Positions 1-45,447 of a DNA stretch of 45,447 nucleotides are shown one piece after another. The DNA is taken from assembly GCA_014383445.1 (NCBI GenBank), contig JACNHV010000252.1:1-45447 (forward strand), given 5' to 3'. This DNA comes from Candidatus Desulfobacula maris (lineage in GTDB: Bacteria > Desulfobacterota > Desulfobacteria > Desulfobacterales > Desulfobacteraceae). A program made the position numbers and the translations under genes. The notes under the pieces are model-generated. The model was not told where the DNA came from. It saw only the letters and a program-made list of their open reading frames with translations, and searched no databases. Numbering within the stretch: the stretch's first letter is position 1; each line of letters begins with the position of its first letter.

Positions 1-120
1 TTAAATGATTTGAAACTGTGATGTCACCATATCTTTTTACGAGATTTTCTACTTTTATCATATCTTTTGTTTGTCACCTGTCTATCAATGTCATTCACTT
101 AAGAAACACTATTAGTAATA

Positions 121-179
121 ACCATGAAGGACATGAAGCTAATGAAATTTTTCTTCGTGTCCTTCATGATCTTCATGGT
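121..179. repeat. Imperfect palindromic repeat (REP-like)
   Basis: Positions 123-138 and 153-168 form 16-bp inverted arms with one mismatch around a 14-nt loop. The words accatgaag (121-129) and cttcatggt (171-179) form a second, nested inverted pair. The motif of alternating 'gaaggacatgaag' words looks like the dispersed intergenic repeats common in environmental genomes. The only open frame here (18-221) shows no protein signal, so I treat 1-290 as non-coding. Confidence 0.55.
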
Positions 180-293
180 AAAAAATCCTGTGAGTCTCGC
201 TATATTCTGTTAAGTCAATGACGTTGATCTGTCTGTTTTTGTATATTCATAAATAACTTACCGGTTTTGGAGTGTCAACGATAATTACAAAGA

Positions 294-322
294 TTGACAA
301 AACCTGAAAGGCTTTATATAAA
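294..322 (+). promoter_or_regulatory. Sigma-70-type promoter for the phosphatase/kinase pair
   Basis: The -35 hexamer TTGACA (294-299) and the -10 hexamer TATAAA (317-322) are separated by exactly 17 nt. Transcription would start near 329, only a few bases before the ATG codons at 332 and 338. The message would therefore be nearly leaderless. This agrees with the lack of a Shine-Dalgarno sequence. No start site has been mapped. Confidence 0.5.
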
Positions 323-331
323 AATTGAACT

Positions 332-1654
332 ATGACAATGGATAAAAATATACCTCGGTTTACCATAACTGATCATTCATCAGATCTTAAGGCCTGCTTA
401 AATAAAGTCGAACAGCTGTCCAACTGCATTGAAATCGCAAATTTGATCAATTCCGAGCTTTCCATAGGAAAACTTCTTTCCAATGTCATGAAGACGACTA
501 AAAAAACCTTTTTGGCAGATGCAGTGAGCCTGCTTTTAATTGATGAAAAAACAGGAGACCTGACCTTCCAGATTGCCCTTGGTGATGTTGGAGATGAAAT
601 CAAGGAAATTTATCGATTGAAAAAAGGGCAGGGAATTGCCGGAACAGTTGCTCTAAAAGGGACACCCCTCAATCTTGAAGATGTTTACCTGCACCCTGAA
701 TTTTCTCCGGAATATGATAACAAGACAAAATACAGAACCCGCGCCATGCTCTGTGTCCCTCTTAAGGTTCATGGTAAAATCATCGGTGTCATACAGGTGA
801 TTAACAAATTGACAAAACCCTTTGTTTTTTCCCCTGAAGAACTTGAAATGCTGGTTACCATAAGCTCCAGTGTCGCAGTTGCCATTGATACAGCTAAAAT
901 GCATAAAATCATTCTGCAAAGAGAAACCCTTGAAAGGGATTTAAAACTTGCCAGGGAGGTCCAGGAAAGTTTTCTACCTAAAGAACTTCCCCTGGTTGCG
1001 ACATACAGATTTGCCGCATTAAATCAGCCTGCCCTGGAAATCGGCGGTGATTTTTACAATTTTTTTCGATTGCCTGGAAATAAACTGGGAATTGTTCTGG
1101 GAGACGTTTCCGGCAAAGGAATCTCTGCTTCTCTTTTTATGGCCCGACTGACAAGCGATTTGCAATATTATACCCTTTTATATCCCGAACCCGGTGAGCT
1201 TTTAACCCAGATAAACAAAATTTTATGTGAGCGTGCAAAAAGAGGCATGTTCGTAACCCTGGTATACATGCTTTTAGATACTGTTGAAAACTGCATACGA
1301 ATTGCCAATGCAGGTCATGTAACCCCCATTTATTCAGAAGATGGAGACACGCAGCTTTTGGGCCATGATAATAAAAAAGGCCCGCCCCTTGGCATTATGC
1401 AGGATACTGAATATGAACAGGAAACATTTGAACTTCAAAATAATTCAAGTGTTACCATCTTTACAGATGGTGTTATTGAGGCAAAGAACACTAGTGGAAA
1501 ATTGTTTGGTATTAAAAGGCTTCTAAAGGTAATTGAAATGCAGCCCAATGATCCTGATTTGATTGTCAAAGGGATTATAAATTCTGTGGACCAATTTACC
1601 TTAACGGAAGGCAGAAGTGATGATTTGACCCTGCTGGCATTTAGTATAAATTAA
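332..1654 (+). CDS. GAF-domain SpoIIE/RsbU-type PP2C phosphatase
   Basis: This is a cytosolic 440-residue protein with no membrane segment. A GAF sensor domain spans about residues 35-190, a short helical linker follows, and a PP2C-like SpoIIE phosphatase fills about 210-440. Metal-binding and core motifs are intact: EIGGDFYNFF near 235, GDVSGKGISASLF, NAGH, FTDGVIEA and SDDLTLLAF. In this family the phosphatase dephosphorylates a STAS anti-sigma antagonist (RsbV type) in response to a ligand or redox signal sensed by GAF. The next gene, 23 bp downstream, is an RsbW-like kinase, so the two form opposing halves of a partner switch. No stand-alone STAS protein lies in the window. The start could be 332 or 338. 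Family assignment is secure; the ligand and the target are unknown. Confidence 0.93.
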   Translation: MTMDKNIPRFTITDHSSDLKACLNKVEQLSNCIEIANLINSELSIGKLLSNVMKTTKKTFLADAVSLLLIDEKTGDLTFQIALGDVGDEIKEIYRLKKGQGIAGTVALKGTPLNLEDVYLHPEFSPEYDNKTKYRTRAMLCVPLKVHGKIIGVIQVINKLTKPFVFSPEELEMLVTISSSVAVAIDTAKMHKIILQRETLERDLKLAREVQESFLPKELPLVATYRFAALNQPALEIGGDFYNFFRLPGNKLGIVLGDVSGKGISASLFMARLTSDLQYYTLLYPEPGELLTQINKILCERAKRGMFVTLVYMLLDTVENCIRIANAGHVTPIYSEDGDTQLLGHDNKKGPPLGIMQDTEYEQETFELQNNSSVTIFTDGVIEAKNTSGKLFGIKRLLKVIEMQPNDPDLIVKGIINSVDQFTLTEGRSDDLTLLAFSIN

Positions 1655-1675
1655 TATTTTCCCAATTTATACTAA
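1641..1675 (+). promoter_or_regulatory. Hairpin spanning phosphatase stop and kinase start
   Basis: The sequences ttagtataaatt (1641-1652) and aatttatactaa (1664-1675) are a perfect 12-bp inverted repeat with an 11-nt loop. The 5' arm runs into the phosphatase stop codon (1652-1654). The 3' arm ends two bases before the ATG of the kinase (1678). The hairpin would bury the kinase ribosome-binding region unless ribosomes finishing the phosphatase gene open it. It has no U-run, so it is an unlikely terminator. Confidence 0.6.
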
Positions 1676-1677
1676 GC

Positions 1678-2115
1678 ATGAATGCAATTATGGAATACAC
1701 AGTGAAATTAAAACCCATCCATTTAAGTATCACATCACACCCGGAAAACCTGAAAAGTATCAGGAAGGTCATGAAAAATATTATGTCAAAGACCAGCCTT
1801 TCAAAAGAGGATTCGGGTTGTATTATTCTTGCGGTCGATGAAGCCTGTTCCAATATTATCAGGCACGGCTATAAAAATGATTATAACCGGAAAATTGACC
1901 TGACTATTAAGCTCGAAACAAATCTTCTAACCATCTCAATTACTGACAATGGTATCATATTTGACAAGAATTCCATCGAAACACGGGACATTGATGAAAT
2001 CAAACCAGGAGGACTTGGCATTTATATCATAAACCAGGTGATGGACAGGATTGAATACACCCGCACTTCGGAAGGATTTAATAAAATAAAAATGGTAAAG
2101 GAAGTTAATAGTTAA
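1678..2115 (+). CDS. RsbW-like serine kinase / anti-sigma factor (HATPase_c_2)
   Basis: This 145-residue protein has the GHKL ATPase fold of RsbW/SpoIIAB. The N-box reads EACSNIIRHGY (about residues 59-69). A D-x-G motif (ITDNG) and the G-box PGGLGIYII follow. Family members phosphorylate a STAS antagonist and sequester a sigma factor or another target. It is co-transcribed with the GAF-SpoIIE phosphatase, which supplies the reverse reaction. No Shine-Dalgarno sequence is obvious before 1678, and 1690 is an alternative start. The hairpin before it suggests that its translation depends on the upstream gene. No sigma factor gene is adjacent, so the output may be something other than transcription. 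Confidence 0.88.
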   Translation: MNAIMEYTVKLKPIHLSITSHPENLKSIRKVMKNIMSKTSLSKEDSGCIILAVDEACSNIIRHGYKNDYNRKIDLTIKLETNLLTISITDNGIIFDKNSIETRDIDEIKPGGLGIYIINQVMDRIEYTRTSEGFNKIKMVKEVNS

Positions 2116-2574
2116 AAGGCAATCCCCGATTCCTTCCAATATCACTTTGGTGTTATCACTCTTCTCATATTTATTTCAATTCAGCTGTTAATCTATGACA
2201 ATACCAACATTTCAGAACAGAACAGCTTTCAAACAAGGGGTCGCTATTTTGCAATATTTTATAAACAAATATCAATTTTCAGTCTCCTCATTCTTTCATA
2301 ACCCGTTAATGAATCTTCCCGCCGCAAGCGGACGGGTATCAACAAATGATGCAACCAATCTTATCGCAGCAAGCGACGGGGCATTAGACCCAACGCTTTG
2401 CAATAAAAGAATTCAAACCATGGTCACATTTAATATTGCTTAGGTAAAATGATTTTTTGTTATCTTGACAAAAATTGTTATATAAAAGTGACAATTTATG
2501 GTATTTTTTTATCCTTTTTACCAGTCAGTATTCTAATACCCTTTAATGATGACGAAGTATGTCTATAATTTTTG
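2116..2574. other. Intergenic region without a supported gene
   Basis: About 460 bp lie between the kinase and the sigma-54 promoter. An 82-codon open frame at 2195-2443 has low-complexity, non-protein-like content and no ribosome-binding site. The region holds the GC-rich repeat pair at 2318-2381 and is otherwise AT-rich. I see no other feature. Confidence 0.5.
2318..2381. repeat. Two GC-rich direct repeats in AT-rich DNA
   Basis: The words cccgccgcaagcggacggg (2318-2336) and atcgcagcaagcgacgggg (2363-2381) are diverged copies 45 bp apart. They are much richer in GC than the surrounding sequence. The first copy is itself partly palindromic. They resemble dispersed intergenic repeat units; the function is unknown. 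Confidence 0.4.
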
Positions 2575-2590
2575 TGGCACACCTCTTGCT
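2575..2590 (+). promoter_or_regulatory. Sigma-54 (-24/-12) promoter
   Basis: The sequence TGGCACACCTCTTGCT has GG at 2576-2577 and GC at 2588-2589 with exactly 10 nt between them. It matches the sigma-54 consensus almost perfectly. Transcription would begin near 2601, about 50 nt before the ATG of the secreted repeat protein, which has a strong Shine-Dalgarno sequence. Sigma-54 control implies an enhancer-binding activator encoded elsewhere. Confidence 0.75.
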
Positions 2591-2652
2591 ATACAGTATC
2601 GTTAAGTCCGGAAATAATTTTTTCCGAATCACCTATTAAAAAGGAGGACGTC

Positions 2653-3585
2653 ATGAAAAAAAACACATTAACAATCTTGACAATAATACTCATTGTGTCA
2701 ATTATTCCAAGGATAGGCCAGGCTCAAACCATTAGTGACATGGTCGTAGACCCTGTGCCATCAATGCTTTGTGTCGTCTCTTCCATGTACGATGAGCAGT
2801 CTAACTACATTCTAGTTAACTGGAAAATTGCCAATGTCGATCCAGGTACCGATCCTGTTGACATCTATATGTATTTAAAATCTACTGATAATTTCGATAA
2901 CTATTTTGTTAAGATTGATTTTCTTTCCCTTATGATGGGCAAAAATATAATGGATACGATTACTGCCGTTGATTATAAATCCAAATTTCTTGATTCGTTT
3001 GATCTTAACAGCTATATTGATAATGGTGATCTTATAGTTGAAATGTTTCCTGTAGATGTATCTATGATACCGAATATCAGTGATGGGAAATATCTTATTT
3101 ATCTGGCAGTAGTTGACCCTAAGACCGATGAGGTCCTGAGCAGTACTGTTGATGTCTTGATGGTGGACAAACCCAATCCTGGTCCCGGACCCAATGGTCC
3201 CTACAATGATCCGAATAACAACCAGAATTATCCACCACCTAATGATCCAAACAACCAGTACAATCCCAACAATGATCCGAATAACCAGTACAACCCCTAC
3301 AATGATCCGAATAACAACCAGAGTTATCAACCACCTAATGATCCTAACAACCAGTACAATCCCAACAATGATCCGAATAACCAGTACAACCCCTACAATG
3401 ATCCGAATAACAACCAGAGTTATCAACCACCTAATGATCCTAACAACCAGTACAATCCCAACAATGATCCGAATAACAACCAGAACGATCCACCACCTAA
3501 TGATCCGAATAACAACCAGAACGATCCACCACCTAATGATCCTAATGACCAGAACGATCCACCACCTAATGATCCACCAGCTTAA
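2653..3585 (+). CDS. Secreted protein with Asn/Pro-rich repeat tail
   Basis: I do not recognise this 310-residue protein. A Sec signal peptide covers residues 1-24 (MKKN start, cleavage after GQA). A globular domain of about 150 residues follows. The last ~125 residues are low-complexity repeats built from NDPNNQYNP, NDPNNNQSYQPP and NDPNNNQNDPPP units. The start at 2653 is set by an excellent AAGGAGG 6 nt upstream; an upstream in-frame ATG at 2572 would overlap the sigma-54 promoter and is rejected. The tail carries acidic Asp in Asn/Pro-rich units and is probably extended and surface-exposed, perhaps a stalk or a cation-binding segment. Expression should depend on sigma-54. Confidence 0.85.
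   Translation: MKKNTLTILTIILIVSIIPRIGQAQTISDMVVDPVPSMLCVVSSMYDEQSNYILVNWKIANVDPGTDPVDIYMYLKSTDNFDNYFVKIDFLSLMMGKNIMDTITAVDYKSKFLDSFDLNSYIDNGDLIVEMFPVDVSMIPNISDGKYLIYLAVVDPKTDEVLSSTVDVLMVDKPNPGPGPNGPYNDPNNNQNYPPPNDPNNQYNPNNDPNNQYNPYNDPNNNQSYQPPNDPNNQYNPNNDPNNQYNPYNDPNNNQSYQPPNDPNNQYNPNNDPNNNQNDPPPNDPNNNQNDPPPNDPNDQNDPPPNDPPA
3205..3570 (+). repeat. In-frame tandem repeats (96-bp and 36-bp units)
   Basis: Unit starts at 3205, 3301 and 3397 give a 96-bp (32-residue) period, with the last copy incomplete. It passes into 36-bp units starting at 3463 and 3499 and a 33-bp unit at 3535. Copies are nearly identical in DNA, so they expanded recently and probably vary in number between strains. All unit lengths are multiples of three, so the reading frame is kept. 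Confidence 0.85.
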
Positions 3586-3633
3586 CCTTAATTATCAGGT
3601 TGCTTTAAGATAGAAAATAAGCAAAAGACTCAA

Positions 3634-3681
3634 AAACCGAACCAGAGATAACTTTATCTATTCAAATCCCTGGTTCGGTTT
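3634..3681 (+). terminator. Probable terminator after the repeat protein gene
   Basis: The sequences aaaccgaaccag (3634-3645) and ctggttcggttt (3670-3681) are perfect 12-bp inverted arms with a 24-nt loop, followed by a short T/A-rich stretch. They lie about 50 bp past the stop codon. Between here and 4007 I see no supported gene: a 76-codon minus-strand frame (3658-3888) lacks a Shine-Dalgarno sequence and overlaps the hairpin. Confidence 0.55.
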
Positions 3682-4007
3682 ATTACGAAACCGATACAGG
3701 ATCGCTACGTCAAAACAAAAAATTGGGTGCTGTATCAATAAATATGGGGAGGAAATTATACTGGAGTCAGATTCTTTTGCATTCTCTCTCGTGATATCAG
3801 GCAACATCTTGATAATACCGAAGATATTGCCATGACTCTTGAACAAGAAACCATATATCGAGGAAATCCCAGTATGGTCTTTTTTCATTACAAGATATAA
3901 CCTGAGGACTCAGATGTTTTACCCATGAGCGGGACTTGTCTAATCTTGCTGCCCTTAACGTGCAGTCTTATGACGTCAGGAGAGGATAAGCGCACTTGTT
4001 CTGGAAG

Positions 4008-5558
4008 TTAGTTAACTGTTGGGAACAATATGGTAAAGGCAGTCCCTTTCCCGGGTTTACTGCTTACAAATATGTACCCTTTATGATTTTTAACAATACC
4101 ATGAACCACAGAAAGTCCCATTCCTGTTCCGTGACCTTTTTTCTTTGTTGTAAAAAAGGGTTCAAAAATACGTTTTACAATATGGGGGGGCATTCCTTCA
4201 CCCGTATCTGCTACACTGAGCTTCAGATAAGTTCCAGGTACCAAATCCTGATTATATTTGATAGACAAATGATCAACTATCTCCTCGCTTAATGACACGG
4301 TCACTTCTCCACCAGTTTTCTTAATGGCATGGCTTGCATTGATGCACAGATTCATGACCACTTGGTGGATCTGGGTTGACTCTCCCATTACAGTGGAATT
4401 ACAATTAAAATTTTCGGTTATAGTAATAGCTTTTGGCAAAGATGCCCGAAGTAGTTTCAGGGCCTCCTTGACTATAATATTAATCTGAACAAAGCTGAAT
4501 TTTTTTTCAGATTGACAAGTATAGGTCAGGATTTGATTAATCAAATCCTTGGCCCTGTCAGATGCATCCAGAAGCATATTCAAGTACGCATACTGTTTTG
4601 AATCTTTCGGAGCACCCAATTTGGCAAGTTCTGCAAATCCAACAATGCCTCCCAGAATATTATTAAAATCATGAGCAATGCCGCTTGCCAGAGTTCCAAT
4701 GGATCGGACTCGTTCTGATTCCGCTACTTTTTTTTCAATAAGCTTCTCTTTTTCTATACGATTCTGAATGGTTTTGAGCAACATGGCATTTTCAATGGCA
4801 ATGGCTGCATGATGAGAAAAAATGCTCAATAATAAGGCATCTTCTTCGTTAAAACAATCGTCATTTTTTTTGTTGATAACCTCCAGCACCCCAATTAGCC
4901 TTCGGTGAGATCTCATAGGGACACAGAGCAGAGATTTGCTTTCAATGCCGCTCATATCATCAATCTGCGAATAAAACCGAGGATCTTTTTTAGTATCTGA
5001 TACCAAAGCATACTGCTGATTTTCCAAAACCCATCCAGCCACGCCAGCTCCGGGTGGTATTCTGATATCCTTTAATTCTTCGGTGTTTGGACCAGTGGGA
5101 ACACAAAACACTAATTCGCCGGTTTTTTCATCAAGAAGCATTAAAGTACTGTTTGTGGCACCTGTTACGATATTAGCATACTTCATAATCAGAGACAAAA
5201 CTTCTACGATATCAATGGTAGAATTAATAATAAATCCGACTTTAAGTGCAGTGGCAAGTTTTTCACTGCTCAGTTGGCATAAATTATTATCCTGCCGGTT
5301 TTGGATTTCAAGTGCCGGGGCCAGCTGTCCTTCTTCTATAAACCCTTTTTGTATCAAGATGTGTCCAAGCAAAGGAATATCTTTATTTTTTGTTATCCGA
5401 TTCTTGGAAATCAATTCTGCCCGGTCAAAATCTGATTCAACAATAGGGTCTGTAATAAAACTCTGTTGAAACTGCAGTGCTTCATCCAGTTGTGCGCTTG
5501 AAACAAATCCCATGGTCGTAAGAATATCACCCAAAAGGTGAAAATTTATATTATTCAT
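4008..5558 (-). CDS. GAF sensor histidine kinase with two MshEN-like motifs
   Basis: This 516-residue soluble kinase has three parts. Residues 8-31 (LLGDILTTMGFVSSAQLDEA onward) and 63-86 (LLGHILIQKGFIEEGQLAPA onward) are two copies of the LGxxLxxxGxIxxxQLxxALxxQ pattern known from the c-di-GMP-binding MshEN/GspE N-domain. A GAF domain spans about 110-265. HisKA has the H-box GIAHDFNNILGG near 285, and the HATPase_c domain fills the C-terminus with its N-box (NLCINASHA), G1 box (VADTGEGMP) and G2 box (GTGMGLSVV). The start at 5558 is ATG with a purine-rich ribosome site; a GTG at 5573 would overlap that site. No response regulator lies next to it, so it is an orphan kinase. The c-di-GMP role is inference from the motif. 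Confidence 0.9.
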   Translation of the reverse strand: MNNINFHLLGDILTTMGFVSSAQLDEALQFQQSFITDPIVESDFDRAELISKNRITKNKDIPLLGHILIQKGFIEEGQLAPALEIQNRQDNNLCQLSSEKLATALKVGFIINSTIDIVEVLSLIMKYANIVTGATNSTLMLLDEKTGELVFCVPTGPNTEELKDIRIPPGAGVAGWVLENQQYALVSDTKKDPRFYSQIDDMSGIESKSLLCVPMRSHRRLIGVLEVINKKNDDCFNEEDALLLSIFSHHAAIAIENAMLLKTIQNRIEKEKLIEKKVAESERVRSIGTLASGIAHDFNNILGGIVGFAELAKLGAPKDSKQYAYLNMLLDASDRAKDLINQILTYTCQSEKKFSFVQINIIVKEALKLLRASLPKAITITENFNCNSTVMGESTQIHQVVMNLCINASHAIKKTGGEVTVSLSEEIVDHLSIKYNQDLVPGTYLKLSVADTGEGMPPHIVKRIFEPFFTTKKKGHGTGMGLSVVHGIVKNHKGYIFVSSKPGKGTAFTILFPTVN

Positions 5559-5668
5559 TCCGACCCCTCCCACCTCTTATTCTCCAGTGTTTTGTTGCCC
5601 TAACCCTATTCGGGCGCTATTTAAATGATATATTACCAGCGTTGCTGGTTTAGCAAAATTATTGTTCA

Positions 5669-5692
5669 TGAAAATCAAAAAATTCATTTTCA
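5669..5692 (-). terminator. Weak AT-rich hairpin after the small exported protein gene
   Basis: The sequences tgaaaat (5669-5675) and attttca (5686-5692) are inverted arms with a 10-nt loop. They start three bases past the stop codon of the minus-strand gene at 5695. A second short hairpin (accagc/gctggt, 5635-5649) follows. Neither has a strong U-run, so the call is tentative. Confidence 0.3.
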
Positions 5693-5694
5693 AA

Positions 5695-6210
5695 CTATAA
5701 AATAAGCAGGCCTGCCAAGTTGTTGTCCAGGGGATAACTCTGACCATTAATGCTTATATATCCGTTTACTGCCATGAGTTCTAATGTAGTGAGACTAAGG
5801 TTTACCTCCACCTGGCTGTAATAAACCTCGTAAAGCTGACCTTCATAGGTGACATTAATGGGGCCGCCATCCATGGTAATTTTAATATAGGTCGGGGAGA
5901 GCAATGAGTCAAACTCAAGAGTTGTGTTGACAGTGCCATTACATACAAGTCCTGGGGCTGTTTGATAATCAGTATAAATAAAGTTGAAATTCCCGGAAAT
6001 ATTACAAAAACTTCCATTCACTTGGCATGAACCACCATAATCGCCAGGAAGGTTAACGGAAAGAGGATAACAGGCCTGGAAAAATGCAATATTCTCTTCT
6101 TCTGAATTATTATTGATAAAATCTGATAAAGCATTAGAAAACTGTCCTGCTTGAACCTGGGTTGTCACACCCATGATTAAAAAAAGAAATAAAAAAAAGA
6201 TTTTTTTCAT
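5695..6210 (-). CDS. Small exported protein of unknown function
   Basis: I do not recognise this 171-residue protein. A Sec signal peptide with a very hydrophobic core (LFLFLIMGV) ends near residue 22 (VQA|GQ). The mature part is about 150 residues, rich in beta-prone residues and with four cysteines (CYPL, GSCQV, SFCN, LVCN). These could form two disulfides in the periplasm or outside the cell. The start is supported by AGGAGAT upstream of the ATG. It stands alone between the histidine kinase and the SulP gene, on the same strand as both, and is probably its own transcript. Confidence 0.75.
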   Translation of the reverse strand: MKKIFFLFLFLIMGVTTQVQAGQFSNALSDFINNNSEEENIAFFQACYPLSVNLPGDYGGSCQVNGSFCNISGNFNFIYTDYQTAPGLVCNGTVNTTLEFDSLLSPTYIKITMDGGPINVTYEGQLYEVYYSQVEVNLSLTTLELMAVNGYISINGQSYPLDNNLAGLLIL

Positions 6211-6444
6211 GATTATCTCCTGAATATAAGTTTTTTAAAAACATCTATTGACCTTTCTTGGCCCCTGACGTAATGCCTGCCATCTCCTTTTATTTTACGG
6301 GTACTTTCTTCCACCATACTGAGAATAATTACAAAAAACAATTGATAAATGGATAAATATTTGTAAGATATGCAAAGCTCCCTTACCTTGCTCCGAAATT
6401 TAAATTTATTGTTGTTGTGTTCCTTTTATTTTGTTCTTTTTCAT

Positions 6445-8667
6445 CTATTCTTCAAGTTCTGATATGGTATAACTGGCAGCTCTCAGTTTTTCTGTAGTAA
6501 TACGAGCAATTGCCGCATACAAATTTAATGTAATTTCTGGGTAATCATTCTTTAATTTATAAAAATTAGCACTGCTCAATTTGAAACAGGTGGAAAGTTC
6601 ACGGGTAATTATATCTGCTGACCTCGGTGACCCATCTATGAAAGACATTTCACCGAACATCGAACCGAATGTGCTTGTTAGTACTCTTTTTTTACGTTCT
6701 TTCGAGATCGGGATAATGACATCCACCGATCCTTTAACCAGGAAAAACATGGACTTTTCATTATCACCAAAGGATATTATTTTTTCATCTGCACGAAAAT
6801 CTACCTTTTCGAGATAGTTTGAAATAATCCTACTCTCTTTTTCATCAATCCCTTTATATTTAAAGAACTCATCCAGAGAGATTTCCTGGGGCAAATCAAG
6901 TTCATCTTTATGTTTTTCTAATATACTATCTTCAAAGTATTCTACGGCAAGACTAGTGTCGGAGAAGAATCTTTCTTCTCCAAAAATAGAAACCAATCCT
7001 TCTTCTGAAAGCAGACCCCAATGATTGCTGTGGGGATCCATATAGCTCATGGCGAGTTCGATTTTTTTTTGTTTGAATAATAAATATGTTTGTCCGAGGA
7101 CTTGACATCCGGTGCTGTCGATCCTGTTAATTCGTTTCATATCAAGAACAATATATTGTCCCCCTTCCTTTACAACTTTATCGATCTCGTCAACAAGATT
7201 ATCTGCTGACCCGAAGAAAAGAGCCCCTTCCAAGCCTATAACATATATTTTGTCCCTTTCTTTTTGCAAAATTTCAATTGCTTTTTCGAAGCGTTGTTTT
7301 TTGGAACTAATCTGTGATCCTCGATGTATACTTCTAATAATTGAACGGCCCATCTGGGCGATAAATACTAATATGGAAACAAGAATTCCCACAACAACGG
7401 CCATTATGAGGTTTAGCATGAGAACTACAATCATTACTGTTACAATAATAAATAAATCGTGCAGCAATTGACTTTTTTCTATACTCTTTCTTTGGTATAG
7501 CTTTTTTATGATCTGAACGCTTCTATTATTCATTAATTGTATGCATATATATATTACGACCCCTGCCATGACTGCCTTTGGAATGTAGCCAATCGGCTTG
7601 CCAAGGATCAAAATAAAAAAGAGAATGAATATTCCACAGAATACCCCTGAAAATTTAGTCCTTCCCCCGGAGAAATGATTTATCGAAGAGCGTCCCATAT
7701 AACCTGAAACTGGAATTCCACCGAATATTCCACCAACTGAATTTCCAATTCCCTGGGCAATCAACTCTTTATTGCCTTGTGGACGTGATTGAGTAATATT
7801 TTGAATCGAAACAATTGTTAATAATGACTCAATAGATCCGAGAATTGCAATGGCAAAGGCAGCGGGTATGATAATGGGAAAAAGGTAAGAAACAACTTCA
7901 TCTGGGAAAATATTAAAAAATGTAACCAGGTTGGATAAAGAAGGAACGGCAAAAGGAACTTCACCGATAACCGGGCCCAGCGTATCGACAGAAAAAGTGA
8001 ATTTAAGGATGTGGTAAATAAATGTTCCCCCTATTATACTTAAAATATTAGCCGGGAATTTTGTTTTATATTTGTTTCCAAAAAACATTATCAGCATAGT
8101 GCAGAGTGTAACAATAAGAGTTGGAATTGATATTTGTGTCAGGTTATTTAATATTCCATTTGAGTTGTTCATTTGTATTCCGAGACAAGGCCCGATTTGA
8201 CCGACAATAATCAGTAGAGATGTTCCATTTATAATTCCCAGGATAACAGGATATGAAATATTTTTTACAAGAGTTCCGAGACGTAACAGCCCAAAAAATA
8301 TTTGGAAAACTCCGCTAAGGAAAACAACGAAAAAGGTGATGGAAATTACCGAAAGCATGTCGAGATTTACAGCGGGATTAAAATTGTTGGTATTGATGAG
8401 TTTAGTGATTACAGCGGCAAAAATAAATGCTGCCGGAACAACAGGTCCGGATATCATTATTTTTGTGCTTCCAAAGATTGAGGCCAGCAATCCGTTGAAA
8501 ACTGAAGAGAACATCCCTGCGATAATACCGACCCCGACGAATTTAGGCCCGAGTGGGGCGAATGAGATCATTCCATAAACGATGTTACCACCTAAGGATA
8601 ATATAGCTGCAGCAAGAGCTCCTGATAAATCTCCCTTAAAGTTTGATAAATCATATTTTTTCTTCAT
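6445..8667 (-). CDS. SulP-family anion transporter with STAS and cNMP-binding domains
   Basis: This 740-residue inner-membrane protein has a SulP permease core (about residues 15-415, many hydrophobic helices). A C-terminal STAS domain follows (about 460-560, with EGALFFGSADNL and RIDSTGCQVL). A cyclic-nucleotide-binding domain ends it (about 610-735, cassette FGEMSFIDGSPRSADI). SulP proteins move sulfate, bicarbonate or other anions; the substrate cannot be read here. The cNMP domain suggests gating by cAMP or c-di-AMP-like ligands. The STAS domain keeps the D-S-T-G site where antagonist proteins are phosphorylated. ATG at 8667 has GCAGGT upstream; an in-frame ATG at 8691 has a ribosome site that abuts it and is less likely. 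It lies 104 bp after the formyltransferase gene and could share its transcript. Confidence 0.9.
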   Translation of the reverse strand: MKKKYDLSNFKGDLSGALAAAILSLGGNIVYGMISFAPLGPKFVGVGIIAGMFSSVFNGLLASIFGSTKIMISGPVVPAAFIFAAVITKLINTNNFNPAVNLDMLSVISITFFVVFLSGVFQIFFGLLRLGTLVKNISYPVILGIINGTSLLIIVGQIGPCLGIQMNNSNGILNNLTQISIPTLIVTLCTMLIMFFGNKYKTKFPANILSIIGGTFIYHILKFTFSVDTLGPVIGEVPFAVPSLSNLVTFFNIFPDEVVSYLFPIIIPAAFAIAILGSIESLLTIVSIQNITQSRPQGNKELIAQGIGNSVGGIFGGIPVSGYMGRSSINHFSGGRTKFSGVFCGIFILFFILILGKPIGYIPKAVMAGVVIYICIQLMNNRSVQIIKKLYQRKSIEKSQLLHDLFIIVTVMIVVLMLNLIMAVVVGILVSILVFIAQMGRSIIRSIHRGSQISSKKQRFEKAIEILQKERDKIYVIGLEGALFFGSADNLVDEIDKVVKEGGQYIVLDMKRINRIDSTGCQVLGQTYLLFKQKKIELAMSYMDPHSNHWGLLSEEGLVSIFGEERFFSDTSLAVEYFEDSILEKHKDELDLPQEISLDEFFKYKGIDEKESRIISNYLEKVDFRADEKIISFGDNEKSMFFLVKGSVDVIIPISKERKKRVLTSTFGSMFGEMSFIDGSPRSADIITRELSTCFKLSSANFYKLKNDYPEITLNLYAAIARITTEKLRAASYTISELEE

Positions 8668-8771
8668 AATACCTGCTTTTAATAAATTCATCCCTTAAGA
8701 AAGTGTCCATATTTTTTCTATCAGATCAATCTATTTTTATCCAGTCTAACCTTACTCGATTGTGCTCAAAA

Positions 8772-9578
8772 TTATGATCCGAACCTGTTAAGAATTTCAA
8801 GATATTCCTGATTATCTATTAATTTAAGTCCATTTCTGCAAAATCGTTTGAATTCCTCAGAAGTCGGGAATGTGTAATATCTTTTTCCAGATTCATCCTG
8901 GGGGAAAGTTTCAATTCTTTTCTGACTTTTATATACCAACAAGAGTTGTTCAAAAAGGTCAATGCCATGGGGATATAATTGACACATATGCCATAAAACT
9001 GACTTGGAATAATCAACAGGCATCATTTTGATACCTATAAGCGGACCCGTATCTATTCCTACATCCACCTTGTGCAGGGTACAACCCACATTGATATCTC
9101 CATTGAACATTGCCCTGAATGGAGCATAAACGCCCCTGTATTCCGGCAAAGATCCAGGATGTATATTGTATATACCTAAGTTGGGAATATCTATAATATT
9201 TTTTTTAAATATAAAATCATTTCGAATTGATAAAATAATATCAGGATTAATATTCCTTATATATTTTTCCCAGTCGTTGGAATTAATATCATCAGAAATT
9301 ACAACAGGGATATTATATTTCTTTTTGATCTGGTTAAAGGTGAGATATTCTGAGAGATATTCTTCCTTATCATTTTTCTCAAGCAATGGGAAAATCTGAT
9401 GAATAAGCAAATCTCTTTCATAAAAGATAAAATCAGCGGACTCTTTTATTTGTCTTTCTGTTGCGGTAAATTTATCGCTCAGGATCACATGGTATTCATG
9501 GGATGCAATATGTTTCAGCACATAATTTAGTGCTATACACCCTTCCAGATCACGCTTGATACAAACAATGATTTTCAT
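8772..9578 (-). CDS. Formyltransferase-family enzyme (Fmt/PurN-like N domain)
   Basis: This 268-residue enzyme has the formyltransferase fold of PurN, Fmt and sugar-N-formyltransferases. The signature is clear: Asn138 and His140 in YNIHPGSLPEYRG, and Asp176 in VDVGIDTGPLIG, matching the catalytic Asn-His-Asp triad. It should transfer a formyl group from 10-formyl-tetrahydrofolate to an amine. It lacks the Fmt C-terminal tRNA-binding domain and does not look like housekeeping Fmt or PurN. Its ATG overlaps the stop of the ATP-grasp gene (ATGA, 9575-9578), so the two are translationally coupled and probably act on the same small molecule. The acceptor is unknown. Confidence 0.85.
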   Translation of the reverse strand: MKIIVCIKRDLEGCIALNYVLKHIASHEYHVILSDKFTATERQIKESADFIFYERDLLIHQIFPLLEKNDKEEYLSEYLTFNQIKKKYNIPVVISDDINSNDWEKYIRNINPDIILSIRNDFIFKKNIIDIPNLGIYNIHPGSLPEYRGVYAPFRAMFNGDINVGCTLHKVDVGIDTGPLIGIKMMPVDYSKSVLWHMCQLYPHGIDLFEQLLLVYKSQKRIETFPQDESGKRYYTFPTSEEFKRFCRNGLKLIDNQEYLEILNRFGS

Positions 9579-10663
9579 AAGAAATTAATATCCAAATAAT
9601 AATCAGTATTGAGCATATGCCTGTTATACTCATTTTCAATAAAGATCTTTAACATGTGATATGCATTGCAGGAATCATATTTTTTCTTATACGCTTCAAT
9701 AAACCCCCTTAAAGCAGGGTTGCAATTATTTTCAAGAAAATATATTTCCTTTTCTGCCGTAATTATAAAATCCATTCTTGATAAATTTTGGCAATCAATG
9801 TCTTTAAAAACCTTACGGACAAATTCACTTATGGCAGGGATTTCTTCTTTTAAAAAAAAATCATGGGATTTTTCAATGACCTTATATTTATCCTGCGTAC
9901 TTAAAAAGGCGTTTTTTTTTTCAAATTGCTTTGTGGCCAGGATATCAACGGTTCCATCCTTTTCCATACAATAGCAGCCATACTCCTCACCCTGGATATA
10001 TTCCTGAATAATAGCCCAGCGATCATACTCAAGAATTTTTTCAACAAGATCTTTAATTGCTCCATGGTTTTGTTTGTAACACTGAAACATCATTGTATAA
10101 ATACTTGAGCCCAAAGAATTGGGTTTGACAATAATCCGTTGATTTTCAAACGCTGTAAAAGCCTTTTCCAACTCTTCCACACAAGTGATATACACAGTGT
10201 TTGGAATTTTAATATCTGAATAATTTGTACCCACAAATTGATTCAGATGAAACTTACTTCGACAAATACCAAAACTCAAGGACGAACCAAAAGTACCTTT
10301 AAGTGCATAATTCTGGGCTATGCTTGTAAATCGTCCGTCTATTCCTATGGATCCATCACAAATAAGGTAAACAAATTCATTATTTTCCTTGATCATGGAA
10401 AAGGCATCCATAAGGCTATAAGAAGTTGTACATTCAGAATTAAAATAAAATTCGGCTGGTTTTATTAAATCAACTGAAGAAACCACCACTTTACCATTTC
10501 GTTTTATGTAGTATATACTTGACAACTCAATTTCATCATCTGTTGCTGCCGATTGTATATCTATATAAAAATTTTTAAAACTGAAAATACTGACATCATG
10601 TTCTGCGTATAGGCCACCAAATACCGCTGCAATTTTTTTTGGATATTGTATTTCCAATTCCAT
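9575..10663 (-). CDS. D-Ala-D-Ala-ligase-like ATP-grasp enzyme
   Basis: This 362-residue protein resembles D-alanine-D-alanine ligase. The N-terminus reads AAVFGGLYAEHDVSIFS, the Ddl FGGxSxExxVS motif. A central ATP-grasp fold follows, and the metal-binding Asp, Glu and Asn are kept in RMDFII and FLENNCNP. The Ddl substrate-loop consensus NTxPGMT is replaced by NCNPALR, so the second substrate may differ from D-Ala. The protein is somewhat longer than typical Ddl. It should form an amide bond between two amino-acid-like substrates using ATP. It is coupled to the formyltransferase by a 4-bp overlap and sits 33 bp after the binding-protein gene. A cell-wall ddl would normally lie with mur genes; none is here. 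Confidence 0.82.
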   Translation of the reverse strand: MELEIQYPKKIAAVFGGLYAEHDVSIFSFKNFYIDIQSAATDDEIELSSIYYIKRNGKVVVSSVDLIKPAEFYFNSECTTSYSLMDAFSMIKENNEFVYLICDGSIGIDGRFTSIAQNYALKGTFGSSLSFGICRSKFHLNQFVGTNYSDIKIPNTVYITCVEELEKAFTAFENQRIIVKPNSLGSSIYTMMFQCYKQNHGAIKDLVEKILEYDRWAIIQEYIQGEEYGCYCMEKDGTVDILATKQFEKKNAFLSTQDKYKVIEKSHDFFLKEEIPAISEFVRKVFKDIDCQNLSRMDFIITAEKEIYFLENNCNPALRGFIEAYKKKYDSCNAYHMLKIFIENEYNRHMLNTDYYLDINFL

Positions 10664-10696
10664 TTTGGTTCCTATTTAATAGAAATAATTAAATTT

Positions 10697-11854
10697 TCAT
10701 TCTGCGACTTCAATTTCATTAAAAATCTCATCTGCTGCACTGAGAATATCCACAGACGGATTAAAACCAATTTTTTCAGCCTCAGCAATATTGATTGCTA
10801 TTTTGGGAGGGTCTTCAAAAACTTGAACCAGGTCACCCGGAGCAGCACCATTAAAAACCTTTGCAATTGTTTCAGCATGAAACATGGATATATATTTGTA
10901 ATTTGCCTGGGAAATACTCATGAGAACGCCATGTTTTACTTCATTGGATCCGCCCTGGGAGAATGTTGGAATTTCATTTTCAGTTAATGGTTTCATTAAC
11001 TGAGGAAGACTTTTTAAGGTTACCCCTGTCTGTACCGTAATATATACTGCATCCACTTTTTGGGCCAGTTTCTTATGACATTCTACAGTCATATCTATCA
11101 ATTTCTGCCCCTCCACTTTATCTGGCAAAAGACATTTTTCTACTTTAAATCCCAACTGGGATGCCATAGCCTCAATATCTTCTACAGCAGCATAGCTTCG
11201 ACCTACAACAGTATCAATGTATGCAATCCCTAGTTTTTCAAACCCCACAATATCATGGAAAAGACTGATTTGTCTTTGAAAACGTGTAGGATCAACCCTT
11301 GCATGAACATGACTAAACCCTGAATCTTGTTCGCTAATAATTATTTTTGCCTGAATGGGATTACTTGTAGAGCATACAATGGTTGGTACGGAATGTTCAT
11401 TATTTGCTAAATCCTGCCCTGCCCATGTACCATTGGCAATTATAAGATCAATATCTTTTTTATTGTTCAGCCGTTTTATGATTTCTGATTTATTTTTCGT
11501 TCTCAACTCACTTTTCCAGCCAGAAGACCAATATGCATTATCAACAAATTCAATATAGTCGCTTTTAATATTTTTAGAAATCCAATGCCAGAGTTTGGAA
11601 GAATCAGTTGGGTCTTCAAAATCAGGGATATTAATTTGTTCGATCCACCCGAGTTCGGCAAGACTTCCGACAATACCTTTGAGTATAGTCGGATACATTG
11701 AATATTTTCCGCCCTCAAGATAGCCAATCTTATATTTTTGTGTATTATTTTTTTTAATTGGTTTTATACTGAATTTGTCAGAAGCAAAAGAATATTGAAT
11801 GAAGCTCAATAAAATGAAAAGAATTAATAATAATGAAAATTTATTTTTACCCAT
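10697..11854 (-). CDS. Orphan ABC_sub_bind periplasmic protein 1
   Basis: This 385-residue exported protein carries a signal peptide (residues 1-24, cleavage after SFA) and an ABC_sub_bind fold (PF04392 / COG2984 type). Typical elements are YKIGYLEGG, DLIIANGTWAGQDLA, VYITVQTGV and the C-terminal NPSVDILSAADEI. Family members bind small hydrophobic or amino-acid ligands and normally pair with a permease and an ATPase. Neither is encoded here, so a receptor role for the neighbouring membrane sensors is more likely than uptake. The start has AGGAG upstream. A paralogue at 18603 shares the C-terminal NPSxDILSAADxI motif. The ligand is unknown. Confidence 0.85.
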   Translation of the reverse strand: MGKNKFSLLLILFILLSFIQYSFASDKFSIKPIKKNNTQKYKIGYLEGGKYSMYPTILKGIVGSLAELGWIEQINIPDFEDPTDSSKLWHWISKNIKSDYIEFVDNAYWSSGWKSELRTKNKSEIIKRLNNKKDIDLIIANGTWAGQDLANNEHSVPTIVCSTSNPIQAKIIISEQDSGFSHVHARVDPTRFQRQISLFHDIVGFEKLGIAYIDTVVGRSYAAVEDIEAMASQLGFKVEKCLLPDKVEGQKLIDMTVECHKKLAQKVDAVYITVQTGVTLKSLPQLMKPLTENEIPTFSQGGSNEVKHGVLMSISQANYKYISMFHAETIAKVFNGAAPGDLVQVFEDPPKIAINIAEAEKIGFNPSVDILSAADEIFNEIEVAE

Positions 11855-11977
11855 ATACTTTTCTCCTGCTTAATAATAATTTATAAAGTTATCCATCCTT
11901 ACTGCTGCTTCCCTTAAAGTTTTAATACAAGATTATAACTTAAATAATTTTGTATTAAAATTTATTTTTCAATACTT

Positions 11978-12202
11978 TTACATCAATGCCTCTTTTTTTG
12001 AAACAATTATAAATAATATTGTAAGAAAAATGTGATACATTCCATCATACAAATTTTCCTTAGAGTTATATTTGCTGGTTCCTTTTTTATCCATTGAATA
12101 ATCAGGAATTAAATTTGACGGGATAAATTTTTGAACCTTATCAGGATCTATGCTGTATAAAATTTTTCCATCAGGCAGTGCAATTGATAATGCAATTGTT
12201 TT
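11978..12202 (-). pseudogene. Truncated sensor-domain fragment
   Basis: Between the racemase and binding-protein genes is a 74-codon open frame without a usable start codon; a TGA lies directly upstream at 12203-12205. Its translation is protein-like: ALPDGKILYSIDPDKVQKF, then a hydrophobic segment (MYHIFLTILFIIVS) before the stop. The DGKILYS stretch resembles DTQGKPIYS in the sensor at 15757 and SENNILYS in the MFS sensor at 16577. I read it as the remnant of a related sensor gene that lost its 5' part. The rest of 11855-12219 holds nothing I can support. A chance open frame cannot be excluded. Confidence 0.4.
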
Positions 12203-12219
12203 TCAGGATATTTAAATTT

Positions 12220-13299
12220 TTATTCATCTGACTTTTGTTTATAGATAATACTGGTAAACGGAGAAATAAAACTCTGATGCATACTCATGTAGTTCATTTT
12301 AAATTCAACAAAATCCCCAGGTTTCAAATCTTCCCGGCTATTTGTAAAATCAATGATTGTATAATTACTATTGACACAAACTATCTCCAAACCATCACCC
12401 ACAGGTTGAAGTCCTTCAGGGTATGTGTCACAAATACCAAAATTCATTATTGCTCTTTTCCTCACTCCGGTATGCAGGAACTCAGGTTTATATCCAAATG
12501 CATTTTTACCAATATTTTTTGGCTGATCAATTCTTTTTTCACTTGTTTCCAGTACATCACTTCTAAAAATCAAAACATCATCATGCAAGTCTTTATGTTT
12601 TTTATCAATGGTTGGAATATTGCCAAGAAAAATAGCTTCACCCAGCCTGATTTGATTGATTTTATCAGGCAGGCGACTTGTTTCCAACCAATCAAGCATA
12701 ACAGAACCACCAATTGAGATTGTTTTAACAGGCAAGCTTAATTGCGTTTCTATCTGGATTGCCAATTCCTGCAAAATATTAATATTCTGCTCGTTTGGAA
12801 TCATTCCGGCACAGCACCCTAGATTCGCTCCGATACCAGAAAAATCCAGCCTTAGATTTTTTATTTCATGGATTTGTTTTACTATATCAACAACATTTTC
12901 CGGCAAAACCCCTTCACGCAAATCACCTGTATCAACCATAAGAATAATGTTGTGAGATCTGTCTTCCTCAATCAATACCTCATTTATCTTCTTTATGACT
13001 GATATTTCAGAATTAAAACTTGTGCCAAAATATTGAATAATATTGCTGAGGTTATGAATGGAGGGCAAAGATATAAAAACAGGCTTTTGGGGGAATACTT
13101 TTTCATAGGTATTATTTACAGGCAGGTTGGAAAATCCGACATTATCAATACCATTTGATATCATTTCATGAATAATAATGGGATTTAATCCAGATCCTTT
13201 CAATATACCCGTAATTTTAAGACCAAAATTATTACAATGTTGCACTAAGAATTGTATGTTATGTTTTAGTTTTTTTATGTCTATTGTCAGTTGGGCCAT
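12220..13299 (-). CDS. PLP-dependent amino-acid racemase (ornithine/alanine racemase family)
   Basis: This 359-residue protein fits the COG3457 racemase family (ornithine racemase Orr, YhfX), not classical Alr. Lys34 in GILKGSGLNP is the expected PLP-binding lysine. Other family features are ILMVDTGDLREGVLPE, SGIGANLGCCAG, ISIGGS followed by RLGEAIFLGN, and GVRKRAIMNFG near the C-terminus. It should interconvert L- and D- forms of an amino acid in the cytosol. The substrate may be ornithine, alanine or another amino acid. It follows the SpoIIE phosphatase gene by 113 bp on the same strand and precedes the ATP-grasp and formyltransferase genes, so a D-amino acid may feed those enzymes. No clear Shine-Dalgarno sequence precedes the ATG. 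Confidence 0.83.
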   Translation of the reverse strand: MAQLTIDIKKLKHNIQFLVQHCNNFGLKITGILKGSGLNPIIIHEMISNGIDNVGFSNLPVNNTYEKVFPQKPVFISLPSIHNLSNIIQYFGTSFNSEISVIKKINEVLIEEDRSHNIILMVDTGDLREGVLPENVVDIVKQIHEIKNLRLDFSGIGANLGCCAGMIPNEQNINILQELAIQIETQLSLPVKTISIGGSVMLDWLETSRLPDKINQIRLGEAIFLGNIPTIDKKHKDLHDDVLIFRSDVLETSEKRIDQPKNIGKNAFGYKPEFLHTGVRKRAIMNFGICDTYPEGLQPVGDGLEIVCVNSNYTIIDFTNSREDLKPGDFVEFKMNYMSMHQSFISPFTSIIYKQKSDE

Positions 13300-13412
13300 G
13301 TATTTATTGCCATATCATATAATCATCCAAATTAACCTGACTATCTGTTTTAAGTTCCGTATTCAAATCATTTTCAAATATTTTTTCAAATTGAAATTTA
13401 ACAAAATCAAGA

Positions 13413-15434
13413 CTAAAGTTTATTTCCATTATATTTTATCATCAACATGGCAATATCATCTGATTGAGGCGCTGGGTGTGAGTGTTCCCGTACGCTGTTC
13501 AAGACTGTCTCAACCACTTCATTTGCTGACTTGTCTTTATTTTTTGATACCTGGGAAAGCAATTTTTTATTGGAGTATTGCTCCTCTTTAATATTCATTG
13601 CTTCATTCACGCCATCTGTATAAAGGAAAAAACTCTCTCCAGAAGACAAGAACAATGAATTATCAGAGTATGATATACCCGGCATTGCTCCAACCAGCGG
13701 TTCATTTTTTCCCTCTTTAAAAAATACCTCAGTGTCATTGGGTACAACAATCGGCGGATTATGCCCGCCATTTGCATATTTAATTTCACCGGTTTTTATA
13801 TTCAAAATACCGATAATAAGTGTAACAAACATGGACCTTGGATTATCCGCACTTAAAACATTGTTTATATTGTGCATCATTGCACTGGGTGAATGCTCTT
13901 TTCCACTTAATGTTCTGATCAACGTTCTTGTCACAACCATGAACAATGCAGCCGGAATCCCCTTATCTGAAACATCGCCTAAAGTAAAACACATATGATC
14001 TTTATCAATCATAAAGAAGTCATACAGGTCACCACCAATCTCCTTTGCCGGTATCAAAGTGGCATACAGATCAAATTCCTTGTATTCAGGAAAAGAAGGG
14101 AAGGTTTTAGGCACCATTCCGAGCTGAATTTCTCTGGCAATGTTGAGTTCACTCTCAATTCTTTCTCTTGAAGAAGTTATCTTAATAAGATCTTGAATAT
14201 TTTTACTTAACTCCTGTCTCATCAAGATAAAAGATGAAGCAAGGTCTCCGACTTCATCTTTATATTTGTCCGGTAAATCATCAATGGGTGTTCTCTTTTC
14301 CAACGGCTTTGTAAAATCCAGTTCAGGAAGCTTTTTCGCATATAATGATAATAGATTAAGAGGTTTTGCAATACGGGTCACCAGAATAAAAACAGCAATT
14401 AACCCGGCCATGAACATCAAAAGTATTATTAAGCTCTGTCTTATGACAAGTTTTTTGGCAGGTTTGTTGATTTCATTGACAGGTACCATAACACTTGTAT
14501 ACCATTTTAGCGGTTTGAAATAGTTACAATATGCAATCATGGATTTATTGGTATCATAATTTGATGATATAAAACGAAGTTCTGAAATATCAGATTTTGA
14601 AGATTCTTTAATATCTTCGTAAACAGTATTATTAGTCAATATATTCATGGACAGATGAATATCGTTTTTAATATGTTTTGGAGGCGGAATAAATATATTG
14701 TCATTTGAGTCAAACATATAAACAAATCCATTCTCTGTGATGTTTAACTGCTTGGAATATTGAATGAGTGATTTTATTATTTTCTTTTGTTTAATCTGTG
14801 CTTCAGCTTCAATATCGCTGATATCTATTGATGTTGCTATGGTGTATCCCCATTGGTCTAAAGGCAGAAAAAAGGCTAGTACTGAGTTAGCTTTTCCGTC
14901 ATCAGAGTTGATCATACAAACTGCATAATCTCCTTGTTTTTTTAAATTATTAAAACCCATCACTTCGGATATATTTCTTTGTTTTATATCTTTTACATTT
15001 TTATAGGTTTCATTTGTTATGTTTTTATTGGAACTGGCTAAAACTTGAGAATCTTTGCTTATAATAAAGTAATCAATTGCATCAAAAGGAGCTGCATTTA
15101 ACCATTCAAGTGCATGTTTAACAGCCTGGGGCTCTGGCAGATCTTCCCTTACAGAGCTGTGATAACCCTTGAAAACCGATTCAATCATACTGGCTGCTTG
15201 TTTTAACTGCTGCCTTTTTAAAAGAGTCATTGTCCTCTTATCTGACAGCAGGTTGTGATATTCGTCCTTAATAATAAGATCCAGGGAGTGGAGGATATTT
15301 ATTGCAGACTTTTTCTGAGCTACCAGCATTGCATTCCCAACGTCTCTATTCGTAAAATAGATATTTACGATTGCGCTGATAACCATCACCAGAGTGACAA
15401 AAAAAATGATTTTTCCTTTAATAGTTAAAAACAT
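13413..15434 (-). CDS. Membrane-bound Cache-HAMP-SpoIIE phosphatase
   Basis: This 673-residue transmembrane receptor phosphatase has a first membrane helix at residues 8-26. A large periplasmic region (about 27-325) looks like a double Cache domain, with ALEWLNAAPFDAIDYFIIS and WGYTIATSIDIS. A second helix lies at about 331-350, then HAMP (about 352-415) and a PP2C/SpoIIE domain (about 450-670). Catalytic motifs are intact: EIGGDLYDFF near 465, GDVSDKGIPAALFM, GGHNPP, YTDGVNEA and SDDIAML. It should dephosphorylate a STAS protein after a periplasmic ligand binds. AGGTGA precedes the ATG. As the first gene of the minus-strand racemase operon it probably senses the ligand this locus handles. 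Confidence 0.92.
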   Translation of the reverse strand: MFLTIKGKIIFFVTLVMVISAIVNIYFTNRDVGNAMLVAQKKSAINILHSLDLIIKDEYHNLLSDKRTMTLLKRQQLKQAASMIESVFKGYHSSVREDLPEPQAVKHALEWLNAAPFDAIDYFIISKDSQVLASSNKNITNETYKNVKDIKQRNISEVMGFNNLKKQGDYAVCMINSDDGKANSVLAFFLPLDQWGYTIATSIDISDIEAEAQIKQKKIIKSLIQYSKQLNITENGFVYMFDSNDNIFIPPPKHIKNDIHLSMNILTNNTVYEDIKESSKSDISELRFISSNYDTNKSMIAYCNYFKPLKWYTSVMVPVNEINKPAKKLVIRQSLIILLMFMAGLIAVFILVTRIAKPLNLLSLYAKKLPELDFTKPLEKRTPIDDLPDKYKDEVGDLASSFILMRQELSKNIQDLIKITSSRERIESELNIAREIQLGMVPKTFPSFPEYKEFDLYATLIPAKEIGGDLYDFFMIDKDHMCFTLGDVSDKGIPAALFMVVTRTLIRTLSGKEHSPSAMMHNINNVLSADNPRSMFVTLIIGILNIKTGEIKYANGGHNPPIVVPNDTEVFFKEGKNEPLVGAMPGISYSDNSLFLSSGESFFLYTDGVNEAMNIKEEQYSNKKLLSQVSKNKDKSANEVVETVLNSVREHSHPAPQSDDIAMLMIKYNGNKL

Positions 15435-15756
15435 TAAATCACCTATTTGTCTTGGTTAGTTTCCGGATAGGTTTTTTCATAAATGATTTTTCTTTTTATT
15501 AACAGTTTTTTTGGCAATATATTATCACAAACAATTATGTGATAAATTCACCGACTATTTGTGCTATAACATATTCACTTCCGGCAATCAAAGGATAACT
15601 TTCAAATGTTTATTTAACTCTTTGAAGAATATTTCTATCTGCTATCTGTAAGTGCCTATCTCTATTATAATATCTGTTTAGCATCAGTTTTTGCTTGACC
15701 ACATCATACCAGTATGATGATATAGCAGGTCAGGCACTAAAATTGAAGGCTGTTGA
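15435..15756. promoter_or_regulatory. Divergent regulatory region
   Basis: This 322-bp non-coding region separates the minus-strand racemase operon from the plus-strand sensor/transporter genes. A perfect inverted repeat, ttatcaca-N8-tgtgataa, lies at 15522-15545, about 90 bp before the phosphatase start. A second palindrome, catcata-ccag-tatgatg, lies at 15702-15719, about 40 bp before the sensor start. Its right arm contains a TATGAT that could be a -10 element, with a poor -35 (TTGCTT at 15691). The palindromes may be operators for a shared regulator, or just hairpins. Confidence 0.4.
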
Positions 15757-16557
15757 ATGAAGTTACGTAGCAAAATTATGATTGTCACTTTTTTTACGAT
15801 TTTATTTGTCCAGGGAATAAATTGTTTTCTTGGGATTGGTTTTCTGCTAAATAACCTTGAAGAAAATAGTATAAAAAAGTACCAGATCATCGGTAATGAA
15901 ATCCAAAGAAAACTCAATAAATCCTTAATTTTTGGTAAACCATTAACCCATATTAACTATGAAAGACTTCTGTCATATATAATTCCTGAAAATATTGAAA
16001 ATCTGCACATCATTGATACCCAAGGGAAACCCATTTATTCTTTGAAGGAAAATATAAATGAGGGCTCATTTTTATTTCAAGAAACACCGGCTCAAATTAA
16101 AACATCAGAGCATTATAACATTTATATTCCTCTTGAAGTAAAATCTGAGATTAAGGGTAATATTTTAATAATTGTTTCGCTTAAAGAAAATAAAGTAAAA
16201 TTTTTATATCTTGTAAAAAAATCCCTAATCAATTTTTTACTAGTTGTGGTTTTTACTCTTCCGATTTTATATTTTTTGCTCACAATGATTATAAACAAAC
16301 CGTTTATGCGGTATGTAAATAATCTGGAAAGATTAATAGAAAATGAGAATTTTGATGAATTGAAAGATAAGGGGATTGATCTGACCCCCGTTATTAATAT
16401 CCGGAATCAGATCGAAAAAATTAAAAAAGGAGAATGGCTGTTTCAAAAAAACAGAAATATTCATGAAAATTTTGATTTTATTGTTCATGATTCAGAAAAT
16501 ATTTCCCATAACCAGTCGCTTTATAAAAAATTTATAAAATTGTTAAATTCAAATTGA
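15757..16557 (+). CDS. Membrane sensor protein without a recognised output domain
   Basis: This 266-residue protein has a membrane helix at about residues 7-27, a periplasmic region (about 28-148) and a second helix (about 149-173). A short cytoplasmic tail contains a degenerate HAMP-like stretch and ends without any kinase, cyclase or phosphatase domain. The periplasmic part contains IQRKLNKSLIFGKPLTHINY and IIDTQGKPIYS. These line up with the N-terminal sensor of the next protein (KKEIEYALQFGLSIQTLGG, SENNILYS). GAAGG precedes the ATG. It lies 19 bp upstream of the MFS gene and probably works with it, as a dimer partner or a link to the phosphatase. The function is inferred from context only. 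Confidence 0.75.
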   Translation: MKLRSKIMIVTFFTILFVQGINCFLGIGFLLNNLEENSIKKYQIIGNEIQRKLNKSLIFGKPLTHINYERLLSYIIPENIENLHIIDTQGKPIYSLKENINEGSFLFQETPAQIKTSEHYNIYIPLEVKSEIKGNILIIVSLKENKVKFLYLVKKSLINFLLVVVFTLPILYFLLTMIINKPFMRYVNNLERLIENENFDELKDKGIDLTPVINIRNQIEKIKKGEWLFQKNRNIHENFDFIVHDSENISHNQSLYKKFIKLLNSN

Positions 16558-16576
16558 GAATCAGGAATTCACACCA

Positions 16577-18583
16577 ATGTATGGTAGACGACTCATAATA
16601 ATTGTTCTTTTGTTTATTAGTCTTTCCAATCTCATTTACATGTTCTTTAATGTGAAAATGTTCCAGCATGAGTATGAAAATCAGATTATCGAACAGGTTC
16701 AGGAGCTTGGAGATGCAGTAAAAAAAGAAATTGAGTATGCACTGCAGTTTGGACTATCTATTCAAACTTTAGGTGGTATGGATTCCTTTTTGCAATCAAT
16801 ACTGGAGAATTCTCCTGAACTTGTTTATGTTAAAATACTTAGTGAAAACAATATCTTGTACTCAGCATCAAGACAAAATGAGGTTGTACAAGAAATAAAA
16901 ATCAATATACTTGCTTCTGATTCAAAGAATGAAAAAGCCCTGATTTTACTTGGTATAGGCGATGAATTAGGTAAAAAAATTGGGATAATGTTTTTTGATC
17001 TGATTACGATATTTTTAGCAGGGCTTATAATTACCTATGAAATTATAAGGTTTTTTACATCAAAACTGGTTATAATTCCTTTTCAGGAGTCTATTTCTTC
17101 CCTGAATAAAATAGTGAAAAATCTCGATCCAGATACCCACGAGAAATTTCCTTCAGAATATACTTCATTTCTTTCACGATTGAAACACTGTGTAAACATA
17201 ATCATTCTTCAGATTGATGATGTTTATAATAAATTAAATCTGGTTGGGCTGGAAGCAATTTCAACTATTTTTTATGGTAGGGGATTATTGTTAAAAGAGA
17301 TTAATAAGAAAAAATTGTTTTTAAAAAAGATTGTACAAAAAAATTACCAGGTCATAAAAATTATTGATCCTTCCCTTGTTAGACCCATAGTATTTATATT
17401 TTTTTTTAGTTCAAATCTTCATTCATGCTTTCTTCCAATATTTACCAGGGATCTTCTTGCTCAGGATACTTTTCTAACTGGTTTTTTTTCCGATGAAATT
17501 CTTATGGGTCTCCCTATCACCAGTTACATGATAAGTGCCACTGTTTTTATGCTTGCTTCAGGAACAAAACTATTCCAATGGATTCGGCAGGATTATGCTG
17601 TAGGCTTTGCCACCCTTTGTACTTCATTTGGGCTTTTTATATGTGGAATCTCAGAAAATATTGTACAGCTCATTCTCGGAAGAGTTATTTGTGCTATTGG
17701 ATTCGCAATTGTTGTCATATATTGTAAACAATTTATTATTAATAATTCCAGCGAAAAAGATAGATCTTTTTATCTTGCCGGTTTTAATTCCGCTTTTGCC
17801 GGGGGCTTGTTTTGCAGTATTATTTTTGGAAGTATAATGGCAGATTATTTTTCCTACCGATTTGTTTTTTTCTCAGCTTCGATCATGATCCTTTTAATAT
17901 TTTTTTTTGATTATATGGTATTGTCTAAGAATCTTCCAATCGGCAACCAAATTGAAAACACAGAAAAAATTGGGGTTTTGAACTTTTTAAAGTATGGGTT
18001 TAATGACAAAAACCTTATCTGCATACTTATACAGAGTGTTATCACAAGGATAACTTTTATCGGTTTTTTTTACTATTCATTGCCGATTGTTTTAAAACCA
18101 GATTTTACTTATTCAGACATCGGAAGGATAATGATGTTTTATGGTTTGCCGGGTATTCTTTTTGCGAGCATTATTAACAAAAGAATCAAAAGAGTAGAAC
18201 AAAGCAAATTTTTCGTGATAGTATCAAATATTGCTCTGGGGATTTCTTTTATGATGTTTAACTATTTTATGTCTGGTTCTACAATGTTTAAAGCATGCTC
18301 GATTATATTCATTCTGTTGCTCCTTGGAATTTCAAACAGCATATCGTTTCCTTCTCAGTTAAGACTTTTTTTAACAACTAAGACCGCTAAAACTATAGGA
18401 ACTAGAACGTCACTTGCAGTATATCATTCAATTGAAAGAATAGGCAGCAGTTTTGGTCCAATTGTTTTTGGATATTTTGCAGCTTGCTATGATATAAACA
18501 TGGCAGTGGTTCTTGGAGGATTATTATGTATTTGTGGAAATTTGGTATTTATGATATTTTTCAATCTCAGAAATTCAAATTGA
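16577..18583 (+). CDS. MFS transporter fused to an N-terminal membrane sensor
   Basis: This 668-residue membrane protein has two parts. Residues 1-165 form a sensor unit: a helix at about 8-25, a periplasmic segment and a second helix at about 140-162, then a HAMP-like linker to about 265. Residues 270-668 are a major facilitator superfamily permease with about 12 helices. MFS members export or import small molecules by proton coupling; substrate and direction cannot be read here. The sensor part resembles the whole periplasmic domain of the preceding protein. A sensor-transporter fusion suggests that transport is set by a periplasmic signal, perhaps through the orphan binding proteins. It forms an operon with 15757 and 18603 (19-bp gaps). 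Confidence 0.85.
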   Translation: MYGRRLIIIVLLFISLSNLIYMFFNVKMFQHEYENQIIEQVQELGDAVKKEIEYALQFGLSIQTLGGMDSFLQSILENSPELVYVKILSENNILYSASRQNEVVQEIKINILASDSKNEKALILLGIGDELGKKIGIMFFDLITIFLAGLIITYEIIRFFTSKLVIIPFQESISSLNKIVKNLDPDTHEKFPSEYTSFLSRLKHCVNIIILQIDDVYNKLNLVGLEAISTIFYGRGLLLKEINKKKLFLKKIVQKNYQVIKIIDPSLVRPIVFIFFFSSNLHSCFLPIFTRDLLAQDTFLTGFFSDEILMGLPITSYMISATVFMLASGTKLFQWIRQDYAVGFATLCTSFGLFICGISENIVQLILGRVICAIGFAIVVIYCKQFIINNSSEKDRSFYLAGFNSAFAGGLFCSIIFGSIMADYFSYRFVFFSASIMILLIFFFDYMVLSKNLPIGNQIENTEKIGVLNFLKYGFNDKNLICILIQSVITRITFIGFFYYSLPIVLKPDFTYSDIGRIMMFYGLPGILFASIINKRIKRVEQSKFFVIVSNIALGISFMMFNYFMSGSTMFKACSIIFILLLLGISNSISFPSQLRLFLTTKTAKTIGTRTSLAVYHSIERIGSSFGPIVFGYFAACYDINMAVVLGGLLCICGNLVFMIFFNLRNSN

Positions 18584-18602
18584 ACATTATAAAAAAGGAG
18601 CT

Positions 18603-19625
18603 ATGCTTAAAATGAAAAAAACAATATATATATCAATATGTTTGATGATTTTTTTTAATGCGGGTACTATCTTTGCCGACGAAAAAAAATATAAAATTTT
18701 ATCAATTCAACACCAGAGTTTCATTCCATATAGCAGGTCTTTAAAAGGATTTGAAAACGGCATAATAGAATCAGGTTACAAAGATAAAGTTGATATAATA
18801 CAGTATAACGCCATGGGAGATTTAAAAGCTTTGGATATATATATTGAAAAAATTAAAAATGGGGATGATATAGACATTATTTTTTCCATTGGTACCCAGG
18901 CAACAAAAAGAGTAATTAAGAACATAAAAAATATTCCTATTGTATTCACAGATCTTGGTACACCGGAATATTCTGGAATTGTAACAGACTGGAAAACTTC
19001 CAATGCAAATTACACAGGTGTGGAAACAAGGAATTATATTGCAATTGGAATAAATCTGCTTCATGAATTAATTGCGTTTAAAAAAATAGGGATGATATAT
19101 CTGAAAGGATCTCCCAGTCATGAAGGTGCGATTAAACAGGTAACAGAGACTGCTAAAACATCAGGGTTTGATTTCATTTACACGGGATTTTCCCTTCGGG
19201 ATAATCAAGGTAAAGAATACCCTTTAGAAATAATTAGAAAAAATATTAAAGAAGCTCTTGATTATGTTGTTCCAAAAGTTGATGTCTTTTATGTCCAGGT
19301 ATCAAAGACATTTAATATAAATTTTGACTTATTTTTTGAAAATTTTAAAACGAACAGTATCCCAAGTGCAGGCGATCCTGTCTATATAAAAAAAGGGCTT
19401 GTTATGGGCATTGGAAGGAATAAGGAACAGTTTGGAAAACAATGTGCAGAATATGTTGTCAAAATTCTGAATGGGACTGATCCAGCCTTGTTGCCTATGG
19501 ATGTCGGCAAATCGTTTTCTATATCGTTGAATACCGAAGCAGCTACAATTGTTGGTTATAATCCTTCAATTGATATTTTAAGTGCAGCTGATGATATTTA
19601 TAAAGAAATGGACGTTAAAAAGTAA
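18603..19625 (+). CDS. Orphan ABC_sub_bind periplasmic protein 2
   Basis: This 340-residue exported protein has a signal peptide ending near residue 25 (TIFA|DE) and an ABC_sub_bind (PF04392) fold. Elements include YKILSIQHQS, IDIIFSIGTQATKRV, IPIVFTDLGTPEYSG and the C-terminal NPSIDILSAADDI. It is a diverged paralogue of the protein at 10697 and likewise lacks a permease and ATPase. AAGGAG lies very close to the ATG at 18603; ATG 18612 is possible. It follows the MFS-sensor gene by 19 bp, suggesting that it presents ligand to the sensor domains. Its last 11 bp overlap the convergent acyltransferase gene. Confidence 0.85.
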   Translation: MLKMKKTIYISICLMIFFNAGTIFADEKKYKILSIQHQSFIPYSRSLKGFENGIIESGYKDKVDIIQYNAMGDLKALDIYIEKIKNGDDIDIIFSIGTQATKRVIKNIKNIPIVFTDLGTPEYSGIVTDWKTSNANYTGVETRNYIAIGINLLHELIAFKKIGMIYLKGSPSHEGAIKQVTETAKTSGFDFIYTGFSLRDNQGKEYPLEIIRKNIKEALDYVVPKVDVFYVQVSKTFNINFDLFFENFKTNSIPSAGDPVYIKKGLVMGIGRNKEQFGKQCAEYVVKILNGTDPALLPMDVGKSFSISLNTEAATIVGYNPSIDILSAADDIYKEMDVKK

Positions 19626-20220
19626 TCGGCACTCCATACCAGGGATAATTTTTAATAAGTTGCGGAATAGATTTTTCAATAATCTTTATTGCATTACTAA
19701 ATTGATTACGATTTAGAACAGCCAGTTCTCGGGGACTGTTTGGAAACAGTTTCGTTTGCCATGAATGAGCAAGAGTATGGCATTGATATCCCAGTTTTTT
19801 CATAAATTTTATTCTTGGTGCCGTCTGGTAAATAGGGCTCATCACAGTATTAATATCATGATCTATTGCAGCTATTAAGCAATAATATCTTAAAATTTGA
19901 TTCAGGCCTTTTCCCTGATAGGATTTTTTTGTTACAGCACTATTAAAAACAAGTGCGGGAAAACTTATTTTAACCGGGAGATCACATTCTAGGACATGGG
20001 TAGCTTGTTTTTTATTAAAAACCGGGATTACACGAATTGTTGCGATAACTTCATTACCTTTATGCAATACCTCAATAACATTATTATTATCATCAATTTC
20101 GTTCCATTTTAAAAGTTCAGGTTTTAACAGTTTGAAATCTTTTGATCTACTGAATTCTGTCAATCGAAGATCAGTTATCTTATCGTGATCTTTTTCTGAT
20201 GCAATCCTTATCTGGTTCAT
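19615..20220 (-). CDS. GNAT-fold N-acyltransferase
   Basis: This 201-residue protein has GNAT features. The acyl-CoA-binding motif is AVTKKSYQGKGLNQILRYY (about residues 95-113, the Q-x-x-G-x-G/A loop after beta-4). A C-terminal stretch (SPIYQTAPRIKFMKKLGYQ) is typical of the family. The general layout recalls N-acyl amino-acid synthases (FeeM-like) and autoinducer synthases, but I cannot prove this. It would acylate an amine with a CoA- or ACP-linked acyl group. It converges with and overlaps the binding-protein gene by 11 bp, which ties it to the locus. AGGATAACGT precedes the ATG. A tailoring role for the product of the racemase/ATP-grasp genes is inference. Confidence 0.72.
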   Translation of the reverse strand: MNQIRIASEKDHDKITDLRLTEFSRSKDFKLLKPELLKWNEIDDNNNVIEVLHKGNEVIATIRVIPVFNKKQATHVLECDLPVKISFPALVFNSAVTKKSYQGKGLNQILRYYCLIAAIDHDINTVMSPIYQTAPRIKFMKKLGYQCHTLAHSWQTKLFPNSPRELAVLNRNQFSNAIKIIEKSIPQLIKNYPWYGVPITF

Positions 20221-20539
20221 ACGTTATCCTAAAGTAAAGTTTAAAAATATAGAGAATAAAGTCAAAAAAACAATGGTCCTGAATCACCAATCCTGAATCC
20301 TCTGAAATTTTCAAAATAGCTTGATCTGTCAAAAGCATTTTTTGATCCTGCAAAGGAATACTTAAAAGAGCCAATAAAAAATAAAAACAGACCGGATAAC
20401 GCTTTTCATTAAGAAATCCGCTTTTTAAGCATCATTTATTATAAAAGAAAAAAAAATACACTAAACAACCATTGATTTCAAGCCGATAGTTAATTAGTGT
20501 TAAAAATAATAATTTTCAATTTATTTTATATCTTCAAAA
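20221..20539. other. Intergenic gap after the type VI operon
   Basis: This 319-bp AT-rich stretch lies between the end of the T6SS operon and the start of the acyltransferase gene, both on the minus strand. A 64-codon frame at 20180-20374 has no ribosome site and is rejected. The only structure I can support is the terminator-like hairpin at 20444-20500. Confidence 0.5.
20444..20500 (-). terminator. Probable terminator of the type VI operon
   Basis: Read on the minus strand, acactaa (20500-20494) pairs with ttagtgt (20464-20458) around a 29-nt loop. It is followed at once by a run of nine or more T. It lies about 40 bp past the stop codon of the last T6SS gene. The stem is short and the loop long, so efficiency is uncertain. 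Confidence 0.45.
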
Positions 20540-22006
20540 TTACCATGTAAAAGAAAATTCTATTTTACCGGAACCTGCAAGAATAGATTCCGGCGGTATA
20601 AAAGATATATTAAAGATTTTTTGGTCGTCTAAAGCGGTTCTGTTATCTATAACTAGAATATCATCCGGCGGATTATGTCCGGTTTGTTTGAATAATCCTG
20701 TCAGAGCTGTCCTGATTTCATCTTCCGGCCTGTTACTGGATATGCTTTTTTTCCGGATATCAATGAGAGATTCAATAATGCGGTTGAAAAACAATTGAAA
20801 CTTTATTGAATCACCTGCAAGCGAAGACTCTTTGGGAATAAATACCACATCCTTGTTCTTCATTCCCACAACAGGGGTGATCCCTGCTTCAACAAGTTGC
20901 ATAATTCTGTCTTCAGAAAACAGGGCCTGGGTGGAAGCCGTGCTTTTCCCATCACAATCAACCATGGCAAGATCCTCAATACGATTTGTATTATATCTTG
21001 TAAATCCCATGGGCCAGCCTGAATTGTTAACCGACATGGCGCATAAGGTTCCAATGGCCCATACAGGGGAGACAAAAAGCGGGTGTTCTTCAAAATCATG
21101 GGCAGGCCTTACGGCAAAGCTGTTGCAGTTTGCAAGTAACCATGCAGCACCTGGAAGTGTTTTGATTTTTTTAAATTTTGCATAGGAAACATCGTCAAGA
21201 TGATTTTTTATATATGGAATTTTGTGGATTTGATTAAAATTTTCTATTCTGAAGAAATCGGGTTTTATCCATATACAGGCAGGCAAAAGCATTGTGTCTG
21301 TGAATTGTGTCACTTTTTCCAAAAGTTCAATAGACGGCATGGTATTATCAAAACCAAGGTCAATGAGAACCATATTGGGAATCTCATCCTGCGGCAGTGA
21401 TGCTATCTCATCTAAAACAGTCTCAAGACTGTTATGGGATACAGAAGATATGCTGACACATATCTTTTCAAAACCTTTTATACCTGCCTTTTTAACCAGA
21501 TTCAAAAGTCCTCTCCATGCAGATTCGGTTTTTTGAAATTCCCTGTTTGAAAAAATTTCCCGGATAATGGGAGAGGCATCAGAATCTGTCTGATTTTTCT
21601 TTAACAAACTATCCGATGAAGTATCCGTTACAATTTCAGAACTTGCAACCATGGACAGGATGTCATCTATTTTGCTTTTTTCTTCTTTACCAGATTGAAC
21701 AGATTTGTTTTTTTGACCCGTAGTCTGTGATGATGCATTTGTTTTTGATAGTGATGCTAGGTATGAATTGTTTTTTATTATGGATTCAGGCTTGAAATCT
21801 TTTATTCTTTTGAATTTTAAGGAGACTGCGCCGTCAGGGCAAATATCCAGCGGCAACGGGATATAAAGAACGGGTGACAATTTTTCAATTGCTTCATCAA
21901 TTGAATAGAGATCAACTTCAACAAAATCTGGTTTAAATTTTTCTTCAGGCACAGGGGCAAATGGCCCAAGAGCCAGGATTTTATAGGGAAGTTGTTCATA
22001 GCTCAT
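20540..22006 (-). CDS. TssB-TssC fusion, second sheath-like protein
   Basis: This 488-residue protein looks like TssB joined to TssC. Residues 1-90 (YKILALGPFAP, FKRIKDFKPESII) match the TssB pattern seen at 39951 (LNFNSLKDFDPDAIVDKV). Residues from about 150 match TssC at 38450: FQKTESAWRGL against FQKIESSWRSL, then IWIKPDFFRIENFNQIHKIP against ISAAGSQFFGLDSFEGLPNL, and SYAKFKKI against QYAKWQSF. The C-terminus (LDDQKIFNISFIPPES) resembles a sheath C-terminal domain. Canonical TssB and TssC are intact in the same operon, so this is an extra sheath-like component. The start at 22006 has AGGGAG inside the preceding gene's end. It could be a baseplate, cap or cargo adaptor; the role is unproven. 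Confidence 0.8.
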   Translation of the reverse strand: MSYEQLPYKILALGPFAPVPEEKFKPDFVEVDLYSIDEAIEKLSPVLYIPLPLDICPDGAVSLKFKRIKDFKPESIIKNNSYLASLSKTNASSQTTGQKNKSVQSGKEEKSKIDDILSMVASSEIVTDTSSDSLLKKNQTDSDASPIIREIFSNREFQKTESAWRGLLNLVKKAGIKGFEKICVSISSVSHNSLETVLDEIASLPQDEIPNMVLIDLGFDNTMPSIELLEKVTQFTDTMLLPACIWIKPDFFRIENFNQIHKIPYIKNHLDDVSYAKFKKIKTLPGAAWLLANCNSFAVRPAHDFEEHPLFVSPVWAIGTLCAMSVNNSGWPMGFTRYNTNRIEDLAMVDCDGKSTASTQALFSEDRIMQLVEAGITPVVGMKNKDVVFIPKESSLAGDSIKFQLFFNRIIESLIDIRKKSISSNRPEDEIRTALTGLFKQTGHNPPDDILVIDNRTALDDQKIFNISFIPPESILAGSGKIEFSFTW

Positions 22007-22007
22007 T

Positions 22008-22319
22008 TTATTCTCCCTTTTGCTTTGAAAGATTATGCTGCAGGGCTGCCTGTGCTTTCTGCAAGGCTTGCTGAAGTGTTTGAACCAGTAAATAAGCATT
22101 ACCCACGGACATTACAATGCGGTTTGAAATGCTGGCATGCTCAGGCATAGCTTTATGATGATTGCCAAATTCTATAGTTACATCCCCAACACCGGCATAT
22201 ACATTAAAAATATCACGATATACATATTCAAGTTCCTGGGGAACATGAAACTGAATCTCTGGCGGTTGAGGATTTTCTTTTTCGTCTTTCGTCTTTCGTC
22301 TTTTTTTTTCTTCAGTCAT
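22008..22319 (-). CDS. DUF3467-family protein
   Basis: This is a small 103-residue protein. After a charged, lysine-rich N-terminus it reads QELEYVYRDIFNVYAGVGDV and SNRIVMSVGNAYLLVQTLQQ. This is the pattern of DUF3467 proteins (beta strands, then R-I-V-M-S and a helix). The family function is unknown. ATG at 22319 has GGAG with a 6-nt spacer; an upstream TTG (22331) lacks a site. Its stop lies one base before the start of the sheath fusion, whose ribosome site is inside this gene, so the two are coupled. Its place among cargo genes suggests an adaptor or assembly role. Confidence 0.78.
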   Translation of the reverse strand: MTEEKKRRKTKDEKENPQPPEIQFHVPQELEYVYRDIFNVYAGVGDVTIEFGNHHKAMPEHASISNRIVMSVGNAYLLVQTLQQALQKAQAALQHNLSKQKGE

Positions 22320-22348
22320 TATTGGCTCCAATCATTTTTAAATAAGCA

Positions 22349-22753
22349 TCAGGTCAGGTACAAGACTTTGAATTGTCCTGGAATCAGTGTCATCCCACTG
22401 GTATTGGTTAAATTCTGCATAGTATTGTCAAGCATCCTTGTGGCTGGCAGGCCACCTGTGATTATTTTCATACTGCATCTTATATTCCGGGCAGGTCCCA
22501 TCATAATCTGGGATGCAACACCGCCCAAAGCCCCTGTATTGTCACCCATACTTGTTGGAACTGTTGTCCCGATATGATGAGCCGGCATGAACATGATTAA
22601 ATGCTTCATTGATGCGGTTGGCGGAATCGCCATAACCTTTACTGCCATATTTGGATATGGAATCGGCACAGTTACAACAGGTGGTGGTGCCGGTGTCTTG
22701 CAGACATCAGGAAACGCGATATCCATACCGGGCATTGAACAATTTGCAAACAT
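22349..22753 (-). CDS. PAAR-like DUF4150 spike-tip protein
   Basis: This 134-residue protein shows the DUF4150 (PAAR-like) signature. It opens with MDIAFPDVCKTPAPPPVVTV and IPYPNMA, followed by glycine-rich turns with MGDNTGALGG and NIRCSMKIITGGLPATRM. PAAR proteins cap the VgrG trimer, sharpen the tip and often carry effectors. No toxin domain follows, so any effector would be a separate polypeptide. AGGAG precedes the ATG. It sits in the cargo block after VgrG, next to DUF3540 and pentapeptide genes, as in other DUF2169-type T6SS loci. Confidence 0.88.
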   Translation of the reverse strand: MFANCSMPGMDIAFPDVCKTPAPPPVVTVPIPYPNMAVKVMAIPPTASMKHLIMFMPAHHIGTTVPTSMGDNTGALGGVASQIMMGPARNIRCSMKIITGGLPATRMLDNTMQNLTNTSGMTLIPGQFKVLYLT

Positions 22754-22773
22754 AAAATACTCCTAATAAAAAA

Positions 22774-23433
22774 TTACCCCATGAGGATTTTTTCCCCGTC
22801 TATTTTTGTAATTTTTTTACTGTTCATAATGGTATATTTTGAATCAATGGAGCATAATCCATCAGCTCGTCTGGTCATTTGACCAGCTTTTACCATGTCG
22901 TTATCTTCTGTGCTTCTGATATATCCTTTAAAACGATCAATCACCTGTTTTGCCATTGTATTGATCAAATTGCTGATCAGACGTACAGTTTTAAAACTTG
23001 CCTGAAGCTCATTACCATTGGCTGTAATATTATCATAGGACACAATGGCCTCCTGGCTTTTATGTATAACCTTTTTTGAAAAAAAGTTCACATCTTTTGA
23101 TGCAATGGTCACATTGTCTGAGAAATGTATATTCAGGCTTCCCTGATTGGCCTGGAATGCCACGTCAGACGGAAAGGAGATATTCATTTTCTGGGTGGCA
23201 GGTCTTTCAATAATGCCCAAAATATAAATCATTCCATTTTCACTTTCCGAACAGATAATGATGTCACCCGGTTGTGGATCAATAATACAGGAGAATGCTT
23301 TTTTTGCCTTTATGGTGTCTCCTGTCATGTTGATAATTATTTCATCGGATATAATAGATACCACAGAGCCGGTCCGGATAACAGATCTATTGTTTGAATG
23401 AATCGGAATTACTTTTCTTGCTGAGTTGTTCAT
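22774..23433 (-). CDS. DUF3540 type VI secretion-associated protein
   Basis: This 219-residue protein matches the DUF3540 family, found in T6SS loci beside DUF2169 and DUF4150 genes. It has an OB-like N-terminal part (TGSVVSIISDEIIINMTGDT, PQPGDIIICSESENG). A repetitive beta region follows (SLNIHFSDNVTIASKDVNFF), and then a helical C-terminal region. The beta region looks like a short VgrG-type spike, so it may be a spike-like adaptor; that is inference. ATG at 23433 overlaps the upstream TGA (ATGA), with GGGGGAA before it; an upstream in-frame ATG at 23445 is less likely. Confidence 0.82.
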   Translation of the reverse strand: MNNSARKVIPIHSNNRSVIRTGSVVSIISDEIIINMTGDTIKAKKAFSCIIDPQPGDIIICSESENGMIYILGIIERPATQKMNISFPSDVAFQANQGSLNIHFSDNVTIASKDVNFFSKKVIHKSQEAIVSYDNITANGNELQASFKTVRLISNLINTMAKQVIDRFKGYIRSTEDNDMVKAGQMTRRADGLCSIDSKYTIMNSKKITKIDGEKILMG

Positions 23434-24485
23434 TGTTTCCCCCATTGTTCTGATTTTAATCTATCTTGGTCAGTTCCCCTGGCGAGAGTTTTGTTTGATC
23501 CTCTCCAGACAGTATTTTCATCATCTGCCTCATGCATATTTGCCATAAACATATTTGCATTAGAAAAATTTGAGTTTTTTATACTGGCATGAGAAAGATC
23601 AGCATAGGTAAGATCAGCACCTTCAAAAATGGAATTCTCTGCTGCAACTTCTTCCATCTGAGCTTGATAAAGATTGGCAGAAGTAAAATTAGTTTTTAAG
23701 AGCTGAGACTTTTGCATAGTTGCCATTTTCATATATGCGTTAATAAAACTGGCTTCAGAAAGCTTAGCTTCATAAAAATTTGCATATTCAAGGTAAGCAT
23801 TGTCAAATTTGGATCCCTTTAAAGATGATTGTATAAATCCTGACTGCTTGAGTTTTGCTCCGGAAAAATCACAATTATTCAGCTTACTATTATAAAACTG
23901 AACTTGAGTTAAATCCATATCTGAAAAATTTGTTTCTTCAAATATGGCATTAAAAAAACCTGATAAATGGATAGATGTTTTTAAAAAATTATTATTTTCA
24001 AATTCGCATTCATAGAATACCGCTTTATAGAGAACTGCCTCAGAAAAATTAACATTTTGCATTTTACAAGAATTAAAAACTGTAGTAGCAAGATTGGAAT
24101 TGATAAAAGACGCTCCATCCAGATTGGCATCTGAGAAAACACACATCCCTTCAAATTTGGAATTTGAAAAATCTGCCTGAACCATTTCAGACCCTATAAA
24201 TTTAATAAACTCATAGCTGATGCCTTTAAAACCCGCTTTTTCAAGATTGCATTTAATGAAATTTGTCTCATTCAGGTTTGCCTGGAAAAATATAGCATTC
24301 TTTATAGAGCAGTTGTTAAAAATTGCTTCTTTCAGTTTGGCCCCTGTAAAATCACAATTATCAAAGCAGACTTCACTGAAAACACCGCCTGACAGATCAA
24401 GTCCTTTGCAATCCATTCCGGAAAAATCTTCTTCATGGAAAAATTCTCCGGACTTGATCTTTTTTGAAAGTTCTTCACCTGTCAT
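23430..24485 (-). CDS. Pentapeptide-repeat protein
   Basis: This 351-residue protein consists almost wholly of A(D/N)LXX pentapeptide repeats from about residue 20 to 325. Examples are ANLNETNFIKCNLEKAGF and ADLTYADLSHASIKNSNF. The repeats should fold as a right-handed quadrilateral beta helix. There is no signal peptide. It overlaps DUF3540 by 4 bp and starts 2 bp after the larger DUF2169-pentapeptide gene, with GGAGG inside that gene. Pentapeptide proteins can mimic DNA or act as scaffolds; beside DUF2169 they are usually T6SS cargo or adaptors. Whether it is secreted is unknown. Confidence 0.9.
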   Translation of the reverse strand: MTGEELSKKIKSGEFFHEEDFSGMDCKGLDLSGGVFSEVCFDNCDFTGAKLKEAIFNNCSIKNAIFFQANLNETNFIKCNLEKAGFKGISYEFIKFIGSEMVQADFSNSKFEGMCVFSDANLDGASFINSNLATTVFNSCKMQNVNFSEAVLYKAVFYECEFENNNFLKTSIHLSGFFNAIFEETNFSDMDLTQVQFYNSKLNNCDFSGAKLKQSGFIQSSLKGSKFDNAYLEYANFYEAKLSEASFINAYMKMATMQKSQLLKTNFTSANLYQAQMEEVAAENSIFEGADLTYADLSHASIKNSNFSNANMFMANMHEADDENTVWRGSNKTLARGTDQDRLKSEQWGKQ

Positions 24486-24487
24486 TA

Positions 24488-27421
24488 TTACGGCCTCCAG
24501 TGTTCAATTAGAGTTGCATCAAGGTTACTGCCTCTGAAATCCGTATCTGTTATTGTAGATCTTAAAAAATCTACTGCATGTAAATTGGCGCCTATAAATG
24601 ATGCACCCACCAGATTTGCCTTTGCAAGGGAACCTTGATCAAGGTTTATTTTATATAGTTTAGCTCTGGTAAGTTTTGCTTTCCGAAATTGAGCATTCTT
24701 AGCCTGTGCATAAGACAAATCAGATTCTGAAAGATCTGTACTGCCAAAAAAGGCATTTTCAATATTTGAATATGACAGATCCGATTTTTGCATATCCATA
24801 TTCTGGAAATTTGCCTGCGCAAGACAGGCACCTTTGAATTTAAGATTCTCCATGGAATATTTCTCAGGCTCAGTTGCAACAAAGCAGGCATTTGAAAGGT
24901 CTGCTTTTTCAAAGCTGACATTTTTCAATTGAGTTTCAACAAACGCACATTTATTCATCAAGCTTTCGGAAAAATCACTATCTTCAATACTGCATTTTAT
25001 AAAAGCAGAAGTATTCATATCAGCATTTATAAATTTTGCTTTTGAAATTTTTGTTTCTATGAAATTTACCTTAGACATGTATGCCTTCGAAAAATTTGCA
25101 CCTTCAATCACTACTTCCAGGGATTCAATTCCTTCAAGGTTTGCATTTGTGAAATTGGCTTGGGTAAAATCACCTTTGGAAAGCTTTGCTGAGTTCAGGT
25201 TTGCATCTGTAAAGTTTGTCCGCAAGGCATGAACAGCACCCACATTTGCTTTTTCAAAGTTCGCACCTGTAAGGTCTGCATCTTCAAGGTCTGCCCTTGC
25301 CAGAATGGCTTCGGAAAAGTTTGCATTCTTGAGACTTGTGCCTTTGAAATTAACCTGTTCAAGGAAAGCCCCGCTCAGATCAATTCCATCAAGATTGACT
25401 CCTTCAAGATCAATGCAGGCCCAGTCTTTTCCTGATAGATCTTCACCCAATGAAACAGTCTCAAGGAAACGTGCTTTAACATCCTCTAAAGAATCCTTAT
25501 GCGGGGAAAGCCCTTCATCCATAAAATGGGCACCCATCAAATAGCCTTCCTTAAAACCCTTTTCAACTTCTTGCAATCCTTCTTCCACCTGCTTTGTGCT
25601 GGTCTCAAACATTTCTTGAATTTGTTTTTCTATATCCTTTGTCTTTTCATCTTCAATCCCCATTGCCTTCATTGATTGAACATGTTGCATTGCTTCCATT
25701 ATCTGGGGATTAATCTTTTCTGTTTGTGTTCTAATCTTTTCTATATCAATACGGGGCAGGGGTGCTTTTGCTTTTGAGGTTCCGTTAAAATCAATATCAT
25801 CCAAGGCTTTAAGACGCTCATTAATCTGTTTTTTTGAATCCTCCAGGAGTTTTACCTGGCCTGAACCTTTAGAACCAGCTACCTTTTTTGCTTCTTCTAT
25901 TTGTTTATCAATAGTTTCAATCTGCTCTTTTACCTGTTCTTTAACCTTTCCAATCTCTTTTTTAGTAAGATCCTGTGCCTCTTTTTGTTTTTTGCTTGAT
26001 AATTCATCTACAGCCTCCATAATTTCATCAATTTTGTCAAAGGAGAACCTCTTCATATCAAGTTTTTGTGGAGTATCTGCGGTTATTCCAGGCAAGATCG
26101 CTTCAAGTTTCTGGCTCATCGCTTCAATATCCGGGTCAGGTTTAACATCTGGTGGTTCTTTCATCATTTTCCTGATGTCAATTCTTCCGTCATCAGGAGT
26201 ATCAACATTCTCCATATTATTTTCAGCTTGCTGGATAACTTCTTCGATTTTTTCATCACTAATTTTTTGCGTGGCTTTTGCCTTTGCATCCATATTTTTT
26301 GAAAACGCGCTTTCCTCACCGTCTAATTCTGAAAGCCCCATTTCCATTAGAAGTTCCATTGCGCACTTATGACCTTCAGGTATTAGATCCTTGGTATTAA
26401 GATTGTTTAGCAACGCGTCATCACTGTTTTCCCGTTTTTCAAAAGCAGCTTTGTAATATTCAAGAGAGCGGGGTTCTTGTGATTTGTCTTCGTAGGCACA
26501 AAGAACATGAGAGATGTTTTCTGCCTCGTCATCTTCAACTTCAATAACCCCCCGGAAGATAAGGAGTCCAAGCAGTTTTTCAGGGAAAAACCAGATTGTA
26601 TCAAGGTTTAAAGGAAGTTCTCCAAATACCGCCTCGCCCTCTTTTCCCTGATTTATAAAACACCTTGTATAAAGCCCTGGTAATCGCCCTTCTATTATTG
26701 GAATCTCAGGATGCATATTATTAATAGAGAAACTTTCATCTCCTTTATAAAAATCTTTTATCCACTGGTTAGAAGGGGCACATAGAAAATATTTCCAGTC
26801 ATGGTCCTCAGGATATCCGGGGAAATACTTGTTCTTGTAATCAGAATCATAGGTCCCTTGATATTTCATCCTCTGAGGAAGCATGGGATAAAGATATGAG
26901 AAACCAACAGGGTCAGGTTTGTCTCCTTTGGATGCGACAAGATGCCTTGGGTCTTCAATGCAGGGTAGCAGGCCGTCATTAAATCCAATTCCATCAGGAT
27001 TTTTTTTAAATCCTTGTCCGCCAAAAGCCTTTGTATAGTCAAGGGGCATGGATCTTATTTCTTCAGGCTTTGAAGGAAAACCTGCTTTCCATTTTCTTGG
27101 GCCAAAAATAAATAACTTTTTCTCGATTTCATCGAGTCTGATTTTGATCTCACCCCCTGTAACTGCCTGATTGTCCGGGGCAAAAAAATTACCTGAAACA
27201 AGAAATTCGCCATTTGGTTTCGGCATCCCCATGTCAGGAAGGGAATTTTCCTCCATGCCCTCAAACGCGTCTTTGAGATAATTCACATCAAGAAGTTCTT
27301 CACTTGTCTGAAGATTCACACCAAGGATAGCTGAAGCAATGAAATAAAACTTTCTGTTTTGCTCCAGAACCTGATTGTTAAATCCCACTTGCAGGGGTCT
27401 AAATATTTGTATGGCAGGCAT
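24488..27421 (-). CDS. DUF2169-coiled coil-pentapeptide fusion protein
   Basis: This 977-residue protein has three regions. Residues 1-370 match DUF2169 (FGPRKWKAGFPSKPEEIRSM, DYTKAFGGQGF, RLPGLYTRCFINQ), a T6SS-associated chaperone-like domain thought to load effectors on VgrG. Residues about 390-640 are charged, helical and coiled-coil-like (KKEIGKVKEQVKEQIETIDK). Residues about 660-977 are pentapeptide repeats (DLEGVNLDGIDLSGAFLEQV). The start at 27421 is ATG; the in-frame GTG at 27427 lies just past the vgrG stop. Gene order vgrG-DUF2169 supports a loading role. The fusion may be the carrier of cargo that its DUF2169 end tethers to the spike. Confidence 0.9.
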   Translation of the reverse strand: MPAIQIFRPLQVGFNNQVLEQNRKFYFIASAILGVNLQTSEELLDVNYLKDAFEGMEENSLPDMGMPKPNGEFLVSGNFFAPDNQAVTGGEIKIRLDEIEKKLFIFGPRKWKAGFPSKPEEIRSMPLDYTKAFGGQGFKKNPDGIGFNDGLLPCIEDPRHLVASKGDKPDPVGFSYLYPMLPQRMKYQGTYDSDYKNKYFPGYPEDHDWKYFLCAPSNQWIKDFYKGDESFSINNMHPEIPIIEGRLPGLYTRCFINQGKEGEAVFGELPLNLDTIWFFPEKLLGLLIFRGVIEVEDDEAENISHVLCAYEDKSQEPRSLEYYKAAFEKRENSDDALLNNLNTKDLIPEGHKCAMELLMEMGLSELDGEESAFSKNMDAKAKATQKISDEKIEEVIQQAENNMENVDTPDDGRIDIRKMMKEPPDVKPDPDIEAMSQKLEAILPGITADTPQKLDMKRFSFDKIDEIMEAVDELSSKKQKEAQDLTKKEIGKVKEQVKEQIETIDKQIEEAKKVAGSKGSGQVKLLEDSKKQINERLKALDDIDFNGTSKAKAPLPRIDIEKIRTQTEKINPQIMEAMQHVQSMKAMGIEDEKTKDIEKQIQEMFETSTKQVEEGLQEVEKGFKEGYLMGAHFMDEGLSPHKDSLEDVKARFLETVSLGEDLSGKDWACIDLEGVNLDGIDLSGAFLEQVNFKGTSLKNANFSEAILARADLEDADLTGANFEKANVGAVHALRTNFTDANLNSAKLSKGDFTQANFTNANLEGIESLEVVIEGANFSKAYMSKVNFIETKISKAKFINADMNTSAFIKCSIEDSDFSESLMNKCAFVETQLKNVSFEKADLSNACFVATEPEKYSMENLKFKGACLAQANFQNMDMQKSDLSYSNIENAFFGSTDLSESDLSYAQAKNAQFRKAKLTRAKLYKINLDQGSLAKANLVGASFIGANLHAVDFLRSTITDTDFRGSNLDATLIEHWRP

Positions 27422-27431
27422 AATCACTCTT

Positions 27432-30400
27432 TCACATTTCGAGTTTCAGGGTATCAATACATACATCTAGTGTGGCTCCTTTTTTTAGTACTGTTGCGCC
27501 ACCGACCTTTACCTCTGCCGTTCCATCTGCTGCACAATATACTATTTTACCAAAATTTCTGGCATCTAATTCTATCGCAACTCCTGTTCCTAAGTTTAAC
27601 TTCACATCTAGAGAGGCACTTAGGCTCGCTGAAAGGTTAATACCGGCATACACTGACAAATCTAACTTGGCCGCCGCATAGGCTGACAAATTTATCTTGC
27701 CCGCCACATAGGCTGCGATACTGAGATCCAGGGCTGCAGAAACTGCTAAATCAAGATTTGTTGCTGCTTTAAAGCTAAATGAGGTGCCTGCGGCAAAGGT
27801 AAAGCTGGCTTTAGCCGTGTTGGCCCAGTTAAAATTGAAATTGTGTGTTGAATTGAATCCCTGGTGTTTGCTGCTGAATGCAATAATATTGCCAGTGTCT
27901 CGACAATGGGTATGAACACTGATAATACCTGCATTTTTATCCTCATATTTCTGGGAGAGTTTTGGTAAGTTTCCGTCATTTTCCCCTTTTGCGAAATAAT
28001 TCCATGTTGTTTCATTGAGTATCCCATCCCCATATGTCATTTCAGAGGTAGTCCTTCCCTTTGAATCCCAAGTTTTTTTTGCTTTGAGGGTGCCTTTTTC
28101 CTTCTTTTCCCAGGATTTAATAGCACCGCCTTTTCTGAATACTATATCAATTTCTTTGGAGGAGTGCTGGATATTAAGGGTATCTCCTTTGGTTACCTCA
28201 ATGGAATTTCCATCTTTATAACTGTATGAATTGCCAAAAGACTTTTCAACCCATACGCTTGTGTCATTGGCATCTGCTGTCGCTTCTTTCCAGTCAACAT
28301 CAGTGCCAATCTCAAGGTCAGCCTTTCCAAGCTTTCGGTCTGTATTAAAACTCCATGTTGGAGGGTCTTCATCTGGGTTAGTACAAGTCTGCCCATATCC
28401 ATAAGCTTTTGACCAATCAACATTATTCCAGTAAGGACCACCTTTGTTTAAAAGATCTTCGTTAATATTATCAGTATTAAGTACACCGGATTGATCCATA
28501 TGATTCTCAATATAGGCATTTCCCAGGTTATAAACCCAGTATCCTCCGAAATCGTAATAATTGCCTTCCTGCATGTGGAATGTATCCCGGTGGGAAACGC
28601 GGACATGTCCCCGGGCATAATGAGGCATCCATTTTTTCCAGTCCTCTTTGGTTTTTTCTATCCACGCCTTCCATTTTGTATCACAGTGGCTGTCCCAAAC
28701 CGATTGTCTGAGGTAATCTCTTAATCTTTTACTGGTATCGTTGTCTGAAACATCCCATCCACTCACATACCAGGGATGGTTAATGGGGCGGCTGGGGGTA
28801 TGGTTGATATACTCAATGTTTTGATATCCTTTTGCATCGGGGTGGTTTTGTTTAACCCAATAATTCCAATAGTCTTCCCAGGCTTCTCCAACGCTTTCAT
28901 ATAGATCTGGTAATTCATAATAATCATAGTCATCGGCAGTCCCATCTGTAAAACACCAGATTTTAGGAGTATTTTTGAAAAAATCGGTAAAGGTGTCGGG
29001 AATGGCCGGAACAGGCGCAACAATAAATTCTTCCAGATTGTTCGGAGCTGGCTGATCATCCTCCGGCAAAGTTGTTTTTTCATCATAACCATAAACATTG
29101 GATGGCGAAAAATTCTGCATTATTTCAAGTAAATCATCCGCTTTTGAATTAGCAGAGGGGGTATCAATTTTTCCCAGAAAACCGTCATCATCATCATCAT
29201 CAGCCTCATATCTGTCATGGCCGCTCTCTTCTGAAGGTCCCAGTTCCCGTCGCTTATACTTGCCTCCGGCAAAAGTTTCGATTTTATTAGGGGAATGGAT
29301 GGTAATAGATTCACTGCCGTCTGTGTCATTAAATTCGATATAGTTATTGGGATTGGAATTGCCCCTGGCCCTGGCATCACCGGCACCGGCCGACATGTTA
29401 TTAGGGTTCCGACCTGTTGTAATTGTAGACAATGCTTGATTACTGCTGTTTACCATGCTTGGTGTTTCAGGGTTGGGAACTGCTCCGGCGATAATTGGTC
29501 TGTCAGGATTACCGTCAATAAAAGTTAACAATACCTCTGTTCCTTTATGCAGAGGGAAATGCATACCCTGGTTCTGACCTGCTGATGGCTGCATCATGCG
29601 TACAAATGCTGAAGCCTTGCCGCCAAAACGACCGCTTCTGTCAAAGGGGAGAATGATCTTGTACCGGCCATGATCGTCCAGTTCAGGATGAACTCCCTCG
29701 CCGCTGGCATCTATTTTTGCATTGAGGGTTCCTGATATCCTTGGCTTTTTGCTTAAATGCTCAGGCCTGAACTGTTCGTTGGCGTAAATGGCTGTAAAGG
29801 TGTTGGAATAAAACATCTCCTCATCTCTGTGTTCAACGGCACCGCTTATTCCTGAAATCAAATATCCTGTCTGGTGCCCCTCATGGGTAACATCAGTCAC
29901 CAGGTATTTCCTGTTGTATACGTCTTTGTAGTGTTCATTGAGATCAAATGTATATCCCGGCACCATAAAAGGAACTGAACTTTCTCCCTGGAAAATTGAT
30001 TTTCTGCACAAAAGTGCTTCAGCCCTTATTTTTGCCAGCCTGTTCCCTTCATTAACCGAATCAAAATGTACTCCGTAAATATAGTTTTCCCCTCTGCCGT
30101 TTTCATCTACATCTGCAATACCTTCCATGGCCTGGGATGGTTTAAGATAGTTATAATCCTTTAAATAAACCCTTTGGGGAAGCAGGTTATGCTTACATAT
30201 GAACGATTGTATCACTTCCTTTGTATGAAGTGAAGCAAGCCCTGACTGGGGGTCATAAATAAGATCCTTGCCTAATAACAGATCTTTATGTTCCATTTTA
30301 GTGTCCGTAAAAACTACTTTTTCACCTTTTGGTGTCTGTTCAAAAAAGTAGTAAAGTCCTTCTCTTTCCGCCCATCTTGAAACAAAATTAAAATGGGACT

Positions 30401-30869
30401 CATCATATTGACAGATATATTCCAGTTTTTTGTAAATATTATTAGGATTAAGATTGAAGTCAAAATCGTATGTTTGTTTAAGTCCTCCATCTTTTAAAGC
30501 GTCTTCCATTATTTCAGGAATGGTCAAATCCAGGAACACCTGGTTGTGATGGGTTAAAGAAAGCCAAAAGAGTTTTGGTGCAAGAACAGCTTTAAAAAAA
30601 AGATAGTCATTAAATTCCTGGCTTTCTTCAAATTGTATAAGAATTCCATTGAAATCCACATTATCTTCTTCATCCCTGTGAATGGTAAAGATTGCAGGGT
30701 TCTGTAAAACCAGCAACGGGTCAATATCCCTTTTTTCCGAAACAAGCAATATCTCAAACTCATAGGGTTTGGAAACAGCTTCAAAGCCTTTAAAACTTAC
30801 AACTGTAAAAGTTTCTTTGTCCATTGCCTTGGAGATAAAAGAATATTTCATTTTATTTAATAAGGACAT
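27432..30869 (-). CDS. vgrG: VgrG spike protein (TssI) with large C-terminal extension
   Basis: This 1145-residue spike protein is much longer than usual (650-800). Residues 1-480 are the gp27/gp5 core (DESHFNFVSRWAEREGLYYF, GFEAVSKPYEFEI, FPLHKGTEVLLTFIDGNPDR). A poly-Asp segment near 560 (EADDDDDDGF) leads into a tryptophan-rich block (about 640-760: YESVGEAWEDYWNYWVKQNH). A repeat-rich beta region follows (YYDFGGYWVYNLGNAYIENH near 765). The tail (about 1020-1110) is Ala/Ser/Leu-rich beta helix (LDLSVYAGINLSASLSAS). VgrG trimerises as the tip of the T6SS tube. GGGG precedes the ATG. The Trp-rich block may be an effector or a decoration domain; I recognise no catalytic motif. Confidence 0.93.
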   Translation of the reverse strand: MSLLNKMKYSFISKAMDKETFTVVSFKGFEAVSKPYEFEILLVSEKRDIDPLLVLQNPAIFTIHRDEEDNVDFNGILIQFEESQEFNDYLFFKAVLAPKLFWLSLTHHNQVFLDLTIPEIMEDALKDGGLKQTYDFDFNLNPNNIYKKLEYICQYDESHFNFVSRWAEREGLYYFFEQTPKGEKVVFTDTKMEHKDLLLGKDLIYDPQSGLASLHTKEVIQSFICKHNLLPQRVYLKDYNYLKPSQAMEGIADVDENGRGENYIYGVHFDSVNEGNRLAKIRAEALLCRKSIFQGESSVPFMVPGYTFDLNEHYKDVYNRKYLVTDVTHEGHQTGYLISGISGAVEHRDEEMFYSNTFTAIYANEQFRPEHLSKKPRISGTLNAKIDASGEGVHPELDDHGRYKIILPFDRSGRFGGKASAFVRMMQPSAGQNQGMHFPLHKGTEVLLTFIDGNPDRPIIAGAVPNPETPSMVNSSNQALSTITTGRNPNNMSAGAGDARARGNSNPNNYIEFNDTDGSESITIHSPNKIETFAGGKYKRRELGPSEESGHDRYEADDDDDDGFLGKIDTPSANSKADDLLEIMQNFSPSNVYGYDEKTTLPEDDQPAPNNLEEFIVAPVPAIPDTFTDFFKNTPKIWCFTDGTADDYDYYELPDLYESVGEAWEDYWNYWVKQNHPDAKGYQNIEYINHTPSRPINHPWYVSGWDVSDNDTSKRLRDYLRQSVWDSHCDTKWKAWIEKTKEDWKKWMPHYARGHVRVSHRDTFHMQEGNYYDFGGYWVYNLGNAYIENHMDQSGVLNTDNINEDLLNKGGPYWNNVDWSKAYGYGQTCTNPDEDPPTWSFNTDRKLGKADLEIGTDVDWKEATADANDTSVWVEKSFGNSYSYKDGNSIEVTKGDTLNIQHSSKEIDIVFRKGGAIKSWEKKEKGTLKAKKTWDSKGRTTSEMTYGDGILNETTWNYFAKGENDGNLPKLSQKYEDKNAGIISVHTHCRDTGNIIAFSSKHQGFNSTHNFNFNWANTAKASFTFAAGTSFSFKAATNLDLAVSAALDLSIAAYVAGKINLSAYAAAKLDLSVYAGINLSASLSASLDVKLNLGTGVAIELDARNFGKIVYCAADGTAEVKVGGATVLKKGATLDVCIDTLKLEM

Positions 30870-30951
30870 TTTTTACCCCATATACATTATGATTCTTAAA
30901 GTGAATTTTTTAACAATTTTGTAAATTTTTATATGAAAAAATAAAAAAAGT

Positions 30952-31734
30952 TTACACAAGTTTTAATACATGAAAATCAGCCTCATCTTCCTCATCAGGC
31001 ATTTGGCCAAATAAAATATTGCCTGGAATATCTGTATATCTTACATAATAGGATTGATTTTCATCAATTGAATTTTTTACAGCCCAGGCTGTGTAGTCAT
31101 CTGTGCCTGATTTTAGCTTGAGACCCTGCATCTGATATTCAAGAATCGTTTTCAGGGGAATGGAACCTTTGGGTCCCACGCCATGGGCATTTGCCTCAGA
31201 TGTCAGGCCTCCTGCCAGCACACCATTCCATTTTGTACCCTTTGCAGGGCCGAATTCAAACCAGATGCCATAGCCCTGGTTGGCATGGATATTTATTCTG
31301 TATTCAGTGGGGATTTTTTTAACGGGTGTGTTTGCCTTTGCTGTCATCTTGGCAGCCAGAGATTTATTATCTGATTTGATGATATCACATCCCCTGAATG
31401 GAGTTGGCAGATCTTCTATCTTTAATGATTCATCCGGGCAGACAAATAGTATCGGAAACCCAATTCCCTTTATATGCTGTATGGAAAGGCAAAGAAGTGA
31501 CAATCCATATCTTACAGATTCTGATTCAAGATCTTTTTGTGTGCAGGATATAACCCAAAGGGCTGTATCCTTGGCAATAAGGTTTTCCAATGGCGACTGC
31601 CACGCCATTTTTTGCAGGTCATCCACCCAGAAATGCCCGTCAGGCGCAAGTCCGTATTTTTTAGCAAGGTTAAGCAGACCTGTAATCTGCTTTTCTTCCC
31701 TGGACATTGATGTAATCCATACTTTTTTTTGCAT
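30952..31734 (-). CDS. Unrecognised type VI locus protein
   Basis: I do not recognise this 260-residue protein. It has no signal peptide or membrane segment. The N-terminal half looks alpha/beta with hydrophobic strands (KVWITSM, DTALWVISCT, GFPILFVC). The C-terminal half is rich in Gly and aromatic residues (NQGYGIWFEFGPAKGTKWNG). The start at 31734 has AAGGAG with a 6-nt spacer; a TTG at 31737 is rejected. It sits between clpV and vgrG, 82 bp before vgrG, so it may be a VgrG adaptor, an immunity protein or an effector. Translation initiation lies in a tandem duplication (31736-31797). Confidence 0.75.
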   Translation of the reverse strand: MQKKVWITSMSREEKQITGLLNLAKKYGLAPDGHFWVDDLQKMAWQSPLENLIAKDTALWVISCTQKDLESESVRYGLSLLCLSIQHIKGIGFPILFVCPDESLKIEDLPTPFRGCDIIKSDNKSLAAKMTAKANTPVKKIPTEYRINIHANQGYGIWFEFGPAKGTKWNGVLAGGLTSEANAHGVGPKGSIPLKTILEYQMQGLKLKSGTDDYTAWAVKNSIDENQSYYVRYTDIPGNILFGQMPDEEDEADFHVLKLV

Positions 31735-31735
31735 C

Positions 31736-31797
31736 AATAACTCCTTTTGGCTATCCTTTGTGCATTAATAACTCTTTTTGGCTATCCTTTTTGCTTT
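31736..31797 (-). repeat. 31-bp tandem duplication of a translation-initiation region
   Basis: Positions 31736-31766 and 31767-31797 are adjacent copies with a few mismatches. Each carries, on the minus strand, a purine-rich site (aaaaggag or aaaaagag) followed by ttatt and an ATG. The upstream ATG (31765) opens only a four-codon frame (M-H-K-G-stop). The downstream copy starts the real gene at 31734. Confidence 0.8.
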
Positions 31798-31802
31798 AAA
31801 GA

Positions 31803-34433
31803 TTATTCAGTGAATTCTATTGAAAATTCATCACTTTCATCCAGATCAAGAAGGATTTCTGAAGGCATGTCACCTGAACTCATTTTTGATAAAAGCTCCC
31901 TTGAAATTCTTGGGAAAATGTTGGCATTTAAGATGTAATCAATGTTCCTGGCACCTGTTTCAACTTCAGTACATCTTGCAGTTATCTGTTCCATAACTTT
32001 GTCGGAATAATTAAATACAATTTTATTATTAGCCAACAGGGTTTTCTTAACAGCATTCAATTTTAATTTAACAATAAGGGCCATTGCGTCAGGTCTCAGG
32101 CTGATAAACGGAAGCACATTCATTCTTGCCAGAAGTGCAGGCTTAAAATATTCTGATAACATCGGCCTGATGGCAGCCGTTACCGCGTCAATTGAAATTT
32201 CTTCTTCATTTGCCGTCATCTCCTGGATAATATCAGTTGCAAGATTACTGGTAAGTATGATGACCGTATTTTTAAAATTGATCTCCTTGCCTTCTCCATC
32301 TGTCAGAATACCTTTATCAAAAACCTGGTAAAACAGATTTGATATATCTGGGTGGGCTTTTTCCACTTCATCCAGAAGAACAACAGAATAGGGTTTTTGT
32401 CTTACGGCTTCAGTTAACATGCCGCCTTCCCCATATCCGACATAACCCGGAGGAGATCCGATGAGACGGCTTACCGTATGGCTTTCCTGAAATTCACTCA
32501 TATTGATGGTCACACTGTTTTTTTCACTGCCAAAAAGAATCTCTGCTATTGCAAGGCCGGTTTCAGTTTTTCCTACACCACTGGGACCTGCCAGAAGAAA
32601 TACCCCAATGGGCTGATTTGGATTTTTTATCCCTGATTTGGAAGCCCTGATAACTTCTGAAATAGCGGCAAGTGCATGATCCTGACCCTTAACACGTTTG
32701 TTTAAAAGATGTTCCAGGTTGAGGATACTTTCTGCTTCATCCTGCACCATTTTCCCCAAAGGAACCCCTGTCCAGTCAGAAACAACCTGTGCAATAACAT
32801 CCGGATTTACTTCAAGCTGCATCAAAGGGTTATCCCCCTGAATGTGGGCCAGCGCTTTATTTGCATCATTTAATCGGGCTTTAAGATCTTTCACTGTTTC
32901 AAGATCGTTTTTGTCGGAATCCTGCAATGTTTTTCTCAAATCAAGCACGATCTGGGCAGCCTCTTTTTCTTTTTCCCAGCTTTGTCTGATTTCATTTGCC
33001 CGGGATTCAAATTCTGCTATGGAATTTACGATTAAATCATACTCATCAGAGTCAAATTCCATATTATTGTTCCGGTCGCGTTCCATGGCGGATTTGGTTC
33101 TTTCAAAAGCCTGGATGGACCGCTGCCTATCCTCAAGGGCAGGCGGTTTGGTTGACAGGTTTATTTTTACCCTGGCACATCCTGTGTCCAACAGATCAAT
33201 TGCCTTGTCAGGAAGAAATCTTCCTGTAATATAACGGTCGGAAAATTCAGCAGCAGCTTTTACAGCACCTTCTGTTATGATGACTTTATGGGCATCTTCA
33301 TATCCTGGCTTTAATCCCCTTAAGATCAGTTCTGTGTCTTTTACACTTGGTTCTTCAAGCTTTATGGGCTGAAATCTTCTTGCCAGTGCCGGGTCTTTTT
33401 CAAAATACTTTTTATATTCACCCCATGTGGTGGCTGCAACAGTACGCAATTCACCCCTTGCCAGCGCTGGTTTTAAAAGATTGGCAGCATCCCCTCCACC
33501 TGCACTTCCACCGGCCCCAATAAGGGTATGAGCTTCATCAATAAATAAAATAATAGGGGTTTCAGAGGATTTTATTTCATTGATCACTCCTTTGAGTCTG
33601 TTTTCAAATTCCCCTTTCATGCCGGCCCCAGCTTCCAAAAGCCCCATATCCAGTTCAAGCAGGGTTACATTTTTCAGCACATCAGGAATATCATCCTGGA
33701 CAATTCTCAAGGCAAGCCCTTCAACCACAGCTGTTTTCCCAACACCCGGCTCTCCAACACAAATAGGGTTGTTTTTTCTTCGCCTTGCCAGAACATCAAT
33801 CATCTGACGGATCTCTTCATCCCTTCCAAAAACAGGATCAATCCCGCCCTGTTCGGCTTTTTCTGTGAAATTATTGCAAAAGCGGGCAATAAAACTTTCA
33901 CCTCCCCTGGAAGGAGAGGCAGCAGCCCCTGCTGCAACTTTCTCTTTTGTGGACAGGGTTTCAGCCGACCCTTTGGTAATGCCCCAGAATTGTTCCAGCA
34001 AAGTGTCCTTATTTATTTTTTTTAAAATATCTGCATAGTTTCCCGTTATATAGGAGTGGGGTCTGGCCAAAAGTGCAAGCAAAATGGCACCGGACCTGAT
34101 TTTTCTTTCGTCAAGTTCAATGGATGCAATCATCCAGCCATCCTGAAAAAGATCAAGAAGCCTTGGTGAAAAAACAGGTTTGCCGGAATTTCCTGTTTTA
34201 AATTCTTCTAATGCAGCTTCAATTTTTTTCTGTACAGCGCCGGTTTCAATTTCAAATTGCTGAAATATCATTGAAAGATCAGATCTGGAATCCTCAAGCA
34301 GTTTGAGAATAAAATGTTCAACAAACACTTCATAATGTGTTCTGGAAACGCATAATCCAGCACCCGTATGCAAGGTGTTTGTACAAAAATCATTTAAATG
34401 GAGAAGTAAAGATTTTGTGTCAACATTTACCAT
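31803..34433 (-). CDS. clpV: ClpV (TssH) AAA+ sheath-recycling ATPase
   Basis: This 876-residue Hsp100 ATPase has an N-terminal domain (about 1-160) and two AAA+ modules. Walker A motifs are GEPGVGKT near 226 and GPSGVGKT near 617. Walker B motifs are LFIDEAHTLIGAGG and VVLLDEVEKAH. A ClpB-like middle domain lies between them (about 430-530). ClpV disassembles contracted TssB/TssC sheath in the cytosol. Start ATG 34433 has GGGAGGG 6 nt away; the GTG at 34439 is rejected. It follows tssG by 36 bp. Order tssE-F-G-clpV-vgrG is common in T6SS clusters. The presence of a second, fused sheath protein raises the question whether ClpV also acts on it. Confidence 0.97.
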   Translation of the reverse strand: MVNVDTKSLLLHLNDFCTNTLHTGAGLCVSRTHYEVFVEHFILKLLEDSRSDLSMIFQQFEIETGAVQKKIEAALEEFKTGNSGKPVFSPRLLDLFQDGWMIASIELDERKIRSGAILLALLARPHSYITGNYADILKKINKDTLLEQFWGITKGSAETLSTKEKVAAGAAASPSRGGESFIARFCNNFTEKAEQGGIDPVFGRDEEIRQMIDVLARRRKNNPICVGEPGVGKTAVVEGLALRIVQDDIPDVLKNVTLLELDMGLLEAGAGMKGEFENRLKGVINEIKSSETPIILFIDEAHTLIGAGGSAGGGDAANLLKPALARGELRTVAATTWGEYKKYFEKDPALARRFQPIKLEEPSVKDTELILRGLKPGYEDAHKVIITEGAVKAAAEFSDRYITGRFLPDKAIDLLDTGCARVKINLSTKPPALEDRQRSIQAFERTKSAMERDRNNNMEFDSDEYDLIVNSIAEFESRANEIRQSWEKEKEAAQIVLDLRKTLQDSDKNDLETVKDLKARLNDANKALAHIQGDNPLMQLEVNPDVIAQVVSDWTGVPLGKMVQDEAESILNLEHLLNKRVKGQDHALAAISEVIRASKSGIKNPNQPIGVFLLAGPSGVGKTETGLAIAEILFGSEKNSVTINMSEFQESHTVSRLIGSPPGYVGYGEGGMLTEAVRQKPYSVVLLDEVEKAHPDISNLFYQVFDKGILTDGEGKEINFKNTVIILTSNLATDIIQEMTANEEEISIDAVTAAIRPMLSEYFKPALLARMNVLPFISLRPDAMALIVKLKLNAVKKTLLANNKIVFNYSDKVMEQITARCTEVETGARNIDYILNANIFPRISRELLSKMSSGDMPSEILLDLDESDEFSIEFTE

Positions 34434-34469
34434 TGTCACCCTCCCTTATTTATGTTGAATTTAGTTTTT

Positions 34470-35489
34470 TTATATTGCTGAAAATATCGGTTCAACCTTG
34501 TCAAGCATGTTGTTTTCAGAAACCAGCCATGTATTCCATCCTAAATTTGACCATTTTTTATTGCCAGGTTGTGCTGTTTGAATGTTTTTACCTTCAAGTT
34601 CAATAACCAGTTCCCACTCAAGGGGCTGATTCACATAAAAGTCCACCATTTGTTTTAATTCCAGGAACAATTGTTGATCTGGAAGAAACAAATGAAGGAT
34701 ATCGGCATTGGCATCCTTAATCACCATTTGAAATTTTCCTGTGATATCATTGATCACATACCCTATGACAGAATCTTGTCCCAGTGTGCAGGATGATATG
34801 CCTAACAGAGAATGCTGATCATCCGGAATGGAGACTTTTCTTAAAACGCATTGGTTAATCTTTATCTGGTTTTTCAGATTAAAACAGTCTTCAATGATGG
34901 ATATAAGCCCCTCTGCAGACCTTGGGAACTGAATTGTCAGTCCTGCATATCTGAAATATTTTTCAGTATTGTATATCTGTTCCCGCAACTGCTTGTTTTC
35001 AAGACCAAGCAGGCAATAAATCATATTGATGACGGTTTCATCATTTTCTTCACATATTTTATAAAATAGTCTGTATTTACTCCATATTTTAAAAAATATC
35101 GGATAAATTGAATAATTTAAGATATCAATAAAGTCACGCTTTATTGATTTATCATTGTTAAATTCTTCAATAAGATCTTCCGTGTAAAAGGTCGGGAGAG
35201 GAGAGGATGTTCCATACAGCCCAAGGAAAGTGGCTGTAATCAGATATTGTATCGGTTCATCCCCGATTTTTTCTATTTGTGTAATATCAGTTCCCGGAAA
35301 TCTTAAAGAGAGTTCCGGTCTGATTCGTATCTGGTTGTCTAAAAAATCATTTCTGCTGAAATCATTTTTCCGGTTTAAAGAAACATGATGCAATAAAAGC
35401 CGGACTGCCTGGGCAAAGGAAAAAGAAGAACTCTTTGCGATCAGTTTTTCAATTATTTCAAACTTATGTTCCCGATCCTCGGCAGCCAT
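34470..35489 (-). CDS. tssG: TssG baseplate protein
   Basis: This 339-residue protein matches TssG. It opens with FSFAQAVRLLLHHVSLNRK and then IRIRPELSLRFPGTDITQIE. The central GLYGTSSPLPTFYTEDL is a family hallmark. TssG links TssF, TssE and TssK in the baseplate. Its start overlaps the 3' end of tssF by 37 bp, and GGAG lies about 10 nt upstream. The overlap indicates translational coupling, which suits subunits assembled in fixed ratio. Confidence 0.94.
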   Translation of the reverse strand: MAAEDREHKFEIIEKLIAKSSSFSFAQAVRLLLHHVSLNRKNDFSRNDFLDNQIRIRPELSLRFPGTDITQIEKIGDEPIQYLITATFLGLYGTSSPLPTFYTEDLIEEFNNDKSIKRDFIDILNYSIYPIFFKIWSKYRLFYKICEENDETVINMIYCLLGLENKQLREQIYNTEKYFRYAGLTIQFPRSAEGLISIIEDCFNLKNQIKINQCVLRKVSIPDDQHSLLGISSCTLGQDSVIGYVINDITGKFQMVIKDANADILHLFLPDQQLFLELKQMVDFYVNQPLEWELVIELEGKNIQTAQPGNKKWSNLGWNTWLVSENNMLDKVEPIFSAI

Positions 35490-37183
35490 GAAAAAGATTC
35501 TCCTGAAATGGTTTCATTAATAATCAATCGCGTATAATTGTTAATACTGCTGTACCGGCTGAAAAATTCATCAATTACAGCCCCGAATACTACAACATCT
35601 CCTAAGGATGCAAAGGCATCCTTGCTAAGGGAAATGGAGATCTTTTCCCCTCTGACAACCATTCCCCGGATCAGCCGGTCCTCATTCTCAATCTTAAAAT
35701 CCAGAATACCCTGTATCCGTTTAAGATTTGTGGCAACCATTCCCTTGTCCCGACTGTTCTGTGAAATATACAATTGAAGGATTTTTCTAAAACTTGGCGC
35801 ATCTTTCAGGGAAAGCAGGTTTAAAGACATATGTGACAGAAGCCGCCAAAGCGTATCACCTTCCAGGGGGGGCTCGACATTTGTAGTCGGCACGGTAATA
35901 TTAGTAAAATGCAAAAGCTCTGGTGAATTAAAGGTGTGTTCACAGATATCGCCCGGCATGAGCTGTTCAGGTACGGAACCATTTGTACAGGTCAGATCCA
36001 CGGTTAAGGTTTCCTGTTTATATTCGCTTTTCTGACTTGCATAGGTTAGGTTCAGGTAAACTTCATAGGTATTGGTAATAGGAGAAAGCTGCCGAATTGC
36101 CTTAAAAAAGGAAAGATCCTGGGTATCAAACGAAAAATAATCCATGGGACTGTAGTCAATGGGCTTGACACTTCCCTGGATAAACCCAGTGACCTTGTCA
36201 ACGCTGTATATCTGGTATCCTTTCCCGGTCTTGGATGATGGCCGGACCTTGATTTTTTCCTTTGTGTGATCCATCACAACGGGCTCGGCCTCAAAAGGGA
36301 AAATATTGATTATTGGGACTGAAAATAAAGAAAAATTATCCGGCGATACATTTGGAAAATCAAAGGAAGGCTCCTTGAATTCAAATACAATGTCAAACTG
36401 ATTTTCCTCTGGTTTATTTTTCCAATTCTTTAAGCCGGATAATTCAAAAAATAAAAATTTCTGGGGAAAAATAAAATATTCCTGTAAAAGGGAAAATCCG
36501 GAAAAAGATTGAGCCGGATAAGAAAAAAGAGAATTGGCTTTTTCAAACCCAAGAGATTTAAAATCATTTTCAGGCAGGATATAAGCTTCCGGATTGTTTG
36601 GTGTAACAATTTTAATTTTGGAAATAAATTGTGTAAAACAGGCAAAGATATTAGATGTTTTTGCATATGAGCCGGAAAGAAAAAAGGACAGCTTGTCCGG
36701 ATCCCACTGGGACAGAGAAATCCCTGCAAGTTTAAAGGAAAGGGATATTTTATATTCCTTTTCCCTGGTCAGACTTTTGGCTGATACAATTTTCAGGGGA
36801 TGGACATCAAGATCAAAACAGGTCTGAAACATGCATTTTATGCCGTTTTTTTCTTTTGAAGACAAATAGGTTCCCAAAGGCACCTTGATTGTTTCAATGA
36901 GTGATGGTTTGGGTGTAAACGATATAATGGATGTGCAGGGAACCGGTTTCAGATAATGGGGATAGACAATATCCATTAACCCGTGGATAATTTCAGGGAA
37001 ATCATCATCAATCTTATGCTGAAGGTGACCCGTTAAAAATGCGGTTCCTTCGAGGAGTCGCTCCACATCCGGATCGACGGATTCACTGGCCAGCATGGGA
37101 GCCGCTGCAGGATGTGCCTGGGAAAATTCTTTGGCAAGTTTCCTTAATTTATGCAGCTCATTTTGATAATATTTATTAAACAA
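35453..37183 (-). CDS. tssF: TssF baseplate protein
   Basis: This 576-residue protein is TssF. The N-terminus (FNKYYQNELHKLRKLAKEF, HPAAAPMLASESVDPDVERL) is diagnostic, as is YPHYLKPVPCTSIISF. It forms the baseplate wedge with TssG. The start is TTG at 37183 inside the last codons of tssE, with AGGGAAA before it; the protein aligns to the family from residue 1, so TTG is preferred over any later ATG. It overlaps tssE by 8 bp and tssG by 37 bp. Confidence 0.95.
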   Translation of the reverse strand: MFNKYYQNELHKLRKLAKEFSQAHPAAAPMLASESVDPDVERLLEGTAFLTGHLQHKIDDDFPEIIHGLMDIVYPHYLKPVPCTSIISFTPKPSLIETIKVPLGTYLSSKEKNGIKCMFQTCFDLDVHPLKIVSAKSLTREKEYKISLSFKLAGISLSQWDPDKLSFFLSGSYAKTSNIFACFTQFISKIKIVTPNNPEAYILPENDFKSLGFEKANSLFSYPAQSFSGFSLLQEYFIFPQKFLFFELSGLKNWKNKPEENQFDIVFEFKEPSFDFPNVSPDNFSLFSVPIINIFPFEAEPVVMDHTKEKIKVRPSSKTGKGYQIYSVDKVTGFIQGSVKPIDYSPMDYFSFDTQDLSFFKAIRQLSPITNTYEVYLNLTYASQKSEYKQETLTVDLTCTNGSVPEQLMPGDICEHTFNSPELLHFTNITVPTTNVEPPLEGDTLWRLLSHMSLNLLSLKDAPSFRKILQLYISQNSRDKGMVATNLKRIQGILDFKIENEDRLIRGMVVRGEKISISLSKDAFASLGDVVVFGAVIDEFFSRYSSINNYTRLIINETISGESFSWLPRIGNISLK

Positions 37184-37610
37184 TTCTGTTTCCCTGTCTA
37201 TTTATACTTATCTTGCCCCCTGGCCGGACAGATGTTTCAAAAAATATTGGAACATTTTTCTGTCTTGCAAGAACACCTTCGAGGCTGAAATGAATCGTTA
37301 AGACATCTTTTTTATCAGATTCAATTTTTACTTTTATCTTTGATAATCGCTTCTCGTATTTTTTTACAGCAGTCAGAACAGCTTTTTCAATATTTTTAAT
37401 AGTTTCTGACAGACCACCGCCGGCAAAAACAGTCATGTCCGGCATGCCGTAATCATCGGCAATCTGAACACTTCCCATATTCGTATTTAGTAATTTTTTC
37501 AAATGGGTCATGATTGAACGCATTTCGATTTCAACGGGGTTCTCCTGAATCTCTTCTTCCCCGGTTGATTCAAGGGCATCAATACGTTCAAGCAGAGTGA
37601 GTTCATACAT
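37176..37610 (-). CDS. tssE: TssE gp25-like baseplate protein
   Basis: This 144-residue protein has the GPW/gp25 fold. It opens with YELTLLERIDALE, followed by MRSIMTHLKKLLNTNMGS and the conserved DDYGMPD. TssE nucleates sheath assembly on the baseplate. It is the first gene after the 331-bp gap that follows hcp. AAGG lies 9 nt before the ATG. Its stop overlaps the tssF start. Confidence 0.94.
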   Translation of the reverse strand: MYELTLLERIDALESTGEEEIQENPVEIEMRSIMTHLKKLLNTNMGSVQIADDYGMPDMTVFAGGGLSETIKNIEKAVLTAVKKYEKRLSKIKVKIESDKKDVLTIHFSLEGVLARQKNVPIFFETSVRPGGKISINRQGNRIV

Positions 37611-37941
37611 GCAAGGATACCTTATTTGTTAGCAACAACTCCAGATGTTTAGGATGAAGGCTGTTAGACATTGCGCATGAATCGTAATAGTGCAGCCCGG
37701 ACGTTTTTATGCCCCCACCATTTTCAAGTCCCATTAAAGAGGTATCCGGCTCATCTAAATACCCCAAACGCCTGTCCAAGCCTAACTGGTTTTATCCTGT
37801 ATATCAATATGTCATTTTGACAAACAGTTCAAACGCCCTGAGTTTCACTTGATCGCGTTGGATCTTCCCTTATAGTCTAAAGCCTCACAGCCTATCCATC
37901 TGAAAAGTTGCATTTGTTATTTATAAACCCGTGAATTTTTA
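37611..37941 (-). other. Gap between hcp and tssE
   Basis: This is the only long gap in the T6SS operon. On the minus strand there is a 62-codon open frame (37603-37791) whose C-terminal 42 residues follow an ATG at 37734 (MGLENGGGIKT...). It lacks a ribosome site and a recognisable family, and it runs into the tssE start. It may be the tail of a decayed gene. No convincing promoter was found, although one near here would explain separate expression of tssE onward. Confidence 0.4.
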
Positions 37942-37953
37942 TTAAGCGGGTTT
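37925..37953 (-). terminator. Hairpin overlapping the hcp stop codon
   Basis: The sequences aaacccg (37925-37931) and cgggttt (37947-37953) are perfect 7-bp arms with a 15-nt loop. The stop codon of hcp (37942-37944) lies in the loop. On the minus strand the stem is followed by a short T/A-rich stretch only. It could partly terminate transcription or protect the 3' end of hcp mRNA, raising Hcp above the downstream genes. Confidence 0.45.
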
Positions 37954-38424
37954 TAAAAAGTCATCCTCGGATTCCGTGCCTGCAATTTCATGCCTCCAGG
38001 AAATCTTTGAATAAGTAAACTTTACGGATTCCATATCTTTATAAGGTTCATTACCCACAACAAAATTCAAAGGATTGTACTCCTGCATCTCGACAATAAT
38101 GGCATCCGTCAGTGTTATGATATAATAAAGTTCCTCTTTCCCCTCAGAGTTGATACGATAGAAGTTGTGCACAGTATCAACATGTTCACCTGTGCAGCAT
38201 GCCTGAAATAATAACGGTGAACTTGGATCCTTATGTTTGACTATCTCGAAAGGTCTATGAATACGTTGCCCCACCGGTAGCCCTGACTGAGGGTTTATTG
38301 GTATGTCTACTTTGTGATCAATGCTGTAAACTACAATCAGATCTTCTTTTCCTTCTACTTGACAATCTCCCTTTAGTTCACCTTGTGTTTTCCCGGTTAT
38401 CTTTATGTACGAAGTCATTGCCAT
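37942..38424 (-). CDS. hcp: Hcp (TssD) tube protein
   Basis: This 160-residue protein is Hcp. Typical elements are SYIKITGKTQGELKGDC, HRPFEIVKHKDPSSPLLFQA and VKFTYSKISWRHEIAGTESE with a C-terminal Asp-rich end. Hcp hexamers stack into the inner tube and bind effectors in the lumen. AGGAG lies 9 nt before the ATG, and tssC ends 25 bp upstream. A hairpin over its stop codon may raise its level. It carries no toxin extension. Confidence 0.96.
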   Translation of the reverse strand: MAMTSYIKITGKTQGELKGDCQVEGKEDLIVVYSIDHKVDIPINPQSGLPVGQRIHRPFEIVKHKDPSSPLLFQACCTGEHVDTVHNFYRINSEGKEELYYIITLTDAIIVEMQEYNPLNFVVGNEPYKDMESVKFTYSKISWRHEIAGTESEDDFLKPA

Positions 38425-38449
38425 GGTTTTATTCTCCTTTGATTAAAAG

Positions 38450-39937
38450 TTATGATTTATCAAGTTTTCCAACAAGAGATAGTGTGAAAGATGCCCCCAT
38501 ATATTTGAAATGAGGCTGGACTTTCATGGAACACATGAACCAACCAGGTTCTCCCTCAACATCTGACACTTCTATCTGTGCCTTTCTTAAGGGCCGTCTG
38601 CTTCTTACACCAGGTCCTGGTGTTTCCTGGTCGGAAACATATTGCCGGATCCAGTTATTTAACTCATTTTCAAGCTCCCCTCTGTCTTTCCAGGTACCGA
38701 TATTTTCTCGTTGAATAACTTTCATGTAATGTGCCAGCCTGCCCACAACAAAATTATAAGGAAGCTGGGTTCCCAGTTTGTAATTGAGTTCGGCGGCTTT
38801 TCCTTCTGCAGAATTGCCGAAATTTTTTGGTTTCTGTACCGAATTTCCGGAAAAGAACGCTGCATTATCACTGCCTTTTCTCATTGTAAGGCCGATAAAG
38901 CCTTCCTCGGCCAGCTCAAATTCTCTCCTTTCCGAGAGCATGACTTCTGTGGGTATTTTTGTTTCAATTCCCCCCATTGATTCATATTGATAAAGAGGAA
39001 GATCTTCAACAGCTCCACCACCCTGGGGACCGATAATATTGGCGCACCAGCGAAATTTGGCAAAACTTTCGGTCATTCTGGATGCAAACGTAAATGCGGC
39101 ATTGCCCCAGAGAAAATCATTGTTACCTGCTGTAACATCTTCTGCAAAATCAAAACTCTTGGCTGGAACCGTGTCCTGACCATAGGGAAGCCGCAGCAGA
39201 AAATGTGGGACGGTAAGCCCGATGTTTCTTGAATCTTCTGATTCGCGAAAAGATTGCCATTTGGCGTATTGAGGGCCTTCAAATATTGAGTTGAGATCTT
39301 TTAGGTTTGGAAGCCCTTCAAAACTGTCAAGACCGAAAAACTGCGAGCCTGCGGCAGAAATAAACGGCGCATGGGACATGGTTGATACGCTTGCAATGTC
39401 CTGAAGCAGAGCAATATCCTGGGGTCCTGGTCCGAATTCATAATTTCCCACCATCAAGCCATAGGGCTGCCCACCAAATTGGCCGTATTCAGCCGTATAG
39501 GCAGTCTGGTAAAGACCTGATTTTGTAATTTCAGGCGCATCCTCAAAATCATCCAATAGGTCCTGCTTTGAAGCGTTTAAAAGTTCAATTTTGGTATTTT
39601 CCCTGAAATTCGTATGATCCACCAGATATTTAAGTGAGCGCCAGGAGGATTCAATTTTTTGAAAATCCTTATTGTGAAGTATGGCATTCATTTGAAGGCT
39701 TAGCTTTGAATCAATGCTGGAAATCATTTCATCAATCAGGTCTTTGCTTATTTTTATGCCTGCACGTTCCGGTTTGAGAAGCTCGTCAAGAAACGCCTGA
39801 ACGCCCTGTTTTGTTATGTCGTAACCTTCCTGATTCGGTTTCAGACGTGTTGCCTGAACAATTTCATCCAGAAGAGAAAGCTCCTCTGTGGTGGAGACCT
39901 GTTCTTGTCCCTCTGCTTTTTTTTCTTGTTCTGCCAT
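38450..39937 (-). CDS. tssC: TssC sheath large subunit
   Basis: This 495-residue protein is TssC (VipB). Hallmarks are NKDFQKIESSWRSLKYLVD, YGLMVGNYEFGPGPQDIALL, LRLPYGQDT and RENIGTWKDRGELENELNNW near the C-terminus. With TssB it builds the contractile sheath. ATG 39937 has AAGGAG 8 nt upstream; in-frame upstream codons to 39964 overlap tssB and are rejected. It follows tssB by 13 bp. It serves as the in-house reference for the fused sheath protein at 20540. Confidence 0.97.
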   Translation of the reverse strand: MAEQEKKAEGQEQVSTTEELSLLDEIVQATRLKPNQEGYDITKQGVQAFLDELLKPERAGIKISKDLIDEMISSIDSKLSLQMNAILHNKDFQKIESSWRSLKYLVDHTNFRENTKIELLNASKQDLLDDFEDAPEITKSGLYQTAYTAEYGQFGGQPYGLMVGNYEFGPGPQDIALLQDIASVSTMSHAPFISAAGSQFFGLDSFEGLPNLKDLNSIFEGPQYAKWQSFRESEDSRNIGLTVPHFLLRLPYGQDTVPAKSFDFAEDVTAGNNDFLWGNAAFTFASRMTESFAKFRWCANIIGPQGGGAVEDLPLYQYESMGGIETKIPTEVMLSERREFELAEEGFIGLTMRKGSDNAAFFSGNSVQKPKNFGNSAEGKAAELNYKLGTQLPYNFVVGRLAHYMKVIQRENIGTWKDRGELENELNNWIRQYVSDQETPGPGVRSRRPLRKAQIEVSDVEGEPGWFMCSMKVQPHFKYMGASFTLSLVGKLDKS

Positions 39938-39950
39938 TATTGAATCTCCT

Positions 39951-40436
39951 TTATTCGTCAACACCCAATTCTTTTAGAATTCTTTCCTTTGCTCCATCAT
40001 CCTTAACAAGTTCATTCAGCTTTTTCTTGAATTCAGGAACATTTCCCAGGGGGCCTTTAACTGCCTTAAGTGCATTTCTCAAATCCACCAGTTTTTTTAA
40101 TTCAGGAACTTTATCAACAATGGCATCAGGATCGAAATCCTTAAGACTGTTAAAATTCAGTTTAACAGCCATCTGTTCACCAGGCTCAGCTGAAAGTTTG
40201 TTGTCGACAACCGCATCTAATGAAATATTGTAGGAATCCAGGACATCGTTAAAATTATCCTTATCAATATTAATTGCTTTTCTGTCTTCAATCGGCGTTT
40301 CATCTTCTGCCATGGTAAAATCCCCCATAACTAAAACTTTCAAGGGAAGTTCCACTTCTTCCTTTGCATCTCCCGTGGCAGGTTTGTAAGTAATATTAAC
40401 CCTCTCCTTTGGTGCTACTGACGCTTCTTTAGCCAT
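39951..40436 (-). CDS. tssB: TssB sheath small subunit
   Basis: This 161-residue protein is TssB (VipA). It reads RVNITYKPATGDAKEEVELP, LKVLVMGDFTM and LNFNSLKDFDPDAIVDKVPE, all diagnostic. It pairs with TssC in the sheath. AAGGAGG precedes the ATG. The gene lies 48 bp after tssA and 13 bp before tssC. Confidence 0.97.
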   Translation of the reverse strand: MAKEASVAPKERVNITYKPATGDAKEEVELPLKVLVMGDFTMAEDETPIEDRKAINIDKDNFNDVLDSYNISLDAVVDNKLSAEPGEQMAVKLNFNSLKDFDPDAIVDKVPELKKLVDLRNALKAVKGPLGNVPEFKKKLNELVKDDGAKERILKELGVDE

Positions 40437-40484
40437 AGATTACCTCCTTGTTATTGGTTTATAAAAATTACTGGTTTATAAAAA

Positions 40485-42023
40485 TCAAACAATTTGTAAA
40501 GCCTTTACCGGATCAAGCATGGAAATTCTTTTAATGATTGTTTCAATCAATTGTTCATGCTGACCTTTTTTTTGAAGCCGGAGACCTGTTAAAACCAGAG
40601 ACAAGGCTTTAATGGCATTTTCAGGCTCCCATGTTTCCAAATTAAATTTATTAATATTTTCTAAAATATCATCAATATATGATGCTGCTATTTTTAGCTG
40701 TTTTGAATTGATCAATAACTGGCACAATCCTGTTTTCCACAAAAATCGTTCCCGTTCTGATTTGGCTTTTAACAGATGTTCTTGAAAAAGCAAAAGGGCT
40801 TTGTCCAGTTGTTTTTCTTTAATCAATTGTTGTGCAGCAATCATTTGCTGTGAAATGATTTGATTGATGCCGCCAGTCCCTCCTGCATCACTGGAATCGG
40901 TTTTGCCTGCATCTTTGGACTTAAGTTGTTTGATCCATTCAAGAGTCGCAGAATCGGCAAATGGTGTTCCATCTGAAAATGAAAGTTTTTCAATTCCTTT
41001 AAGCGTTTGAACAAACAATGCTGTTTCAGCTTCAATTACCAGGGCAACCTCAGGATGATTCATCTGTTCCATGCTCTCAGCCACATAGCGACTCAAATCC
41101 AGCCAGAAAAGGAACTGTCTGACCCTGCCTTCGCATGAATCAGTCAGAGCCTCCCAATTACCTGAATCATATAGCCCTGTTATTGAGGATATAATCTGGT
41201 CATCCGGCGGGGGGATCATTGTTTTTCCACCTGTTGCTACGGGCAGTTTATCCAGGGTTGCCCATGCTGCAATTCTGCTCAGCCGATAGGGTAAAGGCTG
41301 ATACTTATTTTTTTTTTTCAGACCGGATATTGATTTGCCAAGAATACTTAATCCCTGCCCAACCATTGCCGAGGCATCAGTGTCAGAATCCAACAGCGGT
41401 TCAGCAATCATTTTTTTTGTAGCCGGCTGTCCTTTTGACGTGCCTGTTCCTGGCTCTGGCGCATTTTCCCCCGCGGCTTCTATGGCTTTTTCAGAAATTG
41501 TCTCCTTGATTCTTTTTATCATGGGAATCAAAAGAGGAGCATCTTCCATGGATTCCCCTAAAAATTTATCAATAAAGTTCATATCATCAATAAGGATGTC
41601 ACGTTTTTCTTTTTCCCAGATAACCGGATCAACACTCGATATGAACTCAATTGTTTTTTCTGACCACCAGGCAATGATACCTCTTCTGCCCTTCATTCGT
41701 TTTTTGGGAGGGAACATGGTTTCCCAGTAATTTTTCAGAAGCTCTTTTAAAACATGGATGCCCTGGCACAGGCCTTCCAGGCCCTGTGTTTTCATCAGAC
41801 CATAATTCAGATAGCTTACCACCTGTAGATGTTTTGATTCTTTTTCAAGGATTTGGACGGACAGATTAATCACTGTATCCCAATTAATGCCGGAACTGAC
41901 GGAAGGGGAGCTCAGCTTGGCAATTTCCTGTGAAAGAGATTCAAAACTAGGCTCATATTTCACATCTTTTCCGGCAGGGGCATCTTCCGATATCGGGGTA
42001 TTTCCTAACTTAATAATCTCCAT
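40485..42023 (-). CDS. tssA: TssA cap/baseplate organiser (ImpA_N domain)
   Basis: This 512-residue protein has an ImpA_N domain. It opens with GNTPISEDAPAGKDVKYEPS, and the core motif is NYWETMFPPKKRMKGRRG, followed by a linker and a helical C-terminal part (YVAESMEQMNHPEVALVIEA onward). TssA primes tail assembly and caps the growing sheath. It starts 11 bp after tssM. The long form resembles the class with an extended C-terminal domain; which subclass is not clear from sequence alone. Confidence 0.93.
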   Translation of the reverse strand: MEIIKLGNTPISEDAPAGKDVKYEPSFESLSQEIAKLSSPSVSSGINWDTVINLSVQILEKESKHLQVVSYLNYGLMKTQGLEGLCQGIHVLKELLKNYWETMFPPKKRMKGRRGIIAWWSEKTIEFISSVDPVIWEKEKRDILIDDMNFIDKFLGESMEDAPLLIPMIKRIKETISEKAIEAAGENAPEPGTGTSKGQPATKKMIAEPLLDSDTDASAMVGQGLSILGKSISGLKKKNKYQPLPYRLSRIAAWATLDKLPVATGGKTMIPPPDDQIISSITGLYDSGNWEALTDSCEGRVRQFLFWLDLSRYVAESMEQMNHPEVALVIEAETALFVQTLKGIEKLSFSDGTPFADSATLEWIKQLKSKDAGKTDSSDAGGTGGINQIISQQMIAAQQLIKEKQLDKALLLFQEHLLKAKSERERFLWKTGLCQLLINSKQLKIAASYIDDILENINKFNLETWEPENAIKALSLVLTGLRLQKKGQHEQLIETIIKRISMLDPVKALQIV

Positions 42024-42034
42024 AATGGATACTC

Positions 42035-45000
42035 TTATTTAATTTCATTATTTATGGAGGCAAACTTCCTGATCCAGGGAGAATATCTGGAAGCAGAATC
42101 AGACAAGTCTTCCAATGATTTTTGAGCGCTTTGAAAAGTAGCAAATGATCCAAAAATCAGATTATATGTTTTTTGACCGTTTAACTGGCTTTCATAAATA
42201 GCAGCATTCTCAAGCAGACTGTTTTCCTCTGCAAACTCAATTATTTTTTCTTTATGAGGCCCCAGCATGACATGAAGGGTATAGTGGGTTGTTTCCTGTT
42301 TGAGTATCCAGTCTTCTGCCTGTATAGAATTATTATCATGAACCTCTTTTTCAGATGATGATTTAACCGGTTGCGCATTAACCTCATCTTTAACTTTGTC
42401 TTTAACCTGCGGGACCTGGGTGTTATCAAATTTTGGAACAGAATTTTCATTGGTATTTTCTGCTTTTTCAATATCAACTCTGTCCAATAAAGGAAGATCA
42501 CCTGTGAATTCATAGGAAAGCGTTATTGCTGAAATGTCTTTTTCCATTAAAGCTTCTCTTTGTTCAGGAAATTCATCACTGATAAACGTTCTGGAATCAT
42601 AGTTGAAATCTTTTACAAACTCAAAAAAGGTTTGATACTCTTTCAACAGGCTTATTTCAGGAAATTGTATGGTCAACACCACCTTGCCGCAGTTTGCAGG
42701 TTCCCAGTTAAATTTCATGGATTCAGGATAGTTATTGTTTTCAAAACGAATAACTAAATCTTTGCATTGCATCCATATAATACTTGCAACAGGTTTCACC
42801 TTTGCAGATGCATTCACTTCCATGGGAAGTGTTTTCATTGAAAGGATGTATTGATCTTTCAACCTGATTTCCGGTTTCTGTTTTTTAATCGGTGGTGCTT
42901 TTTCTACGGGTTTTTCCACTATCGGATATTTGCCGGTTTTCTGCCTGTAATTCTTGAATATGAAATCAGGAATGACCGGGGGCCGCCGATCCAGAAAATT
43001 CAATACTGGTTCAATGTCATTGACCTCATAAGAAACTGTTATGTCAGTTACATTATTATTGGTTAAATATCCGGCATGCTCCGGGAAATCAGTAACATTG
43101 AATATTTTTGTGCCGTCTTGAAAGTCCGACAAAAACTGGGCAAACCCTAACCGGCCTTTATATTTTTTTTGCAGTAATGAGTCTCCGAACTGTATTTCCA
43201 AAACAACATCGCCACAGGTTCCCGGCCGCCAGGTGAATTTTTGTGTCTCTGGAAAATTGGTATTGACAAGCTGTGTCTTTTCATCTGCACATTCCATCTT
43301 CAGGGTATTTGAATAGGGTCTTATCCTGGCTTCATTGTTTACGCTTATGGGCAGAGTTGTGATTGAAACTATGTATTCATCCTGCTGCTCCAGGGTAAGC
43401 TGCTCTCCTTTATTTAATAATTTAAAAAACCGGTTGTTGAAAGGAAGATTAAGACCAAATGCATTTTTGGATGAAAAACCGGTTTTGTTCTGGCCAATAA
43501 AGGCAGATGCCTCTTCATTGATAAATTGCCAGATGACACCAGTACTCTTATCAAACATGATGGAATAATATTTATCCGGGTCAATACTATAGGCTGCACT
43601 TAAAACAATCTCTTCCCATTTATCCTGTAAATATTTTACACTTTGATGAATGCCGTATTCAGCAAGAAAATCAAAAGGTCCCTTTATTAAATTCTGGACA
43701 ACGGGAGATACATCGTTCTGTATTAAAAAAGAATTTAATTTTAATAAATTATCATAGGTCAGGTTGAAAGGCTCCTGCTGTTTAGACGGGTCAGACAATG
43801 CTTTGAAAAAATCTGCAAACATGTGAAAGCCTTTTTCACTATACGATGTTGCCGAAGCTATTGTTTTAAGGCTGTCGGCATAATCATTCCACACTTCGGC
43901 AAATTTCAATTTATATTCAAGATCAGCTGCATGATTCTTGTTGATGGGCTTATAAATTTTTTCTGATGTTTTTCCTAATTTTTCTGAAATTTTTTCCTTT
44001 GTGAGTGAAAGTTTGGCCATGAATGACCCCTCTTTTTTTTCCACCTCCGTTTGGGCCAGATATTTGATCTCTTTGAGTGTTACAACTGTTCCTGCCCAGG
44101 CAGGTTCAAGGTTAATCTGGGATTTGATCCATTCAAACTCATCCCCCATCTTTGCCATAAGCAGGAAATAAGGATTCTGATCCGTGGTCATTAAGGTCCC
44201 TAAATCTGTCCAGTTATCAATCAGGGATTTCCAGTTTCTGCCGTGAGGAAACACTGAAGCGAAATCAAACCATGCCCGGTAAAATTCCTTTGCATACCAT
44301 GCCCAGAAATCGTTCTCCATTTGCAAAAAATCATCCTGGCTGGCAAAGGCCTTTTGAATCATCTGAATGAATTGACTTATCTCTTGTCTTCCTGTCCGGG
44401 TAAAAGCCCCATTAACATGTGCCTTTGAGTCCAGTTTGGACTGATTAATTTGATACCCTTTTAAAAAAGTAAAAATATCAATATCAGGGGTTAAACACAC
44501 CAGACGGCTCAAAAGCCAGTTAAAACTGTCGCTGTTAACAGCAATTTGTGACAAGGTTTTTTGAAATACCTCAAGTTTTCTAACAAAGTAAGAATGATCA
44601 TCATTCCAGGTTAGGTAGGAATAATAAATATTGACAAATTTTGAGGCAACAGCTTTTGGTATGCCGGGATCAAGAGAGGGGAGTAAGTTGCGGATAGTTT
44701 TTTCAAACTCTTTTTTATCGGGAAAAGAATCATTCTGAATCGCCTTTTTCAGAATAGTAATTCTTTGAATCGTATAAACAGCCCTTTCAACAATATCTTC
44801 ATCAGACGTCATGGAATTGGTGGTTTTGATTTTTTCAAAAAAAAGATCATCCATTAGGTCTACAACATTTTTTCCGGCATCATTAACAAATTTTTCTTTT
44901 AAGTTTTTTTCAAGCGCAAGACTCTGATTCAGGCCCAGCCTGGGAAGTATCCAGTTATCATTACTGGTTTGAAGTTTTTCGATTTCAAATCTTTGCCTGT

Positions 45001-45447
45001 CAAGAAGAAGAATTGTTTCAGCTGTATTGGATACCATTGATTGGGTTTTAAAAAAACCGGGGTCAAAACTGTTTAGCGCCCTTACATTATTAAAATAAGA
45101 AAATGCCATAACCCCGCTCATGGCCAGGCAGATCAACATAAGTGAAAAAATACCAAGGGTGAGTGTTGTTTTTCTCCACATGATAAATTCAGACAACGGC
45201 GAAAAAATATTTCTGTCTTTGGGTAAAATGGCACTGAAAAAACTTCTTAGAAAAAATCCCTTGTTCTGATCCACAGATACTTCATTATTATATGTGATGC
45301 CAGTGGTCTTTAAAAATTCTGACCCGGGTTGTCCTTTTCTGCAGGCACTGGAAAAATAGATCCCTCGAAAAAGCGGGGTTGCCTGATAAATATCATCCCC
45401 AAATAGAGACTGAACATAGGATTCCAGGCCAGGTTTTAAGTTCATAA
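42035..45447 (-). CDS. tssM: TssM (IcmF) membrane-complex protein, 5' end outside window
   Basis: The visible part is 1136 residues and the frame runs off the window edge, so the cytosolic NTPase half and the first two helices are missing. It starts in the pre-membrane region (TPLFRGIYFSSACRKGQPGS), with a helix at about 92-115 (LGIFSLMLICLAMSGVMAF). A long periplasmic region follows. Its C-terminus is unusual: two copies of a beta domain (about 690-830, IVSITTLPISVN; about 865-1005, ILSMKTLPMEVN), then a linker and a terminal SPOR-like domain (about 1050-1130, YTLHVMLGPHKEKI, YNLIFGSFATFQSAQKSL). TssM spans the envelope with TssL and TssJ. SPOR domains bind peptidoglycan. Confidence 0.93.
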   Translation of the reverse strand, partial: MNLKPGLESYVQSLFGDDIYQATPLFRGIYFSSACRKGQPGSEFLKTTGITYNNEVSVDQNKGFFLRSFFSAILPKDRNIFSPLSEFIMWRKTTLTLGIFSLMLICLAMSGVMAFSYFNNVRALNSFDPGFFKTQSMVSNTAETILLLDRQRFEIEKLQTSNDNWILPRLGLNQSLALEKNLKEKFVNDAGKNVVDLMDDLFFEKIKTTNSMTSDEDIVERAVYTIQRITILKKAIQNDSFPDKKEFEKTIRNLLPSLDPGIPKAVASKFVNIYYSYLTWNDDHSYFVRKLEVFQKTLSQIAVNSDSFNWLLSRLVCLTPDIDIFTFLKGYQINQSKLDSKAHVNGAFTRTGRQEISQFIQMIQKAFASQDDFLQMENDFWAWYAKEFYRAWFDFASVFPHGRNWKSLIDNWTDLGTLMTTDQNPYFLLMAKMGDEFEWIKSQINLEPAWAGTVVTLKEIKYLAQTEVEKKEGSFMAKLSLTKEKISEKLGKTSEKIYKPINKNHAADLEYKLKFAEVWNDYADSLKTIASATSYSEKGFHMFADFFKALSDPSKQQEPFNLTYDNLLKLNSFLIQNDVSPVVQNLIKGPFDFLAEYGIHQSVKYLQDKWEEIVLSAAYSIDPDKYYSIMFDKSTGVIWQFINEEASAFIGQNKTGFSSKNAFGLNLPFNNRFFKLLNKGEQLTLEQQDEYIVSITTLPISVNNEARIRPYSNTLKMECADEKTQLVNTNFPETQKFTWRPGTCGDVVLEIQFGDSLLQKKYKGRLGFAQFLSDFQDGTKIFNVTDFPEHAGYLTNNNVTDITVSYEVNDIEPVLNFLDRRPPVIPDFIFKNYRQKTGKYPIVEKPVEKAPPIKKQKPEIRLKDQYILSMKTLPMEVNASAKVKPVASIIWMQCKDLVIRFENNNYPESMKFNWEPANCGKVVLTIQFPEISLLKEYQTFFEFVKDFNYDSRTFISDEFPEQREALMEKDISAITLSYEFTGDLPLLDRVDIEKAENTNENSVPKFDNTQVPQVKDKVKDEVNAQPVKSSSEKEVHDNNSIQAEDWILKQETTHYTLHVMLGPHKEKIIEFAEENSLLENAAIYESQLNGQKTYNLIFGSFATFQSAQKSLEDLSDSASRYSPWIRKFASINNEIK

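Follow-up and report, generated by a model that had tools for sequence, protein, structure and literature searches.

The window, a 45,447-nucleotide stretch of the Candidatus Desulfobacula maris genome, contains two merged members of one diversified family and not one module. The first member is a racemase operon that has lost its own sensor and transporter genes; the second, which consists of a sensor, a sensor-MFS fusion, a binding protein and a putative acyltransferase, came in as a 5.06-kb insertion. The main features are listed in Table 1. The ORFs of the window were compared with the Pfam and NCBIfam profile sets, with 32 ORFs scanned against Pfam (the small ORFs incompletely). All nine ORFs named in the original prediction are found where it placed them, and they belong to conserved units; both sub-modules recur in other genomes, so the arrangement is more than chance. 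The prediction that eight gene families form one module did not hold, however. Relatives show two modules, which in the window are joined by the insertion, with the sensor and MFS genes of the first deleted; it is therefore unlikely that all four enzymes work towards a single product. In a neighbourhood search no genome but this one had the complete set; contig ends cut the loci of the two nearest relatives, G038 and G039.

Table 1. Positions of the two members, the scar, the insertion and the adjoining T6SS operon in the window.
Feature	Position	Strand	Basis
Formyltransferase-like protein (FMT), last gene of racemase operon	8772-9578	-	Formyl_trans_N 55.6 bits
Ddl-like ATP-grasp ligase (GRASP)	9575-10663	-	Dala_Dala_lig_C 68.1 bits (cut-off 24)
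First ABC_sub_bind periplasmic binding protein, racemase operon	10697-11854	-	PF04392 63.0 bits
Scar of lost double-sensor and MFS genes	11855-12219	-	tblastn/blastn remnants
Orr-like PLP-type amino-acid racemase (ORR)	12220-13299	-	Ala_racemase_N 59.3 bits
Receptor, dCache-HAMP-SpoIIE phosphatase	13413-15434	-	SpoIIE 162.8, dCache_2 77.6, HAMP 26.6 bits (Pfam)
5.06-kb insertion with second module, flanked by receptor and T6SS operon	15436-20497		Alignment to G035
Sensor 1, short membrane protein; its single periplasmic domain is PAS/Cache-like	15757-16557	+	Model and fold search
Sensor 2 fused to MFS transporter (sensor-MFS)	16577-18583	+	MFS_1 59.3 bits
Second ABC_sub_bind periplasmic binding protein, inserted module	18603-19625	+	PF04392 106.4 bits
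Putative acyltransferase (GNATa), convergent	19615-20220	-	Conserved in nine loci
T6SS operon, part inside window, upstream of receptor	20540-45445	-	Matches to T6SS components

The minus-strand operon encodes the receptor phosphatase, the racemase, a binding protein, the ATP-grasp ligase and the formyltransferase. It has a counterpart in genome G035 and a shorter version in G055; in both, genes for a double sensor and for an MFS transporter are present as well, which the window version is without. The scar retains traces of these genes: its translation matches the G055 sensor (tblastn; 58 residues at 55%, E 8e-19) and the G035 MFS end (18 residues at 67%, E 1e-5), and its nucleotides match the end of the G035 MFS gene (blastn, E 6e-27). 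The first member's own sensors and MFS have been deleted in the window, leaving this scar behind. The racemase operon is under purifying selection (dN/dS of 0.10-0.19 against G035).

Four small-molecule enzymes had been predicted; three of them have family matches, while the supposed GNAT has none in Pfam or NCBIfam. The racemase scores 267.9 bits against the NCBIfam profile racem_Orr (NF040742; cut-off 480), and is on this score classed as Orr-like, not as Orr. It is 76-77% identical in G035 and G055 and is present in 23 family loci; a search of the PDB with a racemase profile gave no sequence at E<=1e-8. The best PDB relative of the ATP-grasp ligase is a D-Ala-D-Ala ligase (E 2.3e-18), and the protein is 65% identical in G055 and 74% in G035. 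Its Dala_Dala_lig_N score of 24.6 bits is under the cut-off of 34.6, and it reaches 92.9 bits with the D-Ala-D-Ala ligase profile TIGR01205, below the cut-off of 245.65. The genome contains 10 Dala_Dala_lig_C matches, the best of which (187 bits, at C134) is well above the 68.9 bits that the window ligase has in this comparison; the latter is not the housekeeping Ddl. The formyltransferase is 77-96% identical in three genomes of the same genus, with a dN/dS of 0.13 against G039. Residues N138, H140 and D176, which by analogy with ArnA we take to be catalytic, are invariant in four sequences. Of the three loci that a formyltransferase scan of the named genomes returned, one lies on the G035 contig, and the other two are, judged by their neighbourhood, ordinary Fmt genes. 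The first binding protein is 80.5% identical to its G035 copy. The two binding proteins of the window are not each other's nearest kin, and, as predicted, neither has ABC partners: no ABC permease or ABC ATPase was found among the 32 ORFs scanned.

Window positions 15435 and 20498 align to adjoining bases in G035, which thus has an empty site. The receptor adjoins the VipB-like gene in G043 and G046 too, bringing the relatives with an empty site to three. A search for mobile-element ends found no exact 12-mer, direct or inverted, common to positions 15400-15760 and 20220-20560. Within the insertion, sensor 1 is 43-47% identical to its counterparts in loci L058-L063 and has no Pfam match. A model built from 4 sequences (pLDDT 65) gave no Foldseek match at E<=0.001; at E 0.019-0.044, however, every one of the ten best matches is to an extracytoplasmic sensor domain, in nine cases that of a kinase. 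The sensor-MFS protein is conserved at about 50% identity over its full length in eight genomes of family f1, and over residues 1-262 it is similar to the relatives' second sensor. MFS motif A is without its acidic residue in the window protein and in the nine other members of its clade, while 75 of the 87 members outside the clade have it; the window MFS may for this reason not transport. The second binding protein is 59-64% identical to the counterparts in L058-L060, L062 and L063. For GNATa, the only PDB match of the family profile is Drosophila Ebony (E 0.16), and a single-sequence model had a pLDDT of 37 and was not used for fold assignment; we refer to the protein as a putative acyltransferase.

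The Cache, HAMP and SpoIIE domains of the receptor are all above their Pfam cut-offs, and the protein is 77% identical to the G035 copy. Among the 39 receptors of the family, including that of the window, the input is conserved and the output is swapped (SpoIIE in 33, histidine kinase in 6). A receptor of this type lies within 6 kb in only 38 of 98 loci. HATPase genes occur in 11 of the 98, and HATPase and STAS genes are found near the receptor in relatives. The T6SS operon has matches to TssA, TssB, TssC, Hcp, TssE, TssF, TssG and a ClpV-type AAA protein, and further matches to a VgrG-type hub, PAAR and an IcmF-related protein. A VipB-like gene adjoins the receptor in L022, L066 and L074. As the receptor sits at the end of the T6SS operon, control of the T6SS is a plausible output.

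The wider family was collected with the sensor-MFS profile alone (E<=1e-60), except for L021-L023, which were picked via the ligase; apart from these three, enzymes and binding proteins thus played no part in the choice of loci. The sensor-MFS is present in 80 of 389 genomes of the order (the window's own included) and in 16 of 395 genomes of the phylum, with 4 counted twice. An ABC_sub_bind protein lies within 6 kb in 79 of the 98 loci, and 82 have a gene from 13 associated enzyme clusters, which were named only after the maps had been viewed, in loci that share descent. These clusters comprise racemases or epimerases, amide-forming or acyl-transferring enzymes, and two families of no recognised kind. 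Both a binding protein and an enzyme-cluster gene are found in 72 loci, spanning 39 genera and 27 families. Where the flanks are complete (5 kb on either side, 63 loci), the binding protein is present in 56, an enzyme in 59 and both in 56. Twelve of the 19 loci that have no binding protein within 6 kb have a contig end at most 5 kb away; the G055 locus has neither binding protein nor receptor nearby. The enzyme-cluster genes are concentrated around the transporter, with 81 of 182 genes at most 500 bp from the MFS gene being of this kind, compared with 2 of 189 at 3.5-5 kb. The window itself features two binding proteins, three recognised enzymes and an MFS with linked sensors (15757-18583).

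The two families of no recognised kind are U526 (25 loci) and c17 (8 loci). Excluding both, an enzyme is kept in 55 of the 63 full-flank loci, and excluding the unconfirmed GNATa as well, in 48. The scanned members of U526 have no Pfam or NCBIfam match and its profile no PDB match, and c17 likewise has no match in Pfam, NCBIfam or the PDB; an impression by eye that c17 is ATP-grasp-like was dropped, as no search backs such an assignment. A weakly Glu-Cys-ligase-like cluster, c22, substitutes for U526 in some loci, but hhalign gives a probability of only 0.3% for a relationship between the two. The Orr-like and DAP-epimerase-like racemases, which are unrelated, occupy the same position beside the MFS and U526 genes, although one replacement would be enough to explain this. 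Enzyme type follows the MFS tree: racemase type requires 6 changes (shuffled mean 15.3; 41 loci) and amide-group type 12 (shuffled mean 43.0; 71 loci). The sensors and MFS are encoded by separate, partly fused or fully fused genes. Elsewhere in the source genome there are five other ABC_sub_bind genes, three beside Cache, HAMP or histidine-kinase genes, one adjoining a symporter-type gene and one beside neither kind.

The original prediction was of a locus that makes, exports and senses a small molecule, putatively a formylated or acylated D-amino-acid dipeptide. The make-export-sense logic fits the pattern over the 98 loci, although the window has two modules and not one. The most likely reading, to which we give an even chance, is a diversified system whose product, a modified amino acid and often a D-form, is exported after synthesis and then detected by way of a binding protein and a Cache receptor. 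The enzyme or enzymes of each member would start from an ordinary amino acid and make a rarer derivative of it. A racemase or epimerase would set its configuration; an ATP-grasp ligase, another ligase or an acyltransferase (formyl-, succinyl-, acetyl- or other) would cap or couple it. The MFS transporter, with its linked periplasmic PAS/Cache-like sensors, would export the product. In the periplasm the ABC_sub_bind protein would bind it and hand it to the Cache-HAMP receptor, whose SpoIIE phosphatase would act on a STAS/HATPase partner switch; in some relatives a histidine kinase would take this place. The inserted member brought no receptor of its own. Since the first member is without sensors and MFS and the second without a receptor, a single receptor and a single transporter probably serve both.

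The ABC_sub_bind protein could instead serve uptake. A nutrient system seems to us unlikely, if the best placed of the other explanations; here the binding proteins and MFS would capture external D-amino acids or peptides, with the receptor detecting their presence and the enzymes making them usable. The best NCBIfam match of both binding proteins is TrpX, the binding protein of a tryptophan transporter, though far under its cut-off, and in other settings racemases and enzymes of the AstA and DgcN types take part in amino-acid breakdown. However, the ATP-grasp ligase and formyltransferase of the window build bonds rather than break them, and MFS carriers normally work without a binding protein. 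Moreover, no deaminase, oxidase or transaminase is present in the scanned part of the recurrent clusters. Less likely still is the synthesis and release of a non-signal metabolite, such as a compatible solute or a cell-wall precursor, with a receptor that does no more than monitor its level or stress. The ligase and acyltransferase could yield acetylated or formylated dipeptides, by analogy with known solutes, but the enzymes vary among loci while the sensors, MFS and binding protein are constant, which fits specificity better than one solute. Equally improbable is a metallophore of the staphylopine style, in which racemase and ligase make a D-amino-acid-based chelator that the MFS exports and the binding protein recaptures: there is no ABC importer or opine dehydrogenase among the 32 ORFs scanned, no match to a Fur-box consensus at <=3 mismatches (a weak test), and receptor phosphatases or kinases do not define staphylopine-type loci, even though one zincophore locus type combines a histidine racemase, MFS efflux and an ABC importer (PMC7438024).

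Extending the make-export-sense reading to the whole family, it is possible, but rather less probable than the basic scheme, that it constitutes a combinatorial chemical language of Desulfobacterota-type bacteria. Swappable racemases or epimerases and amide-forming enzymes, U526 and c17 included, would then generate lineage-specific signals from modified amino acids, which self-sensing MFS proteins would export and periplasmic binding proteins would present to Cache receptors whose output can be switched between phosphatase and kinase. The receptor of this genus would be wired into the T6SS operon, with different signal cassettes exchanged beside it. A literature search found no description of such a locus, which is weak evidence of absence, most subscription journals being outside its coverage. 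Should the proposed scheme hold, a signalling system that can be put to the test, its genes for synthesis, export and reception lying side by side, would exist in at least 39 genera, and U526 and c17, which have no Pfam or NCBIfam names, would become assayable enzyme families. Even with a product that is no signal, the architecture is unusual in combining exchangeable amino-acid enzymes with an orphan binding protein and an MFS that has linked sensors.

Several known systems share parts of this architecture. The staphylopine and bacillopaline zincophore loci (PMC7438024) combine an amino-acid racemase with an MFS efflux protein; the window likewise has a racemase and an MFS protein, a putative exporter. 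It differs in that none of the 32 ORFs scanned is an ABC importer, an opine dehydrogenase or nicotianamine-synthase-like, and in having sensors, an orphan binding protein and a receptor phosphatase. The TrpXYZ-type ABC transporter has the PF04392 family in common with the window binding proteins, but these score only 90.1 and 68.3 bits with TrpX (NF041285; cut-off 390), and no permease or ATPase lies near them in the scanned set. The SiaA-type protein (NF038263) is likewise a membrane SpoIIE phosphatase with a periplasmic input; the window receptor reaches 58.7 bits against a cut-off of 700, and the SiaA-type system is not known to include a binding protein, an MFS or enzymes that act on amino acids. 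In AI-2 sensing in Vibrio, LuxP-LuxQ consists of a periplasmic binding protein and a membrane receptor with a Cache-type periplasmic region. The window too encodes a periplasmic binding protein and a Cache membrane receptor, and the former may dock on the Cache domain of the latter. It differs in that its binding proteins belong to PF04392, the output in the family is mostly a SpoIIE phosphatase, and the synthesis and transport genes are kept in the same locus.

The nine genes of the original prediction lie at the positions and on the strands claimed for them, and HMM matches bear out most of its labels. Those of the putative acyltransferase, which matched nothing in Pfam or NCBIfam, and of the short sensor, which gave no HMM match, are less well supported. 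For the short sensor a model of moderate confidence was obtained, with which the ten best fold-search matches are all extracytoplasmic sensor domains. The window makes up contig C373 of a draft genome of 4.85 Mb; G055, a genome of the same genus, is one contig of 5,197,905 bases. The predicted association is real and part of a widespread family, but the proposed single module of eight gene families comprises instead two modules, joined in the window by an insertion.

Relatives have the sensor, the sensor-MFS, the binding protein and the convergent putative acyltransferase as a recurrent unit (39-64% identity by part). At each of the six loci L058-L063 a Cache-SpoIIE gene precedes it, and L061 has a split binding-protein gene. 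The window's copy falls inside 15436-20497, and the flanking bases, 15435 and 20498, align to adjacent bases in the congener G035. The VipB-like gene and the receptor are likewise adjacent in G043 and G046, and this continuity of the flanks shows that the plus-strand module is a 5.06-kb insertion. In G038 the unit, at 89% identity, adjoins a VipB gene and is interrupted by the contig end. The window receptor is 77% identical to that of G035, while its Cache region is just 28-30% identical to those of L058-L063; the receptor that the inserted module now adjoins is of the kind belonging to the other module.

The receptor shares its strand with a T6SS operon, and a VipB-like gene adjoins it in the loci of G035, G043 and G046 (L022, L066 and L074), as it did in the window before the insertion. 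The cassette following the receptor consists of racemase, ATP-grasp and formyltransferase in L022, is of the AstA type in L066, and consists of racemase and U526 in L074. This neighbourhood occurs in 4 of 98 loci, all of this genus, and control of the T6SS by the receptor would be a guess from position. Besides separate VipA and VipB genes, the window encodes a protein of 519 aa that partially matches VipA as well as VipB.

A search of 389 order genomes found the ATP-grasp protein of the minus-strand operon in four, all of this genus: G035, G055, G039 and the genome of the window. The G039 locus is interrupted by a contig end before the stretch discussed below. The order in G035, on a single strand, is VipB-like, SpoIIE receptor, racemase, double sensor (374 aa), MFS (406 aa), binding protein, ATP-grasp and formyltransferase, and in G055 (L021) racemase, double sensor, MFS, ATP-grasp and formyltransferase; the genes that these two share with the window are 65-82% identical to its own. 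Between racemase and binding protein, the window retains remnants that match the double sensor at 55% over 58 residues (E 8e-19) and the MFS C-terminus at 67% over 18 residues (E 1e-5), and the DNA aligns with the last part of the MFS gene of G035 and the sequence following it (E 6e-27). These remnants show that the operon has lost its own sensors and transporter. In 26 genomes of the genus, this scar as such was matched only by separate pieces of intact genes, or not at all. The remaining genes, with dN/dS of 0.10-0.19 against G035 (formyltransferase 0.13 against G039), are under purifying selection, which may predate the gene loss.

Features of the window and neighbour clusters of the sensor-MFS genes
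Feature	Window position (strand)	Loci	Remarks
GAF-SpoIIE phosphatase	332-2115
SulP transporter	6445-8691
Formyltransferase	8772-9578 (-)	8	6 of them within 6 kb of MFS
ATP-grasp, two clusters	9575-10663 (-)	3 and 2
ABC_sub_bind proteins	10697-11854 (-); 18603-19625 (+)	79	96 copies
Scar	11855-12219
Orr-like racemase	12220-13299 (-)	23
Receptor phosphatase	13413-15434 (-)
Short sensor	15757-16557 (+)
Sensor-MFS	16577-18583 (+)
Putative acyltransferase GNATa	19615-20220 (-)
T6SS operon	20540-45445 (-)
VipA/VipB-like protein	20540-22099
VipB	38450-39964
VipA	39951-40436
DAP-epimerase-like		18
Alanine racemase		3
AstA-type		5
DUF1611/DgcN-type		3
Acyltransferase-like, two clusters		9 and 8
Weakly Glu-Cys-ligase-like		6
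U526		25	~490-575 aa; L070, L072, L073, L074, L077 and 20 more; no Pfam, NCBIfam or PDB match
c17		8	~414 aa, adjoins sensor-MFS, e.g. L076:166-1410(-); no Pfam, NCBIfam or PDB match

Thirteen sensor-MFS proteins were built into a profile, which at E<=1e-60 matched 80 of 389 genomes of the organism's order and 16 of 395 of its phylum, four being counted in both. Genes were called in 99 loci (95 fetched around sensor-MFS genes, the window and L021-L023), 98 of them with the MFS, and one or two members of each neighbour cluster were scanned against Pfam or NCBIfam. U526 is among the commonest neighbours; other loci have none of the listed clusters, or unlabelled neighbours. In a distant version (L141-L144), two binding proteins, an ABC-ATPase-containing protein, a Band 7 protein and another formyltransferase lie near the sensor-MFS.

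Thirteen enzyme clusters, selected after the maps had been viewed, account for 81 of 182 genes less than 500 bp from the MFS gene, 26/206 at 0.5-2 kb, 9/174 at 2-3.5 kb, 2/189 at 3.5-5 kb, and 1/156 and 1/104 in two bins beyond. Within 6 kb, 79 of 98 loci have a binding protein, 82 an enzyme and 72 both, these last spanning 39 genera and 27 families. Among the 63 loci with 5 kb on both sides the counts are 56, 59 and 56; the binding protein is missing from three loci that have an enzyme (L021, L094, L145) and from all four that have none. By subtraction, the enzyme count is 55 of 63 minus U526 and c17, and 48 minus the unconfirmed GNATa as well.

That the enzymes make a product, which the MFS exports and the binding protein and receptor read back, has about an even chance of being correct; uptake, metallophore and other-metabolite readings are open rivals. 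Against it, a Cache-HAMP receptor is absent within 6 kb in 60 of 98 loci (present in 38), and in G055 both binding protein and receptor are missing from the neighbourhood. Because the acidic residue of MFS motif A, present in 75 of 87 other members, is absent in the window's clade (ten sequences), the MFS of this clade may function as a receptor instead of transporting. In favour of sensing, sensor 1, sensor 2 and MFS are, across loci, separate, partly fused or wholly fused genes, so they probably form one complex. In 22 U526 loci the non-homologous Orr-like racemase (14) and DAP-epimerase-like protein (8) have the same partners, for which one replacement is enough. On the MFS tree, racemase type changes 6 times, where shuffling gave a mean of 15.3 (minimum 12, 200 shuffles), and the type of amide-forming or acyl-transferring enzyme 12 times, against 43.0 (minimum 37); joint inheritance fits this as well as matched specificity.

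A function in sensing is suggested by the conserved receptor input with changed output, by ABC_sub_bind genes beside sensor genes, and by STAS and HATPase neighbours. Outputs are SpoIIE in 33 of 39 receptors and histidine kinase in six (confirmed by Pfam in L072), with a homologous Cache-HAMP input retained; one SpoIIE receptor (L135) gave no Cache match. In five loci of the putative-acyltransferase type (L058, L060-L063) the receptor phosphatase has as its divergent neighbour a gene resembling class III nucleotide cyclases, with Pfam support for L058 only. The window's genome has five further ABC_sub_bind matches (flanks ~1.5 kb): three adjoin Cache-HAMP, HAMP-histidine-kinase or Cache-kinase genes, one, scoring below the Pfam cut-off, lies beside a symporter-type gene, and one beside neither. 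At L001, L003 and L004 of the same genome, such genes adjoin Cache/HAMP sensor, GGDEF or LuxR-type regulator genes, not ABC permeases. In the window a HATPase_c_2 protein comes after the GAF-SpoIIE phosphatase, giving the locus another partner-switch pair in its vicinity; the SulP transporter, which carries STAS and cyclic-nucleotide-binding domains, adjoins the formyltransferase in the window, is shared with G039, and is not at that place in G035 and G055. Near the receptor, relatives carry HATPase genes (within 6 kb in 11 of 98 loci) and STAS genes (9 loci), the usual partners of SpoIIE-type phosphatases.
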